Below are positions 1 to 64,000 of a stretch of DNA of 64,000 nucleotides, piece after piece. The stretch's first letter is position 1. Each line of letters begins with the position of its first letter. Location: contig SLMP01000004.1 of NCBI GenBank assembly GCA_007133465.1, positions 1-64,000 of the forward strand. Direction: 5' to 3'. Position numbers and translations under genes: made by a program. A model generated the notes under the pieces. The model made no database searches. It saw only the letters and a program-made list of their open reading frames with translations, and had not been told where the DNA came from. The DNA comes from Nitriliruptoraceae bacterium (GTDB lineage Bacteria > Actinomycetota > Nitriliruptoria > Nitriliruptorales > Nitriliruptoraceae).

Positions 1-83
1 ACGCCCGGCTGTGCCGGCTGACCCGACCTCGTGTGCTCACGGGTGTTTGCGTCGTCGCGAAGGACGCAAGTTGACGGCGTCCC

Positions 84-431
84 TCACATCGCTCCCGCGC
101 GGCAGAGTTCCACGACATGCGCAGCGGTCCGCTTCGGGTTCTCCCGCTTGAGCCGGACCGCAAGGTCGAGCAGCTCGACATCGGACACCGGCCGGCGGCG
201 ACGTTGGGCAGGGACCAGCGCATCGAACCCGCCCGTCCGGTAGGCACGGATCCAGCGGTCCAACGTGGAGCGGCCCACCAACTTCCACTCACCGTTCGGG
301 CGGCGATGCTCCCGGGCGGCGAGCTGGCGGACCAGCCGGCCACGCTCAGCCGGGGTCAGGTCTTCATCGGCCGCCTCACGGATCAGTCCGTAACGGAACA
401 GCGCGATCTCACGCCGTTGTGGGTCTTCCAT
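84..431 (-). pseudogene. Truncated helix-turn-helix transposase (N-terminal part)
   Basis: N-terminal remnant of an insertion-sequence transposase; only the DNA-binding part is left. From the ATG at 431 the 115 residues include a helix-turn-helix stretch (RSTLDRWIRAYRTGGFDAL), an Arg-rich linker, then a LAVRLKRENPKRTAA segment that in full-length relatives leads into a second HTH and a DDE integrase core. A TGA at 84-86 stops the frame before any DDE domain, so roughly two thirds of the expected protein is missing. The frame stays open upstream to 548, but the ATG at 431 matches the usual family start. It lies 35 bases downstream of the DUF6431 gene on the same strand, so both probably came from one element. 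Family placement is from memory of similar proteins. Confidence 0.7.
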
Positions 432-466
432 CGTCTGCTCCTCACTCGAAGGTCGAGCGGGAGCGT

Positions 467-1058
467 TCATCCCATCCACGGCCCCGGGAAGGGCGAGGTC
501 GTGTTGCACAGCAGCCGCCCTGCGGTCGCTGCCGATGCGAACGGCCACCGGCAGCCGATCCCAAGCCGAACCGCGGCCGCCCGGCCGGCCACCACGACCG
601 CCGTCACGGCGTCACCGAAGCCGCTGCCAGTCGGCTCGATACGGACCAGGCCCGCATCGAGCCATAACGCCCACCGCACCAGATGCGCCCGGACCGGCTC
701 AGCGACCACAGCGAACCGCGACAGCCACCCGCGCACCGTGGAACGGGCCACCCCCGACCTCCGCCGCGACCCGGCGTTGCCCCCACCCTGCAGCCTTGCG
801 CTCCAACGCCCTGCCGATCGTCGCGGCGAAGTCGCCACGGCGGGCCAGCATCGACGTCGGCAGCAGCACATGCGTGACCCGGCAACCCCGGCAGATCGAC
901 CGTCGAGGACGGACACGAGACCGGTCGTGCCCGCGCCCCACGTCGCGTGGACGGGCCCACCCCCACGGCGCCAACCGGCCACCGCAGCAAGGGCAGAGCA
1001 GCGCACCGGCTACCAGCTCGAACTCGACGCGCGCCGGATCAGGGTTTACCGTCGTCAT
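467..1058 (-). pseudogene. Frameshifted DUF6431-type insertion-sequence protein
   Basis: Remnant of a small zinc-ribbon/HTH protein (DUF6431 type) that commonly accompanies actinobacterial transposases; its biochemical role is unknown. The ATG at 1058 follows AGGAGCGCAGCC. The first frame gives a Cys4-like N-terminus (CPCCGG, then CRGC) and runs to AAGWGQRRVAAEVG. The natural continuation VARSTVRGWLSRF is one frame away and ends at a TGA at 467-469. The break coincides with a run of five C on the plus strand (751-755): removing one base restores a single reading frame. This is therefore a one-base insertion at a homopolymer, either real decay or a sequencing error. The protein sits just upstream of the truncated transposase on the same strand. 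Confidence 0.65.
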
Positions 1059-1301
1059 GGCTGCGCTCCTATCGCAGCAAGAAGCCCTCCCGGTGTCCGC
1101 CAAGACTGGCCGGGGGGCTTCGCCTATTCAGGGACCCGCCAACCCTGCCCGCGCACGCACGACAGGGCAACCCCACCGCCACCCGACATCCTCAACGTCG
1201 CTGGCGGACTACAGCCCCACCGTCCTCACCTCACGTGGCGTCCAACAGCAAGGAGGGCAGGACCCAGTCGACGTCGAGCTCTGAGCTGCACGTGTTCACT
1301 T

Positions 1302-1561
1302 GCCGGCGCGGTTTCCGAGGCACTGACCAACGTCGGGAAGCACGCTCTCGCCTCGCCGTCATCTACGCGGAACCGCAGGATCACGGGGTGTTCGTGTCCG
1401 TGCGCGATGACGGCGTGGGGTTCGACCCCGGGCGGATCCGCGAGGGGCTCGGGCTGCGGATCTCGATCCGCGACCGGCTCGCGAACGTCGGCAGCCGAAG
1501 CGAGGTCCGCAGCAACCCCTCCCGGGGGACCGAGGTGCAGCTCTGGGTCCCGCTCAGGTGA
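1302..1561 (+). pseudogene. C-terminal remnant of a sensor histidine kinase (NarL-system type)
   Basis: Only the ATPase end of a two-component histidine kinase remains. One frame from 1302 reads AGAVSEALTNVGKHA, the N-box of HATPase domains in HisKA_3-type kinases. After about 1346 the homology continues in another frame with VFVSVRDDGVGFDPG (the G1 box) and GLGLRISIRDRLANVGS, ending in LWVPLR and a TGA at 1559-1561. So the sensor and dimerisation parts are missing and the remaining tail carries a frameshift. It meets the transketolase gene tail to tail, their ends overlapping by eight bases. The loss of everything upstream probably reflects insertion or deletion events linked to the transposase debris on its left. 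Confidence 0.65.
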
Positions 1562-3515
1562 CGTCGAGCAGCGACAGCGCCTCGCGCACCACGTTGGCGA
1601 CCGAGATGCCAAGCTCCTCGAACATGACGTCACCGGGGGCGCTGGCACCGAACCGGTCGATCCCGACGCAGGCATCGGCGTAGCGGTCCCAACCGAACGT
1701 ACTGGCGGCTTCTACCGACAGCGTCGGAACCTCGGCGGGCAGCACCTGTTCCTGGTAGGCATCGGACTGTGCAGCGAAACGGTCCCAGCTGGGGAGGCTG
1801 ACCACCCGGGCCGCGACCCCCTTCGCCGCGAGCTCGTTCGACGCATCGACACACACCGTGACCTCGCTGCCCGAGGCGACGAGGATGACCTCTGGCGCCC
1901 GGTCGGGCTCGGACACGATGCCAGCACCCCGCGCCACCGCCGAACCGTCGGTCACGACCCGGATCGCCTGGCGCGACAGGACGAGCGCGGTCGGTCCATC
2001 GTGCTCGACCGCGCTCCGCCACGCCGCAACGGTCTCGTTCGCGTCCGCTGGCCGGATGACCTGGAGGTCCGGAACGGCACGCAAGGTCGCCAGGTGCTCG
2101 ATCGGTTGATGGGTCGGGCCGTCCTCACCGACCCCCACGGAGTCGTGGGTGAACGAGAAGACGATCTTCGCGCCGGAGATCGCCGCCATACGCAGCGCCG
2201 GACGGAGGTAGTCGACGAACACGAAGAAGGTCCCCCCGACCGGCAGGATCCCTCCATGACGTGCCATACCGACCAGCGCCGCACCCATCGCGTGCTCGCG
2301 GATCCCATAGTAGATCTGCCGACCACCTGGCTCAGAGGCCGTCTGCGCGACGGCATCCGTCAGCTTGACGCCGGTGTTCCCCGTCAGGTCGGCCGAGCCG
2401 GCGACCAGACCGGGCAGCTGCTCCACAGACGCGTTGATGGCCGCGTTGATCGCCTGCCGGGTCGCGGTCTGGGTGCCTTCCTCGTACGTGGGGAGCTCGT
2501 CGTCCCAGCCCTCCGGCGGGGTCGCCGACCAGCACGCAGCCCAGGCCGGGTCATCGAGCAGCTCCCGGTCTCGCTCGTCCCACGCCTCGGTCAAGGCGGC
2601 CCCACGGGCCCGGGCCCGAGTGCGCGCGTCCTCGACGACCTGCTCCGGAGCCCAGAACGGTTCGTCCGGGATACCGAGCACCTCCTTGGTCCGAGTGATC
2701 GCATCGGCATCGAAGGCGAGCCCATGCGCGGCAGGGTCATCGGTGTGGTCGGGCGAGGGGTAGCCGATGTGGCTTCGCAACACGATCAGGGTCGGGCGCG
2801 ACTCGTCCTCGCGCGCATCGAGGAGCACCTGCTCGAGCGCATCGAGATCCTCACCGATCTCACCCACCTCGCGCACGTCCCACCCGTAGGCGCGGAAGCG
2901 ACCCGGGACGTCATCGCTGCAGCTGAGCTCGAGCCCACCGTCGATGGTGATCCGGTTGTCGTCGAAGACGACGATCAGACGATCGAGCCCGAGATGGCCT
3001 GCGAGCGAGGCTGCCTCATGGCTGAGCCCCTCCATGAGGCATCCGTCACCGGCGATCACGTAGGTGTGATGGTCGATCGCATCCGGGCCGAAGGTGGCTC
3101 GCTGATAACGCTCCGCGATCGCCATGCCCACCGCGTTCGCGAGGCCCTGCCCGAGAGGACCGGTCGTGACCTCAACGCCGGTCGTGTGCCCCGCCTCGGG
3201 GTGCCCGGGCGTGCTGGACCCGAACTGCCGGAACGCTCGCAGGTCCTCGAGTTCGAGACCGTAACCCTGGAGGAACAGCGCCGAGTACTGCAGGATGGAC
3301 GTGTGGCCGTTCGACAACACGAACCGGTCTCGGTCGACCCAGTCCGGCCGCTGCGGGTCGTGGCGGAGCACCCGCGTGAACAGCACGTGGGCCAGGGGAG
3401 CCAGTGCCATCGCCGTGCCTTGGTGCCCGCTCCGCGCCGCGTGTGGCGCGTCCATGGCGAGTCCACGCATGATGCGCACGACCAGGTCGTCGTGAGAGAG
3501 GTCAGCCAGAACCAT
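1554..3515 (-). CDS. tkt: Transketolase
   Basis: Thiamine-diphosphate-dependent transketolase, a cytosolic enzyme moving C2 units between sugar phosphates (for example erythrose 4-phosphate plus xylulose 5-phosphate to fructose 6-phosphate plus glyceraldehyde 3-phosphate). At 653 residues it has the normal bacterial length. It shows the substrate-binding His in SGHQGTAM near residue 31, the GPLGQGLANAVGMA motif, the ThDP/Mg motif VIAGDGCLMEG, and the pyrimidine domain with GIREHAMGA and DSVGVGEDGPTHQPIE. The ATG at 3515 has only a weak Shine-Dalgarno sequence. It is the last gene on the minus strand of the tetritol cluster, 130 bases beyond the dehydrogenase. Together with transaldolase it would absorb the erythrose 4-phosphate made by the isomerases encoded nearby. 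A second housekeeping copy elsewhere in the genome is likely. Confidence 0.95.
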   Translation of the reverse strand: MVLADLSHDDLVVRIMRGLAMDAPHAARSGHQGTAMALAPLAHVLFTRVLRHDPQRPDWVDRDRFVLSNGHTSILQYSALFLQGYGLELEDLRAFRQFGSSTPGHPEAGHTTGVEVTTGPLGQGLANAVGMAIAERYQRATFGPDAIDHHTYVIAGDGCLMEGLSHEAASLAGHLGLDRLIVVFDDNRITIDGGLELSCSDDVPGRFRAYGWDVREVGEIGEDLDALEQVLLDAREDESRPTLIVLRSHIGYPSPDHTDDPAAHGLAFDADAITRTKEVLGIPDEPFWAPEQVVEDARTRARARGAALTEAWDERDRELLDDPAWAACWSATPPEGWDDELPTYEEGTQTATRQAINAAINASVEQLPGLVAGSADLTGNTGVKLTDAVAQTASEPGGRQIYYGIREHAMGAALVGMARHGGILPVGGTFFVFVDYLRPALRMAAISGAKIVFSFTHDSVGVGEDGPTHQPIEHLATLRAVPDLQVIRPADANETVAAWRSAVEHDGPTALVLSRQAIRVVTDGSAVARGAGIVSEPDRAPEVILVASGSEVTVCVDASNELAAKGVAARVVSLPSWDRFAAQSDAYQEQVLPAEVPTLSVEAASTFGWDRYADACVGIDRFGASAPGDVMFEELGISVANVVREALSLLDVT

Positions 3516-3645
3516 GTTGTCACCGATCGTCAGGTTGCCGGATCCCGTTCCGTCGAGAGGAGGCAGGTGGCGTCGCCCCCCCTGCCGGTACGGTGACGAC
3601 GGCGGGCGTGGCCACCCGCTGCCGACCGGCCACGCCGCCCTCGCG

Positions 3646-4734
3646 TCAGCCGGGGATCAAGGTCACCTTGATCGACTGGTCACCGGACTCGACGAGCTTC
3701 AGCCCCTCGTCGTACTTCTCGAGCGGGAGCTGGTGCGTGCAGATTTCGTCCATGGGGAGGTCACCCGACTCGAGCATGCGGACCGCAGCTGGCCAGCAGT
3801 GAGGGCCGAGGTGCGCACCGAGCACGTCGAGCTCCTTGTCGTCGCTGATGATCGACCAGTCGACCGTGACCTCGGAGCCAAAGACGCTGTACTCGACAAA
3901 CCGTCCGAGCTTGCGGAGCAGGTTCAGTCCCTGACCCACGGCGTCCACGTGGCCGCTGCCCTCCAGATAGACATCCGCACCGTAACCGTCGGTGAGGTCC
4001 CGCACGTACTGAACCGGGTCCTGTTGTGCGATGTTCACGGTGTGGGTCGCGCCGCACTTCTTGGCGAGTTCGAGCTTCGCGTCGGCGAGATCGAGCGCGA
4101 CGACGGCCGCTGGCGACTTCGCTGCCGCTCCGGCGATCATGCCGAGGCCGATGGGGCCGCAGCCAGCCACGACTACGACGTCCTCGAAGCGGATCGACCC
4201 ACGCTCCACGGCATGCAGCGCGCACGACAGCGGCTCTGCGAACGCTGCGTGTTGCGGTGCGATGTCCTTGGAGATCTTGTGGACGCGCGACGTGGGCGTG
4301 TAGACCATGTACTCGGCCATCCCACCGGGAGCGACGCGCTTGAACCCATACATGTCGTGAGGGCCGCACATCCAGTACTCGCCGCGACGGCAGTACCGAC
4401 ACACATCGCACGGGACGATCTGCTCGGCGACCACTCGATCGCCGACATCAACACCCCACCGGGAGCTGGCGACATCGTCGATGGTGACGATCTCGCCCGT
4501 GAACTCGTGCCCGGGGATGACCTGGGACTCGGTCCATGCCGGTCGGTTCTCGTCGCCCCAGAACTTCGGCGCCCCGTGGTACGCCTTGAGGTCGCTGGCA
4601 CAGATTCCGACTGCCTCGACCCGCACCAGCGCTTCGCCCGGGCCCGGGGTCGGAACCGGAACCTCCTCGAGTCGGTAATCACCTGGTCCGTGAACGACAA
4701 CCGCTTGCATCGCCTCCGGCAGTGTTCCAGCCAT
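3646..4734 (-). CDS. eltD: Zinc-dependent polyol dehydrogenase, probable erythritol/L-threitol dehydrogenase
   Basis: Medium-chain zinc alcohol dehydrogenase expected to oxidise a C4 polyol to erythrulose with NAD. The 362-residue frame shows catalytic zinc ligands Cys45 (GICASD) and His76-Glu77 (PGHEF), a structural zinc set at Cys109, Cys112, Cys115 and Cys123 (CDVCRYCRRGEYWMC), and a Rossmann GCGPIG at 191-196. The ATG at 4734 is chosen over an upstream in-frame start at 4797 because GGAGA lies just before it. The tetritol assignment rests on context: a DAK-type kinase, a TIM-type and an RpiB-type isomerase in the same cluster match the EltD pathway known from Mycobacterium smegmatis. The class is certain; the exact substrate is inferred, and xylitol, ribitol or another polyol is possible. 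A TAGAGT -10-like hexamer on the minus strand lies at 4796-4801. Confidence 0.8.
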   Translation of the reverse strand: MAGTLPEAMQAVVVHGPGDYRLEEVPVPTPGPGEALVRVEAVGICASDLKAYHGAPKFWGDENRPAWTESQVIPGHEFTGEIVTIDDVASSRWGVDVGDRVVAEQIVPCDVCRYCRRGEYWMCGPHDMYGFKRVAPGGMAEYMVYTPTSRVHKISKDIAPQHAAFAEPLSCALHAVERGSIRFEDVVVVAGCGPIGLGMIAGAAAKSPAAVVALDLADAKLELAKKCGATHTVNIAQQDPVQYVRDLTDGYGADVYLEGSGHVDAVGQGLNLLRKLGRFVEYSVFGSEVTVDWSIISDDKELDVLGAHLGPHCWPAAVRMLESGDLPMDEICTHQLPLEKYDEGLKLVESGDQSIKVTLIPG

Positions 4735-4833
4735 CTCGCCTTCTCCGCACTCTTGGTTCGACCCGAGGAGCTCCGTCGGGACGCAGAACGCTCTCACTCT
4801 AACACCCGCGAGAGACAGAAACCACCCCTTGGC

Positions 4834-4854
4834 GGGTTACATTAACATCGTTCC
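4834..4854. promoter_or_regulatory. Candidate operator for the cluster regulator
   Basis: An AT-rich island, GTTACATTAACATCGTT, sits in otherwise GC-rich DNA roughly 110 bases upstream of the dehydrogenase start. It contains two near-copies of a (T)TAACAT-like hexamer in direct orientation. The nonamer TTAACATCG (4842-4850) recurs, inverted, in the promoter region of the transporter operon (17660-17668). Both sites flank genes of one pathway, and the cluster encodes a DeoR-family regulator, so a shared repressor site is plausible. No footprint-level evidence exists here. Confidence 0.35.
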
Positions 4855-5336
4855 CCGAGGAGGGAGCGCGTCGGGCAGGCCGGTCGCACGGGTACGCCTG
4901 GACGCGCTCCCGGACGCCCCACGTGCGCCGAGCCCCTCTCGATCGGTGGGGTCCGGGCGGAGGCCAGGGGTGTCCCCGCCGCTCGACGAGGACGCTGGCC
5001 GTCGGCCCGAGGCAGGTGTCAGCACCGATCTCAAGACCCACCCATCGCCGATATCGGACCGTGGATCGTGCGGGGCGGCGATCGCGTGGCTGCGCACCAC
5101 ACGGGCCATGACGCCAGGTCTCGGCTGCCGTGGCCTGCTCGGTCGCGACGCGACGCGGCGGTCGATCGCGGGGTGTTCGGCGCCCGGCGCGGAGGTCTCG
5201 GCGGGCTCGCTCCACGCCCCCCGGCCAACGACTGCACCATCAGCCACAAGGACCGCTTCGCCACGCCTCCACGCCCCGTTGTGGGGGGTGTCGGGCCGGG
5301 CCGAGCGGAGCACCGGCCAGAACCCCATTTCGGCCG

Positions 5337-5365
5337 TTCCGCCCCTCTATCGTTTGTGCTATAAA
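5337..5365 (+). promoter_or_regulatory. Possible promoter for the ABC ATPase transcript
   Basis: TTCCGC at 5337-5342 and TATAAA at 5360-5365 are separated by 17 bases, a sigma-70-like arrangement inside a short AT-rich patch. The -10 box is good and the -35 box is poor. If used, transcription would begin about 250 bases before the ATPase start and include a leader of unknown function. Confidence 0.3.
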
Positions 5366-5623
5366 CTCATGAAGTAGCGAGAGCACGGGCATCTCCTGGC
5401 GGACATGGCCCGGGCGGAGGCGATCCATGGACAGTTCGATGCGGCCACTGGGGAGGATGCGCACCTGCGGGTGCCGTCGTGCCCCTGTCGCCGACCAGGT
5501 GGTGGCCGCCACCACCGTCCTCACCGGATCTGACCGCGTCACGAACATCTCCGACGGTCTTGAGAGGAAGCACCTCAGCCTGATCGTCCGTACGGAGCCG
5601 AGATCGACAGAGGTGGGAGCCTG

Positions 5624-7192
5624 ATGACGGACAACTCAGCAGCTGTGGTCCTGCGTGCCGTTGGCATCGCCAAGTACTACGGCGGTGTGAAAGCGCTGCG
5701 AGGAGTCGACTTCGATGTCCGAAGCGGGCAGGTCACCGTCCTGTTCGGCGAGAACGGGGCGGGCAAGTCCACGCTGATGAAGATCCTGGCGGGTATCGAG
5801 GAACCGACGGCCGGACATCTCGAACTCGACGGCGAGCGGATCGAGTTCGCATCCATCGATGACGCCGTCGAGCGCGGCATCTCGATCATCCACCAGGAGC
5901 TGAACCTCTACCCGAACCTGAGCGTCCGGGACAACATCTTCGTCGGCCGCGAGCTCCGGAGCTGGCTGGGCCAGATCGACTACGCCCGCGAGAACGAGAT
6001 TACCCGGGAACTCATGACGCGCCTGGAGCAGCACGACGTCGAGCCTACGACCATGGTCCGAGACCTCACGATCGGGCAGCAACAGATCGTGGAGATCGCA
6101 CGCGCGCTCGCCACGGACGCACGCATCCTGATCATGGATGAGCCGACCTCGGCCCTGAGCCGGAGCGAGGTCGAGGTCCTCTTCTCGGTCATCAACGAGC
6201 TGACCGGGCGGGGCGTCGCGATCGTCTACATCTCGCACCACCTCGAGGAAGCCATCTCCGTGGCCGACCACGGGATCGTCTTCCGGGACGGTCGGCTCGT
6301 CGCGGCCGAGACTGCCGACAAGATCGACCTCGCATGGGTCGTCGCGAAGATGGTCGGAAGGAAGGTCGGGCGGGACTTCAAAGGAGGGCCGCGTCGGTTC
6401 GGAGACGTGCAACTCTCGATCGAGAACCTGTCCGTCGGTGATCCACTGGGAAGCTCACGACTGCTCGTGGACAACGTCTCCTTGGAGGTGCGGGCTGGCG
6501 AGGTCGTGTGCCTGTACGGCCTCATGGGTGCGGGGCGAACCGAGCTCATGGAGGCGCTCGTTGGCCGGATGCCGGTCGTCGGCGGACGGGCGGTCCTCAA
6601 CGGCGAGGAGCTCGCGGGCATGTCCGTGCGCGCCCGTATGGTGAAGGGGATGGGCCTTGTCCCCGAGGATCGCCAACGTGATGGGCTCGTGCAGTTGCTG
6701 TCGGTGGGCTCCAACCTCTCACTGAGCACGATCTTCACCTTGGTCCGGCGGATGCTGATCGCTCGTGACCGTGAACGCGAAGAGATCGAAGAGATGATCG
6801 AGTCCGTTCGGATCCGAGCAGCCGCGGACGATATGAAGACCGCGATCCAGCTGCCGGTCACCTCCCTCAGCGGCGGGAACCAGCAGAAGGTCGTCATCGG
6901 CAAGGTCCTCATGACCTCGCCGACCCTGCTGCTGCTCGACGAGCCGACGCGTGGGATCGACGTCGGGGCGAAGGACGAGATCTTCAACGTCATGTTCTAC
7001 CTCGCAGCTAAGGGGCTCGCCGTGCTGTTCGCGACCTCCGAGATCGGTGAGGCGATGGCTGCATGCCACCGGCTCATCGTGATGTCACGCGGACAGTTCG
7101 TCGCCGAGTTCGACCCCAGGACGGCTGCTCGCGATGATGTGGTCGCCGCCACCGGTGGCAGCACGGCACCCGTGCGAAGGGGCGTTGCGTGA
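5624..7192 (+). CDS. Sugar ABC transporter ATPase, RbsA/EryE type (two ABC domains)
   Basis: Energy-coupling subunit of a ribose-type (CUT2) sugar ABC importer, bound to the inner face of the membrane permease. It carries two complete ABC modules in 522 residues. The first has Walker A GENGAGKST at 42-50, an LTIGQQQ signature and Walker B ILIMDEPTSALS. The second has the characteristic altered Walker A GLMGAGRTE, LSGGNQQKV and LLLLDEPTRGIDVG. The ATG at 5624 follows GAGGTGGGAG. It is the only transporter ATPase in the cluster. The permease, lipoprotein and DUF2291 genes are on the opposite strand 7-10 kb away, so it must pair with them in trans. The next gene on its own strand is the isomerase/binding-protein fusion. 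Confidence 0.93.
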   Translation: MTDNSAAVVLRAVGIAKYYGGVKALRGVDFDVRSGQVTVLFGENGAGKSTLMKILAGIEEPTAGHLELDGERIEFASIDDAVERGISIIHQELNLYPNLSVRDNIFVGRELRSWLGQIDYARENEITRELMTRLEQHDVEPTTMVRDLTIGQQQIVEIARALATDARILIMDEPTSALSRSEVEVLFSVINELTGRGVAIVYISHHLEEAISVADHGIVFRDGRLVAAETADKIDLAWVVAKMVGRKVGRDFKGGPRRFGDVQLSIENLSVGDPLGSSRLLVDNVSLEVRAGEVVCLYGLMGAGRTELMEALVGRMPVVGGRAVLNGEELAGMSVRARMVKGMGLVPEDRQRDGLVQLLSVGSNLSLSTIFTLVRRMLIARDREREEIEEMIESVRIRAAADDMKTAIQLPVTSLSGGNQQKVVIGKVLMTSPTLLLLDEPTRGIDVGAKDEIFNVMFYLAAKGLAVLFATSEIGEAMAACHRLIVMSRGQFVAEFDPRTAARDDVVAATGGSTAPVRRGVA

Positions 7193-7419
7193 ACGGTTCT
7201 GCCGACGGCGGGCATGCCGATCGCTACGTGACTCCCCGTCGACCGGCTACGGGCACGGCGGTCGAAGGCAGAGACCGATGCATGCAGCCGACCCGTTCGC
7301 GCGACGGCAGGAGCACGGCTCGCGGCTGCGTCGGACCTGCGACGCGGACCGGGTGAGCCATCGTCGAGCACGTCGCGAGTCCAGCCAGCGAGGTTCAACA
7401 GCAACGCAAAGGTCGACAC
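7193..7419. other. Intergenic region after the ATPase
   Basis: In ribose-type transporter operons a permease gene normally follows the ATPase; here only about 230 bases lie before the fusion gene. A frame starting GTGA at 7189 overlaps the ATPase stop and runs for about 55 codons, but it is Arg/Thr-rich with no membrane segment and matches nothing I know. I treat it as non-coding. Confidence 0.5.
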
Positions 7420-8856
7420 ATGGAGAGCCAGTTCCGGATCATCGTCGGATCGGATGAGGCGAGTTCCGCGCACAAGAACGCGATCCTCGCTGATCTGCAG
7501 CGGGATCGACGCGTCGCATCCGCTTCCGATATCGACAATTCCGAGCGCCGTGAGGGGCACGAGAGCTGCCACGAGATCGGGATCGCCGCAGGGCAGATGA
7601 TCGCGTCCGGACGTGCCGATCGCGCGGTCCTGGTCTGCCGCTCGGGGGTCAGCGCGGCGGTCGCAGCCAACAAGGTCCGCGGTATCCGCGCAACGGTGGC
7701 GCACGACCCCTACTCCGTCGAGCGGTCCGTGGTCGAGGCCGACTGCCAGATCCTCGTCCTCGGCGAGCAGGTGGTGGGGCTCCAGCTCGCCCGACGGCTG
7801 GTCAGTGACTGGCTCGAACACCGCTACGACCCGTCGTTGGCCTCGGCAGCGTCGGTGGACGCGATCACCGACTACGAGCAGTCGGCCGTCGACGACCTCC
7901 AGACGCCCGCACACCGCACGGGTGCAACGCGCACGGCGTCCAGTTCCCCGCGCACCGGGGCCGGGCGTGGCGGCCGCAAGATGGCGATCATCACCGTCGA
8001 TCCATCGAATCCCTACTGGCGGACCGAGATCCGCACTGCGGTGGAGGTAGCGACGGAACTCGGCTTCGACACCACCGCCAACGCGCACAACGGCGACCCC
8101 AACCTGCAGGAGCGCTACATCAACGCCGCGATCCGCGCACGCGTCGATGCGATCGTCCTCGATCCCGCCGGTGCGGCCGAGAGCGTCGAGCCGGTCGAGC
8201 GGGCCCTGGATGCCGGGATCCCGTCGTTCCTCGTCAACGCCGCGATCGCCGTCCAGGGGATCGCGAAGTCCCAGATCCGCTCCAACAACTCCCAAGGTGC
8301 CGCGCTCGGTGCCCGCATCTGGGCCGAGGCCATGGAGGGGGAAGGCACCTACGTCGAGCTGTTCGGGAACCCCACGGACTACAACGCCCGTGCGCGCTCC
8401 AACGCCTACGCGGAGGTCCTCCAGGAGTTCCCCGGCCTCCAGTGGCTGCAGATGGAGACCGCGAACTGGAACCGCGCCCAGGGCAAGCAGCGGATGGCGC
8501 TGATGCTGCGCGCGCACCCCGACGTCGACGGCGTCATCGCAGGCAACGATGAGATGGCTCTCGGAGCGATGGAGGTGTTGCGGCAGGCCGGACGTCTCGA
8601 CGACGTGCCCGTCCTCGGCTTCGATGGGAACCCCGAAGCGGTCCAGGCGGTCCGCTCCGGTGAGATGGTCGCAACGGTCCTGCAGCCCGTGATCCAGATG
8701 TCCAAGCTGGCCGTGGAGCAGGCAGATCGCTTCCTACGCACCGGTGAGACGGGCGCTGACGAGGAGCAGGTCCTCGACACGGCCCTCATCACCCCGGACA
8801 ACGCCCACCTCCTCGAGGACTTCATCCTGCGGGGCGAAGCCGACAGCCAGGAGTGA
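7420..8856 (+). CDS. RpiB-like isomerase domain fused to a sugar-binding periplasmic-type domain
   Basis: Two-domain protein of 478 residues with no signal peptide or membrane segment, so it should be cytosolic. Residues 1-157 are an RpiB/LacAB fold closely resembling the stand-alone RpiB of this cluster (shared ANKV, GIRA, PYSVERS, LGEQVVGLQLAR). The active-site loop is altered, however: the catalytic Cys73 is kept but CGTGLG has become CRSGVS, GSDDAGY is GSDEASS, and the downstream Asn pair of the active site is replaced (SNNC to EADC). A Ser/Thr/Gly/Arg linker spans about 158-186. Residues 187-478 are a Peripla_BP_4 sugar-binding domain about 60 percent identical by eye to the cluster lipoprotein, keeping ITVDPSNPYW, GNPTD, ETANW and GNDEMALGA. 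AAAGG precedes the ATG. Likely a sensor or regulator that reads free and phosphorylated sugar; a catalytic role is less likely. Function unknown. Confidence 0.85.
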   Translation: MESQFRIIVGSDEASSAHKNAILADLQRDRRVASASDIDNSERREGHESCHEIGIAAGQMIASGRADRAVLVCRSGVSAAVAANKVRGIRATVAHDPYSVERSVVEADCQILVLGEQVVGLQLARRLVSDWLEHRYDPSLASAASVDAITDYEQSAVDDLQTPAHRTGATRTASSSPRTGAGRGGRKMAIITVDPSNPYWRTEIRTAVEVATELGFDTTANAHNGDPNLQERYINAAIRARVDAIVLDPAGAAESVEPVERALDAGIPSFLVNAAIAVQGIAKSQIRSNNSQGAALGARIWAEAMEGEGTYVELFGNPTDYNARARSNAYAEVLQEFPGLQWLQMETANWNRAQGKQRMALMLRAHPDVDGVIAGNDEMALGAMEVLRQAGRLDDVPVLGFDGNPEAVQAVRSGEMVATVLQPVIQMSKLAVEQADRFLRTGETGADEEQVLDTALITPDNAHLLEDFILRGEADSQE

Positions 8857-8995
8857 TCGGACCAGCAGGCACGTCGTAGCTCCTCGGGTTTCCGTACGAG
8901 GCTCTCACCCGGAAGAGCGGCCATATGCCGCACCGCGCAGAGGTGAAGGCGGACGATGAGGGCTGGTTGCCGCGGGACCACATGCCGACGCGCGA

Positions 8996-9889
8996 TCACC
9001 CGAGGGCGGCGAGCTCATCGGCGCGGTGCATCGACGGCTGCGCACCCAGACGACTCGCCGCCGCTGCTCCCGCGCGCACGGCGAACTCGACGGCCGTGCT
9101 CACCACGGTGCCGCGGGCCAGCTCTCGTGCGATGGCTCCTCGGAACGCATCGCCCGCGCCGGTGGTATCGACCACCGTGACACGCGGAGCCGGAACCTGA
9201 TGGCTCCCCCGATCATCGATGAGCAGCGCGCCTCGCGACCCTAGCGTGACGATCACCGCCCTCGGCGAGCGGCCCAGCGACTCCCGTAGGCGAGCAGCCC
9301 GCTCGACGTTGCTGCCCTCATCGGGGACCAGCTGCTGAAGCTCGACCTCATTGGGGATCAACACCCCTACGAACTGCAGCATCTCGGGGGGGACCGGCCG
9401 CACAGGAGCCGGATCGAGCTGCACGAGACCCCTTGCCGCGCGCGCCGCCTCCAGGTTGACCTCGCTCGATACCTCCTGCTGCAACGCGACGACCCTCGCG
9501 GATCCGATCAGTCCCGTTGCCCCACGGATATCAGCAACAGCCAGGCGACCGCTCGCTCCCGGTGCCACGATGACGCGGTTCTGACCGCCGCCGTCGACCG
9601 TCACCACAGCTATCCCCGTCGGAGCTTCGGGATCCACGTGGAGATGTTGTAGGTCGATGCCGTCCCGAGCGAGATCCTCGCGGACGAGATCACCATCAGG
9701 ATCGGAGCCGACACGGCCGACCAGCGAGACCGCCGCACCGAGCCTCGCTGCTGCGACAGCCTGGTTGGCGCCCTTCCCACCGCCCACAGAGCTGGCTGCG
9801 GTGGCCAGGATGGTCTCGCCCTCCGACGGGTGGTGCGGCACCTCCAGAACGAGGTCGCGGTGGACGCTGCCGACCACGACGACATCCAT
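8996..9889 (-). CDS. rbsK: Ribokinase-family (PfkB) sugar kinase
   Basis: ATP-dependent carbohydrate kinase of the ribokinase/PfkB family, cytosolic. The 297 residues carry the N-terminal GGGKGANQAVAAARLGA signature (37-53) and the C-terminal DTTGAGDAF signature (241-249), with the catalytic base Asp247. Length and motif spacing match ribokinase. The ATG at 9889 follows GGGGGAGG. It lies 150 bases downstream of transaldolase on the same strand and converges with the fusion gene. In this cluster it may phosphorylate ribose or a tetrulose rather than fructose; the sequence does not decide this. The tetritol pathway itself can run with the DAK-type kinase alone, so this enzyme may add a side substrate. 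Confidence 0.85.
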   Translation of the reverse strand: MDVVVVGSVHRDLVLEVPHHPSEGETILATAASSVGGGKGANQAVAAARLGAAVSLVGRVGSDPDGDLVREDLARDGIDLQHLHVDPEAPTGIAVVTVDGGGQNRVIVAPGASGRLAVADIRGATGLIGSARVVALQQEVSSEVNLEAARAARGLVQLDPAPVRPVPPEMLQFVGVLIPNEVELQQLVPDEGSNVERAARLRESLGRSPRAVIVTLGSRGALLIDDRGSHQVPAPRVTVVDTTGAGDAFRGAIARELARGTVVSTAVEFAVRAGAAAASRLGAQPSMHRADELAALG

Positions 9890-10040
9890 AGCCTCCCCCG
9901 ATCCCGGATCTCCCGCCTACCCGCGTGACCTCGCAGCGATTCGCTGCCGCCAGCCCGCAGCCTAGCCGGCCGTGCCCGCCTCCAGCAGGTGCAGAACGAT
10001 GCGCCGAAGGCGAGCACCACCCGCTACGAAGACCGTCGGT

Positions 10041-11168
10041 TCAGGTCGCCGCGGCGTCGAGGGATGCCTGAAGATCCGACAGCATGTCGGCCCAGGAGTC
10101 CTTGAAGGCAGCGACACCCTGGCGCTCGAGGGTCTCGACCACGTCGTCGTAGTCGACCCCGACCTCGGCCAGTTCCTGCAACGTCCGGGAACCTTCCTCC
10201 AGGTTCGGGGTGATGGCATCACCCTGGAACTCCGCGTGATCGATGACCGCGTCGAGCGTAGCTTCCGGCATGGTGTTGACCGTCTCCGGGGCGACGAGAT
10301 CGACCACGTACCGAGTGTCGTCGTACGCGGGATCCTTCACGCCGGTGGAGGCCCAGAGTGGGCGCTGCACCGTCGCTCCCGCGGCCTGGAGTTGCTGCCA
10401 ACGTTCGGAGGCTCGCATGGCGAGGAACCGGCTGTACGCGACACGTGCGTTCGCGATGGCTGCACGGCCTCGCAGCGCAGCGGCGCGGTCGTCCTCCAGC
10501 GCATCCAGGCGCCGGTCGACCTCGGTGTCCACCCGCGACACGAAGAACGAGGCGACGGAAGCCATCTTGGACAGGTCATACCCGGCTAATCTCGCGGCCT
10601 CCATGCCGGCGAGGAACGCGTCCATCACGAGCTCGTACCGCTGCACGGAGAAGATCAGCGTGACGTTGACACTGATCCCCTGCGCTAGACACGCGGTGAT
10701 GGCCGGGAGCCCTTCGAGGGTCGCCGGGATCTTGATCAGCAGGTTCGGGCGGTCGACCAGCCACCACAACGCGCGCGCTTCGGCGATGGTCGCGGCGGTG
10801 TCGTGCGCAAGTCCTGGATCCACTTCGATCGAGACGCGCCCATCGACGCCACCTGACGAGTCGTACACCGGACGCAGTACATCGCAGGCCCAGCGCACGT
10901 CGTACGCCGTTAACGAGCGGACGGCTTCCTGCAGGTCGACGCCCCGCAGGGCAAGGTCGGAGATCTGCTCGGCGTACGCGTCGCTACCTGCGAGCGCCTT
11001 CTGGAAGATCGTGGGGTTCGTGGTCACGCCGACGACACCGCGGTCACGCAGGTCGGCGAGACCACCGCTGCTCAACCTGGTGCGACTGATGTCATCCAAC
11101 CAGGCGGAGACGCCCTGGTCAGCGAGCGTGGCTAGGGCAGGATCGGGCTGTCTTGACGGTGTGGGCAC
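10041..11168 (-). CDS. tal: Transaldolase
   Basis: Class I aldolase of the pentose phosphate pathway that moves a dihydroxyacetone unit between sedoheptulose 7-phosphate/glyceraldehyde 3-phosphate and erythrose 4-phosphate/fructose 6-phosphate. The 375-residue length fits the long actinobacterial transaldolases (TalB-like type 2). Seen motifs: [12 protein letters not shown] (47-58), the Schiff-base Lys146 in [15 protein letters not shown] and the C-terminal [17 protein letters not shown] block. The start is a GTG at 11168 behind GAGGGAGCCA. It follows the RpiB isomerase gene by about 120 bases on the same strand. Paired with transketolase at the far end of the cluster, it would convert erythrose 4-phosphate from tetritols to central intermediates. 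Confidence 0.95.
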
Positions 11169-11291
11169 TGGCTCCCTCGCGGTGATCGTGAGCTGTGGAT
11201 GGTCGTATGGCGTGGATCTCGTCTTGGAGAGCCAGACGGCCCGTCCGCCGGGGCCGGAGCGCTTGGGCCCGGTAACGGCCGGTCGTGCGGT

Positions 11292-11801
11292 TCACGCTTC
11301 TGCGGAAGCCTGCAGCTTGCGCTCATAGGCTCGGATGCGTTCGACCTTCTCCTCCGAAGGGGACGAGGGGTCGAACACGTAGCCGAGCCACTGCCGCGCG
11401 AGCAGGCGTGCGAGCTCAAGCCCGATGACCCGCTGGCCGAGGGCCAGGATGTGGCAGTTATTGGAGAGGATGGACCGCTCGACACTGTAGGAGTCGTGGC
11501 CGACTGCAGCCCGGATCCCGGGCACCTTGTTCGCAGACATCGCCACACCGAGGCCGGTCCCACAGATAAGCACCCCCCGATCGGCCTCGCCCGCCATGAT
11601 GGCTTCGCCGACCCGAACCGCAACGTCGGGGTAGAGCGTGCGCTCATCCTCCTGGACGCCCATGTCACGGACCCACTCCACACGCGGGTCGTTCTCGAGA
11701 TCATCGAGCAGGGCCTTGCGGTACTCGTAGCCCGCATCGTCCGAGCCGATCACGATACGGAACCGTGGGCTCGCGCTGGCCGCTTCGGCTTCTGCGCTCA
11801 T
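11292..11801 (-). CDS. derI: RpiB/LacAB-family isomerase, probable D-erythrulose-4-phosphate isomerase
   Basis: Cytosolic aldose-ketose isomerase of the RpiB family, expected to convert D-erythrulose 4-phosphate to D-erythrose 4-phosphate (EryI of Brucella, DerI of M. smegmatis). The 169 residues keep the full active site: GSDDAGY, YPDVA, the catalytic Cys80 in LICGTGLG, SANKVPGIRA, HDSYSVERS and SNNCHILALG. At about 165-170 residues it is slightly longer than ribose-5-phosphate isomerase B. Its ATG overlaps the stop of the kinase gene by four bases (ATGA), with GAGGAGGGG as ribosome site inside the kinase gene, so the two are translationally coupled. This coupling is the main reason to prefer the tetrulose-phosphate role over ribose 5-phosphate. 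Confidence 0.85.
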   Translation of the reverse strand: MSAEAEAASASPRFRIVIGSDDAGYEYRKALLDDLENDPRVEWVRDMGVQEDERTLYPDVAVRVGEAIMAGEADRGVLICGTGLGVAMSANKVPGIRAAVGHDSYSVERSILSNNCHILALGQRVIGLELARLLARQWLGYVFDPSSPSEEKVERIRAYERKLQASAEA

Positions 11802-13531
11802 CGGTCACACCCCTCCTCATCGAGAAACGCTCCAACCTCGGTCAGGAGCATGGCCATCGAGATGGCACCCGGGTCGGGCGTGCCGACACTGCGCTCTGCC
11901 AACGGGCGCGCACGACCCACCTTGGGCGTGAGGTCAGCCGTCGCCTTGGCCTCATCGGTGGCGTGCTCCGCGGCCGCCTTCCATGCGGACACGATCGCAC
12001 CACCCTCACTGATCAAGGACTCGAACCGGTCAACGAAGGGGATCAGGGCGTCGAGCATCGTCTTGTCGCCGCGCCGTGCTCCCCCGATGCGCTGCAGGTC
12101 ATCGGATGCGCGACGGACTGCCGCGACCAGTCGCGGCCCATCAACGGGCTCGACATCACCGAACTCGGTCCCGATCGCAACCAGCACGGATCCCCACAGG
12201 CTGCCACTGGTGCCGCCGGCCCGGTCGCCGAACGCCGCTCCCGCTTCGATCAGGACGGTTCCTGCTCCGCCATGGGTCTGCTCGCCTGCCTCCGCGGCCG
12301 CACCACAGCCTCGCACCATCCCGACGCCATGGTCTCCGTCACCGGCGATCGCGTCCAGACGTCCGAGCTCCGTCTCCGCATCACGCATCGTGGCGGCCAT
12401 GCGAGCGAGGACACCCCGGACGATCCCAGCGACCTGGAGGGATGCCTCCGTCGCTTCGCCGGTCGCTCCCAACGCGGAGCCCGCGTCCTCGTCCTCACGG
12501 GTCACCGGCTCGAATCCGACGACCTCGGCCGCGTCCCCACGGCGGAAGGCGACCGAGTGGGCCGGTGCGCACCAGAGGGTCTCGAGCTCCTCATCCAGCC
12601 ACGTCAGCGACAGCGAGCACCCTGCCATGTCGAGGCTGGACACGAGCTCACCCACCTCGGCCATCACCGGCTCGACACCGGCTTCCTGGAGAAGTCGGTA
12701 GATGTCGCCGTAGAGCACGAACAGTTCCTCGTACTTGGTCGCGCCCAGCCCGTTCACGACCACGGCAGCGCGTGACCCGCTGTCCTCCGGCCGCTCCTCC
12801 AGGAGCCCTTCCACGAGCATCTGCGCGAGCTCGCGAGCTGACATCATCGGCTTGGTGCTGATCCCCGGCTCTCCATGGACACCGAGGCCAAGCTCAAGGG
12901 TTCCTGGTTCAACGGTGAAGAGCGGCTCCGACTGTCCGGGGAAGGTGCAGCCGCTGAAGGCCACACCCAGGGAGTACGTGGCATCGTTGGCGGCCTGCAT
13001 CACCCGCGCAACATCATCGAGGGCGTAGCCAGCATCGACGGCGGCGCCACCGACCTTGTACACGACGACCGTGCCGGCGATGCCCCGACGCTTGTCCTTC
13101 TCCTCCAGCGACGCGGAGGCGATGTCGTCGGTGACGTACACGATACGGGTGTCGATGCCCTCCGCGATCAGGCGTTCTCGTGCGGCTCCGAAGTTCAGAC
13201 GGTCACCCGCGTAGTTCCCGAAGGACAGGACGACGCCGGCACCTCCGTCAGCGGCCTTCGCCACCCGGTAGATCTGCTCCGTCGACGGCGAGGTGAAGAT
13301 GTCTCCGAGCACGCAGGCATCCGCCATGCCGACCCCGACGATGCCTCCGTAGGACGGGTAGTGCCCCGACCCGCCACCGACGACCAGGCTGACCTTGCCG
13401 GCCATGGGGCCACTAGCGCGGATGAACCCAGAGGCGTTCGGCACCTTGGTGACGTACCGACCGAACGCGGCGGCGAACCCTTGTATCGCCTCGGGACGGA
13501 AATCGGCGGGGTCGTTGAAAACGTGGGTCAT
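11798..13531 (-). CDS. DhaK-DhaL fused tetrulose (erythrulose/dihydroxyacetone-type) kinase
   Basis: ATP-dependent kinase of the dihydroxyacetone kinase family with both domains in one 577-residue chain. The DhaK domain (about 1-340) has GGGSGHYPSYGG in place of the usual GGGSGHEPAHAG and the substrate-binding His219 in GVHGEPG. The DhaL nucleotide domain (about 365-577) has Mg-binding Asp393, Asp398 and Asp400 in LDAIAGDGDHG. M. smegmatis uses this family as D-erythrulose 4-kinase (DerK) and L-erythrulose 1-kinase (LerK); with both RpiB and TIM isomerases present, one or both substrates are plausible. AGGAGG lies just before the ATG at 13531. The gene is 39 bases after the regulator and overlaps the isomerase by four bases. 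Plain dihydroxyacetone kinase is the alternative. Confidence 0.85.
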   Translation of the reverse strand: MTHVFNDPADFRPEAIQGFAAAFGRYVTKVPNASGFIRASGPMAGKVSLVVGGGSGHYPSYGGIVGVGMADACVLGDIFTSPSTEQIYRVAKAADGGAGVVLSFGNYAGDRLNFGAARERLIAEGIDTRIVYVTDDIASASLEEKDKRRGIAGTVVVYKVGGAAVDAGYALDDVARVMQAANDATYSLGVAFSGCTFPGQSEPLFTVEPGTLELGLGVHGEPGISTKPMMSARELAQMLVEGLLEERPEDSGSRAAVVVNGLGATKYEELFVLYGDIYRLLQEAGVEPVMAEVGELVSSLDMAGCSLSLTWLDEELETLWCAPAHSVAFRRGDAAEVVGFEPVTREDEDAGSALGATGEATEASLQVAGIVRGVLARMAATMRDAETELGRLDAIAGDGDHGVGMVRGCGAAAEAGEQTHGGAGTVLIEAGAAFGDRAGGTSGSLWGSVLVAIGTEFGDVEPVDGPRLVAAVRRASDDLQRIGGARRGDKTMLDALIPFVDRFESLISEGGAIVSAWKAAAEHATDEAKATADLTPKVGRARPLAERSVGTPDPGAISMAMLLTEVGAFLDEEGCDR

Positions 13532-13570
13532 TGCGATCCTCCTGAAGAAACGAACTCCGTCCCGGTCGGC

Positions 13571-14395
13571 TCAGACCGGGGGTGCGATCTCGTACTCGAC
13601 GCCAGCGCTTCTCCACTGCTGCAGGGTCTGTTCATCGGCTCCCTGATCCGTGATGACGCAGTCGAACTCCGTGAGCGTGGCGATGTTGTGAAGCGCGACC
13701 CGGCGGAACTTCGAGCTATCGAGAAGCAGGTAGCGCTTCATCGAAGCGTCCATCATGGCGCGCTTGACCGCGACGATCCGTTCCTCCTGGTGGAACGCAT
13801 CGACCCCGCAGACGGCGGACGTCGACATGAACAATGCGTCGGCACGCATCCGGGTGAGCTGGTCGAGGCAGTGCAGACCGATGAAGGCGTCGTGCGAATG
13901 GTCGTACATCCCCCCGATGCCGACGATGGTCAGACCTGCTTCGACCGAGTGTTCTGCCAGACCGACGATCGCACGCACGAAGTTGGTGACGATGTGGAGC
14001 GGGCCCACCTGGTCCAGTCCTTGGACCATCTGCAACCCGGACGTCGAGTCGTCCAGCATGATGGACATGCCGGGGTGCACGAACCTCAAGGCCACCGCTG
14101 CGATGGCCTTCTTCGCGGCGGTATTGGCCTTCATGCGGAACGGGAGCTGTGACTCGAAGACCCCCGAGGGCTGCACCGTGACGCCGCCGTGGAACTTACG
14201 CACCACCCCACGGCGCTCCAGTGCATCGAGGTCACGGTGGATCGTCATCAGACTGACGTTGAACAGCTTCGCGAGGTTCTGTGGAGAGGAGTCACCGACG
14301 TTGAGCAGGTGCTCGGTGATCCTCGACTGACGGTCGGCCTTCGCGGCTCCTTGGCCTGGCTCCAGCCCGGGTGATTGACCGTCACCTCGCAACAT
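13571..14395 (-). CDS. DeoR-family transcriptional regulator
   Basis: Sugar-phosphate-responsive regulator of the DeoR/GlpR family. The N-terminal winged helix (about residues 15-70) shows the family pattern SLMTIHRDLDALERRGVVRK. The C-terminal DeoRC sugar-phosphate sensor fold follows, with LDDSTS, IVTNFVRAI, GIGGMYD and the KRAMMDASMKRYLLLDSSKF stretch. The ATG at 14395 is preferred to one six codons upstream because GAGGGAG sits right before it. The gene lies between the transporter genes and the kinase/isomerase genes, all on one strand, so it may be part of one long transcript. It most likely represses the cluster until a tetrulose phosphate or erythrose 4-phosphate binds. The motif near 4842 and 17660 is a candidate target. 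Confidence 0.9.
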   Translation of the reverse strand: MLRGDGQSPGLEPGQGAAKADRQSRITEHLLNVGDSSPQNLAKLFNVSLMTIHRDLDALERRGVVRKFHGGVTVQPSGVFESQLPFRMKANTAAKKAIAAVALRFVHPGMSIMLDDSTSGLQMVQGLDQVGPLHIVTNFVRAIVGLAEHSVEAGLTIVGIGGMYDHSHDAFIGLHCLDQLTRMRADALFMSTSAVCGVDAFHQEERIVAVKRAMMDASMKRYLLLDSSKFRRVALHNIATLTEFDCVITDQGADEQTLQQWRSAGVEYEIAPPV

Positions 14396-14506
14396 GCGAC
14401 TCCCTCGAGACATCTCTGAGGCAGCAGGGCCGCCTCGGGTGGGACCGAGGGCCGCCGGGGCGGGGTGGGGGCACCCGACCCGGCGGCCTCGTCGAACGCT
14501 CGGATG

Positions 14507-15535
14507 CTACTGGAGGCGGAACGCAGACAGGTTGGCGACGTTGTCGGAGGTGATCAGCGTGCAGTCGATCGCCTGCTTCTCCGTGTCAGCACCCGTCTCT
14601 CCCGTCCTCAGGTAGTTGTCCATCTGCTCGACGGCCAACTCGGTCGCGCGAACGATCGGCTGCAGCACGGTGGCAACCATCTCGCCGGCGGCCACGGCAG
14701 CAGCTGCATCGTCGTTCCCGTCGAAACCGAGGACGATGACGTCGTCCAGCATTCCTGCCTCACGCAGCGCCTCGATAGCGCCCAGGGCCATCTCGTCGTT
14801 GCCCGAGATGACGCCGTCCATGTTCGGGTGCGCCTGGATCAGACGGTCCATCTGCTCCTTGCCCTGGACCCGGTCCCAGTTCGCGGTCTCCTGCTGCAGC
14901 AGCTCCATGTCCGGGTACTGGGACAGGACGCCCGCGTATGCATCCGAACGGACCGGCGCGTTGTTGTCGGTCGGGTTCCCGAACAGCTCGACGTAGGTGC
15001 CCTCGTAGTTCATCGCCTCGGCGAAGGCCTCGGCTCCCAGGGTGCCACCCTGAGCGTTGTTCGAGACGATCTGCGACTTCGCGATGTCCTGCTCGGCCAA
15101 CTCCGCGTTGACGAGGAACGAGGGGATGCCTGCGTCAAGAGCCTTCTGGACCGCACCAACGCTCTCCTCTGCCCCAGCCGGGTCGAGGATGATCGCCTGG
15201 ACGCCGGCGCTGATCGCCGCGTCGATGAACTGGTTCTGGGCGTCCGGGTCGTTGACGTGCGCGTTGGTCACGAAGTCGTAGCCGAGAGCCGCTGCCGTCT
15301 CCTCAGCGACGTCCACCTGGGTTGACCAGTAGGGGTTGGACGGATCGACGGTGATGATTGCGATGGTCCCGGGGACGTGGTCGCCCGCCGGAGCCTCAGC
15401 CGCGTCCTCGTCCTCTGTTGCCTCGTCGGTGGGCTCGTCGCTGTCGACCGGCTCCTCGCCGTTGTCACCACCACATGCGGTAGCGACGAGCGCTAGCGCC
15501 ATGAGTAGCGCTGCGGACTTCTTCATGTACTTCAT
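14507..15535 (-). CDS. Sugar-binding lipoprotein of the ABC importer (EryG/RbsB-like)
   Basis: Extracytoplasmic substrate-binding protein of a ribose-type importer, anchored by a lipid. A short positive N-terminus (MKYMKKS), a hydrophobic core and the lipobox LVATAC place the lipidated Cys at residue 21. An Asp/Glu-rich spacer (about 22-52) follows, then a Peripla_BP_4 domain to residue 342 with IAIITVDPSNPYW, ILDPAGAEES, GNPTDNN and GNDEMALGA. GAGGAGAGGG precedes the ATG. It lies 52 bases after the permease on the same strand. Ligand is inferred from context as erythritol or threitol. Its binding domain is closely matched by residues 187-478 of the fusion protein at 7420-8856, evidently a paralogue. 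Confidence 0.92.
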   Translation of the reverse strand: MKYMKKSAALLMALALVATACGGDNGEEPVDSDEPTDEATEDEDAAEAPAGDHVPGTIAIITVDPSNPYWSTQVDVAEETAAALGYDFVTNAHVNDPDAQNQFIDAAISAGVQAIILDPAGAEESVGAVQKALDAGIPSFLVNAELAEQDIAKSQIVSNNAQGGTLGAEAFAEAMNYEGTYVELFGNPTDNNAPVRSDAYAGVLSQYPDMELLQQETANWDRVQGKEQMDRLIQAHPNMDGVISGNDEMALGAIEALREAGMLDDVIVLGFDGNDDAAAAVAAGEMVATVLQPIVRATELAVEQMDNYLRTGETGADTEKQAIDCTLITSDNVANLSAFRLQ

Positions 15536-15587
15536 GGAAAACCCTCTCCTCTGTGTGTACTACGCGAAGGTTCTTCAACAACTGCTA

Positions 15588-16715
15588 CTAGGAAGCCGGA
15601 GCTGAGACCTCCACACCGTCGCCTGAACCGGTACCGCCAGCGTCCTTCTGTTTCTTCCTCTCGCCCGAAAGGCGCCCACTCGCCATGAGCTTCTGTTGCG
15701 CCTGGTCGAGTGCCACCGCCAGGATGATGACGACACCGGTGATGACCTGCTGCCAGAACACCGACACACCGACCAGCACGAGACCCGTCACCAGGAAGCC
15801 GATGACGAACGCACCGATCAACGTGCCTCGAACCGTCCCTCGCCCGCCGGACAGGGCAGCGCCTCCGATGACCACCGCCGCGATGGCGTTGAGCTCGTAG
15901 AGTTGGCCTGCCCGGGGTGTCGCCGCGACCAGGTCTGCTGTCAGCAGCAACCCGACCAGTCCGGCACCCAACCCCGAGAGCACGTAGGCACGCGTGACCA
16001 CCATCTGCACCGGAACACCCGAGAGCTCGGCGGCACGAGGGTTGCCCCCGATCGCGTAGAGCCACCGTCCGTAGGGCGTGCGGTTCAGCAGGATGGAGGC
16101 GAGGATCGCAACAACCAGCATCACCAACACCGGAATCGGGATGTTCAGGAGCCGACCACCCGCCACGGTGAGGAACCCGGTGTTGCCGAGCGCTGGGTCA
16201 CCCCTGAGCTGCGTGAAGGTTCTCCCGTCGCTGATGACGAGCGCCATCCCTCGAGCAGCGAAGAGCATGCCGAGGGTCGCGATGAACGGCGCGACGTTCA
16301 GTCGCGCGATCACGAACCCGTTGAGCCACCCGACGAAGGCTCCGACCGCCAGCGAGAGGATGATGACCACCCACACGCTCGGATAGGCCACCAGCTCCGT
16401 CAGTGGAACGTCGTAGCCCTCCAGGAACGTCCCAGCGATCACCCCTGTCAGCCCGACCGTGGAACCGACGGAGAGGTCGATGCCACCATGCAGGATCGTG
16501 AGGAGCATCCCGGTTGCGACGATGGCATTGAACGCGACCTGCCTGGTCATGATGATCAGGTTCTCGGTCGCCAGGAAGTTGGGCGAGAGCGACGCGAAGA
16601 TGATGATGATGACGATGAGGGCAACGAACGCTCGCCCCTCAACCATGATCTGGGTGATCCGGCGGCGGCGAGCCTCGCGAGCTTGCGCGTCGGAGTCTGC
16701 TGTGGTCGCGGTCAC
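15588..16715 (-). CDS. Sugar ABC transporter permease (RbsC/EryF-like)
   Basis: Membrane-spanning channel subunit of the ribose-type importer. The 375 residues hold about 8-10 hydrophobic helices, starting with ALIVIIIIFASLSPNF, and the family motifs NAIVATGMLLTILHGGIDLS, RTPYGRWLYAIGGNPRAA and GRGTVRGTLIGA. The start is taken as GTG at 16715 because a perfect AGGAGG lies six bases before it; the frame is open further upstream, including an ATG at 16754 without a good ribosome site. The gene sits between the DUF2291 gene and the lipoprotein on one strand. Its ATPase partner must be the gene at 5624 on the other strand, since no ATPase gene is in this operon. The C-terminus is unusually Lys/Gly/Ser-rich. 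Confidence 0.92.
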   Translation of the reverse strand: MTATTADSDAQAREARRRRITQIMVEGRAFVALIVIIIIFASLSPNFLATENLIIMTRQVAFNAIVATGMLLTILHGGIDLSVGSTVGLTGVIAGTFLEGYDVPLTELVAYPSVWVVIILSLAVGAFVGWLNGFVIARLNVAPFIATLGMLFAARGMALVISDGRTFTQLRGDPALGNTGFLTVAGGRLLNIPIPVLVMLVVAILASILLNRTPYGRWLYAIGGNPRAAELSGVPVQMVVTRAYVLSGLGAGLVGLLLTADLVAATPRAGQLYELNAIAAVVIGGAALSGGRGTVRGTLIGAFVIGFLVTGLVLVGVSVFWQQVITGVVIILAVALDQAQQKLMASGRLSGERKKQKDAGGTGSGDGVEVSAPAS

Positions 16716-16929
16716 TCGTTGCCTCCTATCGCTACTGCCAGCAGCGATCGACATGGGCCCTGCCCGGTGCCGATGGCGCAGGGCACGCCGGCCGTGGGGT
16801 TGGGTTGGGAGAAGCTGATGCCATGACGTACTCGTACGAGGCGCAACCTGCCCTGACGAACTCCCGTGCTGTGCAGCCGGGCGGTTCCGGTGCTCGGTCC
16901 CAGCAGTAGCGATCCCTCGGGGCCGCCGC

Positions 16930-17577
16930 TCATGCGTTGATGTCGATGCGCACCGGCTGGATGACGAAGGTGTCCGGTGGCCCGCCCTGGAGCCATGCCC
17001 CGACGACGGAAATCTCCTGCCCTTCGGCGCCAGCAAGGTCCAGCGGAGCGATCACCTCGTCGAGCATGAGCTGACGGAACTCGTTCGCGACGTCCTGGTA
17101 CTGGGTCTGATCACGGAAGTCTCCGAAGGCGACCGTCCCGGACGCGTCCCGGATGGGGGTTCCGTTGACTGCGGTCGTCAGCGGAACCCGCACGTCCAGG
17201 TCCGGATCGTCGGCGATGGCGATGGTGATGAAGTCATCGGTGACCTCACTGACCTCGCCCACCGCGGAGAGCGCGAACCCGTACCGGCCGCTGCCGAGAT
17301 CGACACCGAACTCCTCTGCGCCCGCCTCGGGGTCGTCGCGGAGCGCAGCTCCAACCCGGGCGACGTCGACCGCGGTCTCCTCGTAGACCTCAACGAGCTC
17401 GGGGAAGGCGAACGTGGCGTACTCCTCCGCCGAGAACTCAGCGGCACCCCGCGCGAGCGCCTCTTCTGGACCGATGAAGGTCGTGTCCCAGATCATCACA
17501 ACGATGAGGACGACGAACGCGCCAAGGTACGGGAGGCGCTTGATCAGAACATCCGGTGAAACCTTCAACCCAGACAC
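16930..17577 (-). CDS. DUF2291-type membrane-anchored protein of sugar transporter operons
   Basis: Secreted or anchored protein with one N-terminal membrane segment (about residues 16-32, LGAFVVLIVVMIW) and an extracytoplasmic remainder of roughly 180 residues. The pattern and location fit DUF2291, a family of unknown function found next to ribose-type sugar ABC genes, probably as a transporter accessory. No lipobox Cys is seen. The frame opens with GTG at 17577, but the SD-like GGGAGG overlaps that codon; a TTG three codons inside (17568) has better spacing and may be the true start. It is the first gene of the minus-strand transporter unit, followed by a 214-base gap and the permease. Confidence 0.7.
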   Translation of the reverse strand: MSGLKVSPDVLIKRLPYLGAFVVLIVVMIWDTTFIGPEEALARGAAEFSAEEYATFAFPELVEVYEETAVDVARVGAALRDDPEAGAEEFGVDLGSGRYGFALSAVGEVSEVTDDFITIAIADDPDLDVRVPLTTAVNGTPIRDASGTVAFGDFRDQTQYQDVANEFRQLMLDEVIAPLDLAGAEGQEISVVGAWLQGGPPDTFVIQPVRIDINA

Positions 17578-17646
17578 CTCCCGCCAGCTGGACGAGGCCG
17601 AACCGTTCTCGGTTTCGCCAAACCGGGCTCGTGCACTACGACTGAT

Positions 17647-17676
17647 ACGTTAGCAGCATCGATGTTAAGTGCGCAA
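17647..17676 (-). promoter_or_regulatory. Possible promoter with embedded operator for the transporter operon
   Basis: On the minus strand TTGCGC (17671-17676) and TAACGT (17647-17652) are 18 bases apart and could be weak -35 and -10 boxes, about 70-100 bases before the DUF2291 start. Between them lies TTAACATCGATG, whose nonamer TTAACATCG (17660-17668) is shared with the dehydrogenase upstream region. A repressor bound there would block this promoter. The boxes alone are weak; the shared nonamer is the better evidence. Confidence 0.35.
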
Positions 17677-17722
17677 GTCATTCCTTGCGTCCGGCAGCCG
17701 CGCGGTCGCACCGCCGGTGGCG

Positions 17723-18535
17723 TCACGTCCCTGGCAGCCTGCGCGCCTGCGCGGCGATCTCGATCAGCCGTCGCATACCCGCAGCGTCCCACGCTGCGCG
17801 GCCGACGAAGACGCCGTCGACACCGTCGGCCGTGACCAGCTCACTGATGTTGTCTGCATCCACGCTCCCGCCGTAGAGCACCGCGCGGAGCCGCCCCGTG
17901 GAGCTGAGCGCCGACGCCACCTCATGGATCGAATCGAGCACCGGCGTGACCTCCGGCAGGGTCGCGGCGCGGCCGTGTTCCCCGATCGCCCAGACCGGCT
18001 CGTACGCGACCATCGCACGGGCGACCTCGGTCGGATTTAGGCCCGAGAGCGCTGCAGCGACCTGACTTGCGACGAAGTCGCGAGCCCCGCCGGCGACGCG
18101 GATCTCGTGGCTCTCTCCAACACAGACGAGCGGTAGGAGCCCCGAATCGACCGCGGCACGGACCTTCCACGCGATCCTCTCATCGGTCTCCCCGAAGGCC
18201 GCACGGCGCTCGGAGTGGCCCAACTCGACGATGCTCGCACCGGCGTCTCGAACCATCCGCATGGAGACCTCACCGGTCGCCGCTCCGTCCCTCGCCCAGT
18301 GCGCGTCCTGCGCACCGAGGAGGACGGGAGAGTCCTGCGGCAGCGCGTTGGCGACGGCGAACAACGCAGTGTGTGCGGGCAGCACGAAGACCTGCATCCC
18401 CGAAGGGATGTCGACGGTGAGCAGCTGCTCGACGTAGGCGAGGGCTTCGCCGATCGTCTTCGTCATCTTCCAGCTGGTACCCAGCCAGAGGGCCGGCTCG
18501 TCAGCGCGGCTCCGTTGAGAGGAGAATGTCTGCAT
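17723..18535 (-). CDS. lerI: Triose-phosphate-isomerase-like tetrulose-phosphate isomerase (LerI/EryH type)
   Basis: TIM-barrel isomerase of about 270 residues. The catalytic set is intact: Lys23 in GTSWKM, His107 in ELGHSER and Glu179 in AYEPVWAIG, with the phosphate loop LYGGSV. Ordinary triose-phosphate isomerase has GNWKMN at the start; GTSWKM is characteristic of the erythritol-pathway isomerases EryH and LerI, which convert L-erythrulose 1-phosphate to D-erythrulose 4-phosphate. The ATG at 18535 is preferred to a GTG four codons upstream because GGTGGAG lies seven bases before it. It is the outermost gene of the cluster, on the same strand as the transporter operon and about 145 bases before the DUF2291 start. 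Confidence 0.88.
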   Translation of the reverse strand: MQTFSSQRSRADEPALWLGTSWKMTKTIGEALAYVEQLLTVDIPSGMQVFVLPAHTALFAVANALPQDSPVLLGAQDAHWARDGAATGEVSMRMVRDAGASIVELGHSERRAAFGETDERIAWKVRAAVDSGLLPLVCVGESHEIRVAGGARDFVASQVAAALSGLNPTEVARAMVAYEPVWAIGEHGRAATLPEVTPVLDSIHEVASALSSTGRLRAVLYGGSVDADNISELVTADGVDGVFVGRAAWDAAGMRRLIEIAAQARRLPGT

Positions 18536-18547
18536 CTTGCGCTCCAC

Positions 18548-18782
18548 CGATTCTCAGCCAGCCGGTCGATGTACCAAGGAATCCCGCGAACTCCACACTA
18601 GGTGAGCTGTGCTCAACGGGTGTGGTGGCGGGCGGTAGGCGTTGGGTGCTTCCGCGGAAGCACCTACCGGGGGGGTGCGGGGGGCGGCGGTCGGTCGTGG
18701 TCGATGTCGCGGTACGCGCGGTCCCTGCGGCCGGACCGGTGCGGCAGGGCGCGTTGACGGGTAGCTCCGCCCCGGAAACAGG
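18548..18782. other. Intergenic region between isomerase and transposase remnant
   Basis: About 235 bases with no recognisable gene. This is the right-hand junction between the tetritol cluster and transposon debris. I could not identify terminal inverted repeats or a target duplication by eye. Confidence 0.4.
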
Positions 18783-19715
18783 TCAAACGGGGGCGATCTG
18801 CCAGCCTCCTGGGGTGTGGTGCAGCCCGAGGGTGGCCAGCCGGGCGAGGTTGACGGCCCCGGCGAGCAGCGCCCAGTCCGCATCGACACGCTCGAGTCCG
18901 CGGCGTCTGGCCCGGCGGCCGCGGCGGGTGAGGTGGGCGAGTTTGCGTTCGACCTTGGGGCGGGTCGCGCGGTAGTCGGCGAGCCAGTCGGGGTCGCGGC
19001 CTCACTGACGTTGGCGTGCCAGCAACGCTTCGTGGCGGTGGATGGTGACGTTGCGGCCACGTGCCGCATCGGTGCATCGGCTGCGCAACGGACAGGAGGC
19101 GCAGTGGCCACCGAAGTGGGCCACCCCCGAACCGTCAGACGCCCGCACGATCGGCACCGTGGCACCGGCCGGGCACGACACCGTGTCGGCATCCAGATCG
19201 ACGGCGAAGTCGTCCTTGGAGAACTTGCCGTTGCGTGACGAGGGCGGCTGGCACTTGACCTCCGCGTCGATGCCACGCCCGTCAAGCTCGGCCAGCTGAT
19301 CACCCGAGCCGTAGGCCGCATCGCCGTAGACCGCCGGACGGACAACCTCGTCGTCCGTGTCGCCGTCGGTGTCGATGTCGTCGGTGTCGTCGGTGCCGTC
19401 GGTGCCGTCGTTGCGGTGGGTGTCGTCGCGGTCGGTGCCGTTGGTGTCGTCGGTGCCGGTGTTCGAGTTGTCGGCGTTGTGTCCGGTGGTGTCGTCGAGG
19501 TCGGCGGTCAAGCGGCCGGTCATCTGCCCGTCGCCGGTGTGTCCCCTGTAACGGTCGCCTGTAGGGGAGTTCACGCCTCGTCTCCGGTCGGTGACAGCCA
19601 CGGTCGGTTCGGGCGCTAGCCGCACCGACAGAGCGGTCGGCGGTCGGCGCCCGTCGGGGAGGTTGTCCACACCCGTTCGACAGCTCGTCCAGCGTCGATG
19701 CGGCTGTTCTGTCAC
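18783..19715 (-). pseudogene. IS1182-type transposase remnant, frameshifted
   Basis: C-terminal half of an IS1182-like transposase, now inactive. One frame carries the conserved VYGDAAYGSGDQLAELDGRG block, the KDDFAVDLDADTVSCPAG block, and a Cys cluster CASCPLRSRC ending in HEALLARQRQ and a TGA near 19002. The expected tail (DPDWLADYRATRPKVERKLA, then DWALLAGAVNLARLATLGL) continues in a different frame to a TGA at 18783-18785, so a frameshift separates the two. The first catalytic region and the HTH are missing, and the N-terminal side is replaced by a D/T/N/G low-complexity stretch. It borders the tetritol cluster and is one sign that the cluster moved. Confidence 0.8.
19345..19505. repeat. 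Low-complexity GTC/GGT-rich tract within the transposase remnant
   Basis: Degenerate short tandem repeat built from GTCGGTGTC-like units, about 160 bases. On the minus strand it encodes a run rich in Asp, Thr, Asn and Gly (for example TDGTDDTDDIDTDGDTDD). It lies just upstream of the YGDAAYG block, where related transposases have an ordinary segment, and looks like a microsatellite expansion. Confidence 0.7.
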
Positions 19716-20093
19716 GGTGGCCGCGTAGGTCGTGATGGCACGGAGGCGACGGTGGATGATGGGGTGGTGGTGGTGCCGGCTCGGTTCGATCCGGCGTTCA
19801 TCGAGCGCGACCAGTTCGTCTACGACGTGACCATGGAGCGTGAGCTCGGCAACCCGGGGGACTGGTCAAGCTTCCGGGTGGGGCTGGTCGACGCCTTGAC
19901 GGTCGCGTGGGGGCTCGACACGGTCTGGCTCGACCTGGACCGGACGGCGCAACTCGAACGGATCGCACGACGTCGCGAGGCCGCGTTCGGCATCGTCGAT
20001 CAGGTCCGCACCGGCCATGACCCGGTCACCGAATGGGACGGCTTCTTCGACGCGCTGTGGGATGCCCGCGGACCGCTGTGCCACGACGACTGA
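19698..20093 (+). CDS. Hypothetical protein, possibly N-terminally truncated
   Basis: A 131-codon frame with coding-like composition but no family I recognise. Its middle reads VVPARFDPAFIERDQFVYDV and its C-terminal half is acidic and Trp-rich (EWDGFFDALWDARG). No signal peptide or membrane segment. The first codons overlap the start of the opposite-strand transposase remnant and look unlike the rest, so the true N-terminus may have been cut by that insertion; a GTG start a few dozen codons in is equally possible. It lies in the debris zone, upstream of a convergent toxin gene. Confidence 0.4.
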   Translation: MRLFCHGGRVGRDGTEATVDDGVVVVPARFDPAFIERDQFVYDVTMERELGNPGDWSSFRVGLVDALTVAWGLDTVWLDLDRTAQLERIARRREAAFGIVDQVRTGHDPVTEWDGFFDALWDARGPLCHDD

Positions 20094-20162
20094 CCTGCCC
20101 CACCGAGCTGGCCCGGCGTCGCGGTCCGGCGAGGCCTGTGGCCGCCGGCGGCCGTTCTGTGT

Positions 20163-20450
20163 TCAGTCGGTGGGGTCGAGCAGTTGGCGGGCGGCGTGTT
20201 GGAGGGTGGCGGTCTGGGTCGGGGTCAGCGTGCCGAGCAGCTCACCGAGGAGGCGTTCGGGGGTGCCGGTGAGCAGGTGCAGCCGCGCACGCCACCGGTC
20301 GACGGTAACGATCAACGGTGGGGCGTCAGGCGCGTCGGCACGGTCGACCAGCGGGGCCATCAGCCGCCACCCAGACAGCTCGATCGCGGCGGTCTGCAGC
20401 TCGACCCACAGCAGCCCGTCGGCGCGGCGCCAGACCTGCCCGGCGCTCAT
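20163..20450 (-). CDS. CcdB-like toxin
   Basis: Small 95-residue protein resembling the CcdB/MazF-fold toxins that poison DNA gyrase. Comparison with CcdB from memory: a conserved early strand (LLWVELQTAAIELSGWRLMAPL, split here as LLWVELQTAAIEL and SGWRLMAPL) corresponds to the F-plasmid segment VDVQSDIIDTPGRRMVIPL, and a central PPLIVTVDRWRARL matches the later strand. The C-terminal Trp-Gly-Ile of classical CcdB, needed for gyrase poisoning, is absent; the end is LLDPTD. The ATG overlaps the antitoxin stop by four bases (ATGA), the classic toxin-antitoxin order. Intact in a region full of broken genes, consistent with selection by addiction. The family call is moderate. Confidence 0.6.
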   Translation of the reverse strand: MSAGQVWRRADGLLWVELQTAAIELSGWRLMAPLVDRADAPDAPPLIVTVDRWRARLHLLTGTPERLLGELLGTLTPTQTATLQHAARQLLDPTD

Positions 20451-20677
20451 CGCCGGTAGCCGTGCAGCTGGTCGAAAAGCCCGTCGGCCTGCGGGTCGGC
20501 GGCGAGCAGCGCGGCTGCCTGTCGTAGCCGTCGGTCGTTGGCGCGGGCGAGCAGCAGCCGCAGGGCCCTGTCGACCTGCTCGGCGAAGGTGGTCGGCACC
20601 AGCCGGTCACGCGCAGCACGCTCGAGCTGATCGAGCAGCTGCACGTCGATGCGAACCGACCGGTGCTGGCGTGCCAT
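20447..20677 (-). CDS. Ribbon-helix-helix/CcdA-like antitoxin
   Basis: Small 76-residue protein with an N-terminal ribbon-helix-helix-like pattern (RSVRIDVQLLDQLERAARD) followed by an Arg/Ala/Leu-rich helix and a C-terminal tail ending QLHGYRR. This fits an antitoxin that binds DNA as a dimer and neutralises the following toxin with its tail. The ATG at 20677 follows GGGGAGGAGCGC, a strong ribosome site, and is preferred to in-frame starts upstream. Its stop overlaps the toxin start. It probably autoregulates the pair, as RHH antitoxins generally do; no operator is identified in the 200 bases upstream. Confidence 0.6.
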   Translation of the reverse strand: MARQHRSVRIDVQLLDQLERAARDRLVPTTFAEQVDRALRLLLARANDRRLRQAAALLAADPQADGLFDQLHGYRR

Positions 20678-20912
20678 GCGCTCCTCCCCGTCCCGTCGCT
20701 CCCGCCCAAGGTCGACGGCGTCGTTGGCCCGCGAGCTGCGGCGTGGTGTCGGCGATCGGCGTTCCGCGGTGTCGACCACGGTGGCCGTGCCCACGACTAG
20801 CGGGCCGGTAACGGTCGGGCGGTGTGGCTGTCACGTGACAGCAACGGCAGTTGCGACCTGTAACGGTCGTGGGACGTGATGTGGGACGGTACGCGCACAA
20901 CCGGGCCGACTG

Positions 20913-21910
20913 TTGGTCGAGTCGATCGCCCAGGGCGCCGTGCTGCTCTCCGAAGAAGGCCAGTTGCTGGCCGTCAATGACGCCGCCCGGGAGCTGTTGG
21001 CCGTCCCGGCGGACGCTCTCGCCCAGAACGAGGCGGACGTGCTCACCCACCCGGAGCTCGCTGGCGCGGTCGATGACGTTCGCGACACGGGCGAGCCGAT
21101 GACCCTGGAGATCGACCACGCCGAGGCACGGCTACGGGTGAACGTGTCCATGCTCCGCGACGAGGTGCTGGTCCTCATCGTCGACCGCACGGAAGAGCAC
21201 CGGGTCGAGCAGCTTCGTCGCGACTTCGTCGTCAACGCCTCCCACGAGCTGAAGACCCCGGTGACCGGCATCCAGACCCTGACCGAGGCACTGTCGGTCG
21301 TCGTCGCCCAAGAGCAGCAGGAGCGCGTCGCTGAACTGGTGGCACGGCTCGGCGACGAGGCGTCCCGGCTGGCAGCGCTCGTACACGACCTGCTCGACCT
21401 GCGCCGTCTGGAGGAACGAGGGGCGAGGGACCGCGACAGCGTCGACCTGGCCGAGCTCGTGCGCCGGGTCGTCGCCGCACAGGTGAACCGCGCGGATGAG
21501 CTCATGATCGAGCTCTCGGTTGAGGCCCCAGTGGAGGTCCAGTTTCTCGGCGTGACAGAGACCTCGAGGTGGTGGTGCGCAACCTCGTGCGCAACGCCAT
21601 CACCTACAACCGACCGGGCGGAACGGTCGGCGTCGCCCTTCGCCTCATACCAGAAGAGCAGGGCGAGCCGGAGGTCGAGCTCGTCGTGGCGGACACCGGG
21701 ATGGGAATCGCCCCGTCTGATCTGCCACGCATCTTCGAGCGCTTCTACCGCGTCGACCCGGCCCGGTCGCGCCACACCGGCGGTACCGGCCTCGGCCTGT
21801 CCATCGTCCGGCACGCCGTCGAGTATCTCGAAGGCTCGATCCAGGTCGCCAGTCACCTCGGCGAAGGCACCACATTCACCGTGCGCCTGCCCGCGAAGCG
21901 ATCGGACTGA
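20913..21910 (+). pseudogene. PhoR-like sensor histidine kinase, truncated and frameshifted
   Basis: Remnant of a membrane sensor kinase. The N-terminal membrane and extracytoplasmic region is gone: an in-frame TGA lies at 20877-20879, and the homology opens directly in a PAS-like segment (SIAQGAVLLSEEGQLLAVND). HisKA follows with FVVNASHELKTPVTG (phospho-acceptor His). The frame is lost around 21555, where GVTE is followed by nonsense; the HATPase domain continues one frame over with VVRNLVRNAITYNRPGG, VADTGMGIAPSD, FERFYRVD and GTGLGLSIVRHAVE, ending at 21910. No response regulator lies next to it. Confidence 0.8.
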
Positions 21911-22181
21911 GCGGGCGGCTTCGCCATCGCTGAGCACGCCCCGGCGTGCGGCCCGGTCCTCGTGGCTTCGAAGGTCCGCACTGCCAGAGCCTGGGGCGGT
22001 GATGACGCGGAGGTCCGGGCGAGGGGGTCGACTTCACCGTGGCCTTCGCCTCCGTGCGCGTCCCGGGCTGCTCATCGCGTCGACCTCGACGTCGTAGCTA
22101 CGCCTGGACTCGCCATGTTGCGGAGGGTGGTGGCATCCCGGGGGCCCGGGTCCGCGCACCGTCGTGCGGCCTACTGGGTCC
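21911..22181. other. Debris after the PhoR-like remnant
   Basis: About 270 bases between the kinase remnant and the next gene. All frames give Arg/Pro/Ser-rich chance translations. I recognise no gene or repeat here. Confidence 0.4.
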
Positions 22182-22523
22182 ATGAGTTCGCAGCAGATCG
22201 GGGAGGCCCGACGCTCCAAGCGTCCGCCGGCGATCCCCGACGACGTCGCCGATCCCGCGGTCGTGAAGGCCACGGGGCGGGTGAAGCTGCCCACTCGAGT
22301 GCGGTGGAGCGCGCCGGCGCGCAGCTACGACCTCGCGGATCGGCGCCAGCGGGCACGGGTGTATGAGCAGGTTCTCGTTGAGGGCGTCGAGCAGGACGTT
22401 CGTGAGATCATCGACGTGGATGAGCTCGTCGTCCTGTGGGACGAGCTCTACCTGCCCGACCACGTGCGCCGAGCCTGGGCGGACTGGCTCGCTGATCGAC
22501 GGGGTATCGAGCTGTCGTGCTGA
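22182..22523 (+). CDS. Hypothetical protein, probable antitoxin partner of an AbiEii-like toxin
   Basis: About 113 residues with a well conserved-looking core: KLPTRVRWSAPARSYDLADR, then RARVYEQVLVEGVEQDVREI and LVVLWDELYLPDHVRRAWAD. I recall this pattern in small actinobacterial proteins encoded directly before AbiEii/nucleotidyltransferase-like toxins. In support, the stop codon overlaps a GTG frame that begins as such toxins do (LTPLQQRLLDLVSRHPEAEG), but that partner is broken. No membrane segment. The start is uncertain: ATG at 22182 or GTG at 22164, neither with a clear ribosome site. The molecular role is inferred only from pairing. Confidence 0.5.
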   Translation: MSSQQIGEARRSKRPPAIPDDVADPAVVKATGRVKLPTRVRWSAPARSYDLADRRQRARVYEQVLVEGVEQDVREIIDVDELVVLWDELYLPDHVRRAWADWLADRRGIELSC

Positions 22524-22579
22524 CCCCGCTTCAGCAGCGGCTGCTCGACCTCGTCAGTCGGCATCCCGAGGCGGAGGGG
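22517..22579 (+). pseudogene. Start of an AbiEii-like nucleotidyltransferase toxin gene, otherwise lost
   Basis: The GTG at 22517 overlaps the end of the preceding gene and encodes LTPLQQRLLDLVSRHPEAEG, the typical opening of AbiEii/AbiGii-type nucleotidyltransferases encoded after such partners. Homology stops after about 21 codons; the GGAAL-type nucleotidyltransferase motif expected next is absent and the following sequence belongs to a different gene fragment. A deletion has probably joined two unrelated genes here. Low confidence because the match is short. Confidence 0.4.
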
Positions 22580-22700
22580 TTGGACCTCCCCCCGGAGGTC
22601 CACACCGCCCACGAGAAGCCAGAACCGCCATCAGCACCTCGGCTCCGTGACCGCCTGCGTGTTGTGCTATCAGGAACCGGTCACAGCCGTCGCTGCCAGT

Positions 22701-22999
22701 CACAGGAAGAGGGAGACCCGGCATCACCTCACCAACGACGAATTGCGCCGCCAGGGCGAGGATGTGTCGCCGGGGCTGTCGCTGCTGGCGGTGACGCTAG
22801 GGGCTCTGCTCATGGTCCCGCCGTTCGTTTCGATGTACGACACGGCGGAGCGCATCCGGCGTGCACAGGAGGGCAGAGGCGTCAGCAAGCCGATCAGCCC
22901 GGTGTCGCGGTGCTCCTGCCGTCCATTCCGATCGCCAGCATCTTCCAGACGGCCGACCTGCAATCGTGGCTCAACCGTGCGTGGGAACGCGGCGCAGGA
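22701..22999 (+). pseudogene. C-terminal fragment of a DUF4234-like membrane protein
   Basis: A decayed membrane-protein tail. One frame reads NDELRRQGEDVSPGLSLLAV, then a hydrophobic segment TLGALLMVPPFVSMYDTAER and IRRAQEGRGVSKPISP. After about 22905 the homology moves one frame to VAVLLPSIPIASIFQTADLQ and SWLNRAWERG, a second hydrophobic helix and an amphipathic end. Together they match the last third of DUF4234-type actinobacterial proteins as I remember them. The start is missing, a one-base frameshift splits the rest, and no stop is met in the expected place. Function of the family is unknown. Confidence 0.5.
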
Positions 23000-23210
23000 G
23001 ACGTCAGCGGACCAGCCGCTGGTCCGGCAACTGGAGCGGCCACCACCCCGCCGGCCAGCCTGTCGCGGTCGTCCGGTGAACCCGCTGCCGTCGCGTCGTC
23101 GGCCACCCTCGGCTCCTCCGCCGCGGCGGTCGCCGCTGGGACGAGGTGTCACGAGAGCACGAAGGTGCGAGCCACCGACGCCCGTCGGGGGGTAGCGTCC
23201 GGCACGAAAC

Positions 23211-23320
23211 GAGCGGGGACGGACGCCACGGGCCGAGCGGGGACGGACGCCACGGGCCGAGCGGGGACGGACGCCACGGGACGAGCGGGGACGGACGCCA
23301 CGGGACGAGCGGGGACGGAC
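23211..23320. repeat. 24-bp tandem repeat, about 4.6 copies
   Basis: Four full 24-base units begin at 23211, 23235, 23259 and 23283, followed by 14 bases of a fifth. Units 1-2 differ from 3-4 at one position (GGGCC versus GGGAC). One frame encodes repeats of AGTDATGR. The array ends two bases before the TTG start of the YihY-type gene, so its last unit lies where the ribosome site should be. The unit is too short and has no spacers, so it is not a CRISPR. Confidence 0.9.
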
Positions 23321-23321
23321 G

Positions 23322-24176
23322 TTGAGCGACTCGAAGAGGTGGGACGCGGTCAAGGACCGGGCGCTCGGGATCGTGCGCATGGTCGACGGCTGGCTCCCGG
23401 ATCGGTTGAGCCGACTGGCGCGCCGCTTCGCCGACGGCGAGCTGTTGCTCTCTGCCAGCAGCCTCGCGTTCTACGGGTTGGTGTCGGCGCTGCCGCTGCT
23501 GCTCATCGCGTTCGCCTTCGTCGAGGCCGTCGCTGGGGACGACGCGCTGCGCAGCTTCGCGGACCAGGTGGCGGAGCAGGGTCCTGAGGGGTCGGGTCAG
23601 TTCCTCGATCAGCTCGTCGACAACGGCGGCACGTTCGGGTTCGCGACCCTGCTGTTCACGATCTGGCCGGCGACGGCCTACGGCGGCGGCCTGCGTCGCG
23701 CCCTCTCGAAGCACTCCGAAGGTGCCGAGTCCGGGTCGGGCTTGCGGGGACGGCTGCTCGGTCTCAGCATGGTGCTCGTCCTGCCGGTGGTCGTCCTCGC
23801 CGGCATCCCGATGATGTTCTTGCTCAGCACGCTCCTCGGCGACGGCCTCGTCGAGACCGCGCTCGGGTGGCTGCTCGCGCTCGTGGCGGCGACGCTCGTG
23901 GGGACCGCGCTGATGACGGCGCTCTACCACGCGTTCTCGCCCAGGTCGCTCGGGCTGCGGCAGAGCCTCACCGGCGCAGGCGTCACTGCCGCGCTGACGG
24001 CCGTGTACTCCCTCGGGTTCGTCGTCTACCTCCAGCTCGGCGACACCGAGGACCGCTTCGGGGGCGGGGTCATCGCCGTCGTGGTGCTGCTCGGTCTGTG
24101 GCTGTTCGTTGCCAACATCCTGCTGCTCGCCGGCTACGAGACGGTCCTCGAACTCGAGGACGAACTCGACGACTGA
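23322..24176 (+). CDS. YihY/virulence factor BrkB-family membrane protein
   Basis: Integral membrane protein of about 284 residues, family UPF0761 (YihY/BrkB), exact role unknown. Six hydrophobic segments are visible. The family hallmark near the first helix is present (LLLSASSLAFYGLVSALPLL), then IWPATAYGGGLRRALSK and a last helix ending in ANILLLAGYETVLELEDEL. The only nearby start is a TTG at 23322 directly after a 24-bp tandem array. GGGGACGGACG within the last repeat unit is the only ribosome-site candidate, so copy number or mutation in the array could affect expression. It is the one apparently intact larger gene in the debris region. Confidence 0.85.
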   Translation: MSDSKRWDAVKDRALGIVRMVDGWLPDRLSRLARRFADGELLLSASSLAFYGLVSALPLLLIAFAFVEAVAGDDALRSFADQVAEQGPEGSGQFLDQLVDNGGTFGFATLLFTIWPATAYGGGLRRALSKHSEGAESGSGLRGRLLGLSMVLVLPVVVLAGIPMMFLLSTLLGDGLVETALGWLLALVAATLVGTALMTALYHAFSPRSLGLRQSLTGAGVTAALTAVYSLGFVVYLQLGDTEDRFGGGVIAVVVLLGLWLFVANILLLAGYETVLELEDELDD

Positions 24177-24482
24177 GCTCCAGGACCGTCGAGCCCCCCG
24201 TCGGGCCGTTGCCACCTTCCCGTTCCAGCACGGGCCGAGGGGTGGTGTCCACCACTCGCCGTGATCCGCCGGCTCGGGGTGCGTACCCGGCGGGTGATCG
24301 ACGAGCAACAGCTCGCGCGGAAGCTGGTGCGCGGCGACTTCCTTGATCTGGACGGCGACGTGGACGCGGCCCTGCGCGCGGTGCGCCGCTGACGCAGCAG
24401 GCCCGTCGTGTCCCGGCTCCGGAGGGAGGGTCGGGCGATCAGCGGCCACGCGGGCGCTCGCGAGCGATCCGAACGGAAGAAC
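24177..24482. other. Intergenic region with a possible 43-codon fragment
   Basis: About 300 bases. A GTG-initiated frame from 24261 to 24392 gives a charged 43-residue peptide (IRRLGVRTRRVIDEQQLARK at its start) that looks like the tail of a larger protein, but I cannot name it. Nothing else is recognised. Confidence 0.35.
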
Positions 24483-25646
24483 GGGGACGATTGCAGCTAC
24501 TGGGGGTGCATGCCGTCGAAGGCGTTGCTGCGCCCCACGGAGCTGCTGGCCGCGGTGCGCCGGGTGCCCGCCGCAGCGACCGCGGTCACGGGAGTGGTGG
24601 ACGTCGCCGCCGTGCTCCGGCGACGGGACGCCTTCACCTCGTCGTGGGACGACGCCGGACAGGTCGCCTGGCTCGAGGACGCCGGTATCGATCTGCTCCG
24701 CGGGCACGGACGGCTGGCCGGGGAACGCCGCGTCGAGGTCACGGCCGAGGACGGCTCCGTGAACGCGCTCGAGGCCAGCCGTGGGATCGTGCTCGCGGTC
24801 GGCACGCGCGCCTCGCTGCCACCGATCGAAGGACTGGACGAGGTCGCGAGGTGGGACAACCGTGACGCGACGGCGGTCGAGGAGATCCCGACCCGCCTGC
24901 TGGTGCTCGGCGGCGGGGTCATCGGGGTCGAGCTGGGTCAGGCGATCCGGCGACTTGGAGCCGACGAGGTGACCATCATCGAGGCGCAGGAGCGTCTCGA
25001 GGACGGGCGGGAACTGAGAGGGGACGAGCTCCTCGTCGCGGTCGGCCGGGAAGCTCTCACGCGCGACCTCGGCCTTGCCACGGTCGGGGTCGAGCCCGGT
25101 CGTGGCGGGTTCGTCGAGGTGGACGCCCACCTGCGTGTTCCCGGGCACGAGTGGCTCGACGTCGTCGGCGATGCGAACGGCCGTGCGCTCGTGACCCACC
25201 AGGGCAAGTCCCAGGCTCGGCTGGTCGGCGATGCCCTCGCCGGCATCGACGTGGACCCGGCCTGGGCGGACCGCGAGGCCCTTCCGCGGGTGGTGTTCAC
25301 CGATCCGCAGATCGCAGCGGTCGGTCGGACCGAGGCGGCGGCCGAGGAGGCAGGCTTCGACGTGCTGACCGTCCGGGCCGACGTCGGCGGGACCGCCGGC
25401 GGGGCACTCACCGGTGACGGGGTCGGCGGGACCGCGCAGCTCGTCATCGACCGCGACCGCCGCGTGCTGTTCGGCGCGACCTTCGTCGGGCCCGGTGTCG
25501 CCGAGCTCCTGCACGCGGCGACGGTCGCCATCGTCAGCGAGGTGACCCTTGACCGTCTGTGGCACGCGGTCCCCGCGTTCCCGACGGTCTCCGAGGTGTG
25601 GCTCCGACTGCTCGAAGAGGTGCGGGCCGAGGATCTGCGGGGGTGA
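24483..25646 (+). pseudogene. Pyridine nucleotide-disulfide oxidoreductase, truncated and internally deleted
   Basis: Remnant of a dihydrolipoamide dehydrogenase/mercuric reductase-type flavoprotein. The recognisable part starts at the redox-active disulfide, DDCSYWGCMPSKALLRP; the preceding 40 or so residues with the FAD-binding GxGxxG are missing. The NAD domain opens normally (TRLLVLGGGVIGVELGQAIR) but jumps from EAQERL to EDGRELRGDELLVAVGR, lacking roughly 50-60 residues that relatives have between them. The C-terminal dimerisation domain looks complete (VFTDPQIAAVGRTEAAA to HAVPAFPTVSEVW). The frame is still open through the deletion, so it was an in-frame loss. Without the FAD site it should be inactive. 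Confidence 0.75.
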
Positions 25647-25812
25647 GGGCTCCCGCGGGGCGCAGCACGCGGTCCCGAGGGGAAACGCGATCCCGACGTC
25701 GACCCGGACGTGTCCCCTCCGGCCCACGTGCGAACGGCCCCGGCCGGACGACCGGGTCCCGCCGTGGATCGCGGCCTCGGCTGTCATACTGGGGCCTTCC
25801 CAGGGAGGACGC

Positions 25813-27462
25813 GTGGACACCGCCCGGCTGCTCCAGGCCCGGGACGCCTACGCGCGTGGGCGATGGGACCTCGCCCATGCCGGCTACGCCGAGGTGGCGG
25901 CGACCGACCACCTCGAGCTCGACGACCTCGCGGCCTACGCCGACGCCGCCTGGTGGCTCGGCCGCAACGACGAGTCGCTCGAGCTCTCCGAACGCGTCTA
26001 CCGCCGCTGTCTGCAGGGGGAGCGGACCGCGGTGGCCGCGCGACTCGCGGTGGAGATCGGGTTCCTGTGGTTGCTGCGGGGGGAGGAGACCATCGGGTCG
26101 GGCTGGATCAGCCGCGCGCACCGGCTGCTCGAGGAGGCACCGGAGTGCCCGGAGCACGGCTACCTGCGCTACCTCGACGTCCTGGCGGCGCTCGACGCCG
26201 GCGCGTACGACGCCGCCAGCGCTCGCGCGCGTGACATGGCGGCGCTGGCGCGCCGCCACGACGACCCGACCCTGGAGGCGATCGCGCTCGTCCTCGAGGG
26301 GGTCGCGACGGTGCGGTCGGGGGAGGTCGCCCGAGGTCTGGCACGTTGCGACGAGGCGATGCTGCCCGTCCGGGCCGGCGCCGTCGCCCCGAGCTGGGCG
26401 GGCAACCTCTACTGCCAGGTGATGGGCCTGTGTTTCGACCTGGCCGATCACGGCCGGGCGCGCGCCTGGACCGATGCGACCGAACGGTGGTGCGGGCAGT
26501 TCAGCAACGCCGCCATGTTCACCGGCATCTGTCGCGTCCACCGCGCGCAGCTGCTCGGTCTCGAGGGGGCGTGGGACCGAGCCGAGGCGCAGGCCCACCA
26601 GGCGTGCCGCGACCTCGCCGAGCTGAACGTCGGGGTCGTGGCGGCGGCCCACTACGAGCTGGGTGAGTTGCGGCGGCTGCGTGGGGACGACGAGGGTGCG
26701 GCCCGTGCCTACGCCCGTGCGCACGAGCTCGGACGGGACCCGCAGCCGGGCGCGGCGCTGCTGCTGCTGGCTCGGGGCGACGCGCCCGCGGCTCGCGCAG
26801 CGCTCGAGACCGCTCTCGCCACCGCCGGCCAGGCGCTGGACCGGCACCCGCTGCTGACGGCGCGCCTGGAGCTCGCCGAGGCCACCGGCGACGGCGACCT
26901 GGCCGACGCGACCGCGCGGGAACTGCGACGGATCGCCGACCGGTTCGCGACCCCTGGCCTGCGCGCCGACGCCGATGCCGCCGAGGGGGTCGCGCTCCTG
27001 CTCCGTGACCAGCCGGAACGGGCGCTCGGTCCTCTCCGCGCGGCCTGCCGTCACTGGCGCGACCTGCGGGCGCGGTACGCGACCGCCCGGAACCAGCTGC
27101 GCATGGCTCGCGCGCTGGACGCGATCGGGGACCTCGAGGCCGCTGCCCGCGAGCGGACGCAGGCGGCCGCGACCCTCGACGCGCTCGGCGCTCGCCGCGA
27201 CCTCACGGCGCTGGCGGACCGAACCGGTCCGGGCCAGGCGAGGGCTGCCGCACCCGGTGGCCTGTCCCCGCGGGAGACCGAGGTGCTGCGCCTGGTCGCC
27301 GACGGCGCCACCAACGCCGCGATCGCCGCGCAGTTGACGATCAGCGAGCGGACGGTCGAGCGGCACGTGTCCAACGTCTTCCACAAGCTGCAGGTCGCCT
27401 CCCGCACGGAGGCGGCACGGTTCGCGTTCGCCCACGGGCTGGTGGACCCGCGGCGCGGGTGA
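25813..27462 (+). CDS. LuxR-family transcriptional regulator with TPR-like repeats
   Basis: Cytosolic regulator of 549 residues. The N-terminal 450 residues are Ala/Leu/Arg-rich helical repeats of TPR/MalT type. The C-terminus (about 485-549) is a LuxR helix-turn-helix: LSPRETEVLRLVADGATNA and ISERTVERHVSNVFHKLQVA. The GTG at 25813 follows GGGAGG and is preferred over longer in-frame extensions. No Walker A motif is seen, so this is not a LAL ATPase regulator. It is followed by a SAM methyltransferase gene on the same strand, 153 bases on, a pairing I have seen in soil actinobacteria. The signal sensed is unknown. Confidence 0.88.
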   Translation: MDTARLLQARDAYARGRWDLAHAGYAEVAATDHLELDDLAAYADAAWWLGRNDESLELSERVYRRCLQGERTAVAARLAVEIGFLWLLRGEETIGSGWISRAHRLLEEAPECPEHGYLRYLDVLAALDAGAYDAASARARDMAALARRHDDPTLEAIALVLEGVATVRSGEVARGLARCDEAMLPVRAGAVAPSWAGNLYCQVMGLCFDLADHGRARAWTDATERWCGQFSNAAMFTGICRVHRAQLLGLEGAWDRAEAQAHQACRDLAELNVGVVAAAHYELGELRRLRGDDEGAARAYARAHELGRDPQPGAALLLLARGDAPAARAALETALATAGQALDRHPLLTARLELAEATGDGDLADATARELRRIADRFATPGLRADADAAEGVALLLRDQPERALGPLRAACRHWRDLRARYATARNQLRMARALDAIGDLEAAARERTQAAATLDALGARRDLTALADRTGPGQARAAAPGGLSPRETEVLRLVADGATNAAIAAQLTISERTVERHVSNVFHKLQVASRTEAARFAFAHGLVDPRRG

Positions 27463-27615
27463 GCGCGTCTGGTCGGGGTCGCGGCGTGGGTGGAACCACG
27501 TAGGTGCGCCCGCCGGGGGTTTGGGTGCTCTCCGTGAGGTCGGCGCCGGGCGGGTCGGTCAGGGTGGGGTGATCGATCGCGCGGCCAGCAGGTCCGCCCA
27601 CCCGGAGGGAACGAG

Positions 27616-28734
27616 ATGACCACCGCCACGACGACCAGCGCCACGACGACCAGCGCCAGGCCGGCCACCGCCAGGCGGCCCGATCAGGACCGGCTGGACG
27701 ACTTCCTGGCCCGCGTCGCCACCGACCAGGCCGCGGGGATGCACCTGTCGACGGTCGTGCTCGGTGAGCGGCTCGGCTTGTACCGCGCGCTCGCCGCGCA
27801 CGGCCCCAGCGGCGCGGCCGACCTCGCCACGGCGACCGGGTACGACCCGCGGCTGGTCCTCGAGTGGCTGCGTGTCCAGGCCGTGAGCGGCTACTGCGAG
27901 CACGACCCGGCGACCGACCGCTTCTGGCTGACCCCGGCGCAGCAGGCCTGCCTCGCCGACGAGGGCGGTCCGACGTTCGTCGCCGGAGGACTGACGACCG
28001 TGAGCGCGGTCCACCGTGGCATCGAGCAGGTGGCGGCCGCGTTCCGTCAGGAGGGCACCGTGGCCTGGGGCGACCACGATCCGGGGCTGTTCTCCGGGGT
28101 CGCCCGCGCGTTCCGGCCCGCGTTCGAGACGCACCTCGCGACGGCGTGGATCCCGGCCCTGTCGGGTGCCATCGACGCCCGACTGCGTGCCGGCGGCCGG
28201 GTCGCCGACGTGGCGTGCGGCTTCGGCACCTCGTCGGTGGTGATCGCGCGGGCCTACCCGCAGGCCACCGTGGCGGGCTTCGACCAGCACGACCTGTCGA
28301 TCGCTGCCGCCCGCCGCGCGGCCACGGAGGCCGCCGTGGCCGACCGCGTCACCTTCGAGGTGGCGGACGCGGCCGCGCTGCCCGGGTCGGACTACGACCT
28401 GGTGTGCATCCTCAACGCGCTGCACGAGATGGGCGACCCCGTGGGTGTCTGCCGTCGGGTCCGGGAGGCGTTGGCCGACGGGGGGCGGCTGATGCTGGTC
28501 GAACCCGTGGCGGGCGACACCCTGGCTGACAACCGCACCCCGGTCGGCCGCAGCTTCCTCGCCGCATCGACGATGATCTGCCTGCCGAGCGCCCGGTCGC
28601 AGGGTGGGGAGCGCCACCTCGGTGCCCAGGCGCCCGATGCCGCCTTCGCCGAGGTGGCACGGGACGCCGGGTTCTCGCGGTGCGCCCGGGTGGCGCAGAC
28701 CCCGCTGCACCGCGTTCTGGAGCTCGCGGCGTGA
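27616..28734 (+). CDS. SAM-dependent methyltransferase (class I)
   Basis: Cytosolic methyltransferase of 372 residues. After a Thr/Ala-rich low-complexity N-terminus (about 1-20) comes a winged-helix dimerisation region (about 25-110, ERLGLYRALAAHGPSGAADL). Then follows a Rossmann core with SAM motif I VADVACGFGTSSVV, the acidic residue in VAGFDQHDLSI, DAAALP and a post-motif VCILNALHEMGDP. The architecture resembles O-methyltransferase-like enzymes and Mtb Rv2258c-like proteins; the substrate cannot be told. The ATG at 27616 follows GGAGGGAACGAG. Probably controlled by the LuxR-type gene just upstream. Confidence 0.85.
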   Translation: MTTATTTSATTTSARPATARRPDQDRLDDFLARVATDQAAGMHLSTVVLGERLGLYRALAAHGPSGAADLATATGYDPRLVLEWLRVQAVSGYCEHDPATDRFWLTPAQQACLADEGGPTFVAGGLTTVSAVHRGIEQVAAAFRQEGTVAWGDHDPGLFSGVARAFRPAFETHLATAWIPALSGAIDARLRAGGRVADVACGFGTSSVVIARAYPQATVAGFDQHDLSIAAARRAATEAAVADRVTFEVADAAALPGSDYDLVCILNALHEMGDPVGVCRRVREALADGGRLMLVEPVAGDTLADNRTPVGRSFLAASTMICLPSARSQGGERHLGAQAPDAAFAEVARDAGFSRCARVAQTPLHRVLELAA

Positions 28735-28735
28735 G

Positions 28736-28861
28736 GGCGCCACGCAGGTCAACCGCAGGGACTGGGGACTGAACTGGAACACCGCGTTGGACGCCGGTGG
28801 CGTGCTGGTCAGCGAGAAGGTCACCCTCGAGTTCGAGATCTCCGCGACCCGCGACGCCTGA
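28736..28861 (+). pseudogene. C-terminal fragment of a YceI-family protein
   Basis: About 40 codons ending at a TGA at 28859-28861 read QVNRRDWGLNWNTALDAGGV and SEKVTLEFEISATRD, which is the last strand pair of YceI lipid-binding proteins. The rest of the roughly 180-residue protein is missing; the fragment starts immediately after the methyltransferase stop. A deletion has presumably fused this tail to the neighbouring gene end. Confidence 0.65.
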
Positions 28862-28993
28862 CCGTTGGCGACGGGGTCCCCGGTCGGGGACCCCGTCGTC
28901 CGCACCGCCACCCCGGCGAGCCGGCCCGTACCGTCGGCGGCCACCTGGATCCACCCACGACGGCGCCGCTGGTCGCGCCACGCGGAGGCCACC

Positions 28994-30127
28994 ATGCAGT
29001 TCGGCGTCTTCTCGGTCGGTGACGTCACGCCCGACCCGACCACCGGTCGCGCCCCGTCCGAGGCGGAGCGGATCCAGGCGATGGTCACCATCGCGCTGAA
29101 GGCCGAGGAGGTCGGCCTCGACGTCTTCGCCACCGGTGAGCACCACAACCCGCCGTTCGTGCCGTCGTCGCCGACGACGCTGCTCGGCTACATCGCGGCG
29201 AGGACCGAGCGGCTGGTGCTGTCCACGGCGACGACGCTGATCACGACCAACGACCCGGTCAAGATCGCCGAGGACTACACGATGCTGCAGCACCTGGCGG
29301 ACGGCCGGGTGGACCTGATGATGGGCCGCGGCAACACCGGGCCGGTCTATCCCTGGTTCGGCTACGACATCCGTGACGGCATGTCGCTGGCGATCGAGCA
29401 CTATGCGCTGCTGCACCGGCTGTGGCGCGAGGACGTCGTGGACTGGCAGGGCACGCATCGCAGCTCGCTGCAGGGCTTCACCTCGACGCCCCGGCCCCTG
29501 GACGGGGTCCCACCGTTCGTGTGGCACGGCTCGATCCGCTCGCCCGAGATCGCGGAACAGGCCGCGTTCTACGGTGACGGGTTCTTCCACAACAACATCT
29601 TCTGGCCGCTGCGTCACACCGAGCAGCTGGTGGAGCTGTACCGGCGCCGCTTCGAGCACTACGGCCACGGCGGAGCTGACCAGGCCATCGTCGGCCTGGG
29701 CGGGCAGTTCTTCGCCCGTCCCCGCTCCCAGGACGCGGTGCGCGAGTTCCGGCCCTACTACGACGTCGCCCCGGTCTACGGCCACGGCCCGTCGCTCGAG
29801 GACTTCACCCGCGAGACGCCGCTGACCGTCGGCAGCCCCCAGCAGGTGATCGAGCGCTACGCCACGATGCGCGACCACGTCGGGGACTACCAACGACAGC
29901 TGTTCCTCATCGACCACGCCGGCCTGCCGCTGGCCACCGTGCTCGACCAGCTCGAGATCCTGGGTGGTGAGGTCGCCCCGGCCCTGCGTCGGGAGCTGGC
30001 GCGTGGCCGCCCACCGCACGTCCCGGATGCACCCACGCACGCGAGCCGCAAGGCGGACGCGGACGCGGCGGCGCGAGACGTGCTGTCGGGCGCGGGCCGG
30101 GCCGCGCGGTCCGCCGGACCGGGGTGA
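28994..30127 (+). CDS. Luciferase-like (LLM class) flavin-dependent oxidoreductase
   Basis: Bacterial-luciferase-fold monooxygenase or reductase of 377 residues using FMN or F420. Family features: the N-terminal strand MQFGVFSVGDV, the FATGEHHNPPFVPSSP block, LSTATTLITTNDPVKIAEDY, VDLMMGRGNTGPVY and the C-terminal TPLTVGSPQQVIERY. GGAGG precedes the ATG at 28994; a longer in-frame extension from 28865 is rejected. The last 45 residues are Arg/Ala-rich and not conserved. It follows the methyltransferase and YceI fragment on the same strand. The substrate is unknown. Confidence 0.88.
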   Translation: MQFGVFSVGDVTPDPTTGRAPSEAERIQAMVTIALKAEEVGLDVFATGEHHNPPFVPSSPTTLLGYIAARTERLVLSTATTLITTNDPVKIAEDYTMLQHLADGRVDLMMGRGNTGPVYPWFGYDIRDGMSLAIEHYALLHRLWREDVVDWQGTHRSSLQGFTSTPRPLDGVPPFVWHGSIRSPEIAEQAAFYGDGFFHNNIFWPLRHTEQLVELYRRRFEHYGHGGADQAIVGLGGQFFARPRSQDAVREFRPYYDVAPVYGHGPSLEDFTRETPLTVGSPQQVIERYATMRDHVGDYQRQLFLIDHAGLPLATVLDQLEILGGEVAPALRRELARGRPPHVPDAPTHASRKADADAAARDVLSGAGRAARSAGPG

Positions 30128-30271
30128 CGAGCCTCAGCTGGCCCGCTGCTCGAGCAGCTCACGGCAGGCCCGCTCGCACCGCCGGGCAGCTGATCGACCT
30201 GCAGGTCGTGGTCGTTGTGGTCGTCGTGGTGTCGTAGGGTCTCCCCACGGTCGAGGAGGAGGCGTGGCCGG

Positions 30272-30796
30272 GTGAGTAGCTCGCTGCTGTCGGGGCTCGG
30301 TGCCAGCGTGACCGAACTCGCCACGGGCGCGGTCGCGGCCATCGCGATCTACCTCGCGGTGATCGTCGCGACCCGCGTCTCCGGGCTCCGCAGCTTCTCC
30401 AAGATGTCCGCGTTCGACTTCGCCATGACCGTGGCGATCGGGTCGCTCATCGCGACCGCGGCATCAGGTCAGGCCCCTCTGGCCACCGTGATCGTCGGGG
30501 TCGCGGTGCTGTTCGCCGGGCAGTTCCTCGTCGCGGTCCTGCGCTCCCACCGGTGGCTACGTGGAGCGCTCGACAACTCCCCGCTGCTGCTGATGGACGG
30601 CGAGCGCATCCTGCACGACAACCTCGCGCTCGCCCGGGTCACCCTCGACGATCTGCACGGCAAGCTGCGCGAGGCCGGGGTCCTGCGGTACGAGCAGGTG
30701 CGTGCCGTGGTGTTCGAGACGACCGGCGACCTCAGCGTGCTCCACGGTGAGGGGTCGCTCGACGAGCGACTGTTGTCCGGCGTCCGGCGCCCCTGA
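30272..30796 (+). CDS. DUF421 (YetF-like) membrane protein
   Basis: Membrane protein of 174 residues with two or three N-terminal helices (AAIAIYLAVIVATRVSG, ATVIVGVAVLFAGQFLVAVL) and the DUF421 signature between them (SFSKMSAFDFAMTVAIGSLI). A soluble C-terminal domain follows, with LLLMDGERILHDNLALARVT and DDLHGKLREAGVLRYEQVRA, the YetF-type domain. The family function is unknown. A GTG at 30272 with GAGGAGGAGG about ten bases upstream is the likely start. It stands alone between the luciferase-like gene and the purine-type permease. Confidence 0.88.
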   Translation: MSSSLLSGLGASVTELATGAVAAIAIYLAVIVATRVSGLRSFSKMSAFDFAMTVAIGSLIATAASGQAPLATVIVGVAVLFAGQFLVAVLRSHRWLRGALDNSPLLLMDGERILHDNLALARVTLDDLHGKLREAGVLRYEQVRAVVFETTGDLSVLHGEGSLDERLLSGVRRP

Positions 30797-31109
30797 AGGC
30801 GCGACCACGCCGGGGGACGTGCGGTGCGGCACCCCGGCGTCGAGCGTCGTGCGTCAGTTCGCGCGGGCGACGTCCGCAGCGTCGTGGCGTCCCTCCACCG
30901 TGGGTGCACAGCGCACGACCACCGCTCGCGGCTACGGCCCTTGGCCCCTGGTCCGGCACACCACCGGCTGGCAGGGTGGACGATGCCTGCGCCACAGGTC
31001 CCCGGGACGGACCGGGCAGCCGCCGGGGAAGCGGGCGCGGCCGGGGGGGACGGTCGCGCGCCGCCGCAGCGGCCGTCACCGGGCTGCCCAGGACCCGGAA
31101 GGAGCTGGG
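30797..31109. other. Intergenic region upstream of the permease
   Basis: About 310 bases of very GC-rich DNA. Frames across it are shadows without recognisable homology. It probably holds the promoter of the permease/dehydrogenase pair, but I see no clear -10 box or operator. Confidence 0.4.
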
Positions 31110-32675
31110 ATGGCCCAGCGGACCGAGCCGACCCCGACGAACCCTCGCTCACCGACCGTCCGTTATCCCTGGTTCCGGCGCGAGGACGTCGACGGGTTCT
31201 TCGCGCTGTTCCAGAACAACCTCGCGAACTTCGCGCTCATCGCGATCCTGATGGCCGGGATCGGCTTCCCGGCAGACCTCATCTTCACCCGCATGATCCC
31301 GGGGGCTGCCATCGCCGTCCTCGCGGGCAACCTCTGGTACGCCCGCATGGCGCGCAAGCTCGCGGAGCGCGAAGGCCGGACCGACGTCACCGCCCTCGCC
31401 TACGGCATCAGCACCCCGATCCAGTTCGTCTACACCTTCGCGATCCTCGCGCCGGCCCTGGCGATCACGGGCGACCCCGAGCTCGCCTGGCGCATCGGGG
31501 TGGCCGCCGTGCTCGTCGGTGGCGGACTCGAGATCCTCGGCGGGGCCATCGGCCCCTGGATCCGTCGCAACCTGCCGCGCGCCGCGATGCTCGGCGCCCT
31601 GGCCGGCGTCGCCCTCACCTTCATCGGTGGGGAGATGTTCTTCAAGACCCTCGAGCTGCCGATTGTCGGCATCGTGGCCCTCGGCATCATCCTCGTCGGC
31701 CTGGTCGCCAAGGTGGCGTTCCCCGCCCGCATCCCCGCGACGCTGCTCGCCATCGTGGTCGGCACCGGTCTGGCCTACGCGCTCGGCCGCGCGGAGCCCG
31801 GCGCGATCGCGCGCGGCGCGGAGACGACCGGCTGGTACCCGCCCCTGCCGACCCTCGCCGGCCTCGAGGGCCTCGGTGAGCTGTTCGGTCCGCAGACGGC
31901 ACTGCTCGCCGTGATCGTCCCGATCGCGATCTACAACCTGTTCGAGACCATGAACAACGTCGAGGCCGTCGCCGCTCTCGGCGACGACTACGACGTCCGC
32001 CAGGCGCAGATCGCCGACGGTGTCGGCAGCTGCCTCGGTGGGCTGTTCGGCGGCGTCCTGCCGACCACCGTCTACATCGCCTCCGTCGGCACCAAGGAGA
32101 TGGGCGCCGGTCGCGGCTACTCGATCGCCAACGGGGTCGTGTACGTCGTCGCGGCGACCTTCGGGTTGATCGGCGCGATCGCGGAGATCATCCCCCTCGC
32201 CGTGATCGCCCCCATCCTGGTCTTCGTCGGCATGGTGATGGTGGGCAGCGCGTTCCGCAGCGTCCCCGCCCGGCACGCTCCGGCGGTCGCGATCGCGATG
32301 TTCCCCTACCTCGCGAACTTCCTGAACACCCGGTTCGGTGCGGCGGCACCGGAGGCGCTCGAGGGCATCTCGTCCGGGCTGGTCCCGCTCGCCCAGGGCG
32401 CGCTGATGACCGCCATGCTGTGGGGTGCGCTGACGGTGTTCATGATCGACCGGCAGTGGCTGCGCGGCACCGTCGCCGCGCTCACCCTGGCCGTGTTCGC
32501 CGCGTTCGGCATCATCCACGCGCCACAGCTCGAGTTCATGGCCGCCTCGGCGAGCGAGTTCGTCTGGGGCTACCTGATCCTGGCGGGCATGATGGTGCTG
32601 CTGTACCTCACCGACCGCTCCGCCGCCGTGGGCGAGCCCGCCGAGCCGCGGGTTCCCGCCGGGCGGATGAGCTGA
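31110..32675 (+). CDS. Xanthine/uracil-type (NCS2/AzgA-like) permease
   Basis: Integral membrane transporter of 521 residues with about 12-14 hydrophobic segments. Family traits include the early ALFQNNLANFALIAILM helix, TALAYGISTPIQFVYTFAIL, the acidic helix motif LFETMNNVEAVAALGDDYD and the GLFGGVLPTTVYIASVGTKE loop, as in nucleobase permeases of the AzgA/NCS2 superfamily. The ATG at 31110 follows GGAG by five bases. A xanthine-dehydrogenase-like gene begins 18 bases after its stop on the same strand, so the natural reading is uptake and oxidation of a purine or related N-heterocycle. Confidence 0.85.
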   Translation: MAQRTEPTPTNPRSPTVRYPWFRREDVDGFFALFQNNLANFALIAILMAGIGFPADLIFTRMIPGAAIAVLAGNLWYARMARKLAEREGRTDVTALAYGISTPIQFVYTFAILAPALAITGDPELAWRIGVAAVLVGGGLEILGGAIGPWIRRNLPRAAMLGALAGVALTFIGGEMFFKTLELPIVGIVALGIILVGLVAKVAFPARIPATLLAIVVGTGLAYALGRAEPGAIARGAETTGWYPPLPTLAGLEGLGELFGPQTALLAVIVPIAIYNLFETMNNVEAVAALGDDYDVRQAQIADGVGSCLGGLFGGVLPTTVYIASVGTKEMGAGRGYSIANGVVYVVAATFGLIGAIAEIIPLAVIAPILVFVGMVMVGSAFRSVPARHAPAVAIAMFPYLANFLNTRFGAAAPEALEGISSGLVPLAQGALMTAMLWGALTVFMIDRQWLRGTVAALTLAVFAAFGIIHAPQLEFMAASASEFVWGYLILAGMMVLLYLTDRSAAVGEPAEPRVPAGRMS

Positions 32676-32693
32676 CCAGGGGGCGCCGCGACG

Positions 32694-35255
32694 ATGACCA
32701 GCTTCCTGTGTAACGGGCGGACCGTCGAGGTCGGCGAGCACCCGCACCTGCTCGCCGCCCTGCGCGAGGAGCTGGACGTCACGTCCCCGAAGGACGGGTG
32801 CGCGCCGGAGGGCCGGTGCGGGTGCTGCGCGGTCCTGGTCGACGGCCGCGCGGTGCTGTCCTGCCGCACGCCATTGGCCCGGGTCGAGGGGCGCAGCGTG
32901 GTCACCCTCGAAGGGCTGCCCGAGGAGGAGCGCCGGCGGCTCGCGGAGGCGTTCGCGGCCGCCGGCGCCGTGCAGTGCGGCTTCTGCACCCCCGGGATCC
33001 TCGTCCGGACCAAGGAGCTGCTGGACCGGTACGGCGCCGACCTCACCCGGTACCAGGCGGCCACCCGGCTCGGGGCGCACCTCTGTCGCTGCACCGGGTA
33101 CCTGTCGATCCTCGACGCCATCGAGGCTCTGGCCGGGGGCACGGCGAGCGCACCGACCCCCATCACCGGGGTCGGCTCCGACGGTGCTCGCTACGAGGCC
33201 ACGGCGCTCGCGCTCGGCGACCGGGGCTACGTCGCGGACCTCCGCGTCCCCGGGATGCTCCACGGGGCGCTGCGCCTGGCCGACCACGCTCGGGCCGAGG
33301 TGGTGGCGATCGACCCGCAGCGTGCGGCCGGGATGCCGGGCGTCGTCGCCGTGCTGACCGCCGCCGACGTCCCCGGGGAGCTGCGCGTCGGGCTGCTCGA
33401 ACGGGACTGGCCGGTCTTCGTCCCGGAGGGCGGGCGGACGTCCTACCTCGGTGACGTCCTCGCGATGGTCGTCGCGGAGACCCAGGCGCAGGCACGCGCG
33501 GCGGCCGACGCCGTCGAGGTGGCGCTGCGGCCGCTCACCCCGGTCACGGACCCCCTGCGTGCGATGGCGGACGACGCGGAGACGGCCGTCTGGGGAACCA
33601 CCGGCAACGTCCTGTCCGTCTCGCGTTATCGGCGCGGCGACGTCGCGGACACGCTGGCCAGCTCGGCCCACGTGGTCACGGAGGTGTTCGAGACCCAACG
33701 GGTCGAACAGGCCTACCTGGAACCGGAGGCGACGCTCGCCGTCCCCGACGGCGACGGGCGGCTCCACGTCTCCTCCGGCGGGCAGGGCGTGTGGGACGAC
33801 CGCGACCAGCTCGCGGCCGTGCTCGGCGTGGCGCCCGAGCAGGTCACGGTCGAGCTCGTCAGCAACGGCGGCGCGTTCGGCGGCAAGGAGGACCTCAGCA
33901 ACCAGGCGCAGACGGCGCTGGCCGCGTGGGTCACGGGTCGGCCGGTGGTCTGCGTCCTGACCCGCGAACAGAGTCTGCGCCTGCATCCGAAGCGGCACCC
34001 GATCAGGCTGGCGTACGAGGTGGGCTGCGACGCCGATGGCATGCTGACCGGGCTGCGCGCCCGACTGGTGGGGGACACCGGGGCGTACGCGTCGGTGGGA
34101 GCCAAGGTGCTCGAGCGCGCGGCCGGGCACGCCACCGGGCCCTACGTGATCCCGGCGGTCGACGTCGAGGCGGTCGCCGTGCGCACCAACAACCCGGTCA
34201 GCGGGGCGTTCCGCGGGTTCGGAGTGAACCAGGCCAGCTTCGCGATCGAGGGGGCGCTCGACCGGCTGGCCGAGCGGGTCGGGCTCGACCCGTGGGAGCT
34301 GCGGCGCCGCAACGTGATCGTGCCGGGAGCGGTCTGGGGACCCGGGCAGGTCATGGACGCCGGCGCCAGCGGTGCGCTGGCCTGCCTGGAGGCGATTCGG
34401 CCGCACGCCGAGGCGGCTCGCGCGGCCGGCGCGGCGTGCGGGCTGGGGCTCGCGATGAAGAACTCGGGGCTCGGCAACGGGGCCCGGGAGCTCTCGCGGG
34501 CGACCGTGCGCTTCGACCCGGACGGGACGGTCGAGGTGCGCCACTGCTGGACCGAGATGGGCCAGGGCGTGCACTCGGTCGCCGTGGCCGTCGCCTGCGA
34601 GGAGCTCGGGGTGGCGGCCGACCAGGTCCGCGTGGTCGTCGACACCTCGCGCGAGCTCGGCGCCGGCCAGACCACCGGGTCGCGCGGGACGCTGCTCGGG
34701 GCGGGAGCGGTCCGCGACGCCTGCGCCGCTGCTCGCGACGACGGCTGCCGGCCCGGCGTCGAGTACGGCGGCAGCTTCCTCGTCGACTGGACCGACGCGA
34801 TCCAGGACGGCGTCGAGCACCCGACGATCCACGCCGCGTTCGGCTACGCCTGCCACCTCGTCGTGCTGGGCGACGACGGCGAGGTGGCCCGCGTGGTGGC
34901 CGCTCACGACGTCGGCCGTGCCGTCAACCCGACCCTGTGCCGCGGCCAGGTGGAGGGCTCGGTCCACATGGGGCTCGGGTACGCGCTCAGCGAGGACTTC
35001 CCCGCCGACGAGGAGGGACGGCCGCTGCACCTCGGCCTCGGACCGCTCGGGATCCTCCGGGCCCGCGACATGCCGCCGGTCGAGACGATCCTGCTGGAGC
35101 ACCCGCAGCCCGGCGCCCCCTACGGCATCAAGGGCATCGGGGAGATCGGGTCGGTGCCGACCGCGCCTGCCGTCGCGGCCGCGTTGCACGCACGCGACGG
35201 CCGATGGCGCCACCGGCTGCCACTGCGGCCCGCCGGGCGCGAACGGCGGGACTGA
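32694..35255 (+). CDS. FAD-less xanthine-dehydrogenase-like molybdenum hydroxylase (2Fe-2S domain fused to Mo domain)
   Basis: Molybdenum hydroxylase of 853 residues. Residues 1-150 form the two-[2Fe-2S] module: Cys36, Cys42 and Cys45 in CAPEGRCGCC, Cys57, then QCGFCTPG and HLCRCTGY. The molybdopterin part follows with SNGGAFGGKEDLSNQ, GAFRGFGVNQASFAIEGALD and the catalytic Glu in GIKGIGEIGSVPTAPAV near the C-terminus. No FAD (CoxM) domain is present in the chain or next to it, so another electron acceptor or partner is required. This layout matches the selenium-dependent xanthine dehydrogenase group (XdhD-like). No internal UGA is needed. The start lies 18 bases after the permease. Confidence 0.85.
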   Translation: MTSFLCNGRTVEVGEHPHLLAALREELDVTSPKDGCAPEGRCGCCAVLVDGRAVLSCRTPLARVEGRSVVTLEGLPEEERRRLAEAFAAAGAVQCGFCTPGILVRTKELLDRYGADLTRYQAATRLGAHLCRCTGYLSILDAIEALAGGTASAPTPITGVGSDGARYEATALALGDRGYVADLRVPGMLHGALRLADHARAEVVAIDPQRAAGMPGVVAVLTAADVPGELRVGLLERDWPVFVPEGGRTSYLGDVLAMVVAETQAQARAAADAVEVALRPLTPVTDPLRAMADDAETAVWGTTGNVLSVSRYRRGDVADTLASSAHVVTEVFETQRVEQAYLEPEATLAVPDGDGRLHVSSGGQGVWDDRDQLAAVLGVAPEQVTVELVSNGGAFGGKEDLSNQAQTALAAWVTGRPVVCVLTREQSLRLHPKRHPIRLAYEVGCDADGMLTGLRARLVGDTGAYASVGAKVLERAAGHATGPYVIPAVDVEAVAVRTNNPVSGAFRGFGVNQASFAIEGALDRLAERVGLDPWELRRRNVIVPGAVWGPGQVMDAGASGALACLEAIRPHAEAARAAGAACGLGLAMKNSGLGNGARELSRATVRFDPDGTVEVRHCWTEMGQGVHSVAVAVACEELGVAADQVRVVVDTSRELGAGQTTGSRGTLLGAGAVRDACAAARDDGCRPGVEYGGSFLVDWTDAIQDGVEHPTIHAAFGYACHLVVLGDDGEVARVVAAHDVGRAVNPTLCRGQVEGSVHMGLGYALSEDFPADEEGRPLHLGLGPLGILRARDMPPVETILLEHPQPGAPYGIKGIGEIGSVPTAPAVAAALHARDGRWRHRLPLRPAGRERRD

Positions 35256-35264
35256 CCCCGGCGC

Positions 35265-36971
35265 TCACTCACTCCCCGGCGCCGACGAGCCGGGTCCGGT
35301 GCCCCGCACCGTGCGGGCGATGCGCTTGGCGAAGGTGTAGACGCGCCGCAGGTGCTCGATCGCTTCGGAACCGCGCGAGTACGCCGCCACCCGTTGCGGT
35401 GCGTCGGCGGCGATGCGGGTGGCACGGAACGCCGCGGCCGCCGCGAGCAGTTCGTTGACCTCGGGCTTCGCCTCCAGGACCTGTTGCGCGAGCTCGCCGT
35501 CCTCGGCTTCGAAGGCCGCCAGCGAGGTGCGCAGCAGGTCCAGCATCATGGCGTGGAAGTCGCTGACGACCGCGAGGGTCTCGTCGCTGACGGGTACCCC
35601 CTCCTCGATGCGCCGCTGGCCGACCCGGACGAGGTCGTGCTTGACGATGTCGCCCACCAGCTCGAGGTAGCTCGCCACCTCGAGGAGGTCGGTCAGCTCC
35701 TGCGACTGACCGTCGGTCAGCTGGCCGTCGCCGATCCGCCGCAGGTAGGTGAGGATCGCCTCGTGCAGGTCGTCGATCTCGTCGTCGGCGCCCGCCAGGT
35801 CCGTCAGCTCGTCGGTGGACCCGCTCAGGATCAGCGGCACGGCCCCATCGACCTGGGTGATGACCCGCCGTCCCATCCGGGCGAGCTCCTTGCGGGCGAG
35901 GTCCAGCGCGATCGCCGGAGCGGACAGCACGCTGGTGTCGAGGTACTTCGGTTCGGCGCCCAACTCACCGGGCCGGGGCGGTACGAGTCGCTCCACGAGG
36001 GCTGCGAGCTGGCGGGTGAAGGGCAGGAACAGCAGCAGCATGCCCGTCTTGGCGATCGTGTAGGCGTTGGCGATCTGCCGCGGCGACTCCGCGGCGAGGC
36101 GGGCACGGCCCTGGAGGTGCTCGGCGCCCGGTGAGATGGCGGTGGCGAGCGCCGCGATCGGGCGGAGCAACAGCAGCATCAACGTGACGCCGATCGCGTT
36201 GAACAGCACGTGGACGAGGCCGGCCCGCAGCGCGACGGGCGGACGACCGATCGTCGCGAGCATCGTCGTGACGGCGGTGCCGAGCGAGGCGCCGAGCGCG
36301 ATCGCGATACCGGTCTCGAGCGGCACGAGCCCCTGGCTCGCCATCACGACGACCAGCCCGATGGTCGCGGTGGACGACTGCACGAGCGCCGTGAACCCGG
36401 CGCCGATCAGCACGCCCGGCAGCGGTCCGCGGTCGGCGGCCATGAGGTCGAGGAACGGTTGGTACTCCTGCAGCGGCGCCATCGCCCCCTGCATCACCCC
36501 CATGCCGAGGAACAGGATGCCGAGGCCGGCGACTGCCGTGCCGAGCTGGCGGACCTGGGCCCGGCGTGCGACGAACTGGGCGAGGACACCGCCGGCGATC
36601 ATCCCGAACGAGTAGGCGACGATGTCGAAGGCGATGATCTGCGCGGTCAACGTCGTGCCGACGTTGGCGCCGATGATGATGCCGACCGAGTGCGCGAGGG
36701 TCAGCAGGCCGGCCGACAGGAACCCGATCACGAGCACCATCGTCACCGTGGACGACTGGATCGTGGCGGTGACGAGGATCCCGGTCAGCACGCCCTTGAC
36801 GCGGTTCGACGAGGCTCGGCCGAGCATGTTCGCGAGCGAGCTCCCCGCGAGGCCCCTGAGGCCCGCGGTCACCCCGTTCATCCCGTGCAGGAACAGCGCG
36901 AGGCCGCCGGCGAAGGCCATCGCCACCATGGCGACCGATCCCTCGCCGCCGACGCCGTTCAGGACCTCCAC
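35265..36971 (-). CDS. Na/Pi cotransporter family protein with PhoU-like domain
   Basis: Membrane phosphate transporter-like protein of 568 residues. The N-terminal 330 residues contain two inverted repeats each with the QSS signature (TATIQSSTVTMVLVIGF and ALVQSSTATIGLVVVMA), the hallmark of the PF02690 family. The C-terminal 200 residues are helical and PhoU-like (DEIDDLHEAILTYLRRIG, LEVASYLELVGDIVKHDL). The start is a GTG at 36971. It converges with the dehydrogenase gene, ten bases from its stop. It probably imports phosphate with sodium, or exports it; the fused PhoU-like part suggests control by phosphate status. Confidence 0.9.
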   Translation of the reverse strand: MEVLNGVGGEGSVAMVAMAFAGGLALFLHGMNGVTAGLRGLAGSSLANMLGRASSNRVKGVLTGILVTATIQSSTVTMVLVIGFLSAGLLTLAHSVGIIIGANVGTTLTAQIIAFDIVAYSFGMIAGGVLAQFVARRAQVRQLGTAVAGLGILFLGMGVMQGAMAPLQEYQPFLDLMAADRGPLPGVLIGAGFTALVQSSTATIGLVVVMASQGLVPLETGIAIALGASLGTAVTTMLATIGRPPVALRAGLVHVLFNAIGVTLMLLLLRPIAALATAISPGAEHLQGRARLAAESPRQIANAYTIAKTGMLLLFLPFTRQLAALVERLVPPRPGELGAEPKYLDTSVLSAPAIALDLARKELARMGRRVITQVDGAVPLILSGSTDELTDLAGADDEIDDLHEAILTYLRRIGDGQLTDGQSQELTDLLEVASYLELVGDIVKHDLVRVGQRRIEEGVPVSDETLAVVSDFHAMMLDLLRTSLAAFEAEDGELAQQVLEAKPEVNELLAAAAAFRATRIAADAPQRVAAYSRGSEAIEHLRRVYTFAKRIARTVRGTGPGSSAPGSE

Positions 36972-37030
36972 CGCGCCGCCCCGTCCTCGTCACCGTCCGT
37001 TCCCCGGTGGGACCCTATCGGTGGGGGAGG

Positions 37031-38452
37031 TCAGCCCGCGGCGTACGGCGGGTGGCGGTCCCCCCACGGGGCGGCCTGTTCGAGCTGGGCGGCGAGGCGC
37101 AGCAGCCCGGCCTCGTCCCAGGGCCGCCCGACGAACTGCACACCGACCGGGCCGACGTCCGGGTCGTGGTGCAACGGCAGGCTGATCGCCGGCTGCCCGG
37201 TGAGGTTGGCCAGCGGGGTGAGCCCGACCAGGCGGGCCTGGTCCGCGAACACCGCCTCGCCGGGCAGGTCCCGGTAGGCGCCGTTGTCGCGGGACGGGCC
37301 GGTCAGCACCGGGGTGAGCAGGGCGTCGAGGTGGGCGGTCGCGCCGATGATCGCCCGGCTCGCCAGCTGCAGCCGGAACTGCGCGGCGGCGAGGTCGGCG
37401 GCGGTGCGCGTGCGCCCGACCTCCGCGAGCCAGACGTTGACCGGCTCGAAGGTCGCGGGGTCGAACGGCTGGGAAGCGAGGTTCGCCCCCCACAGCGTCA
37501 GCACGAGGTCGGCGAGCCCGGGGTCCTCGGGGAGGACCGCTTCCTCGACGGTGTGCCCGAGCCCTTCGAGCAGCGCGACGGTCGTGTCGATCGCCGCGTC
37601 GACGCTCGGGTGCAGGGTCGCCGGCCCCGTCGGGCCTCGGCGGAGCACCCCGATCCGCAACCGGTCGACCGGCTCGTCGAGGGCCGCGGACCACGGGCGC
37701 GCCGGCGGGGGCGCCATCCCCGGGTCACCCGGCTCGTAGCCCGCCATCACGTCGAGCAGCAGGGCCGCGTCGGCGACCGTGCGCGTCAGCGCCCCGGACG
37801 TCGACAGGCCGAACGACAGCTCCCCGAGCACCGGGCCGTTGGAGACGCGGTCGCGTGACGGCTTGAGCCCGACCAGCCCGTTGACCGCGGCGGGGATGCG
37901 GATCGACCCGCCGCCGTCGGACCCCTGGGAGACGGCGCAGAGCCCGGCGGCGAGCGCCGCGGCCGCCCCGCCCGACGACCCGCCGGCGTTGCGGCCGAGC
38001 TCCCACGGGGTCGAGCACGGCCCGAGCATCGCGGTGTCGGTGTGCGCGATGGTCCCGAACTCCGGGACGTTGGTCTTGCCGAGCGGGATCGCGCCGGCCC
38101 GGAGCAGCCGGGCCACGCTGTGCTCGTCGACCGGGGCCACGAAGTGCTCCCAACTCCGCGTCCCCATCGTCAGCCGGGCGCCGGCGAGGAAGTGCAGGTC
38201 CTTGATCGACGCCGGCACCCCGTGCAGGGGGCCGAGCTCCTCGCCGGCAGCCGCGCGCTCGTCCGCGGCGTCGGCGCCGTCGCGGGCGCGGTCGGCCAGG
38301 ACCTCGACGTAGCTGCCGATGGCCGGGTCGAGCCGCTCGATCCGGGCGAGGTAGACCTCGACGAGCTCCCGGGCCGAGACCTCGCGGGTGCGGAGTCGCC
38401 GGACCAGCATGGTCACGGGCGCGAAGGCGAGCGCGAGGTCGTCGTGCGGCAC
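37031..38452 (-). CDS. Amidase (amidase signature family)
   Basis: Amidase signature hydrolase of 473 residues acting on a C-N amide bond; substrate unknown. The Ser-cisSer-Lys triad is intact: Lys84 in ASIKD, the cis-Ser159 in GGSSGGAAAALAAG and the nucleophile Ser183 in GGSIRIPA. The length matches stand-alone amidases rather than GatA context, as no gatB/gatC is nearby. The GTG at 38452 is chosen because GGGAG lies eight bases upstream; the frame is open back to 38518. It lies about 80 bases downstream of the second ABC permease on the same strand. Confidence 0.9.
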   Translation of the reverse strand: MPHDDLALAFAPVTMLVRRLRTREVSARELVEVYLARIERLDPAIGSYVEVLADRARDGADAADERAAAGEELGPLHGVPASIKDLHFLAGARLTMGTRSWEHFVAPVDEHSVARLLRAGAIPLGKTNVPEFGTIAHTDTAMLGPCSTPWELGRNAGGSSGGAAAALAAGLCAVSQGSDGGGSIRIPAAVNGLVGLKPSRDRVSNGPVLGELSFGLSTSGALTRTVADAALLLDVMAGYEPGDPGMAPPPARPWSAALDEPVDRLRIGVLRRGPTGPATLHPSVDAAIDTTVALLEGLGHTVEEAVLPEDPGLADLVLTLWGANLASQPFDPATFEPVNVWLAEVGRTRTAADLAAAQFRLQLASRAIIGATAHLDALLTPVLTGPSRDNGAYRDLPGEAVFADQARLVGLTPLANLTGQPAISLPLHHDPDVGPVGVQFVGRPWDEAGLLRLAAQLEQAAPWGDRHPPYAAG

Positions 38453-38530
38453 GGCGGGGCTCCCGGTCGAGGATCGATGCGTCGCGTGCGACGCTACTGC
38501 GCGGGGCGGTCGCGCCACACCGGGCTCGCG

Positions 38531-39625
38531 TCACACCTGCCCGGCCGCCGAGGTCGTGGCCCGCCCGGCACCGATGCGCAGCTCCAGGCGGCGCCCCGCG
38601 AGGGCGGTGAGGGGGACGAGCAGGACGCAGAGGACCGCGGCGATCGTCAGGTCGAGCCAGACGTCACCGACCGTCGCGCCCTCCACGGCGGCGGCGTAGA
38701 CCGGCCGCAGGAAGTAGAAGGTGGGGCCGAGCCGCGCGATCCAGGCCGGCAGGTCCGGCCAGACGAAGAAGATCACCGGGAACACCAGCAGCATCCCGCC
38801 GAGCTTCCACGCGGCGAACAGGGTGTTGGTGTCCGGCGCCCACGCTCCCGCGACCAGCCCGATCTGCGCCATCATCGCCGCCCCCAGCACGACGCCGAGC
38901 AGGGTCACCGTCGGCGCGGTGGCGAGCACGCCGTTGATCGCCAGGGTCATGACCCCGGCAGCGACGGCGAGCAGCCAGCCGAGCGCGCCCTTCGCGAGCA
39001 GGAACTCCGACATCGTCGCCGGCGTGACGAGCACCGCCTGGAGGGTGCCCTTCTCCTTCTCCTCGACCAGGCCCGCCGCGGGGATCATCCCCCCGGCGAT
39101 CGCCACCGACATCATCACGATCAGCGGCAACATCCGCAGGTCGAAGGGCACCCCGGCCTCGCCGAGCAGGACCACCTCGACGCCGACCGGCGCGCGGTCG
39201 TCCTCGAGACCACGGACGAGGTCGAGTGCGGTGACCCCGAGCAGGATCCGGTCCGAGGCGAGCGACTCCCCGCCGACGAACAGGCCGAGTTCCGGCTGCT
39301 CGCCGGCGCGGACCGCCGCGTCGAACCCCGGGGGCAGCACCAGCCCGGCGTCGAGGTCACCGGCCTCGACCTGCGCGCGCAGCCGGTCGGCGGCGTCGAG
39401 GACGGTCACCTCGATGCCCTCGAGCGCCCGTGCCTGCGCGACCAGCTCTGAGCTGCCGAGGTCCACGATGCCGAGGCGCGGCTCGGAGGCGAACAGCCCG
39501 CCGAACACGCCGCGGACCACCAGTGTCAGCAGGACGGGCAGGACCAGCGCCCACAGGACCAGCGGCGAGCGCGGCCCCAGCCGGAGATCCTTGCGGAGCA
39601 CCTGCCAGGTCCGTGACCACGACAC
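38531..39625 (-). CDS. ABC-2 type exporter permease
   Basis: Membrane subunit of an ABC exporter, 364 residues. One helix lies near the N-terminus (about 20-40, LVLWALVLPVLLTLVV), then a long extracytoplasmic loop (about 45-175) rich in Asp/Val/Leu, then five helices in the C-terminal half with the ABC-2 motif GLVEEKEKGTLQAVLVTPAT. This matches NatB/YhfE-like and DrrB-like permeases. The start is a GTG at 39625 with AGGAGG nine bases upstream, 14 bases after the preceding permease gene. It is third in an ATPase-permease-permease operon. Confidence 0.88.
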   Translation of the reverse strand: MSWSRTWQVLRKDLRLGPRSPLVLWALVLPVLLTLVVRGVFGGLFASEPRLGIVDLGSSELVAQARALEGIEVTVLDAADRLRAQVEAGDLDAGLVLPPGFDAAVRAGEQPELGLFVGGESLASDRILLGVTALDLVRGLEDDRAPVGVEVVLLGEAGVPFDLRMLPLIVMMSVAIAGGMIPAAGLVEEKEKGTLQAVLVTPATMSEFLLAKGALGWLLAVAAGVMTLAINGVLATAPTVTLLGVVLGAAMMAQIGLVAGAWAPDTNTLFAAWKLGGMLLVFPVIFFVWPDLPAWIARLGPTFYFLRPVYAAAVEGATVGDVWLDLTIAAVLCVLLVPLTALAGRRLELRIGAGRATTSAAGQV

Positions 39626-39639
39626 CTCCGACCACCTCC

Positions 39640-40725
39640 TCAGACGCGTGCGACCCGGCGGCGCAGCACCACCACGCCGACCGCGAACGCCACCAGACAC
39701 CACCCCGCGAGCACGGCCAGGTCGGCGCCGACCTGCGACCAGCCATCGCCGTACGCGGTCACCCCGACGATCACGCGGACGAGCCCGTACGTCGGCAACG
39801 CCTGGACCCACGCGGCCGCGGAGCCCGGGAACAGCACGCTGAAGGCCGGCACGGTCAGGGGGATCATGAACAGCGCGCTCCAGAACACGATCCCGATGAA
39901 GTCCCGGCCGAGCGACCCCGCGATCATCGCCATGCCGGTGACCAGGACCGACCCGAGCAGCAGCGCCACGGCGAGGATCGTCCAGCCGCGTACGAAGGTG
40001 CCGGTGGCGAGCAGGATCAGCAGCGCCTGGCCGAACGCGAGCCCGGTCCCCAGCAGCGACTTGGCCGCCAGCACGTCGCTGACGCGCGCCGGGGTGACGA
40101 GGATCGCGGTGATCGTGCGCTGGTGGATCTCCGCGGCGATCAGCGAGGCGAGCGCGAACATCTCGACGAGCAGCACGAGGAAGACGAGCAGCGGCCGGAG
40201 CTGTTCACGGAGGCTGACCTGCGCCCCCGCACGGTCCGTCCCGACGATCGCCTCGTCGACGGCGGGGACGGTCACCGGTGGCGTCTCGCCGGCGACGAGG
40301 TACGCCAGTTCGCGTACCAGGGCGGTGAGCGCCGGGCGGAGCTCCTCCGGGGCGTCGGCGGGGAGCAGCACCCGGACGGTGGTCGGCGCCCCCGCGGCCA
40401 CGTCGGCGAGGAAGCCCGGAGGGAAATCGAGCCCCGCCACGACCTCGTCGCCCGCCGCGACGGCCGTCTCGAGCGCCACCGCATCGTCGAAGGCGACGAC
40501 GTCGAGCCCGTCGGCTGCGCCCGCGAGGCCCGTGAGCACCGGGCCGGCGCCCTCCAGTCGCACCCCCAGGGGCACGGTCTCCTCGACCGTGGCCGGCAGC
40601 AACCAGAACAGCAGGACGTAGGCGACGAGGCCGAGGAGCGACACGGAGACGTAGAACCGGTCACGGGCGAACGCCCGGAGGTCCTTGGCCAGGATCGCGG
40701 CGACGATCCCGCGGCGCGCGCTCAC
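39640..40725 (-). CDS. ABC-2 type exporter permease
   Basis: Paralogue of the next gene, 361 residues with the same layout: an N-terminal helix (VSLLGLVAYVLLFWLLP), a large extracytoplasmic loop, and five C-terminal helices with AAEIHQRTITAILVTPARVS. Its ATG overlaps the stop of the ATPase gene by four bases (ATGA), so the two are translationally coupled. The two permeases probably form a heterodimer. The exported substrate cannot be deduced; NatAB-type sodium or drug export is typical of the family. Confidence 0.88.
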   Translation of the reverse strand: MSARRGIVAAILAKDLRAFARDRFYVSVSLLGLVAYVLLFWLLPATVEETVPLGVRLEGAGPVLTGLAGAADGLDVVAFDDAVALETAVAAGDEVVAGLDFPPGFLADVAAGAPTTVRVLLPADAPEELRPALTALVRELAYLVAGETPPVTVPAVDEAIVGTDRAGAQVSLREQLRPLLVFLVLLVEMFALASLIAAEIHQRTITAILVTPARVSDVLAAKSLLGTGLAFGQALLILLATGTFVRGWTILAVALLLGSVLVTGMAMIAGSLGRDFIGIVFWSALFMIPLTVPAFSVLFPGSAAAWVQALPTYGLVRVIVGVTAYGDGWSQVGADLAVLAGWCLVAFAVGVVVLRRRVARV

Positions 40726-41579
40726 GTCAGTCCCCGCCCCGCGAACGCGACGAACACGTCCTCGAGGGTGGCCTCCTCGGTGTGGATCGTGAGCACCTCC
40801 GGACGCCCGACCAGATCGGCCAGCAGGTCGGTGTCGCCGTCACCGTCGAGCGAGATGACCTGTTCCTCGATGCCGCCGGCACCGCGCAGCCGGACGCGGA
40901 CGCTACGGGTGCCGTGGCGCAGCTTGAGCTCCTCGGGGGCGTCCATCGCGAGGATCCGGCCGGTGTCGATGAAGGCGACCCGGTCGGCGAGCTCGTCGGC
41001 CTCGTACATGTCGTGGGTGGTGAGCAGGACCGCCGCGCCGCGCGCCGCCTCGTCCCGGATCAGCCGGCGGATCGTGCGGGCGGACACCGGGTCGAGCCCG
41101 TCGGTCGGCTCGTCCAGGAACAGCACGTCGGGTGCGTTGACCAGCGCCCGGGCGACCATCAGCCGCTGCCGCATGCCCTTCGAGTAGCCGCTGACCCGGT
41201 CCCCGCCCCGTTCGCTCAGCCCGACCCGCGCGAGGAGCGCGTCCACGTCGAGCTCACGGATGCCGAACAGCCGCCCGAAGAACCGCAGGTTCTCCCGGGC
41301 GGAGAGGTTCGGGTAGACGTTCTTCTCCTCGAAGCACACCCCGATCCGGGCCTGGATCGCCGCCCGGTCGGCGACGCCGTCGAGCCCGAGCACCGCGACG
41401 CGCCCCGCGGCGGGAGTCAGCTGCCCCGTCAGCAGCTTGATCGTGGTCGACTTGCCGGCGCCGTTCGGGCCGAGCACCCCGAAGACCTCCCCGGGGGCGA
41501 CGGCGAACGAGACCCCGTCGACCGCGACGAGCTCGCCGTAGGCGTAGGCGAGGTCCTCCGCGACGACCGCGGCGTCCAT
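40722..41579 (-). CDS. ABC exporter ATPase
   Basis: ATP-binding subunit of the exporter, 285 residues. Walker A is GPNGAGKST, the signature is VSGYSKGMRQRL, Walker B is VLFLDEPTDGLDPVS and the H-loop is LLTTHDM, all intact. The C-terminal extension resembles NatA/CcmA-type exporters. The ATG at 41579 follows GAGGAGCTCGACCGAC and is preferred to a start at 41627. First gene of a three-gene operon, diverging from the alpha-glucan phosphorylase gene across 320 bases. Confidence 0.92.
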   Translation of the reverse strand: MDAAVVAEDLAYAYGELVAVDGVSFAVAPGEVFGVLGPNGAGKSTTIKLLTGQLTPAAGRVAVLGLDGVADRAAIQARIGVCFEEKNVYPNLSARENLRFFGRLFGIRELDVDALLARVGLSERGGDRVSGYSKGMRQRLMVARALVNAPDVLFLDEPTDGLDPVSARTIRRLIRDEAARGAAVLLTTHDMYEADELADRVAFIDTGRILAMDAPEELKLRHGTRSVRVRLRGAGGIEEQVISLDGDGDTDLLADLVGRPEVLTIHTEEATLEDVFVAFAGRGLT

Positions 41580-41901
41580 GTCGGTCGAGCTCCTCGGTCC
41601 GGGACGGTGGGCGCGTCGCACCACCACGGTGAGCGTGCTTCGGGCGGGCAGGGGCCGGGTAGGGCCGTGCTGCGCGGTGGGTAGGGCCGCTGGTCCGTGG
41701 CGGCCGACGTGACCGCCGGAGGCCGACGCGTGCGCGCTCTGGGCGCGGGCGGCGGCGCAGCGGAGCGCCTATCTTGTGCGCCGCACCCCGTGGTGGTGGC
41801 GCTCCCGAAGGCGCCCGGTGCCGAGCTTCTCGCCGGCCGGTGTGCCTCCAGTTCGCACCGCGCCTGCATGGCAGCGGCATCCTGTCCAAGGAGACCTCCT
41901 C
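41580..41901. other. Divergent promoter region, ABC exporter / alpha-glucan phosphorylase
   Basis: About 320 bases. An 11-base direct repeat GGGTAGGGCCG occurs at 41657-41667 and 41679-41689, 22 bases apart (two helical turns), and could bind a regulator. Otherwise no promoter boxes are clear and no small gene is convincing. Confidence 0.4.
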
Positions 41902-44013
41902 GTGGCCGACGCGCCCACCTTGCGATCCGACCTGGACCGCCTCGCCCGCAACCTGCGCTGGTTCTGGCACGAGCCTGCCCGCCAGATCCTCGCCGAGCTC
42001 GCCGAGCCGAGCTGGGACGCGGTGGGTCGCAACCCCGTCGCGATCGTCGCGGGGCTCAGCGACGCCCGCCTCGAGGAGCTCGCGGCCGACCCGCAACGCG
42101 CCGAGCGGATCGCCGCCGCCGTGCGCGACCTCGACGAGTACCTCGGGGCCTCCGACACCTGGTTCGACCGCCACGGCGGGGACCGCGACCGCCTCGCCGT
42201 GTACCTGTCGGCCGAGTTCGCGCTGGCGGACTGCCTCCACACCTACTCCGGTGGGCTCGGGGTGCTCGCCGGCGACCACGTCCGCTCCGCGTCGGACCTC
42301 GGGCTGCCCTTCATCGGCGTCAGCCTGGCCTACGACGACGGCTACTTCCAGCAGCGGATCGGCGCCGACGGCACCCAGGTGGCCGAACCGGCACCCAACC
42401 GGTGGGAGGACCTGCCGGTCGCCCCGGTGCTCGACGCCGACGGGCAGCGCCTGACCGTCGAGGTGGAGACCGGCGACGGTGTCGTCCAGGTCACGGCCTG
42501 GTCGATCGAGGTCGGTCGCGTGCGGGTCTACCTGCTCGACACCGGCACCGACCCGGTGCCGGCCCACCGGGCGATCACCGCGCCCCTGTACGGCGGCGAC
42601 AACGAGACGCGCCTGCTGCAGGAGCTGGTCCTCGGCGTCGGCGGCGTGCGCCTGCTCGCCGCCCTCGGGTTGCACCCGACCGTGCTGCACCTCAACGAGG
42701 GGCACGCCGCGTTCGCGGGCCTCGAGCGGCTGCGGGCACGGCTGACCGCCGGCGCCACGCTGGCGGAAGCGGTCGAGGACGCACGCACGGAGCTCGTCTT
42801 CACCACCCACACGCCGGTGCCCGCGGGCCACGACCGGTTCCCCCACCACCTGGCCGCCCGCCACCTCGCACCCCTCGCCGAGCGGCTGGGCGTGCCCTTC
42901 GAGCGGTTGCTCGAGCTCGCGACCGGCGAGGGCGAACCGGACTGGAACCAGACCGTGCTGGCGTTGCACCTGGCGGGCCGGTCGAACGGCGTCGCCCGCC
43001 TGCATGGGCGGGTCTCGCGCGAGATGTGGCATCGGCTGTGGCCGGGCACGCCGGTCGAGGACGTCCCGATCGGCCACGTCACCAACGGCGTCCACGTCGA
43101 GCGCTGGGTCGGGCCCGAGGTGGCCCGCCTGGTCGCACGGCAGGTCGGCCCCGGCTGGGAGCACCGGTTCGAGGCGGACGCCTGGGAGCCGATCCGCGAC
43201 CTCGACGCGGCGGCGTTGTGGGCCGCGCGGGCGGCCGCGCGTCACCGGTTGATCGCCGTGGCGCAGGACCGGCTGGCCGCGCAGGCCGAACGGCTCGGCA
43301 CGGTGGCGGACGGGGCGGGCCTGGACCCGGACGCGCTCACCATCGCTTTCGCCCGTCGGTTCGCGACCTACAAGCGCGCGACGCTGATCGCCCGCGACGT
43401 CGACCGGCTCGCACGGCTGCTGACCCACCCCGATCGGCCCGTCCAGCTGCTGATCGCCGGCAAGGCACACCCGGCCGACAGGCCGGGCCAGCAGCTGATC
43501 CGCGAGCTCGTCGCGCTGACGCACGACCCGCGCGTCGAGGGCCGGATCGCCTTCCTCGAGGGCTACGACCTGGAGCTCGGAGCCGCGCTGACCGCCGGTG
43601 CCGACGTCTGGCTCAACAACCCGTTGCGGCCCCTGGAAGCCTCCGGCACCTCCGGGATGAAGGCCGCGATGAACGGCGTGCTCAACCTCTCCGTCCTCGA
43701 CGGCTGGTGGGACGAGGCCGTCAGTGACTTCGCCGACCAGGCCGAGGTGGGCTTCGGCTGGGCCGTCGGCGGCACCGCGGAGGACCGCGACCGCACGACC
43801 CAGGACGCGGAGGACGCGGCCGCGCTCTACGCGATCCTCGAGGACGAGGTCGTGCCGACCTTCCACGACCGCGACGCGGCCGGGGTGCCGCAGCGGTGGG
43901 TCGCGATGATGAAGGATTCGATCCGGGTCCTGACCCCGCCGTTCTCCACCCACCGGATGGTCGTCGACTACGTCGAGCGCTACGGGCTCATCACCCCGGC
44001 GCTGGCTCGGTAG
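41902..44013 (+). CDS. glgP: Alpha-glucan (glycogen/maltodextrin) phosphorylase
   Basis: GT35 phosphorylase that releases glucose 1-phosphate from alpha-1,4-glucans with phosphate and pyridoxal phosphate. The 703 residues correspond to the shorter, TIGR02094-like class common in actinobacteria and archaea. Seen features: YLSAEFALADCLHTYSGGLG near the N-terminus, LNEGHAAF, FTTHTPVPAGHDRF, RRFATYKRA, and the PLP lysine at residue 587 in EASGTSGMKAAMNG. The GTG at 41902 follows AAGGAG with eight bases between. It opens a run of plus-strand genes that includes beta-phosphoglucomutase and a GH65 phosphorylase, suggesting storage-sugar phosphorolysis. Confidence 0.92.
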   Translation: MADAPTLRSDLDRLARNLRWFWHEPARQILAELAEPSWDAVGRNPVAIVAGLSDARLEELAADPQRAERIAAAVRDLDEYLGASDTWFDRHGGDRDRLAVYLSAEFALADCLHTYSGGLGVLAGDHVRSASDLGLPFIGVSLAYDDGYFQQRIGADGTQVAEPAPNRWEDLPVAPVLDADGQRLTVEVETGDGVVQVTAWSIEVGRVRVYLLDTGTDPVPAHRAITAPLYGGDNETRLLQELVLGVGGVRLLAALGLHPTVLHLNEGHAAFAGLERLRARLTAGATLAEAVEDARTELVFTTHTPVPAGHDRFPHHLAARHLAPLAERLGVPFERLLELATGEGEPDWNQTVLALHLAGRSNGVARLHGRVSREMWHRLWPGTPVEDVPIGHVTNGVHVERWVGPEVARLVARQVGPGWEHRFEADAWEPIRDLDAAALWAARAAARHRLIAVAQDRLAAQAERLGTVADGAGLDPDALTIAFARRFATYKRATLIARDVDRLARLLTHPDRPVQLLIAGKAHPADRPGQQLIRELVALTHDPRVEGRIAFLEGYDLELGAALTAGADVWLNNPLRPLEASGTSGMKAAMNGVLNLSVLDGWWDEAVSDFADQAEVGFGWAVGGTAEDRDRTTQDAEDAAALYAILEDEVVPTFHDRDAAGVPQRWVAMMKDSIRVLTPPFSTHRMVVDYVERYGLITPALAR

Positions 44014-44022
44014 GGTGGCGGT

Positions 44023-44298
44023 ATGAGCGGCCCGAGCACGACGACCCCACGTCCGATGACCGCCCCGGCGCCGACCGAGGCCCCGACGGTCCGGCCCGAC
44101 GCCGGCGACGGCGACCACGACCGCTTCGCGCACTACGTCCCGAAGCGCGAGCTCGAGCGCGCCCGCCGCAAGGGCACGCCGGTGACCGCCCTGTGCGGCA
44201 AACGTTGGATCCCGGACGCCGACCCGTCGCGGTTCCCGATGTGCCCGACCTGCGCGGAGATCGCGGCGGACCGGCTCGCGCGCGGGCTCGGCGGCTGA
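44023..44298 (+). CDS. DUF3039 protein
   Basis: Small 91-residue protein conserved in actinobacteria, function unknown. The DUF3039 core is at about 33-88: DRFAHYVPKRELERARRKG, then VTALCGKRWIPDADPSRFPM and CPTCAEI. The Cys residues of ALCGK and CPTC probably form a small zinc site. The N-terminal 30 residues are Pro/Thr-rich. The ATG lies nine bases after the phosphorylase stop. Confidence 0.85.
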   Translation: MSGPSTTTPRPMTAPAPTEAPTVRPDAGDGDHDRFAHYVPKRELERARRKGTPVTALCGKRWIPDADPSRFPMCPTCAEIAADRLARGLGG

Positions 44299-44310
44299 GC
44301 TTGCCAGCGT

Positions 44311-44348
44311 GCCCGGTGGACCGGGCGGTGACGCCCGGTGGACCGGGC
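44311..44348. repeat. Two tandem copies of a perfect 16-bp palindromic hairpin
   Basis: GCCCGGTGGACCGGGC occurs at 44311-44326 and again at 44333-44348, each able to form a seven-base-pair stem with a GG loop. They lie between the DUF3039 stop and the aldo/keto reductase start. No T tract follows, so a canonical intrinsic terminator is doubtful. A protein-binding site or an mRNA processing/attenuation hairpin is possible; the second copy ends 15 bases before the next ATG and could mask its ribosome site. Confidence 0.75.
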
Positions 44349-44363
44349 GAGGAAGGTGCGATC

Positions 44364-45362
44364 ATGACGACCCTGCCGACGCGCACGCTCGGACGGACCG
44401 GCCGCGAGGTCACCATCGTCGGGCTCGGGACCTGGCAGCTCGGCGCCGACTGGGGTGAGGTCGACGACGCCCAGGCCGCCGGGGTGCTGCACGCCGCCCT
44501 CGATGCCGGCGTGACGTTCCTGGACACCGCCGACGTCTACGGGGACGGCCGGAGCGAGCAGCGCATCGCCGCGATCCTCGACGAGCGTGGCCGGCCCGAC
44601 GACGTCGTGGTCGCGACGAAGGTGGGGCGCCGGGCCGACCCGCACGTCCCGGAGGCCTTCACGCTCGAGGCGCTGCGGGGCTGGACCGACCGCAGCCGCC
44701 GCAACCTCGGCGTCGACCGCCTCGACCTGGTGCAGCTGCACTGCCCACCGACGCCGGTCTTCGGCGACGAGCGTGTCTTCGACGCGCTCGACACGCTCGT
44801 CGACGAGGGTGCGCTCGCCGCCTACGGGGTCTCGGTCGAGACCCGAGCGGAGGCGCTCACCGCGATCGCCCGACCGGGCGTCGCCAGCGTGCAGATCATC
44901 CTCAACCCGCTGCGGATGGCGCCGGTCGACGACGTCCTGCCGGCGGCGCGGGCGGCTGGCGTCGGCATCATCGTGCGGGTGCCCTTGGCCAGCGGCCTGC
45001 TCAGCGGCCGCTACACGCGCGCGACGACCTTCCCGGCGGACGACCACCGGAACTACAACCGCCACGGCGAGGCGTTCGACGTCGGCGAGACCTTCGCCGG
45101 GGTGCCCTTCGAGGTCGGCATCGACGCCGCCGAGGAGTTCGCGGGGCTGGCACCGGAGGGGTCCACCCCGGCCCAGCTCGCCCTGCGGTGGATCCTCGAC
45201 CAGGAGGGGGTGACGACGGTGATCCCCGGTGCGCGCTCGGTCGAGCAGGTCGCCGGCAACGTCGCGGCGGCGACCCTGCCGGCGCTCGACCCGGACCTGG
45301 TGGCGGCGCTGCGGGACCTCTACGACCGGACCGCACGGCCGCACGTGCACGAGCGCTGGTAG
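44364..45362 (+). CDS. Aldo/keto reductase
   Basis: NADPH-dependent TIM-barrel oxidoreductase, 332 residues. The catalytic tetrad is visible: Asp and Tyr in FLDTADVYG, Lys in VVVATKVGR and His in LVQLHCPP. The C-terminal cofactor block reads TTVIPGARSVEQVAGN. The ATG at 44364 follows GAGGAAGG. The frame is open far upstream through the DUF3039 gene, but that is a GC-rich artefact. The substrate is unknown; neighbours in sugar metabolism make a sugar aldehyde possible. Confidence 0.9.
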   Translation: MTTLPTRTLGRTGREVTIVGLGTWQLGADWGEVDDAQAAGVLHAALDAGVTFLDTADVYGDGRSEQRIAAILDERGRPDDVVVATKVGRRADPHVPEAFTLEALRGWTDRSRRNLGVDRLDLVQLHCPPTPVFGDERVFDALDTLVDEGALAAYGVSVETRAEALTAIARPGVASVQIILNPLRMAPVDDVLPAARAAGVGIIVRVPLASGLLSGRYTRATTFPADDHRNYNRHGEAFDVGETFAGVPFEVGIDAAEEFAGLAPEGSTPAQLALRWILDQEGVTTVIPGARSVEQVAGNVAAATLPALDPDLVAALRDLYDRTARPHVHERW

Positions 45363-45454
45363 CGGGGCACCCGGGCCGTCCACCGGCACGGTCCGCAAGC
45401 GGCGGCGTCCGGCGACTAGGGTCGCGGGCGCCGACGACCGAGGAGGAACCCCCC

Positions 45455-46105
45455 GTGCCCGACGTCCGAGCCGTGATCTTCGACCTCGACGGGGTGCTCA
45501 CCGACACCGCGGAGTACCACTACCGAGGCTGGCAGCGCCTGGCCGACGAGGAGGGCGTCCCCTTCGACCGCGAGAAGAACGAGGCGTTGCGCGGGGTGTC
45601 ACGCAACGAGTCGCTGTTGCTCCTGCTCGACGGCCGCGAGGTCTCCGAGGAGGCCTTCGCGGAGATGGCCGCACGCAAGAACGGCTACTACCTCGAGTAC
45701 CTCCAGGACATGTCGCCCGCCGACCTCCTGCCGGGTGCCGTGGCCCTGGTGGAGGACGCCAAGGCCCGCGGGTGGAAGGTCGCGATCGGCTCGTCGTCGA
45801 AGAACGCCGGCTTCGTGCTCGACGCCCTCGGGATCACGGAGCTGTTCGACGCGGTCGCCGACGGCCACAGTGTCGACCGGGCCAAGCCCGAGCCGGACCT
45901 GTTCCTCGAGGCCGCGGCGATGCTCGGGGTCCCCCCGGAGAGCTGCGTGGTGATCGAGGACGCGGAGTCCGGGGTCGACGCGGCCATCGCCGCCGGCATG
46001 ATCGCCGTCGGGGTCGGACCCGAAGAGAGGGTCGGGCACGCGCCGCACCGCTTCGCCACCGTCGAGGACATCGACCTCGACCAGGTCCTCGACACGACCG
46101 ACTAG
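45455..46105 (+). CDS. pgmB: Beta-phosphoglucomutase (HAD family)
   Basis: HAD-superfamily mutase converting beta-glucose 1-phosphate to glucose 6-phosphate, 216 residues. Motif I is FDLDGVLTDTAEYHYRGWQ (nucleophile Asp and acid/base Asp two residues on). The cap has RGVSRNESL, motif II is IGSSSKNA, the Lys is in DRAKPEPDLF and motif IV is VIEDAESGVDAA. These all match PgmB. The GTG at 45455 follows AGGAGG. It is 45 bases before a GH65 phosphorylase gene, which makes its substrate; the pair is a known functional unit (Rv3400-Rv3401 arrangement in M. tuberculosis). Confidence 0.92.
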   Translation: MPDVRAVIFDLDGVLTDTAEYHYRGWQRLADEEGVPFDREKNEALRGVSRNESLLLLLDGREVSEEAFAEMAARKNGYYLEYLQDMSPADLLPGAVALVEDAKARGWKVAIGSSSKNAGFVLDALGITELFDAVADGHSVDRAKPEPDLFLEAAAMLGVPPESCVVIEDAESGVDAAIAAGMIAVGVGPEERVGHAPHRFATVEDIDLDQVLDTTD

Positions 46106-46150
46106 CGACGACGGCGTCCGAACGGGGGATCGCGCGACGAGGAGATCGCG

Positions 46151-48943
46151 GTGGCCCGTGAGCCCGACCCTGCCCTGCTGCTCGACCATGCGCTCCTGCT
46201 CGCGCCCGGCGGCGGGACGGCGTCGCCGCTGCGGGCGGGCGCGGTGTCGCTCGTCGTGGACGCACGGCGCCGGGGCCTGACCGTCGGCGTGCACGCCCCG
46301 CCGCCGCTCGCTGGCGAGGTCGCCGGTTCGGTGCTCGGCGACCTCGTCGTGCTGGTCGACCATGCGGCCACGGACGAGGGCGCGGACGATCGCGGGTCCG
46401 GCGCGGCAGGGCTCAGCGCGCTCGCGAGGCGGGTGGGAGCGGTGCCGACGGCCTGCGTGGTCCTCACCGCCGACCCGGCGCTCGAGGAGGCGGCTCGCGC
46501 CGCCGGGATGCGTGCCGTCGCGGTCGCTGCGGGTGACGACCTCGATCGGGCGGTCGACCTCGCCGACCTCGTCCCCCCACGTCCGGACCGGTTGGGCGAC
46601 GGGCCGTTGCTGCTCGACGGGTGGGTCGTCGTCGAGGAGCGACACGACCCCGGCCAGGTCGTCGACGTCGCCACCTCGCACCTCACCGGCAACGGCTACC
46701 TCGGCTACCGGGGCACCCTGCCGGAGTGGGGTGCCGACGCCACGGTCGCGTGCACCGTCTCCGACACGTGGGACAACGCCGACGGCAAGTGGTCGGAGCT
46801 GTGCAACGTCCCGAACGCGCTCTTCGCGCGTTTCGACGCGCCGGACGGACCGGTCGCCGTCCCGTCGAACGCCCCGCTGGCGGCCGGCGACCGGCTCGAG
46901 CGGCGCCTCGACGTGCGCTACGGCCGGCAGCACCGTGTGCAGGTGCCGGCGGCCGGGCCGGTCGAGCGGCTGGAGGACGACCGCTTCGCGTCGCTGGCCG
47001 AGCGCCACCTGCTGGCGCAGCGGCAGCGCCTGACGGCGGCGCCCGGGACCCGGCTGACCCTCACCACCGGGATCGACGGGCAGGTCTGGTCGCTCAACGG
47101 CGACCACTTCGCGACCGTCACGGCGGCGGGTGGCTCCGACGACGACGTCCTCGCCCTGCACCTGGAGACGACCGAGCGACGGTTGCCGATCACGGTCGCC
47201 CACGCGGTCACGGTGGCCGGCGCGACGGTCCTCGACGAACGGATCGAGGACGGCGAGCGGCAGCGCTTCCGGGTCCTCGACCTCGAGGTGGGGGCGGCCG
47301 GTCGGGTCACCGTCGAGCAGGTCATGACCGTCCACTCCGGCAACGACGTCGCCGACCCGGCCGAGGCCTCGATCGTGCTCGCCCGACGTGCCCGCGACGA
47401 CGGCTACGAGGCGCTGCTGGCGCGGCACGCCGCGGCCTGGGACCGCCTGTGGGAGCGCGTCGATGTCCGGATCGACGGCGACCCCGTCGCCCAGGCGGTG
47501 CTGCGCTACAACCTCTACCACAACGTCATCGCGACCCCGATGCACGCCGACCACCTGCCGGTCGGCGCCCGCGGGCTGTCGTGCCAGGCGTACCAGGGTG
47601 CGGCCTTCTGGGACCAGGAGGTCTTCAACCTGCCGATGTGGCTGCACACCGTGCCCGAGGTGGCGCGGGGCGTGATGGTCTACCGGCACCGCACGCTCGA
47701 CGGCGCCCGGCGCAAGGCCGCCCGGCTCGGCTACCGGGGAGCGTTCTACGCCTGGATCAGTGGCGACACCGGCGACGAGCTGTGCCCCGATTTCTTCTTC
47801 GTCGACGTCCTGACCGGCCGGCCGATCCGCAACCACTTCAACGACTGGCAGATGCACATCTCGCCGGACATCGCCGCGACGGTGGACAGCTACGTCCGCG
47901 CCACTGGCGACGAGGCGTTCCTCGCCGACCACGGGGCGGAGATCGTCTTCGAGGTGGCCCGGTTCCTCGCTTCGTTCGTCTACGAGCGCCCGGCCGACGG
48001 CGCCTTCCACCTGATCCGCCTGCTCGGCCCCGACGAGTACCACGAGAACGTCGACGACAACGTCTTCAGTCTCGAGCAGAGCCGCGCCGCCCTGCAGGGC
48101 GCGGTCACGCTGTGGGACCGGCTGGCCGCCCACGCCCCGGAGGCGCTCGCCCGGCTCCGCGACGAGCTCGCGCTGGCCGACGAGGAGCGGGCGGCCTGGG
48201 CCGACATCGCGGCGCGGCTGCGGGACGTCGCGCCCGACCCGGCAACGGGCCTGCTCGAGCAGTTCGCTGGCTACTTCGCCCTCGAGGACATCACCCCGGA
48301 CGCGCTCGCCGAACGGCTCCAGCATCCCGACGAGTACTGGGGCTGGCCGAACGGCATCGCCGTCCACACCCAGGTGCTCAAACAGGCCGACGTGATCCAG
48401 CTGTTCGTCTGCCAGCCGGAGCGCTACGACGACGCGGTGATGGCCGCGAACCTCGACCACTACCTGCGCCGGACGAAGCACGCGTCGTCGCTGTCGCGGC
48501 CGATGTACGGGCTGGTCGCGGCGCGGCTCGGGCGGGTCGACGAGGCCTACGAGCTGTTCCTGCGTGGCGCGACGGTCGACCTGCTCGCCGACAGCCACGC
48601 GGCTCCCGGTGGCACGTTCATCGGTGGGATCCACACCGCCGCCTGCGGCGCGGCGTGGCAGGTCGCCGTGCTCGGCTTCGGTGGCGTCCACGTCCGCGAC
48701 GACCACGTCGAGGTGGCGCCGCGGCTGCCCGCCGCCTGGGACCGGCTCCGCTTCGGGCTGGCCGTGCGGGGCAGCTGGCTGACGATCGACGCGACCCCGG
48801 AACGGGTCGCGGTCACGGCCGCCCCCGACGACCCGGGACCGGTGACCGTCGCCGCGTACGGCGACGTCGTCGAGGTGGCCCCCGGCCGCACGGTGACGGT
48901 GGCCGTCGACGGCAGCGGGGTGGCGGGCGGTCTGCCGCACTAG
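46151..48943 (+). CDS. GH65 glycoside phosphorylase with N-terminal HAD-like remnant
   Basis: Inverting disaccharide phosphorylase (maltose, trehalose, kojibiose or similar) releasing beta-glucose 1-phosphate. Of 930 residues, about 150-930 are GH65: SHLTGNGYLGYRG, FWDQEVFNLPMW, the general acid Glu629 in GPDEYHENVDDN, KQADVIQLF, and GGIHTAACGAAWQ near the C-terminal domain. The first 150 residues are extra and resemble a degraded HAD domain (VVLTADPALEEAARAAGMRA looks like HAD motif IV without its acids). GAGGAG precedes the GTG at 46151. Follows pgmB by 45 bases, forming a phosphorolysis operon. Maltose versus trehalose specificity cannot be told here. Confidence 0.88.
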   Translation: MAREPDPALLLDHALLLAPGGGTASPLRAGAVSLVVDARRRGLTVGVHAPPPLAGEVAGSVLGDLVVLVDHAATDEGADDRGSGAAGLSALARRVGAVPTACVVLTADPALEEAARAAGMRAVAVAAGDDLDRAVDLADLVPPRPDRLGDGPLLLDGWVVVEERHDPGQVVDVATSHLTGNGYLGYRGTLPEWGADATVACTVSDTWDNADGKWSELCNVPNALFARFDAPDGPVAVPSNAPLAAGDRLERRLDVRYGRQHRVQVPAAGPVERLEDDRFASLAERHLLAQRQRLTAAPGTRLTLTTGIDGQVWSLNGDHFATVTAAGGSDDDVLALHLETTERRLPITVAHAVTVAGATVLDERIEDGERQRFRVLDLEVGAAGRVTVEQVMTVHSGNDVADPAEASIVLARRARDDGYEALLARHAAAWDRLWERVDVRIDGDPVAQAVLRYNLYHNVIATPMHADHLPVGARGLSCQAYQGAAFWDQEVFNLPMWLHTVPEVARGVMVYRHRTLDGARRKAARLGYRGAFYAWISGDTGDELCPDFFFVDVLTGRPIRNHFNDWQMHISPDIAATVDSYVRATGDEAFLADHGAEIVFEVARFLASFVYERPADGAFHLIRLLGPDEYHENVDDNVFSLEQSRAALQGAVTLWDRLAAHAPEALARLRDELALADEERAAWADIAARLRDVAPDPATGLLEQFAGYFALEDITPDALAERLQHPDEYWGWPNGIAVHTQVLKQADVIQLFVCQPERYDDAVMAANLDHYLRRTKHASSLSRPMYGLVAARLGRVDEAYELFLRGATVDLLADSHAAPGGTFIGGIHTAACGAAWQVAVLGFGGVHVRDDHVEVAPRLPAAWDRLRFGLAVRGSWLTIDATPERVAVTAAPDDPGPVTVAAYGDVVEVAPGRTVTVAVDGSGVAGGLPH

Positions 48944-48953
48944 CGTCCCCGAC

Positions 48954-50996
48954 GTGCGCGCCCGACTGGAGCAGACCCTCACCGACGTGCGGCGACGGCT
49001 CGTCCGCCGCCGCACGATCGAGCCGATCATGCTCGCCCTCGGGGCGCTGACCGGCGTCGGGACGGGGCTGCTCGCCTGGCTGCTGGTCGAACTCGTCCGC
49101 TCCGTGCAGCGGACCGCCTGGGCACCGATGGTCCCGGCGTGGCAGCTGGTCCTCGTCCCGACCCTCGGTGGGCTCGTCGTGGGGCTCGTCGTCACCCACC
49201 TCGCACCGGAGGCGGGCGGCGGCGGGGTCGTGCGCACGATGGAGGGGATGGCCCTGGAGGCCAGCCGGTTCCGCGGGCGGGTCCCGTTGCTGGCGACGCT
49301 CGCGACCGGGCTGTCGCTCGGCTCCGGGTCGTCGGGCGGACGGGAGGGTCCGATCGTGCTGGTCGGCGGGTCGCTCGGCTCGCTGCTCGGGCAGGCGGTC
49401 GCGGTCGACGAGGACCGGCTGCGGGCGCTGGTGGCGGCCGGCGCCGCCGCGGGCATCGGCGCCTCCTTCAACGCCCCGATCGGCGGCACGCTGTTCGCGC
49501 TGGAGGTCCTGCTCGGCGGGTTGCGGCGCGCCGGCTCCCTGCAGGTCGTGGTGGTCGCCGCGGTCGCCGGTTCGGTCACGGCCCGCCAGCTGGGCGGCGA
49601 GGGGCTGCCGCTGTTCCGCGCCCGGTCCGGGCTCGGGCTGGGCGACCCGACCGACCTGGTGCTCTACCTCGTGCTGGGGTTGCTGGCCGCCGGGGTCGGC
49701 TCGGCGTTCCGGCGCGGGGACGCCCTGTCGCGACGGTGGTTCCTGCGGCTGCGGGCCTCCGTCGGCCGCCCGCTGTCGCTCGCGGCCGCCGGCCTCGGCG
49801 TCGGGCTCGTCGCCCTCTGGGTGCCGGAGGTGCTCAGCGACGGCGCCGAGCTGCCTCGCATCGCCGGCACGCGGGACCCGATCCAGGCGATGCTCGACGT
49901 GCGCATGGGCGTCAGCTGGGGCGCGGCGGGGATCCTGCTGACCTGGCTCGTCGCGAAGCTGCTGGCCTCGATCATCAGCAGCGGCGCCGGGGCCGCGGTC
50001 GGCGTCTTCGCCCCCACGCTGTTCCTCGGGGCCGCGCTCGGCGGGGCGGTCGGGATCGCCTCCGTGCAACTGTTCGGTGGGACCGCGGCGGACGTCAGCG
50101 CGTTCGCGCTGGTCGGCATGGCCGCCGTGTTCGCCGCCACCGCCCGGGCCCCGCTCACGGCGGTGCTGATCGTCTTCGAGCTGACCGGCAGCTACGACCT
50201 CGTCCTGCCCCTGATGCTGGCCGTCGGCATCGCGATCTCCGTCGGCGAGCTGCGTGGGTCCCCGTCGATCTACGTCCAACAGCTCCGCGAGCGGGGCGTG
50301 GTCCACGGCCAGCCCGACGACGTCGACGTGCTGCAGACGGTCACGGTCGGCGAGGTGATGAGCGCCGACCACCCGACCGTCCCCGCCGACCTCGCCCGTG
50401 CCGCGCTCGCGGAACAATTCGCGTCGACCGGCAGCCACGGGTTCGCGGTCGTCGACGAGCGGGGGCGGCTGGTCGGGATCGTCACCCGCGGTGACCTGGA
50501 GCAGGCGGGTGCGACGGCCGGGGAGCTCGCCACCCGCCGCATCCTGAGCGTCGCGCCCGACGACCCGGTCTTCCGGGCGGTGCGGCGGATGGCCGACCTG
50601 GACGTCGGCCGGGTCCCCGTCGTCGACCCCGCCTCCCGGCAGGTGGTCGGGATGCTGCGGCGCTCCGACGTCGTCCGCGCCTACCGCCGCGGCATCAACC
50701 GCACGCTCGGAGCGCAGCAGCGCGCCGCCACCGGACGGCTGCGCGACCTCGCTGGGGTCCGCTTCGTCGAGGTGGTGGTCGACGAGCGCTCCGACGTGGC
50801 GGGCCGGGCCGTCCGCGAGGTCCGCTGGCCGGAGCGGACGGTGTTGACCAGCATCCGCCGGGACGGCGAGGTCATCGTGCCGACCGGCGCGACCGAGCTG
50901 CTGGCGGGGGACGAGCTCGTCGTCCTGACCGCCGACGGGCCCGCGGTGCTGCGGACCGTCGGCAACCCGCAGCGCTACCCTGACGGGTCGTCCTGA
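48954..50996 (+). CDS. ClC chloride channel/transporter with CBS pair and RCK_C domain
   Basis: Membrane chloride channel or H+/Cl- exchanger, 680 residues. The first 440 residues hold about ten helices with the ClC selectivity motifs GSGSSGGREGPIV (gating Glu131) and GAAVGVFAPTLFLGAALGG. Two CBS domains follow (about 455-585: VGEVMSADHPTVPADLA and ILSVAPDDPVFRAVRRMADL), then a TrkA-C/RCK_C domain (about 605-675) ending in LLAGDELVVLTADGP. The TrkA-C tail suggests regulation by a small ligand. A GTG start ten bases after the GH65 stop. Confidence 0.92.
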   Translation: MRARLEQTLTDVRRRLVRRRTIEPIMLALGALTGVGTGLLAWLLVELVRSVQRTAWAPMVPAWQLVLVPTLGGLVVGLVVTHLAPEAGGGGVVRTMEGMALEASRFRGRVPLLATLATGLSLGSGSSGGREGPIVLVGGSLGSLLGQAVAVDEDRLRALVAAGAAAGIGASFNAPIGGTLFALEVLLGGLRRAGSLQVVVVAAVAGSVTARQLGGEGLPLFRARSGLGLGDPTDLVLYLVLGLLAAGVGSAFRRGDALSRRWFLRLRASVGRPLSLAAAGLGVGLVALWVPEVLSDGAELPRIAGTRDPIQAMLDVRMGVSWGAAGILLTWLVAKLLASIISSGAGAAVGVFAPTLFLGAALGGAVGIASVQLFGGTAADVSAFALVGMAAVFAATARAPLTAVLIVFELTGSYDLVLPLMLAVGIAISVGELRGSPSIYVQQLRERGVVHGQPDDVDVLQTVTVGEVMSADHPTVPADLARAALAEQFASTGSHGFAVVDERGRLVGIVTRGDLEQAGATAGELATRRILSVAPDDPVFRAVRRMADLDVGRVPVVDPASRQVVGMLRRSDVVRAYRRGINRTLGAQQRAATGRLRDLAGVRFVEVVVDERSDVAGRAVREVRWPERTVLTSIRRDGEVIVPTGATELLAGDELVVLTADGPAVLRTVGNPQRYPDGSS

Positions 50997-51026
50997 CCTC
51001 CCTCGGCCCGCTCCCGGAGTGCTCCC

Positions 51027-51416
51027 GTGCCCGTCGCCCGTGTCGTCCGTGTCCTCGCCTGGACCGTGCCCGTCGGCATCCTGATCCAGGCGGTCCTCGC
51101 CGGCCAGGCCTGGTTCGTCTCCCCGACCCTCTTCGGGCTCCACGGTGGGGTCGGCCACGGGGTGCTCGCGCTGTCGATCGTGACGGCCGGACTGCTGTGG
51201 TCCGCCGGCGGTGGGCGGACGGCCGCGCTGCTCGCGAGCGTCGTGGTGCTCGGCCTCATCGGTCAGACCGGGCTCGGCTACGCCGGGCACCGCACCGGCA
51301 TCGCGGCGGCCTCCTCGCTCCACATCCCGCTGGGCGTCACCCTGTTCGGCGTCAGCCTCGCCGTGGCCGTCCTGCTCGCGGTGCGGGAGACGCCGCCCCG
51401 CCCAGCGGAGGCGTGA
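51027..51416 (+). CDS. DUF6220-like small membrane protein
   Basis: A 129-residue protein with four predicted membrane helices (VLAWTVPVGILIQAVLAG, VGHGVLALSIVTAGLLW, ALLASVVVLGLIGQTGL and LHIPLGVTLFGVSLAVAVLL). Gly and His residues in FGLHGGVGHG and SLHIPLG recall DUF6220 and heme-associated four-helix proteins, but I cannot assign a function. Its stop overlaps the GTG of the following yaaA gene by two bases (GTGA), so the two are coupled. Confidence 0.65.
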   Translation: MPVARVVRVLAWTVPVGILIQAVLAGQAWFVSPTLFGLHGGVGHGVLALSIVTAGLLWSAGGGRTAALLASVVVLGLIGQTGLGYAGHRTGIAAASSLHIPLGVTLFGVSLAVAVLLAVRETPPRPAEA

Positions 51417-52204
51417 GCGCGGCCCGGACCACGGTCCCGCGGCGGCCACCGCTGCTGCTCCTCCCGCCGTCGAAGGGCAAGGCCGAGGGCGGCAACGGTC
51501 CCGCCTACGCCACCACGCTGGCGGCTGGCGACCACCCGCTCGCCGCCCCGCGGCAGCAGGTCCTCACGGCGCTCCTCGCGGCGGCGCCGGCACTCGCCGA
51601 CGGCCCGCTGGCACGCCTCGCCGGCGTCCGGGCCCGCGACGTCGACCTCGCACGCGAGCTGTTGACCTCCCTGCCCGACGCGCCGACCCTGCCGGCCCGC
51701 CGGCGGTACACCGGCGTCGTCCACGGCAACGCCGGCCTCGCCGAGCTGACGCCGGATACGGCTCGGGCGGAGGTCCTGATCGTCTCCCCGCTGCTCGGCC
51801 TGGCCGGGCTGGACGAGCCGGTCCCGCACTACCGGCTGGAGCTCGGTGCGAGCGTCCCGGGCCTCGGCGGGCTCGCGACGTTCTGGCGCGACCGGCTCGC
51901 GACCCACCTCGCCGGGGTGACGGCCGGCCGGCGCGTCTGGGACCTGCTGCCCGGCGAGCACGCCCGGGTCTGGCCCCCGGCCTCCCGCGGCGACGCGGCC
52001 GTGGTCGCCGCGCGGTTCGTGCGTCCGGACGGGCGCGCCGCGAACGCCGCCCGCACGAAGGTCGCGAAGGGCCGCCTGGCCGCGTACCTGCTCGCCCACC
52101 CCGATGCGGAGCCGGCGACCGGCGACGCGGCGGAGGTGCTCGGCGCCGGCTGGGAGCTCGACCGCGCGGGAGGGGCGCTGGTCGCGACCTGGACCGGCGC
52201 CTGA
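51413..52204 (+). CDS. yaaA: Peroxide stress protein YaaA/DUF328 family
   Basis: Cytosolic protein of about 263 residues of the YaaA family, linked in E. coli to limiting free iron and DNA damage under peroxide. The family signature LLLPPSKGKAEGG lies near the N-terminus, then VVHGNAGLAELTPDTARAE, SPLLGLAGLDEPVPHYRLE and VWDLLPGEHARVW. The GTG at 51413 overlaps the previous stop, with CGGAGG just upstream. Regulation by peroxide is known for E. coli only; no OxyR-like site is seen here. Confidence 0.85.
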   Translation: MSAARTTVPRRPPLLLLPPSKGKAEGGNGPAYATTLAAGDHPLAAPRQQVLTALLAAAPALADGPLARLAGVRARDVDLARELLTSLPDAPTLPARRRYTGVVHGNAGLAELTPDTARAEVLIVSPLLGLAGLDEPVPHYRLELGASVPGLGGLATFWRDRLATHLAGVTAGRRVWDLLPGEHARVWPPASRGDAAVVAARFVRPDGRAANAARTKVAKGRLAAYLLAHPDAEPATGDAAEVLGAGWELDRAGGALVATWTGA

Positions 52205-52233
52205 CGCGCGCGCGTCCGCCGCAGCCGGTCCGC

Positions 52234-53055
52234 TCAGCCCTCCGAGGTCACGAAGTCGATGAGGCGCTCGACCGCCCCGATCAGCGCACGGTCGAGGTCC
52301 CGCCACCCGCTGACCGACGCCCGCACGTGCCGCCACAGCTCGTCCGGGTCGGCGAAGCCGAGCCGACGCGCGACCCCGTCCTTCCACGGCTCGCCCTTCG
52401 GCACGTCCGGCCAGGCGGCGAACCCCAGCACCTCGGGACGCACGGCCGCCCAGACGTCGACGAACGGGTGGCCGGTCACGAGCACGTGCGGATGCTGGAC
52501 GGCAGCCGCCAGCCGCGCCTCCTTGCTCCCCGGTACGAGGTGGTCGAGCAGCACCCCGAGGCGCCGGTTCGGCCCGGGGCCGTGCGCCCGGACGACCCCC
52601 GCGAGGTCGTCGGCGCCGTGCAGCACCTCGACGACGACGCCCTCGACGCGCAGGTCGTCGCCCCACACCCGCTCGACGAGCTCCGCGTCGTGGATGCCCT
52701 CGACCAGCACCCGCGCGGCGCGGGCGACCCGGGCCGGCGCCGACGGCACCGCCAGCGAGCCGGAGGCCGTCGTGGCCGGCGCCTCCGGGGGTGGGGGCGA
52801 CGCCGGCGGCGGGGGCACCAGCGTGACCGGGCGATCGGCGACGAGGAACGCCCCCGGGTGCAGCTCGAAGCGGCGCTCGCGCCCGCGCCGGTCGCGCAGC
52901 ACGACCGAGGACGCGTCGCACCGGACGATCGCGCCGACGAAGGTGCCGGTGGCCACCTCGACGACGAGCCCGGGCTCGGCCGGGACCTCGGGCACGACGC
53001 GCCGGTGTGCCCGCGGGTCGGCGAGGACGTCACGGCCGTAGCGGTCGCGGCTCAT
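52234..53055 (-). CDS. DUF3097 protein
   Basis: Cytosolic protein of 273 residues, family DUF3097, typical of actinobacteria and of unknown function. The N-terminal half has a small beta domain (GLVVEVATGTFVGAIVRCDA), then a Pro-rich linker, then a conserved C-terminal domain with VLVEGIHDAELVERVWGDDL, LGVLLDHLVPGSKEARLAAA and HVLVTGHPFVDVWAAVRP. The VEGIHDAEL pattern resembles a Toprim-like acidic site, suggesting nucleic-acid or nucleotide chemistry; this is inference. Its ATG overlaps the stop of the lipoate-ligase-like gene by four bases. Confidence 0.85.
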   Translation of the reverse strand: MSRDRYGRDVLADPRAHRRVVPEVPAEPGLVVEVATGTFVGAIVRCDASSVVLRDRRGRERRFELHPGAFLVADRPVTLVPPPPASPPPPEAPATTASGSLAVPSAPARVARAARVLVEGIHDAELVERVWGDDLRVEGVVVEVLHGADDLAGVVRAHGPGPNRRLGVLLDHLVPGSKEARLAAAVQHPHVLVTGHPFVDVWAAVRPEVLGFAAWPDVPKGEPWKDGVARRLGFADPDELWRHVRASVSGWRDLDRALIGAVERLIDFVTSEG

Positions 53056-53852
53056 GGCCGTGCGGCCGGCGACGGGGTCGTCACGCCCAGCGGGTCGACG
53101 AGGTGCTCCACCGCGAGCGCGCGGGCCAGCGCGAGCGTCGCCGGGTCCAGCGACCACGGCGCGAGGTCGTGGGTGGCAGCGAAGGCGGCCGCGATGGCGG
53201 CCCGGACCTCCTCCCACGTGACGGACACCTCGTCGGCCACCGCGCCGGTCACCGCCGGGTCCCACGCGAGCCCCATGGCGTCGTGCACGTCGGCGAGGAC
53301 CGCGACCACGGCGGGGGCGTCGTCGACCACCACGACCCCGCCCGTGTGGGCGCCGCGGCGCAACAGCCGCTGCCCGACGCCGGCCAGCTTCACCGCCCCG
53401 CGGGCGTTGACGGACCAGTCGCCGGGGCAGTACTCGCCCGGCACGGCGCCGACGCGGGCGTCCACCCCGAGCGCCACGAAGGCGTCGCGCAACGCCTCGG
53501 CCATGACCCGGAACCGCGGCGTGATGCCGGTCGCCGGCGGGTCCGCCGGCTCGGCCAGCGCGAAGGCGATCGTCGCCGGCGTGAACACCGCCGGACGGCC
53601 GCCGGCCAGCCGCAGCACGGCTGCGAAGCCGTGGTCGTGGGCCGCCGCGACCGCCTCGGCGAACCCGGGGGAGCGGGCGTCGCGGGCGCTGAACGCGACC
53701 ACACGGGGCGGGCGGGACAACCGCAGTGTCGCGGGCAGCTCACCGGCGTCGACCCGCTGCAGCAGCGCGCGGGAGACCGCCGTGTCCCCGGCGGGGCCGG
53801 CCCGCGTCGGGTCGACGTCGTCGAGGCAGAGCCGCAGCGGCGGTCGCGCCAC
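53052..53852 (-). CDS. Lipoate/biotin protein ligase-like protein
   Basis: Protein of the BPL_LplA_LipB fold, 266 residues. The substrate loop reads LRLAGGRPAVFTPATIAFAL (corresponding to RRSGGGAVYH-type loops), followed by PGEYCPGDWSVNARGAVKLA with the AMP-binding Lys in VKLAGVGQR. It probably attaches or transfers lipoate or an octanoyl group to dehydrogenase subunits, but the altered first loop makes the substrate uncertain. The GTG at 53852 lies two bases after the pepN stop and the gene overlaps DUF3097 by four bases, so the three form an operon. Confidence 0.8.
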   Translation of the reverse strand: MARPPLRLCLDDVDPTRAGPAGDTAVSRALLQRVDAGELPATLRLSRPPRVVAFSARDARSPGFAEAVAAAHDHGFAAVLRLAGGRPAVFTPATIAFALAEPADPPATGITPRFRVMAEALRDAFVALGVDARVGAVPGEYCPGDWSVNARGAVKLAGVGQRLLRRGAHTGGVVVVDDAPAVVAVLADVHDAMGLAWDPAVTGAVADEVSVTWEEVRAAIAAAFAATHDLAPWSLDPATLALARALAVEHLVDPLGVTTPSPAARP

Positions 53853-53854
53853 GT

Positions 53855-56509
<2,655 letters not shown>

Positions 56510-56581
56510 GGCGCCTCGGAGGGGTCCGGGAAGGCGGGGAGGTGACGCGCCGCGGTCGGTGACGCGTCCGTGCGGCGGAGG

Positions 56582-57412
56582 CTACTGCGCACGGTCCTCG
56601 GGCCGCGCCGGTGGCGCACCCGGGTCGTCCCCGGCCGCCGGCGGTGACAGGGGTGCCCCGTGCCGGCCGGCGCCGGCACGGAAGGCCGCCACCCCCTCGG
56701 CCATCCCCCCGGCCGCGATCGCGGCGACCCCCCGGTCGTGCTCCCGCAGGAGCGCCTCCGGCAGCGGCGCATCGAAGGCGGCCAGGGCGGAGGCGCGGTC
56801 GGCGAGCATCGTCGTGCGCGGCAGCGCCGCCAGCTCCTCGGCCAGGGCGATCGCGGCCGCCGCCGCGGTGCCCGGCGGAACCACCCGGGAGGCCAGTCCC
56901 ATCGCCCGCGCCTCCTCGGCGCCGACGGCGCGCCCGGTCAGGACCAGGTCCAGGGCACGGCCGAGGCCGATCAGGCGGGGGAGGCGCACGGTGCCGCCGT
57001 CGATCAACGGGACCCCCCAACGGCGGCAGAAGACCCCCAGCACGGCGTCCGCCGCCACGACCCGCAGGTCGCACCACAGCGCGAGCTCGAGCCCGCCGGC
57101 CACGGCGTGCCCCTCGATCGCGGCGACGAACGGCGTCGCGAGCTCCAGGCGCGTCGGCCCCATCGGTGCGCGCTCGGAGCGTTCCAGCCGGTTGCGTCGG
57201 TCCGGATCCTCCAGCGCGTGCAGGTCGGCGCCCGCACAGAACGTGCCTCCGGCGCCCGCGAGGACCCCGACCGCCACCTCGGGGTCGGCGTCGAGCTGGC
57301 GTACCGCCGCCTCGAGGGCCTCGGCGGCCGGGCGGTCCACGGCGTTGCGCACGTCCGGCCGGTCGAGCCAGACGACGCCGACCCGGCCGAGCTGCTCGAT
57401 CCGGACGCTCAC
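56582..57412 (-). CDS. Enoyl-CoA hydratase/isomerase family protein
   Basis: Crotonase-fold enzyme of 276 residues. The oxyanion-hole motifs are present: GGTFCAGADLHAL and AAIEGHAVAGGLELALWCDL. The catalytic Glu pair of true hydratases is only partly evident: the second position falls in CRRWGVPLIDGGTVRLPRLI, where Asp and Gly occupy places often taken by Glu, so hydratase activity is not certain. The GTG at 57412 follows GAGGCACC. The frame remains open far upstream through the acyl-CoA synthetase region, which is an antisense artefact. It diverges from the acyl-CoA synthetase gene, a natural partner in fatty-acid breakdown. Confidence 0.85.
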   Translation of the reverse strand: MSVRIEQLGRVGVVWLDRPDVRNAVDRPAAEALEAAVRQLDADPEVAVGVLAGAGGTFCAGADLHALEDPDRRNRLERSERAPMGPTRLELATPFVAAIEGHAVAGGLELALWCDLRVVAADAVLGVFCRRWGVPLIDGGTVRLPRLIGLGRALDLVLTGRAVGAEEARAMGLASRVVPPGTAAAAAIALAEELAALPRTTMLADRASALAAFDAPLPEALLREHDRGVAAIAAGGMAEGVAAFRAGAGRHGAPLSPPAAGDDPGAPPARPEDRAQ

Positions 57413-57742
57413 GGTGCCTCGAGACGGTCGGGGGAGCGACGCTAGCGTCCGCCGGCGGCACGGTCGCAGCCACACGGTCCCGGCGGCCGCGAGCTCCGCC
57501 GGGGGACGTCGTGTTGCCCGCAGACCGGGGAACCTGCCCGTGCAGGTTGCTAGGCTCGGCCCGAGGCCGTGCGACCCGACGAGCCGCCAAGGGAACGTGA
57601 CCGATCGTTTGGGCGGAGGCGAGGGCCAGCACGGACAGAACCCAGGCACCGCGTCATCACCGGTCACCGACCGGGCAGCAGGCGCCGTGCACCAGGTCCC
57701 GGGTGCCCAGCGTGCACCCGGCCACGAGGGAGAGCAGCCAGC
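57413..57742. other. Divergent promoter region, enoyl-CoA hydratase / acyl-CoA synthetase
   Basis: About 330 bases without a gene. It contains an 18-base inverted repeat at 57531-57548 and a TAGGCT -10-like hexamer at 57551-57556 directed at the synthetase. No other structure is recognised. Confidence 0.45.
57531..57548. promoter_or_regulatory. Inverted repeat, candidate operator upstream of acyl-CoA synthetase
   Basis: AACCTGCCCGTGCAGGTT has seven-base arms (AACCTGC and GCAGGTT) around four bases. It sits immediately before a TAGGCT hexamer that could be a -10 box, so a dimeric repressor (TetR or FadR-like regulators control such genes) could block the promoter. No regulator gene is adjacent. 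Confidence 0.4.
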
Positions 57743-59539
57743 ATGCAGGAGTACACCAGCCCGGGAGAGGTCCAGATCTCCCCCCAGGAGAACCTCACGG
57801 CGTCGTTGTGGAAGGCCGCCGCCGAGCACCCCGACCGCCCGATCGTGGCGGTCCGGGTCGGAGACGGGTTCGTCAACTGGACCACGCGACAGTTCGTCGA
57901 CGAGGTCAAGGGCGTCGCGAAGGGCCTGATGGCCGCGGGGGTGGAGAAGGGCGACACGGTCTGCATCCATTCCGCCACGTGCGTGGAGTGGACCATCCTC
58001 GACTACGCGATCTGGGCGGCCGGTGGCGTGACCGTGCCGATCTACGAGACCTCCTCCGCGGAGCAGATCGACTGGATCGTCACCGACTCCGGCGCCAAGC
58101 TCCTCGTGACCCAGGATGCGGCGCTGAAGTCCGTGGTCGACGAGGTCGCGGCGAACCTCCCCGGTCTCGAGCAGGTGCTCGTGATCGCGGACGGCGCGCT
58201 CGAGACGCTCAAGCAACAGGGTGCACACCTCAGCGACGAGGACCTTGAGGCGCGTTCGGCCGCCGCGGTCGGCGACGACGTCGCGACGCTCGTGTACACC
58301 TCGGGGACCACGGGCCGCCCCAAGGGCTGCGTGATCACCCACTACAGCTTCATCTGGGACGCGGAGCAGGCGGCCAAGGCGCTGCCGGAGATCCTCAAGC
58401 CGGGTGGCACGACGCTGTTCTTCCTGCCGCTCGCCCACATCTTCGCGCGCGTGATCCAGACCTCGAGCATCCGTCACGGCGTTGTCCTCGGCTACGCCTC
58501 GGGGATCCCGCAGCTGGTCGAGGAGCTCGGCATCTTCAAGCCGACCTTCCTGGTCGCCGTGCCGCGCATCTTCGAGAAGGTGTTCAACGGTGCCCGCCAG
58601 AAGGCGGTCGACGACGGCAAGGGCAAGATCTTCGACAAGGCCGCGCAGGTCGCGGAGGACTTCTCCCGCCAGTCCGAGTCCGGCAAGCCCGCGTTCTTCA
58701 CCAAGCTGCTGCACGGGATCTTCGACAAGCTCGTCTACTCCAAGCTCCGGGCCGTGATGGGTGGCCAGGTCACCTACGCGGTGTCGGGCGGGGCCGCGCT
58801 CGGTGAGCGCCTGAGCCACTTCTACAACGGCATCGGCGTGACGATCCTCGAGGGCTACGGGCTGACGGAGACCACCGCCGGCCACTGCATCGGCCGGGTC
58901 ACCGCGTCGCGGATCGGCACCGTCGGGCAGCCCCTGCCGGGTGCCTCCGTCAAGATCGCCCCGGACGGGGAGATCATGCTCAAGGGCGGCAACATCTTCC
59001 GCGGGTACCACAACAACCCGGAGGCGACCGCGGAGGTCATGACCGATGACGGCTGGTTCCACAGCGGTGACCTCGGGGAGATCGTCGGCAACGGCTTCGT
59101 CAAGATCACCGGGCGGAAGAAGGAACTGATCGTCACCGCCGGCGGCAAGAACGTCGCGCCCGCGGTGCTCGAGGACCGGATGCGCTCGCACGCGCTGGTC
59201 AGCCAGTCGATGGTGATCGGCGACGGCCAGCCCTTCATCGCCGCGCTGATCGCGATCGACGCGGAGTCGTTCCCGACCTGGGCCGCCGCCAACGGCAAGG
59301 AAGGCAAGTCGGTCGCCGACCTGGTCGACGACGCGGACCTCAAGGCGGAGATCCAGCACGCGATCGACGAGGCCAACCAGGCGGTCTCGAAGGCCGAGTC
59401 GATCCGCACCTTCAAGATCCTGCCGGAGGACTTCGAGGTCGGCGTCGAGCTGAGCCAGAAGATGTCGGTCAAGCGCCACGTCGTCACGGAGAAGTACAAG
59501 GACGTGATCGACGACATCTACGCGGACGTCAAGCGCTGA
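57743..59539 (+). CDS. fadD: Long-chain acyl-CoA synthetase (FadD15-like)
   Basis: AMP-forming ligase activating fatty acids to acyl-CoA, 598 residues. The P-loop is LVYTSGTTGRPKGCVITH, the acyl-binding gate region includes FFLPLAHIFARV, the adenine motif is LEGYGLTETTAG, and the hinge and C-terminal motifs are DGWFHSGDLGEI and ITGRKKELIVTAGGKNVAP. The sequence is closest to the FadD15 type common in actinobacteria. GAGGGAGAG lies before the ATG at 57743. A strong hairpin terminator follows 20 bases after the stop. Confidence 0.93.
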   Translation: MQEYTSPGEVQISPQENLTASLWKAAAEHPDRPIVAVRVGDGFVNWTTRQFVDEVKGVAKGLMAAGVEKGDTVCIHSATCVEWTILDYAIWAAGGVTVPIYETSSAEQIDWIVTDSGAKLLVTQDAALKSVVDEVAANLPGLEQVLVIADGALETLKQQGAHLSDEDLEARSAAAVGDDVATLVYTSGTTGRPKGCVITHYSFIWDAEQAAKALPEILKPGGTTLFFLPLAHIFARVIQTSSIRHGVVLGYASGIPQLVEELGIFKPTFLVAVPRIFEKVFNGARQKAVDDGKGKIFDKAAQVAEDFSRQSESGKPAFFTKLLHGIFDKLVYSKLRAVMGGQVTYAVSGGAALGERLSHFYNGIGVTILEGYGLTETTAGHCIGRVTASRIGTVGQPLPGASVKIAPDGEIMLKGGNIFRGYHNNPEATAEVMTDDGWFHSGDLGEIVGNGFVKITGRKKELIVTAGGKNVAPAVLEDRMRSHALVSQSMVIGDGQPFIAALIAIDAESFPTWAAANGKEGKSVADLVDDADLKAEIQHAIDEANQAVSKAESIRTFKILPEDFEVGVELSQKMSVKRHVVTEKYKDVIDDIYADVKR

Positions 59540-59559
59540 GCACGACCTGCGCACGGACC

Positions 59560-59586
59560 GGAGCCCCCGCCGCTGGCGGGGGCTCC
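59560..59586. terminator. Rho-independent-like hairpin between convergent genes
   Basis: A perfect 12-base inverted repeat (GGAGCCCCCGCC at 59560-59571 and its complement at 59575-59586) with a three-base loop. It lies 20 bases after the acyl-CoA synthetase stop and about 40 before the convergent ABC1 kinase stop, so it can serve both. The following bases are not a T run, as is usual for high-GC actinobacterial terminators. Confidence 0.8.
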
Positions 59587-59624
59587 GTCGTGGGCGGGGG
59601 TCGCGCGCACACGCGACCCGCCGG

Positions 59625-61034
59625 TCAGGCGGGGGGCTCGACGCGAGGGGTGCGCCCGCGCCACCAGGCCGCGTCGAGTTCCCCGAGCGGGGTCGCCGGC
59701 GGGGCGGCGTCGTCGAGGTACTCGTCGCGGATCGCCGCCCAGTCGTTCGACGCGCCGAGCCGCGCGAGCACCGAGTACAGCCCCCACTGGATGCGGTTGA
59801 GCAGCAGGTAGTCGGGCGGGAGGTTGAGCCGACGCAGCACGTCGTTGTAGCGGCTGCGCGGGTCGGTGGTCGAGCGCAGGACCTCCGCGGCGAACTCCGG
59901 GGTGAACTCGAAGGGCTGCTCGGCCAGCACCGGGTAGGTGTAGAGCCGGAACCAGTCGTAGACGACGCCCTCGTCGACGACCGCGTTGCGGGGCAGGAAG
60001 CCGGCGTGCCGGAGCTCCGCGATGGTGCCGTCCCGGTCACCGTGCGCGACCGCCTGCTCGATCGCGCGCATCGACGCGTAGCGCTCGCGCGTGAACATCT
60101 TCACCGACCCGTAGTCGAGGAAGGCGATGCGCACACCGCCGTCCGCGGCCGTGCCCGGCGCCTCGACGAGGTAGTTGCCCGGGTGCGGGTCACCGTTGAA
60201 CAACCGGAACCGTCCGATCGACCCGAAGGCGTACCGGAAGACGATCTCCGCGACCCGCTGCCGCTCCGCCCGGTCGCCGTGCTTCGCGATGTCGTCGAAG
60301 CGGCGGCCCTGGACCCGTTCGGACACGAGCACGCGGGTGCGGCACAGCTCGCCGACGATGTCCGGCACGTGGATGAACGGGTGGCCCGCGTAGCGGTTGG
60401 CGAACGCCCGCTGGTACTGCGCCTCGCGCTCGTAGTCGAGTTCGTCGCTGATCCGCTCCCGCAGCTCGTCGAGCAGCGGCCCGATCTCCTGGTTGGGCGC
60501 CACCAGGCGCGCGAGCGGCACGAAGCTCTCCGCGTTACGGAGATCAGCCTGCACGGCCTCCGCGACCCCCGGGTACTGGATCTTCACGACCACGTCGCGG
60601 CCGTCGTGCAGCTTCGCCGCGTGCACCTGCCCGATCGAGGCGGCCGCCAGCGGCTGCCGGTCGAACGACGCGAAGACCTCCTCCGCCGGTGCGCCGTAGT
60701 CCTGCTCGATGACCGCGGCGATCGCGTCCGCGTCGAAGGCCGGCGCCGCGTCGCGCAGCTGGGCGAGCGCCTCGTGGTAGGTGTTCTTCACCCCCGGGGG
60801 CAGGTCGAGGTCGACGAAGCTGAGCAGCTGCCCCAGCTTCATCGCGGCGCCCTTCATGTCGCCGAGCACCTCGGCGAGGTGGGCGGCCAGCGCCTCGTGT
60901 ACCTCGTCGTCGTCACCGCCGCGGCCGGCGAGCTGCCGGGCCTTGACACCGGCGATGCCCCCGGCGCCGCGGATGCCCGTCCGGGCGAGCCGGGTCCCGC
61001 GGTCGAGCCGTCCGCCCAGTCCCTTGCGCGCCAC
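59625..61034 (-). CDS. ABC1/UbiB-family atypical kinase (AarF/ADCK-like)
   Basis: Protein-kinase-like ATPase of 469 residues. Family hallmarks: the KxGQ region GAAMKLGQLLSFVDLDLPPG, the Ala-rich loop AAASIGQVHAA in place of a Gly-rich loop, the catalytic Lys in VVVKIQYPGV, the catalytic loop LFNGDPHPGNYLV and the metal motif FLDYGSVK. Such proteins support quinone or lipid metabolism; actinobacteria use menaquinone, so the target is uncertain. The GTG or ATG start at 61034 begins MARKGLGGR. It converges with the acyl-CoA synthetase gene and lies about 60 bases after a small Cys-rich protein gene. Confidence 0.9.
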   Translation of the reverse strand: MARKGLGGRLDRGTRLARTGIRGAGGIAGVKARQLAGRGGDDDEVHEALAAHLAEVLGDMKGAAMKLGQLLSFVDLDLPPGVKNTYHEALAQLRDAAPAFDADAIAAVIEQDYGAPAEEVFASFDRQPLAAASIGQVHAAKLHDGRDVVVKIQYPGVAEAVQADLRNAESFVPLARLVAPNQEIGPLLDELRERISDELDYEREAQYQRAFANRYAGHPFIHVPDIVGELCRTRVLVSERVQGRRFDDIAKHGDRAERQRVAEIVFRYAFGSIGRFRLFNGDPHPGNYLVEAPGTAADGGVRIAFLDYGSVKMFTRERYASMRAIEQAVAHGDRDGTIAELRHAGFLPRNAVVDEGVVYDWFRLYTYPVLAEQPFEFTPEFAAEVLRSTTDPRSRYNDVLRRLNLPPDYLLLNRIQWGLYSVLARLGASNDWAAIRDEYLDDAAPPATPLGELDAAWWRGRTPRVEPPA

Positions 61035-61096
61035 GTCAGTTCACCTCGGTCGTCGGCCCAGCGTACGGTTCGTGCCGGGCGAGGTCGCCGGGTGGG

Positions 61097-61285
61097 TCAC
61101 TCCGCGTCCTCGGCGAGCGGGTTGCCCTCGGCGTGGGCCTGTTCGAGGCGCTGGCCGAGCTCGCGCCGGCGCTCCTCGGAGAGGCAGGCGCAGCCGACCT
61201 CGTAGGGTCCGTAGTGCCGGACGTCCATCCGGTGGGTCGGGCAGGCGGCGACCTCCAGACGGGTGATGGGCTGGCTGCGTGGCAC
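61097..61285 (-). CDS. Small Cys/His-containing hypothetical protein
   Basis: A 62-residue protein starting at a GTG (61285) behind GAGGAGGCCGCC, an excellent ribosome site. The sequence has CPTHRMDVRHYGPYEVGCAC in the middle, a Cys-x2-His with a later Cys-x-Cys that could bind a metal, and a charged helical C-terminus (SEERRRELGQRLEQAHAEGN). I do not recognise a family. It lies between ychF and the ABC1 kinase gene on the same strand. Confidence 0.65.
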   Translation of the reverse strand: MPRSQPITRLEVAACPTHRMDVRHYGPYEVGCACLSEERRRELGQRLEQAHAEGNPLAEDAE

Positions 61286-61362
61286 GGCGGCCTCCTCGGT
61301 GCGGTGGGACGGGGGACGGTGACCGGGCCCGGGACCTGGCGGCGTCCGGTCCGGCACGGGGT

Positions 61363-62454
61363 TCAGACGTTGAAGCGGAAGTGGATCACGTCACCGTCCG
61401 CGACGAGGTAGTCCTTGCCCTCGATGCGGAGGCGTCCGGCATCGCGCGCGGCGGCCTCGGAGCCGAGCGCCGCGTAGTCGTCGTAGGAGATGACCTCCGC
61501 GCGGATGAAGCCTCGCTCCAGGTCGGTGTGGATCTCCCGGGCCGCCCGCGGGGCGGTCGAGCCCGCCGGCAGGGTCCAGGCGCGGGTCTCCTTCGGGCCG
61601 GCCGTGAAGAAGGTGAGCAGGCCGAGCAGCGCGTAGGCGCGCTCGACGAGCCGTTCGAGACCCGAGCGCTCCAGCCCGAGCGACGCGAGGTACTCCCCAC
61701 GCTCCTCGGTGGGCAACTCCGCGAGCTCGGCCTCCACCTGGGCGGAGATCACGATCACCTCGGCGCCTTCGCGGGCGGCGACGGCGCGCACCGCCGCGAC
61801 GTGCTCGTTGCCGTCCGGCAGGTCCTGTTCGGCGACGTTGGCGGCGTACAGGACGGGCTTGGCCGTGAGCAGCGACAGCTCGCGGGCGAGCGTCGCGGCC
61901 AGGTCGCCGGTGAACGTGCGCGCGACGTGACCCTCGGCGAGGTGGTCGCGCAGCGCCGTGACCTGGGCGAGCTCGCGGACGAGGTCCTTGTCGCCGCCCT
62001 TGGCCGCCCGCTGGCCGCGTTCGACCCGCTTCTCGGCCGTCTCGAGATCCTTGAGGACGAGCTCCGTGGTGATCACCTCGATGTCGCGGACCGGGTCGAC
62101 GCTGCCGGCGACGTGGACCACGTCCGGGTTCTCGAAGCACCGCACGACGCTGCAGATCGCGTCGACCTCGCGGATGTGGGCGAGGAACTGGTTGCCGAGC
62201 CCCTCGCCGCGCGACGCACCGGCGACCAGACCGGCGATGTCGACGACCTCGATCGCGGTGGCGACCACCCGGGCGGAGCGGGCCAACGCACCGAGGTGCT
62301 CCAGCCGCGGGTCGGAGATCGGGACCACGCCGACGTTCGGGTCGATCGTGGAGAAGGGGAAGTTGGCGGCATCGGCGCCCGCCTGGGAGACGGCGTTGAA
62401 CAACGTCGACTTGCCGACGTTGGGCAGGCCTACGAGGCCGACCTGGAGCGCCAC
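61363..62454 (-). CDS. ychF: YchF/OLA1-type translation-associated ATPase
   Basis: Obg-family P-loop protein of 363 residues that hydrolyses ATP and binds ribosomes. G1 is GLPNVGKSTLFNAVSQ, G3 is VDIAGLVAGASRGEGLGN (no Gln after the G3 Gly, as usual in YchF), and the unusual G4 position reads YAANVAE (NxxE), which explains ATP rather than GTP preference. The C-terminal TGS domain covers the last 85 residues and ends DGDVIHFRFNV. The start is a GTG at 62454. Universal housekeeping gene. Confidence 0.95.
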   Translation of the reverse strand: MALQVGLVGLPNVGKSTLFNAVSQAGADAANFPFSTIDPNVGVVPISDPRLEHLGALARSARVVATAIEVVDIAGLVAGASRGEGLGNQFLAHIREVDAICSVVRCFENPDVVHVAGSVDPVRDIEVITTELVLKDLETAEKRVERGQRAAKGGDKDLVRELAQVTALRDHLAEGHVARTFTGDLAATLARELSLLTAKPVLYAANVAEQDLPDGNEHVAAVRAVAAREGAEVIVISAQVEAELAELPTEERGEYLASLGLERSGLERLVERAYALLGLLTFFTAGPKETRAWTLPAGSTAPRAAREIHTDLERGFIRAEVISYDDYAALGSEAAARDAGRLRIEGKDYLVADGDVIHFRFNV

Positions 62455-62637
62455 GGCAGCGTCCTTGCGGAGAAGAGGTGCGACAGGAGAGGTACGGGGA
62501 GCCGCGTGCGACGGAGGAGCGGACCGTATGGGCTCGGCCGGCGAGCGTAGCGGAGCCGGCCGAGTGCCCGGTGACGGGGGTCACCGACCGTCGGCCGCGA
62601 ACCGGCGGCGGGTGACGCTGCGGTAGCGTCCGTGGGC

Positions 62638-63297
62638 ATGCGCCTGGTGATCGCCCGCTGTTCCGCCACGTACGAGGGCCGACTGTCGTCGACCCTCACC
62701 TCGGCCGTCCGGCTGCTGATGGTGAAGGCCGACGGCTGCGTCGCGATCCACGCCGACGTCGGGGCGTACAAGCCCGTCAACTGGATGAACGCGCCGAACA
62801 CGCTGCGCGAGGAACCGGCTCGCTGGGTGGTCACCAACCCCAAGGGCGAACGCCTCGTGATCGAGCTCGAGGAGGTCCTCGAGGACGTCGTGCATCCCCT
62901 CGACACCGACCGTGGGCTGACGCTCGACGGGGTGGAGAAGGAGCTGCAGGCGCTGCTCGCCGAGCACCCGCACCATCTCGAGGCCGGGCTCGCCTGCGTC
63001 CAGCGCGAGTTCCGCACCGACCTCGGCCCGGTGGACCTGCTGTGCCGGGACGCCGAGGGCCGGGCCGTCGCCGTCGAGGTCAAGCGCATCGGGGAGATCG
63101 ACGGCGTCGAGCAGCTCACGCGCTACCTCGACCGCCTGGCGCGCGACCCGCTGCTCGCGCCCGTCCGTGGGCTGTTCGCCGCGACCACGGTCAAGCCGCA
63201 GGCGCGGGTGCTGGCAGCATCGCGCGGGATCGGGTGGGTCGAGGTGGACCTCGCCCGGTTGCGGGGCGAGGATGAGGTCCACCCCCGCCTGTTCTGA
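62638..63297 (+). CDS. nucS: Mismatch-specific endonuclease NucS (EndoMS)
   Basis: DNA endonuclease that cuts at mismatches and provides mismatch repair in actinobacteria and many archaea that lack MutS-MutL. The 219 residues show the N-terminal binding domain (MRLVIARCSATYEGRLSSTL) and the RecB-like nuclease core with Asp133 in GPVDLLC and Glu147 and Lys149 in VAVEVKRIGEIDGVEQL. The C-terminus HPRLF fits a sliding-clamp-binding tail. The ATG at 62638 is preferred; a GTG two codons upstream is equally in frame. Confidence 0.93.
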   Translation: MRLVIARCSATYEGRLSSTLTSAVRLLMVKADGCVAIHADVGAYKPVNWMNAPNTLREEPARWVVTNPKGERLVIELEEVLEDVVHPLDTDRGLTLDGVEKELQALLAEHPHHLEAGLACVQREFRTDLGPVDLLCRDAEGRAVAVEVKRIGEIDGVEQLTRYLDRLARDPLLAPVRGLFAATTVKPQARVLAASRGIGWVEVDLARLRGEDEVHPRLF

Positions 63298-63316
63298 TCC
63301 CGAGGAGAGGTCGACC

Positions 63317-64000
63317 ATGACCCGGACCGCGCTCGACAGGACGGACGACCGGTACGGACCGCTTCCGCCGCTCCCCGCCGGGCTCGACGACCCGGCCACC
63401 GGGATCGTCCGGGGGCTGTTCGCGGGCCGGAGCGACGCCGATCCGCTCGCTTTCGGGCCGCGTCATGGCCGCGCCCGGCGGTGGCGCTACCTCGCGGCGA
63501 GCGACGGCGACACCGCGGTCGGTGCCGCCGTCGTCGACCTCGGCGTCGTCGGGATCGCGTTCGCGTGGGCGCAGTTCGGTGCGCGCACCGTCACCTGGGA
63601 GCGGCGGGCGCCCCTCGGCCGGGGCCTCACGGTCGGGCGCGGGCTCGACACCGCCGCGTCCTCGCGCTCACCGGGCGCGCGGCTGCAGCTCGACGCGGAC
63701 GGCGGGTTCCGGGTCGACGTCCCGGTCGGCGACGGCCGGCGGTTGACCGCTGACGTGCGGACCGCCGAGGACGTCACCCCGGCGGTCGCGATCACCCGTA
63801 CCCCCGAGGGCGGGTGGAACGCGACCCAGAAGGCCGCTGGCTACCCCGTGGCGGGGTGGGTGCGGCTCGGCGACCAGACGCGGACGCCGCTGGGCACGGC
63901 TGCGAGCGGCTGGCGCGACGCGACGGCCGGCCGGCAGGACCGCGTCACGACCTGGCGGTGGGCCGCCGGGGGCGGGCGGAGCGAGGACGGCCGGCACGTC
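63317..64000 (+). CDS. DUF2804 protein (cut by window end)
   Basis: The first 228 codons of a gene that continues past the window. After ATG 63317, preceded by GAGGAGAGG, the protein reads with DUF2804-like motifs: RRWRYLAASDGDTAVGAAVV, VGIAFAWAQFG, GGWNATQKAAGYPVAGWV and AASGWRDATAGRQDRVTTWR. DUF2804 members are about 330-350 residues and of unknown function, with a lipocalin-like fold suggested for related families. It is 20 bases after nucS on the same strand and may be co-transcribed with it. Confidence 0.85.
   Translation, partial: MTRTALDRTDDRYGPLPPLPAGLDDPATGIVRGLFAGRSDADPLAFGPRHGRARRWRYLAASDGDTAVGAAVVDLGVVGIAFAWAQFGARTVTWERRAPLGRGLTVGRGLDTAASSRSPGARLQLDADGGFRVDVPVGDGRRLTADVRTAEDVTPAVAITRTPEGGWNATQKAAGYPVAGWVRLGDQTRTPLGTAASGWRDATAGRQDRVTTWRWAAGGGRSEDGRHV

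Follow-up and report, generated by a model that had tools for sequence, protein, structure and literature searches.

We identified a gene that joins an RpiB-like pseudo-isomerase, through a linker, to a CUT2-type sugar-binding domain predicted to be cytosolic. The gene occupies positions 7420 to 8856 of the plus strand of the window (the whole stretch of 64,000 nucleotides that was analysed) and encodes 478 aa. We tentatively propose that its product is a dimeric cytosolic sensor of free imported sugar that exerts feedback on the ATPase of the importer.

The fusion gene and the surrounding cluster

Open reading frame calling in the 64-kb window gave a single frame of 478 codons with zero internal stops, and a Shine-Dalgarno-like AAAGG (7408–7412, +) lies 7 nt 5′ of its ATG. 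The RpiB-like half comprises residues 1–157 (7420–7890, +), and Pfam LacAB_rpiB (PF02502) matched residues 7–148 (E 2e-27, 96.3 bits against a gathering cut-off of 24.7). Residues 158–186 (7891–7977, +) form a low-complexity linker rich in R, T, S, P, G and A, predicted to be disordered, for which no clear origin was found. The sugar-binding (SBP) half comprises residues 187–478 (7978–8853, +) and matched Peripla_BP_4 (PF13407) at residues 189–442 (E 1e-51, 176.2 bits against a gathering cut-off of 35.1). The protein scored below the equivalog cut-offs of TIGR02133 (118.9 of 168.2 bits) and NF051858 (98.6 of 240 bits). An AlphaFold model built on a 21-sequence alignment contained two confident domains with a disordered stretch (residues 137–181) between them (mean pLDDT 84, pTM 0.64). 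The reading frame, the Pfam matches and the model thus agree with the preliminary description of one uninterrupted RpiB–linker–SBP gene. In both halves GC3 was similar to that of the neighbouring genes (RpiB, 0.85; SBP, 0.89).

In both sequence and model the RpiB fold starts immediately at the N-terminus, its first strand running from residue 5. Neither an export signal nor a lipobox was found on reading the sequence, whereas exported SBP relatives carry one. These features support a signal-less, cytosolic protein, and the absence of a signal peptide had already been noted. No DNA-binding domain or HTH was detected in the fusion with Pfam and NCBIfam.

The fusion lies directly 3′ of a CUT2 ABC transporter ATPase gene (5624–7192, +; identified by ORF, Pfam and cluster comparison), from which it is separated by a 226-nt gap (7193–7419, +). 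A GTG overlapping the ATPase stop at the 5′ edge of this gap weakly suggests that a downstream gene was lost there; the gap had no significant similarity and no clear origin was found for it. A PfkB/ribokinase-family kinase gene (8996–9889, −) is convergent with the fusion. The minus strand also carries genes for a transketolase (1554–3515), a zinc-dependent polyol dehydrogenase (3646–4797), a transaldolase (10041–11168) and a dihydroxyacetone-kinase (DAK) family sugar kinase (11798–13531), all four assigned, like the PfkB-type kinase, with Pfam and NCBIfam. A DeoR-family regulator (13571–14413, −; Pfam) and a LerI-like TIM-family isomerase (17723–18547, −) are also encoded. Both halves of the fusion have close relatives in the cluster, as previously stated: a standalone DerI-like RpiB-family isomerase with intact active-site residues (11292–11801, −; Pfam, NCBIfam and residue comparison) is 43% identical to the first half, and an exported lipoprotein SBP (14507–15535, −; ORF, Pfam and identity) is 64% identical to the second. 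The permease of the same importer (15588–16790, −, start approximate) and a DUF2291 lipoprotein, a usual member of the operon (16930–17577, −), follow. Both halves of the fusion are too diverged from the two standalone genes for it to be an assembly chimera of them.

D/L-threitol and erythritol are degraded through a dehydrogenase, an erythrulose kinase and TIM-like and RpiB-like isomerases to erythrose 4-phosphate, which is passed to transaldolase and transketolase. The gene set and these pathways make a tetritol or tetrulose a plausible substrate of the cluster.

The ATPase gene stands between the DUF2291 and permease genes in the sister genus (genome G006) and in nearly all of about 25 clusters read. 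In the window this slot (16790–16930) is empty, and the gene is found on the opposite strand, directly 5′ of the fusion. It is the sole close match in the genome, the remaining CUT2 ATPases being 34–41% identical, and presumably it therefore serves the permease at 15588–16790. At 6829–6852 the window ATPase carries an insertion of six residues, immediately N-terminal to its second LSGG signature, that the aligned relatives lack.

Transposase-like remnants lie on either side of the cluster, with HTH and DUF6431 ORFs on the left (84–1103) and a piece of a DDE transposase on the right (19002–19715). A 24-nt tandem repeat (4.7 copies, 97%) is present at 23209–23321, in a region with overlapping reading frames on the two strands.

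Sequence constraint and origin of the two halves

The catalytic and substrate-contacting residues of RpiB, including the phosphate contacts, are established (PMC4783025, PMC3755991), and the active site combines residues of two subunits (PMC3755991). We used the position list of PMC4783025; the carry-over of its numbering to the fusion is our own. The RpiB half alters 12 of the 47 columns that are invariant in 21 standalone relatives (12, 34, 35, 43, 67, 68, 71, 99, 100, 110, 129 and 137 in E. coli numbering), and the literature positions are enriched among them (Fisher p 0.001). The changes in the active site are G67R, T68S, G71S, 99 to Glu, N100A, R110Q and 137 to Ser. CGTG has become CRSG (plus Gly78 to Ser) and SNN/SND has become EAD, in accordance with the reported loss of the CGTG loop and the Asn pair. 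Cys73 (the Cys66 equivalent, reported as kept), Asp12 (the Asp9 equivalent) and the scaffold positions are retained. In comparison with the RpiB/DerI-type isomerases (PF02502; closest solved structures 3qd5 and 3sdw), the fold is the same, but the anion-hole loop and the 99/100, Arg110 and 137 equivalents are lost and an SBP is attached.

Both half-sites of the RpiB dimer are altered in the fusion, and the phosphate-contacting 110 and 137 equivalents are Gln and Ser. These substitutions support the view that the RpiB half is a catalytically inactive pseudoenzyme. As the contributions of both subunits are damaged, a normal active site is to be expected neither in a homodimer of the fusion nor when it pairs with the standalone isomerase. 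The preliminary description had the dead isomerase read sugar phosphate, which is unlikely because both half-sites and the phosphate ligands are altered. RpiB proteins are dimers. The RpiB half has the appearance of a scaffold, and the simplest role that we infer for it is dimerisation.

The SBP half is 64% identical to the window lipoprotein and 61% identical to the G006 lipoprotein. It best superposes on 4ry0 of Rhizobium etli (TM 0.97 by target, 44% identity, E 1e-32 by fold), the closest solved RbsB-like SBP of the CUT2 type, with which it shares the entire fold; unlike such proteins, it is joined to RpiB and has no signal or lipobox. While the SBP half and the window lipoprotein differ at 104 of about 285 residues, the pocket positions of the lipoprotein family are kept at all 15 sites, which were mapped with an RbsB sequence and a list of its pocket residues. 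An intact pocket for free sugar is supported by this agreement, in line with the earlier reading. Only 10 of the 96 columns invariant in 24 lipoproteins are altered, whereas 94 of the 177 columns that vary among them are (Fisher 5e-13). Pairwise dN/dS was about 0.35 for the SBP half and 0.14 between lipoproteins, rough numbers given the high dS. Judged by these comparisons, the SBP half is under purifying selection that is weaker than in the lipoproteins but real.

At two ribose-pocket residues, 4ry0 and RbsB have Asp-Arg, whereas the window SBP family, including the fusion, has Asn-Ala; a ligand other than ribose is therefore likely for this family. The fusion SBP is only distantly related to 4rs3 and 4rsm, which bind threitol in M. 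smegmatis.

The lipoproteins of the window and of G006 share 87% identity, and the SBP half was placed as sister to this pair (support 83/85). A clade of the SBP half and the window lipoprotein alone was rejected (AU p 0.007). Since the SBP half branches outside the two lipoproteins, the SBP duplication appears to be older than the split from the sister genus, unless the tree is misled by rate effects. A sister relationship between the RpiB half and the window RpiB was likewise rejected (p 0.004). The branch of the SBP half was 0.63 and that of the RpiB half very long (1.58), and part of this divergence may be relaxed constraint. Identity to the G006 counterparts was 63% for the window ATPase and 74% for the permease. 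A remnant of a second cluster fits these data, but the ATPase tree is indecisive, as it joins long branches. The ATPases of the window, of G006 (L027 1345–2982) and of the actinobacterial MAG Soudan_30 (L035 6220–8754) have branches of 0.6–0.76, against a median of 0.11 elsewhere.

An independent signal-less SBP in Soudan_30

We searched for the same architecture in other genomes. No further RpiB–SBP fusion was found in 101 relatives, 66 genomes of the class and 397 genomes of the phylum (whole-genome searches covering roughly 400 actinobacterial genomes), nor in plasmids, phages or 20 genomes that encode this SBP. The expectation that such chains would occur in many independent genomes was thus not borne out. 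The best plasmid matches for RpiB and SBP were separate neighbouring genes, and viral contigs gave no match in a single-protein scan. Two SBP motifs guided a scan across 85,000 species genomes, so that fusions with other SBPs can escape it. Long open frames around some SBP matches in GC-rich genomes were overlap artefacts and were left uncounted. We found no publications on RpiB–SBP or ATPase–SBP fusions in the open literature.

A different arrangement was found in Soudan_30 (G106, the same genome as G454; 99% complete). The ATPase of its orthologous cluster is one 845-codon frame starting from GTG (L035 6220–8754 on G106:C14; also L038), in which a complete SBP domain is inserted in the C-terminal tail. 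Both NBDs are intact, and the signal-less SBP forms residues 535–787, between ...GQFDPMTG and TREDIMAASGE.... The normal lipoprotein SBP is encoded two genes after it. The inserted domain is 78% identical to this lipoprotein, and the two were sisters in two trees (100/96 and 99/95). It shows a dN/dS of 0.16 and retains all mapped pocket residues. Among 20 whole genomes with this SBP, two adjacent SBP copies occurred in Soudan_30 only. No other ATPase–SBP fusion was found in 247 and 61 genomes or among the plasmid matches listed. The two arrangements are thus each known from one MAG, that of the window being 2.77 Mb in 174 contigs and 88.7% complete.

A single origin of both cytosolic SBPs was disfavoured, as their common clade was rejected (p 0.02); by this test the two arose independently. 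Four lipoprotein-invariant columns (295, 321, 325 and 406) are altered in both (hypergeometric p 0.002). V325 and D406 are invariant even among distant actinobacterial lipoproteins, whereas 295 and 321 vary in more distant exported SBPs. The shared altered positions V325 and D406 may be surfaces needed only for docking to the permease from outside.

Possible role in feedback on sugar uptake

The fusion could instead be a relic, in which a duplicated cluster eroded and copies of rpiB and of the SBP gene were brought together by a deletion, leaving a functionless, decaying product. Its occurrence in a single genome, the long branches of both halves, a dN/dS above that of the standalone paralogues, the lost active site and the transposase-like debris on either side of the cluster are in favour of such decay. 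We nevertheless consider it unlikely, though a serious alternative, as the frame is intact over 478 codons and has a ribosome site, the pocket is complete and the invariant columns are spared. The SBP copy, moreover, appears older than the genus split, and another lineage has an independent signal-less copy.

A metabolic scaffold or buffer is improbable in our assessment. Cytosolic sugar would be kept by the SBP half close to the active isomerase or the kinase, and the RpiB half would form a mixed dimer with the standalone protein (11292–11801). Scaffold residues are retained, both paralogues lie in the same cluster, and mixed dimers are known in the RpiB family from LacA/LacB (PMC3755991), whose RpiB-fold subunits likewise miss parts of the active site. 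The LacA/LacB subunits, however, give complementary halves of one site, whereas the fusion is damaged in both, so that neither site of a mixed dimer would be undamaged. The RpiB half shares just 43% identity with the standalone isomerase, and the SBP in the Soudan_30 ATPase would be left unexplained.

Slightly less probable still is a transcription regulator lacking a DNA-binding domain of its own, the ligand-bound fusion acting on the DeoR protein or another regulator. The LacI-family regulators, whose ligand-binding core is likewise SBP-derived, cytosolic and dimeric, show that the fold can be used as a cytosolic sensor, and a DeoR gene is present in the cluster. The fusion differs from them in that its partner is an isomerase fold and a DNA-binding domain is missing; a DeoR link is not conserved, and in the independent case the association is with the ATPase. 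The preliminary description had suggested that the fusion gates either the ATPase or the DeoR regulator: a link to the ATPase gains indirect support from the SBP in the Soudan_30 ATPase, while no evidence was found for action on DeoR. An internal start at Met187, an ATG exactly at the start of the domain, giving a free cytosolic SBP domain besides or instead of the fusion, is very improbable, as no convincing ribosome site precedes it (GGCGGCCGCAAG), the frame continues through the linker, and there is a ribosome site at the upstream start.

We therefore return to the sensor proposed at the outset, which we hold as a tentative reading. A cytosolic SBP meets only sugar that has already been imported, because it is inside the cell. 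The SBP half would close on free sugar, probably a tetritol or tetrulose, that has arrived in the cytoplasm, and the inactive RpiB half, which would neither isomerise nor bind sugar phosphate, would be the dimerisation platform. Ligand occupancy would then be passed on to the importer, with the CUT2 ATPase encoded directly 5′ as the most likely recipient. As one SBP is borne by the ATPase (Soudan_30) and the other is encoded beside it (window), we propose that the relay is feedback on uptake, following the logic of trans-inhibition, and inhibition would be expected rather than activation. In MetN and ModC, C-terminal cytosolic domains of the ATPase bind the imported substrate and block cycling or inhibit transport (PMC10710835). 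The proposed logic is common to MetNI and ModABC, and the Soudan_30 domain likewise lies in the C-tail of the ATPase. The proposed sensor differs in being a copy of the importer's own SBP, and in the window it is on a separate chain, on a dead isomerase, as the fusion and the ATPase are separate genes with no covalent link, in contrast to Soudan_30.

With a little more reserve, we suggest that some importers recruited a duplicate of their own SBP as a cytosolic feedback sensor at least twice independently, once within the tail of the ATPase and once carried by a dimer of a dead isomerase. The feedback idea can be tested directly on the SBP embedded in the Soudan_30 ATPase. If the idea is correct, one type of pocket would sense the substrate on both sides of the membrane, with outside and inside detectors of equal specificity, and the importer would gauge its own success through a second, internal copy of its binding protein. 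The substrate feedback of ABC importers known for MetN and ModC would be extended to CUT2 sugar importers, and the fusion would illustrate how an isomerase can be converted into the scaffold of a sensor. It would also provide a natural design for sensing sugar in the cytosol.
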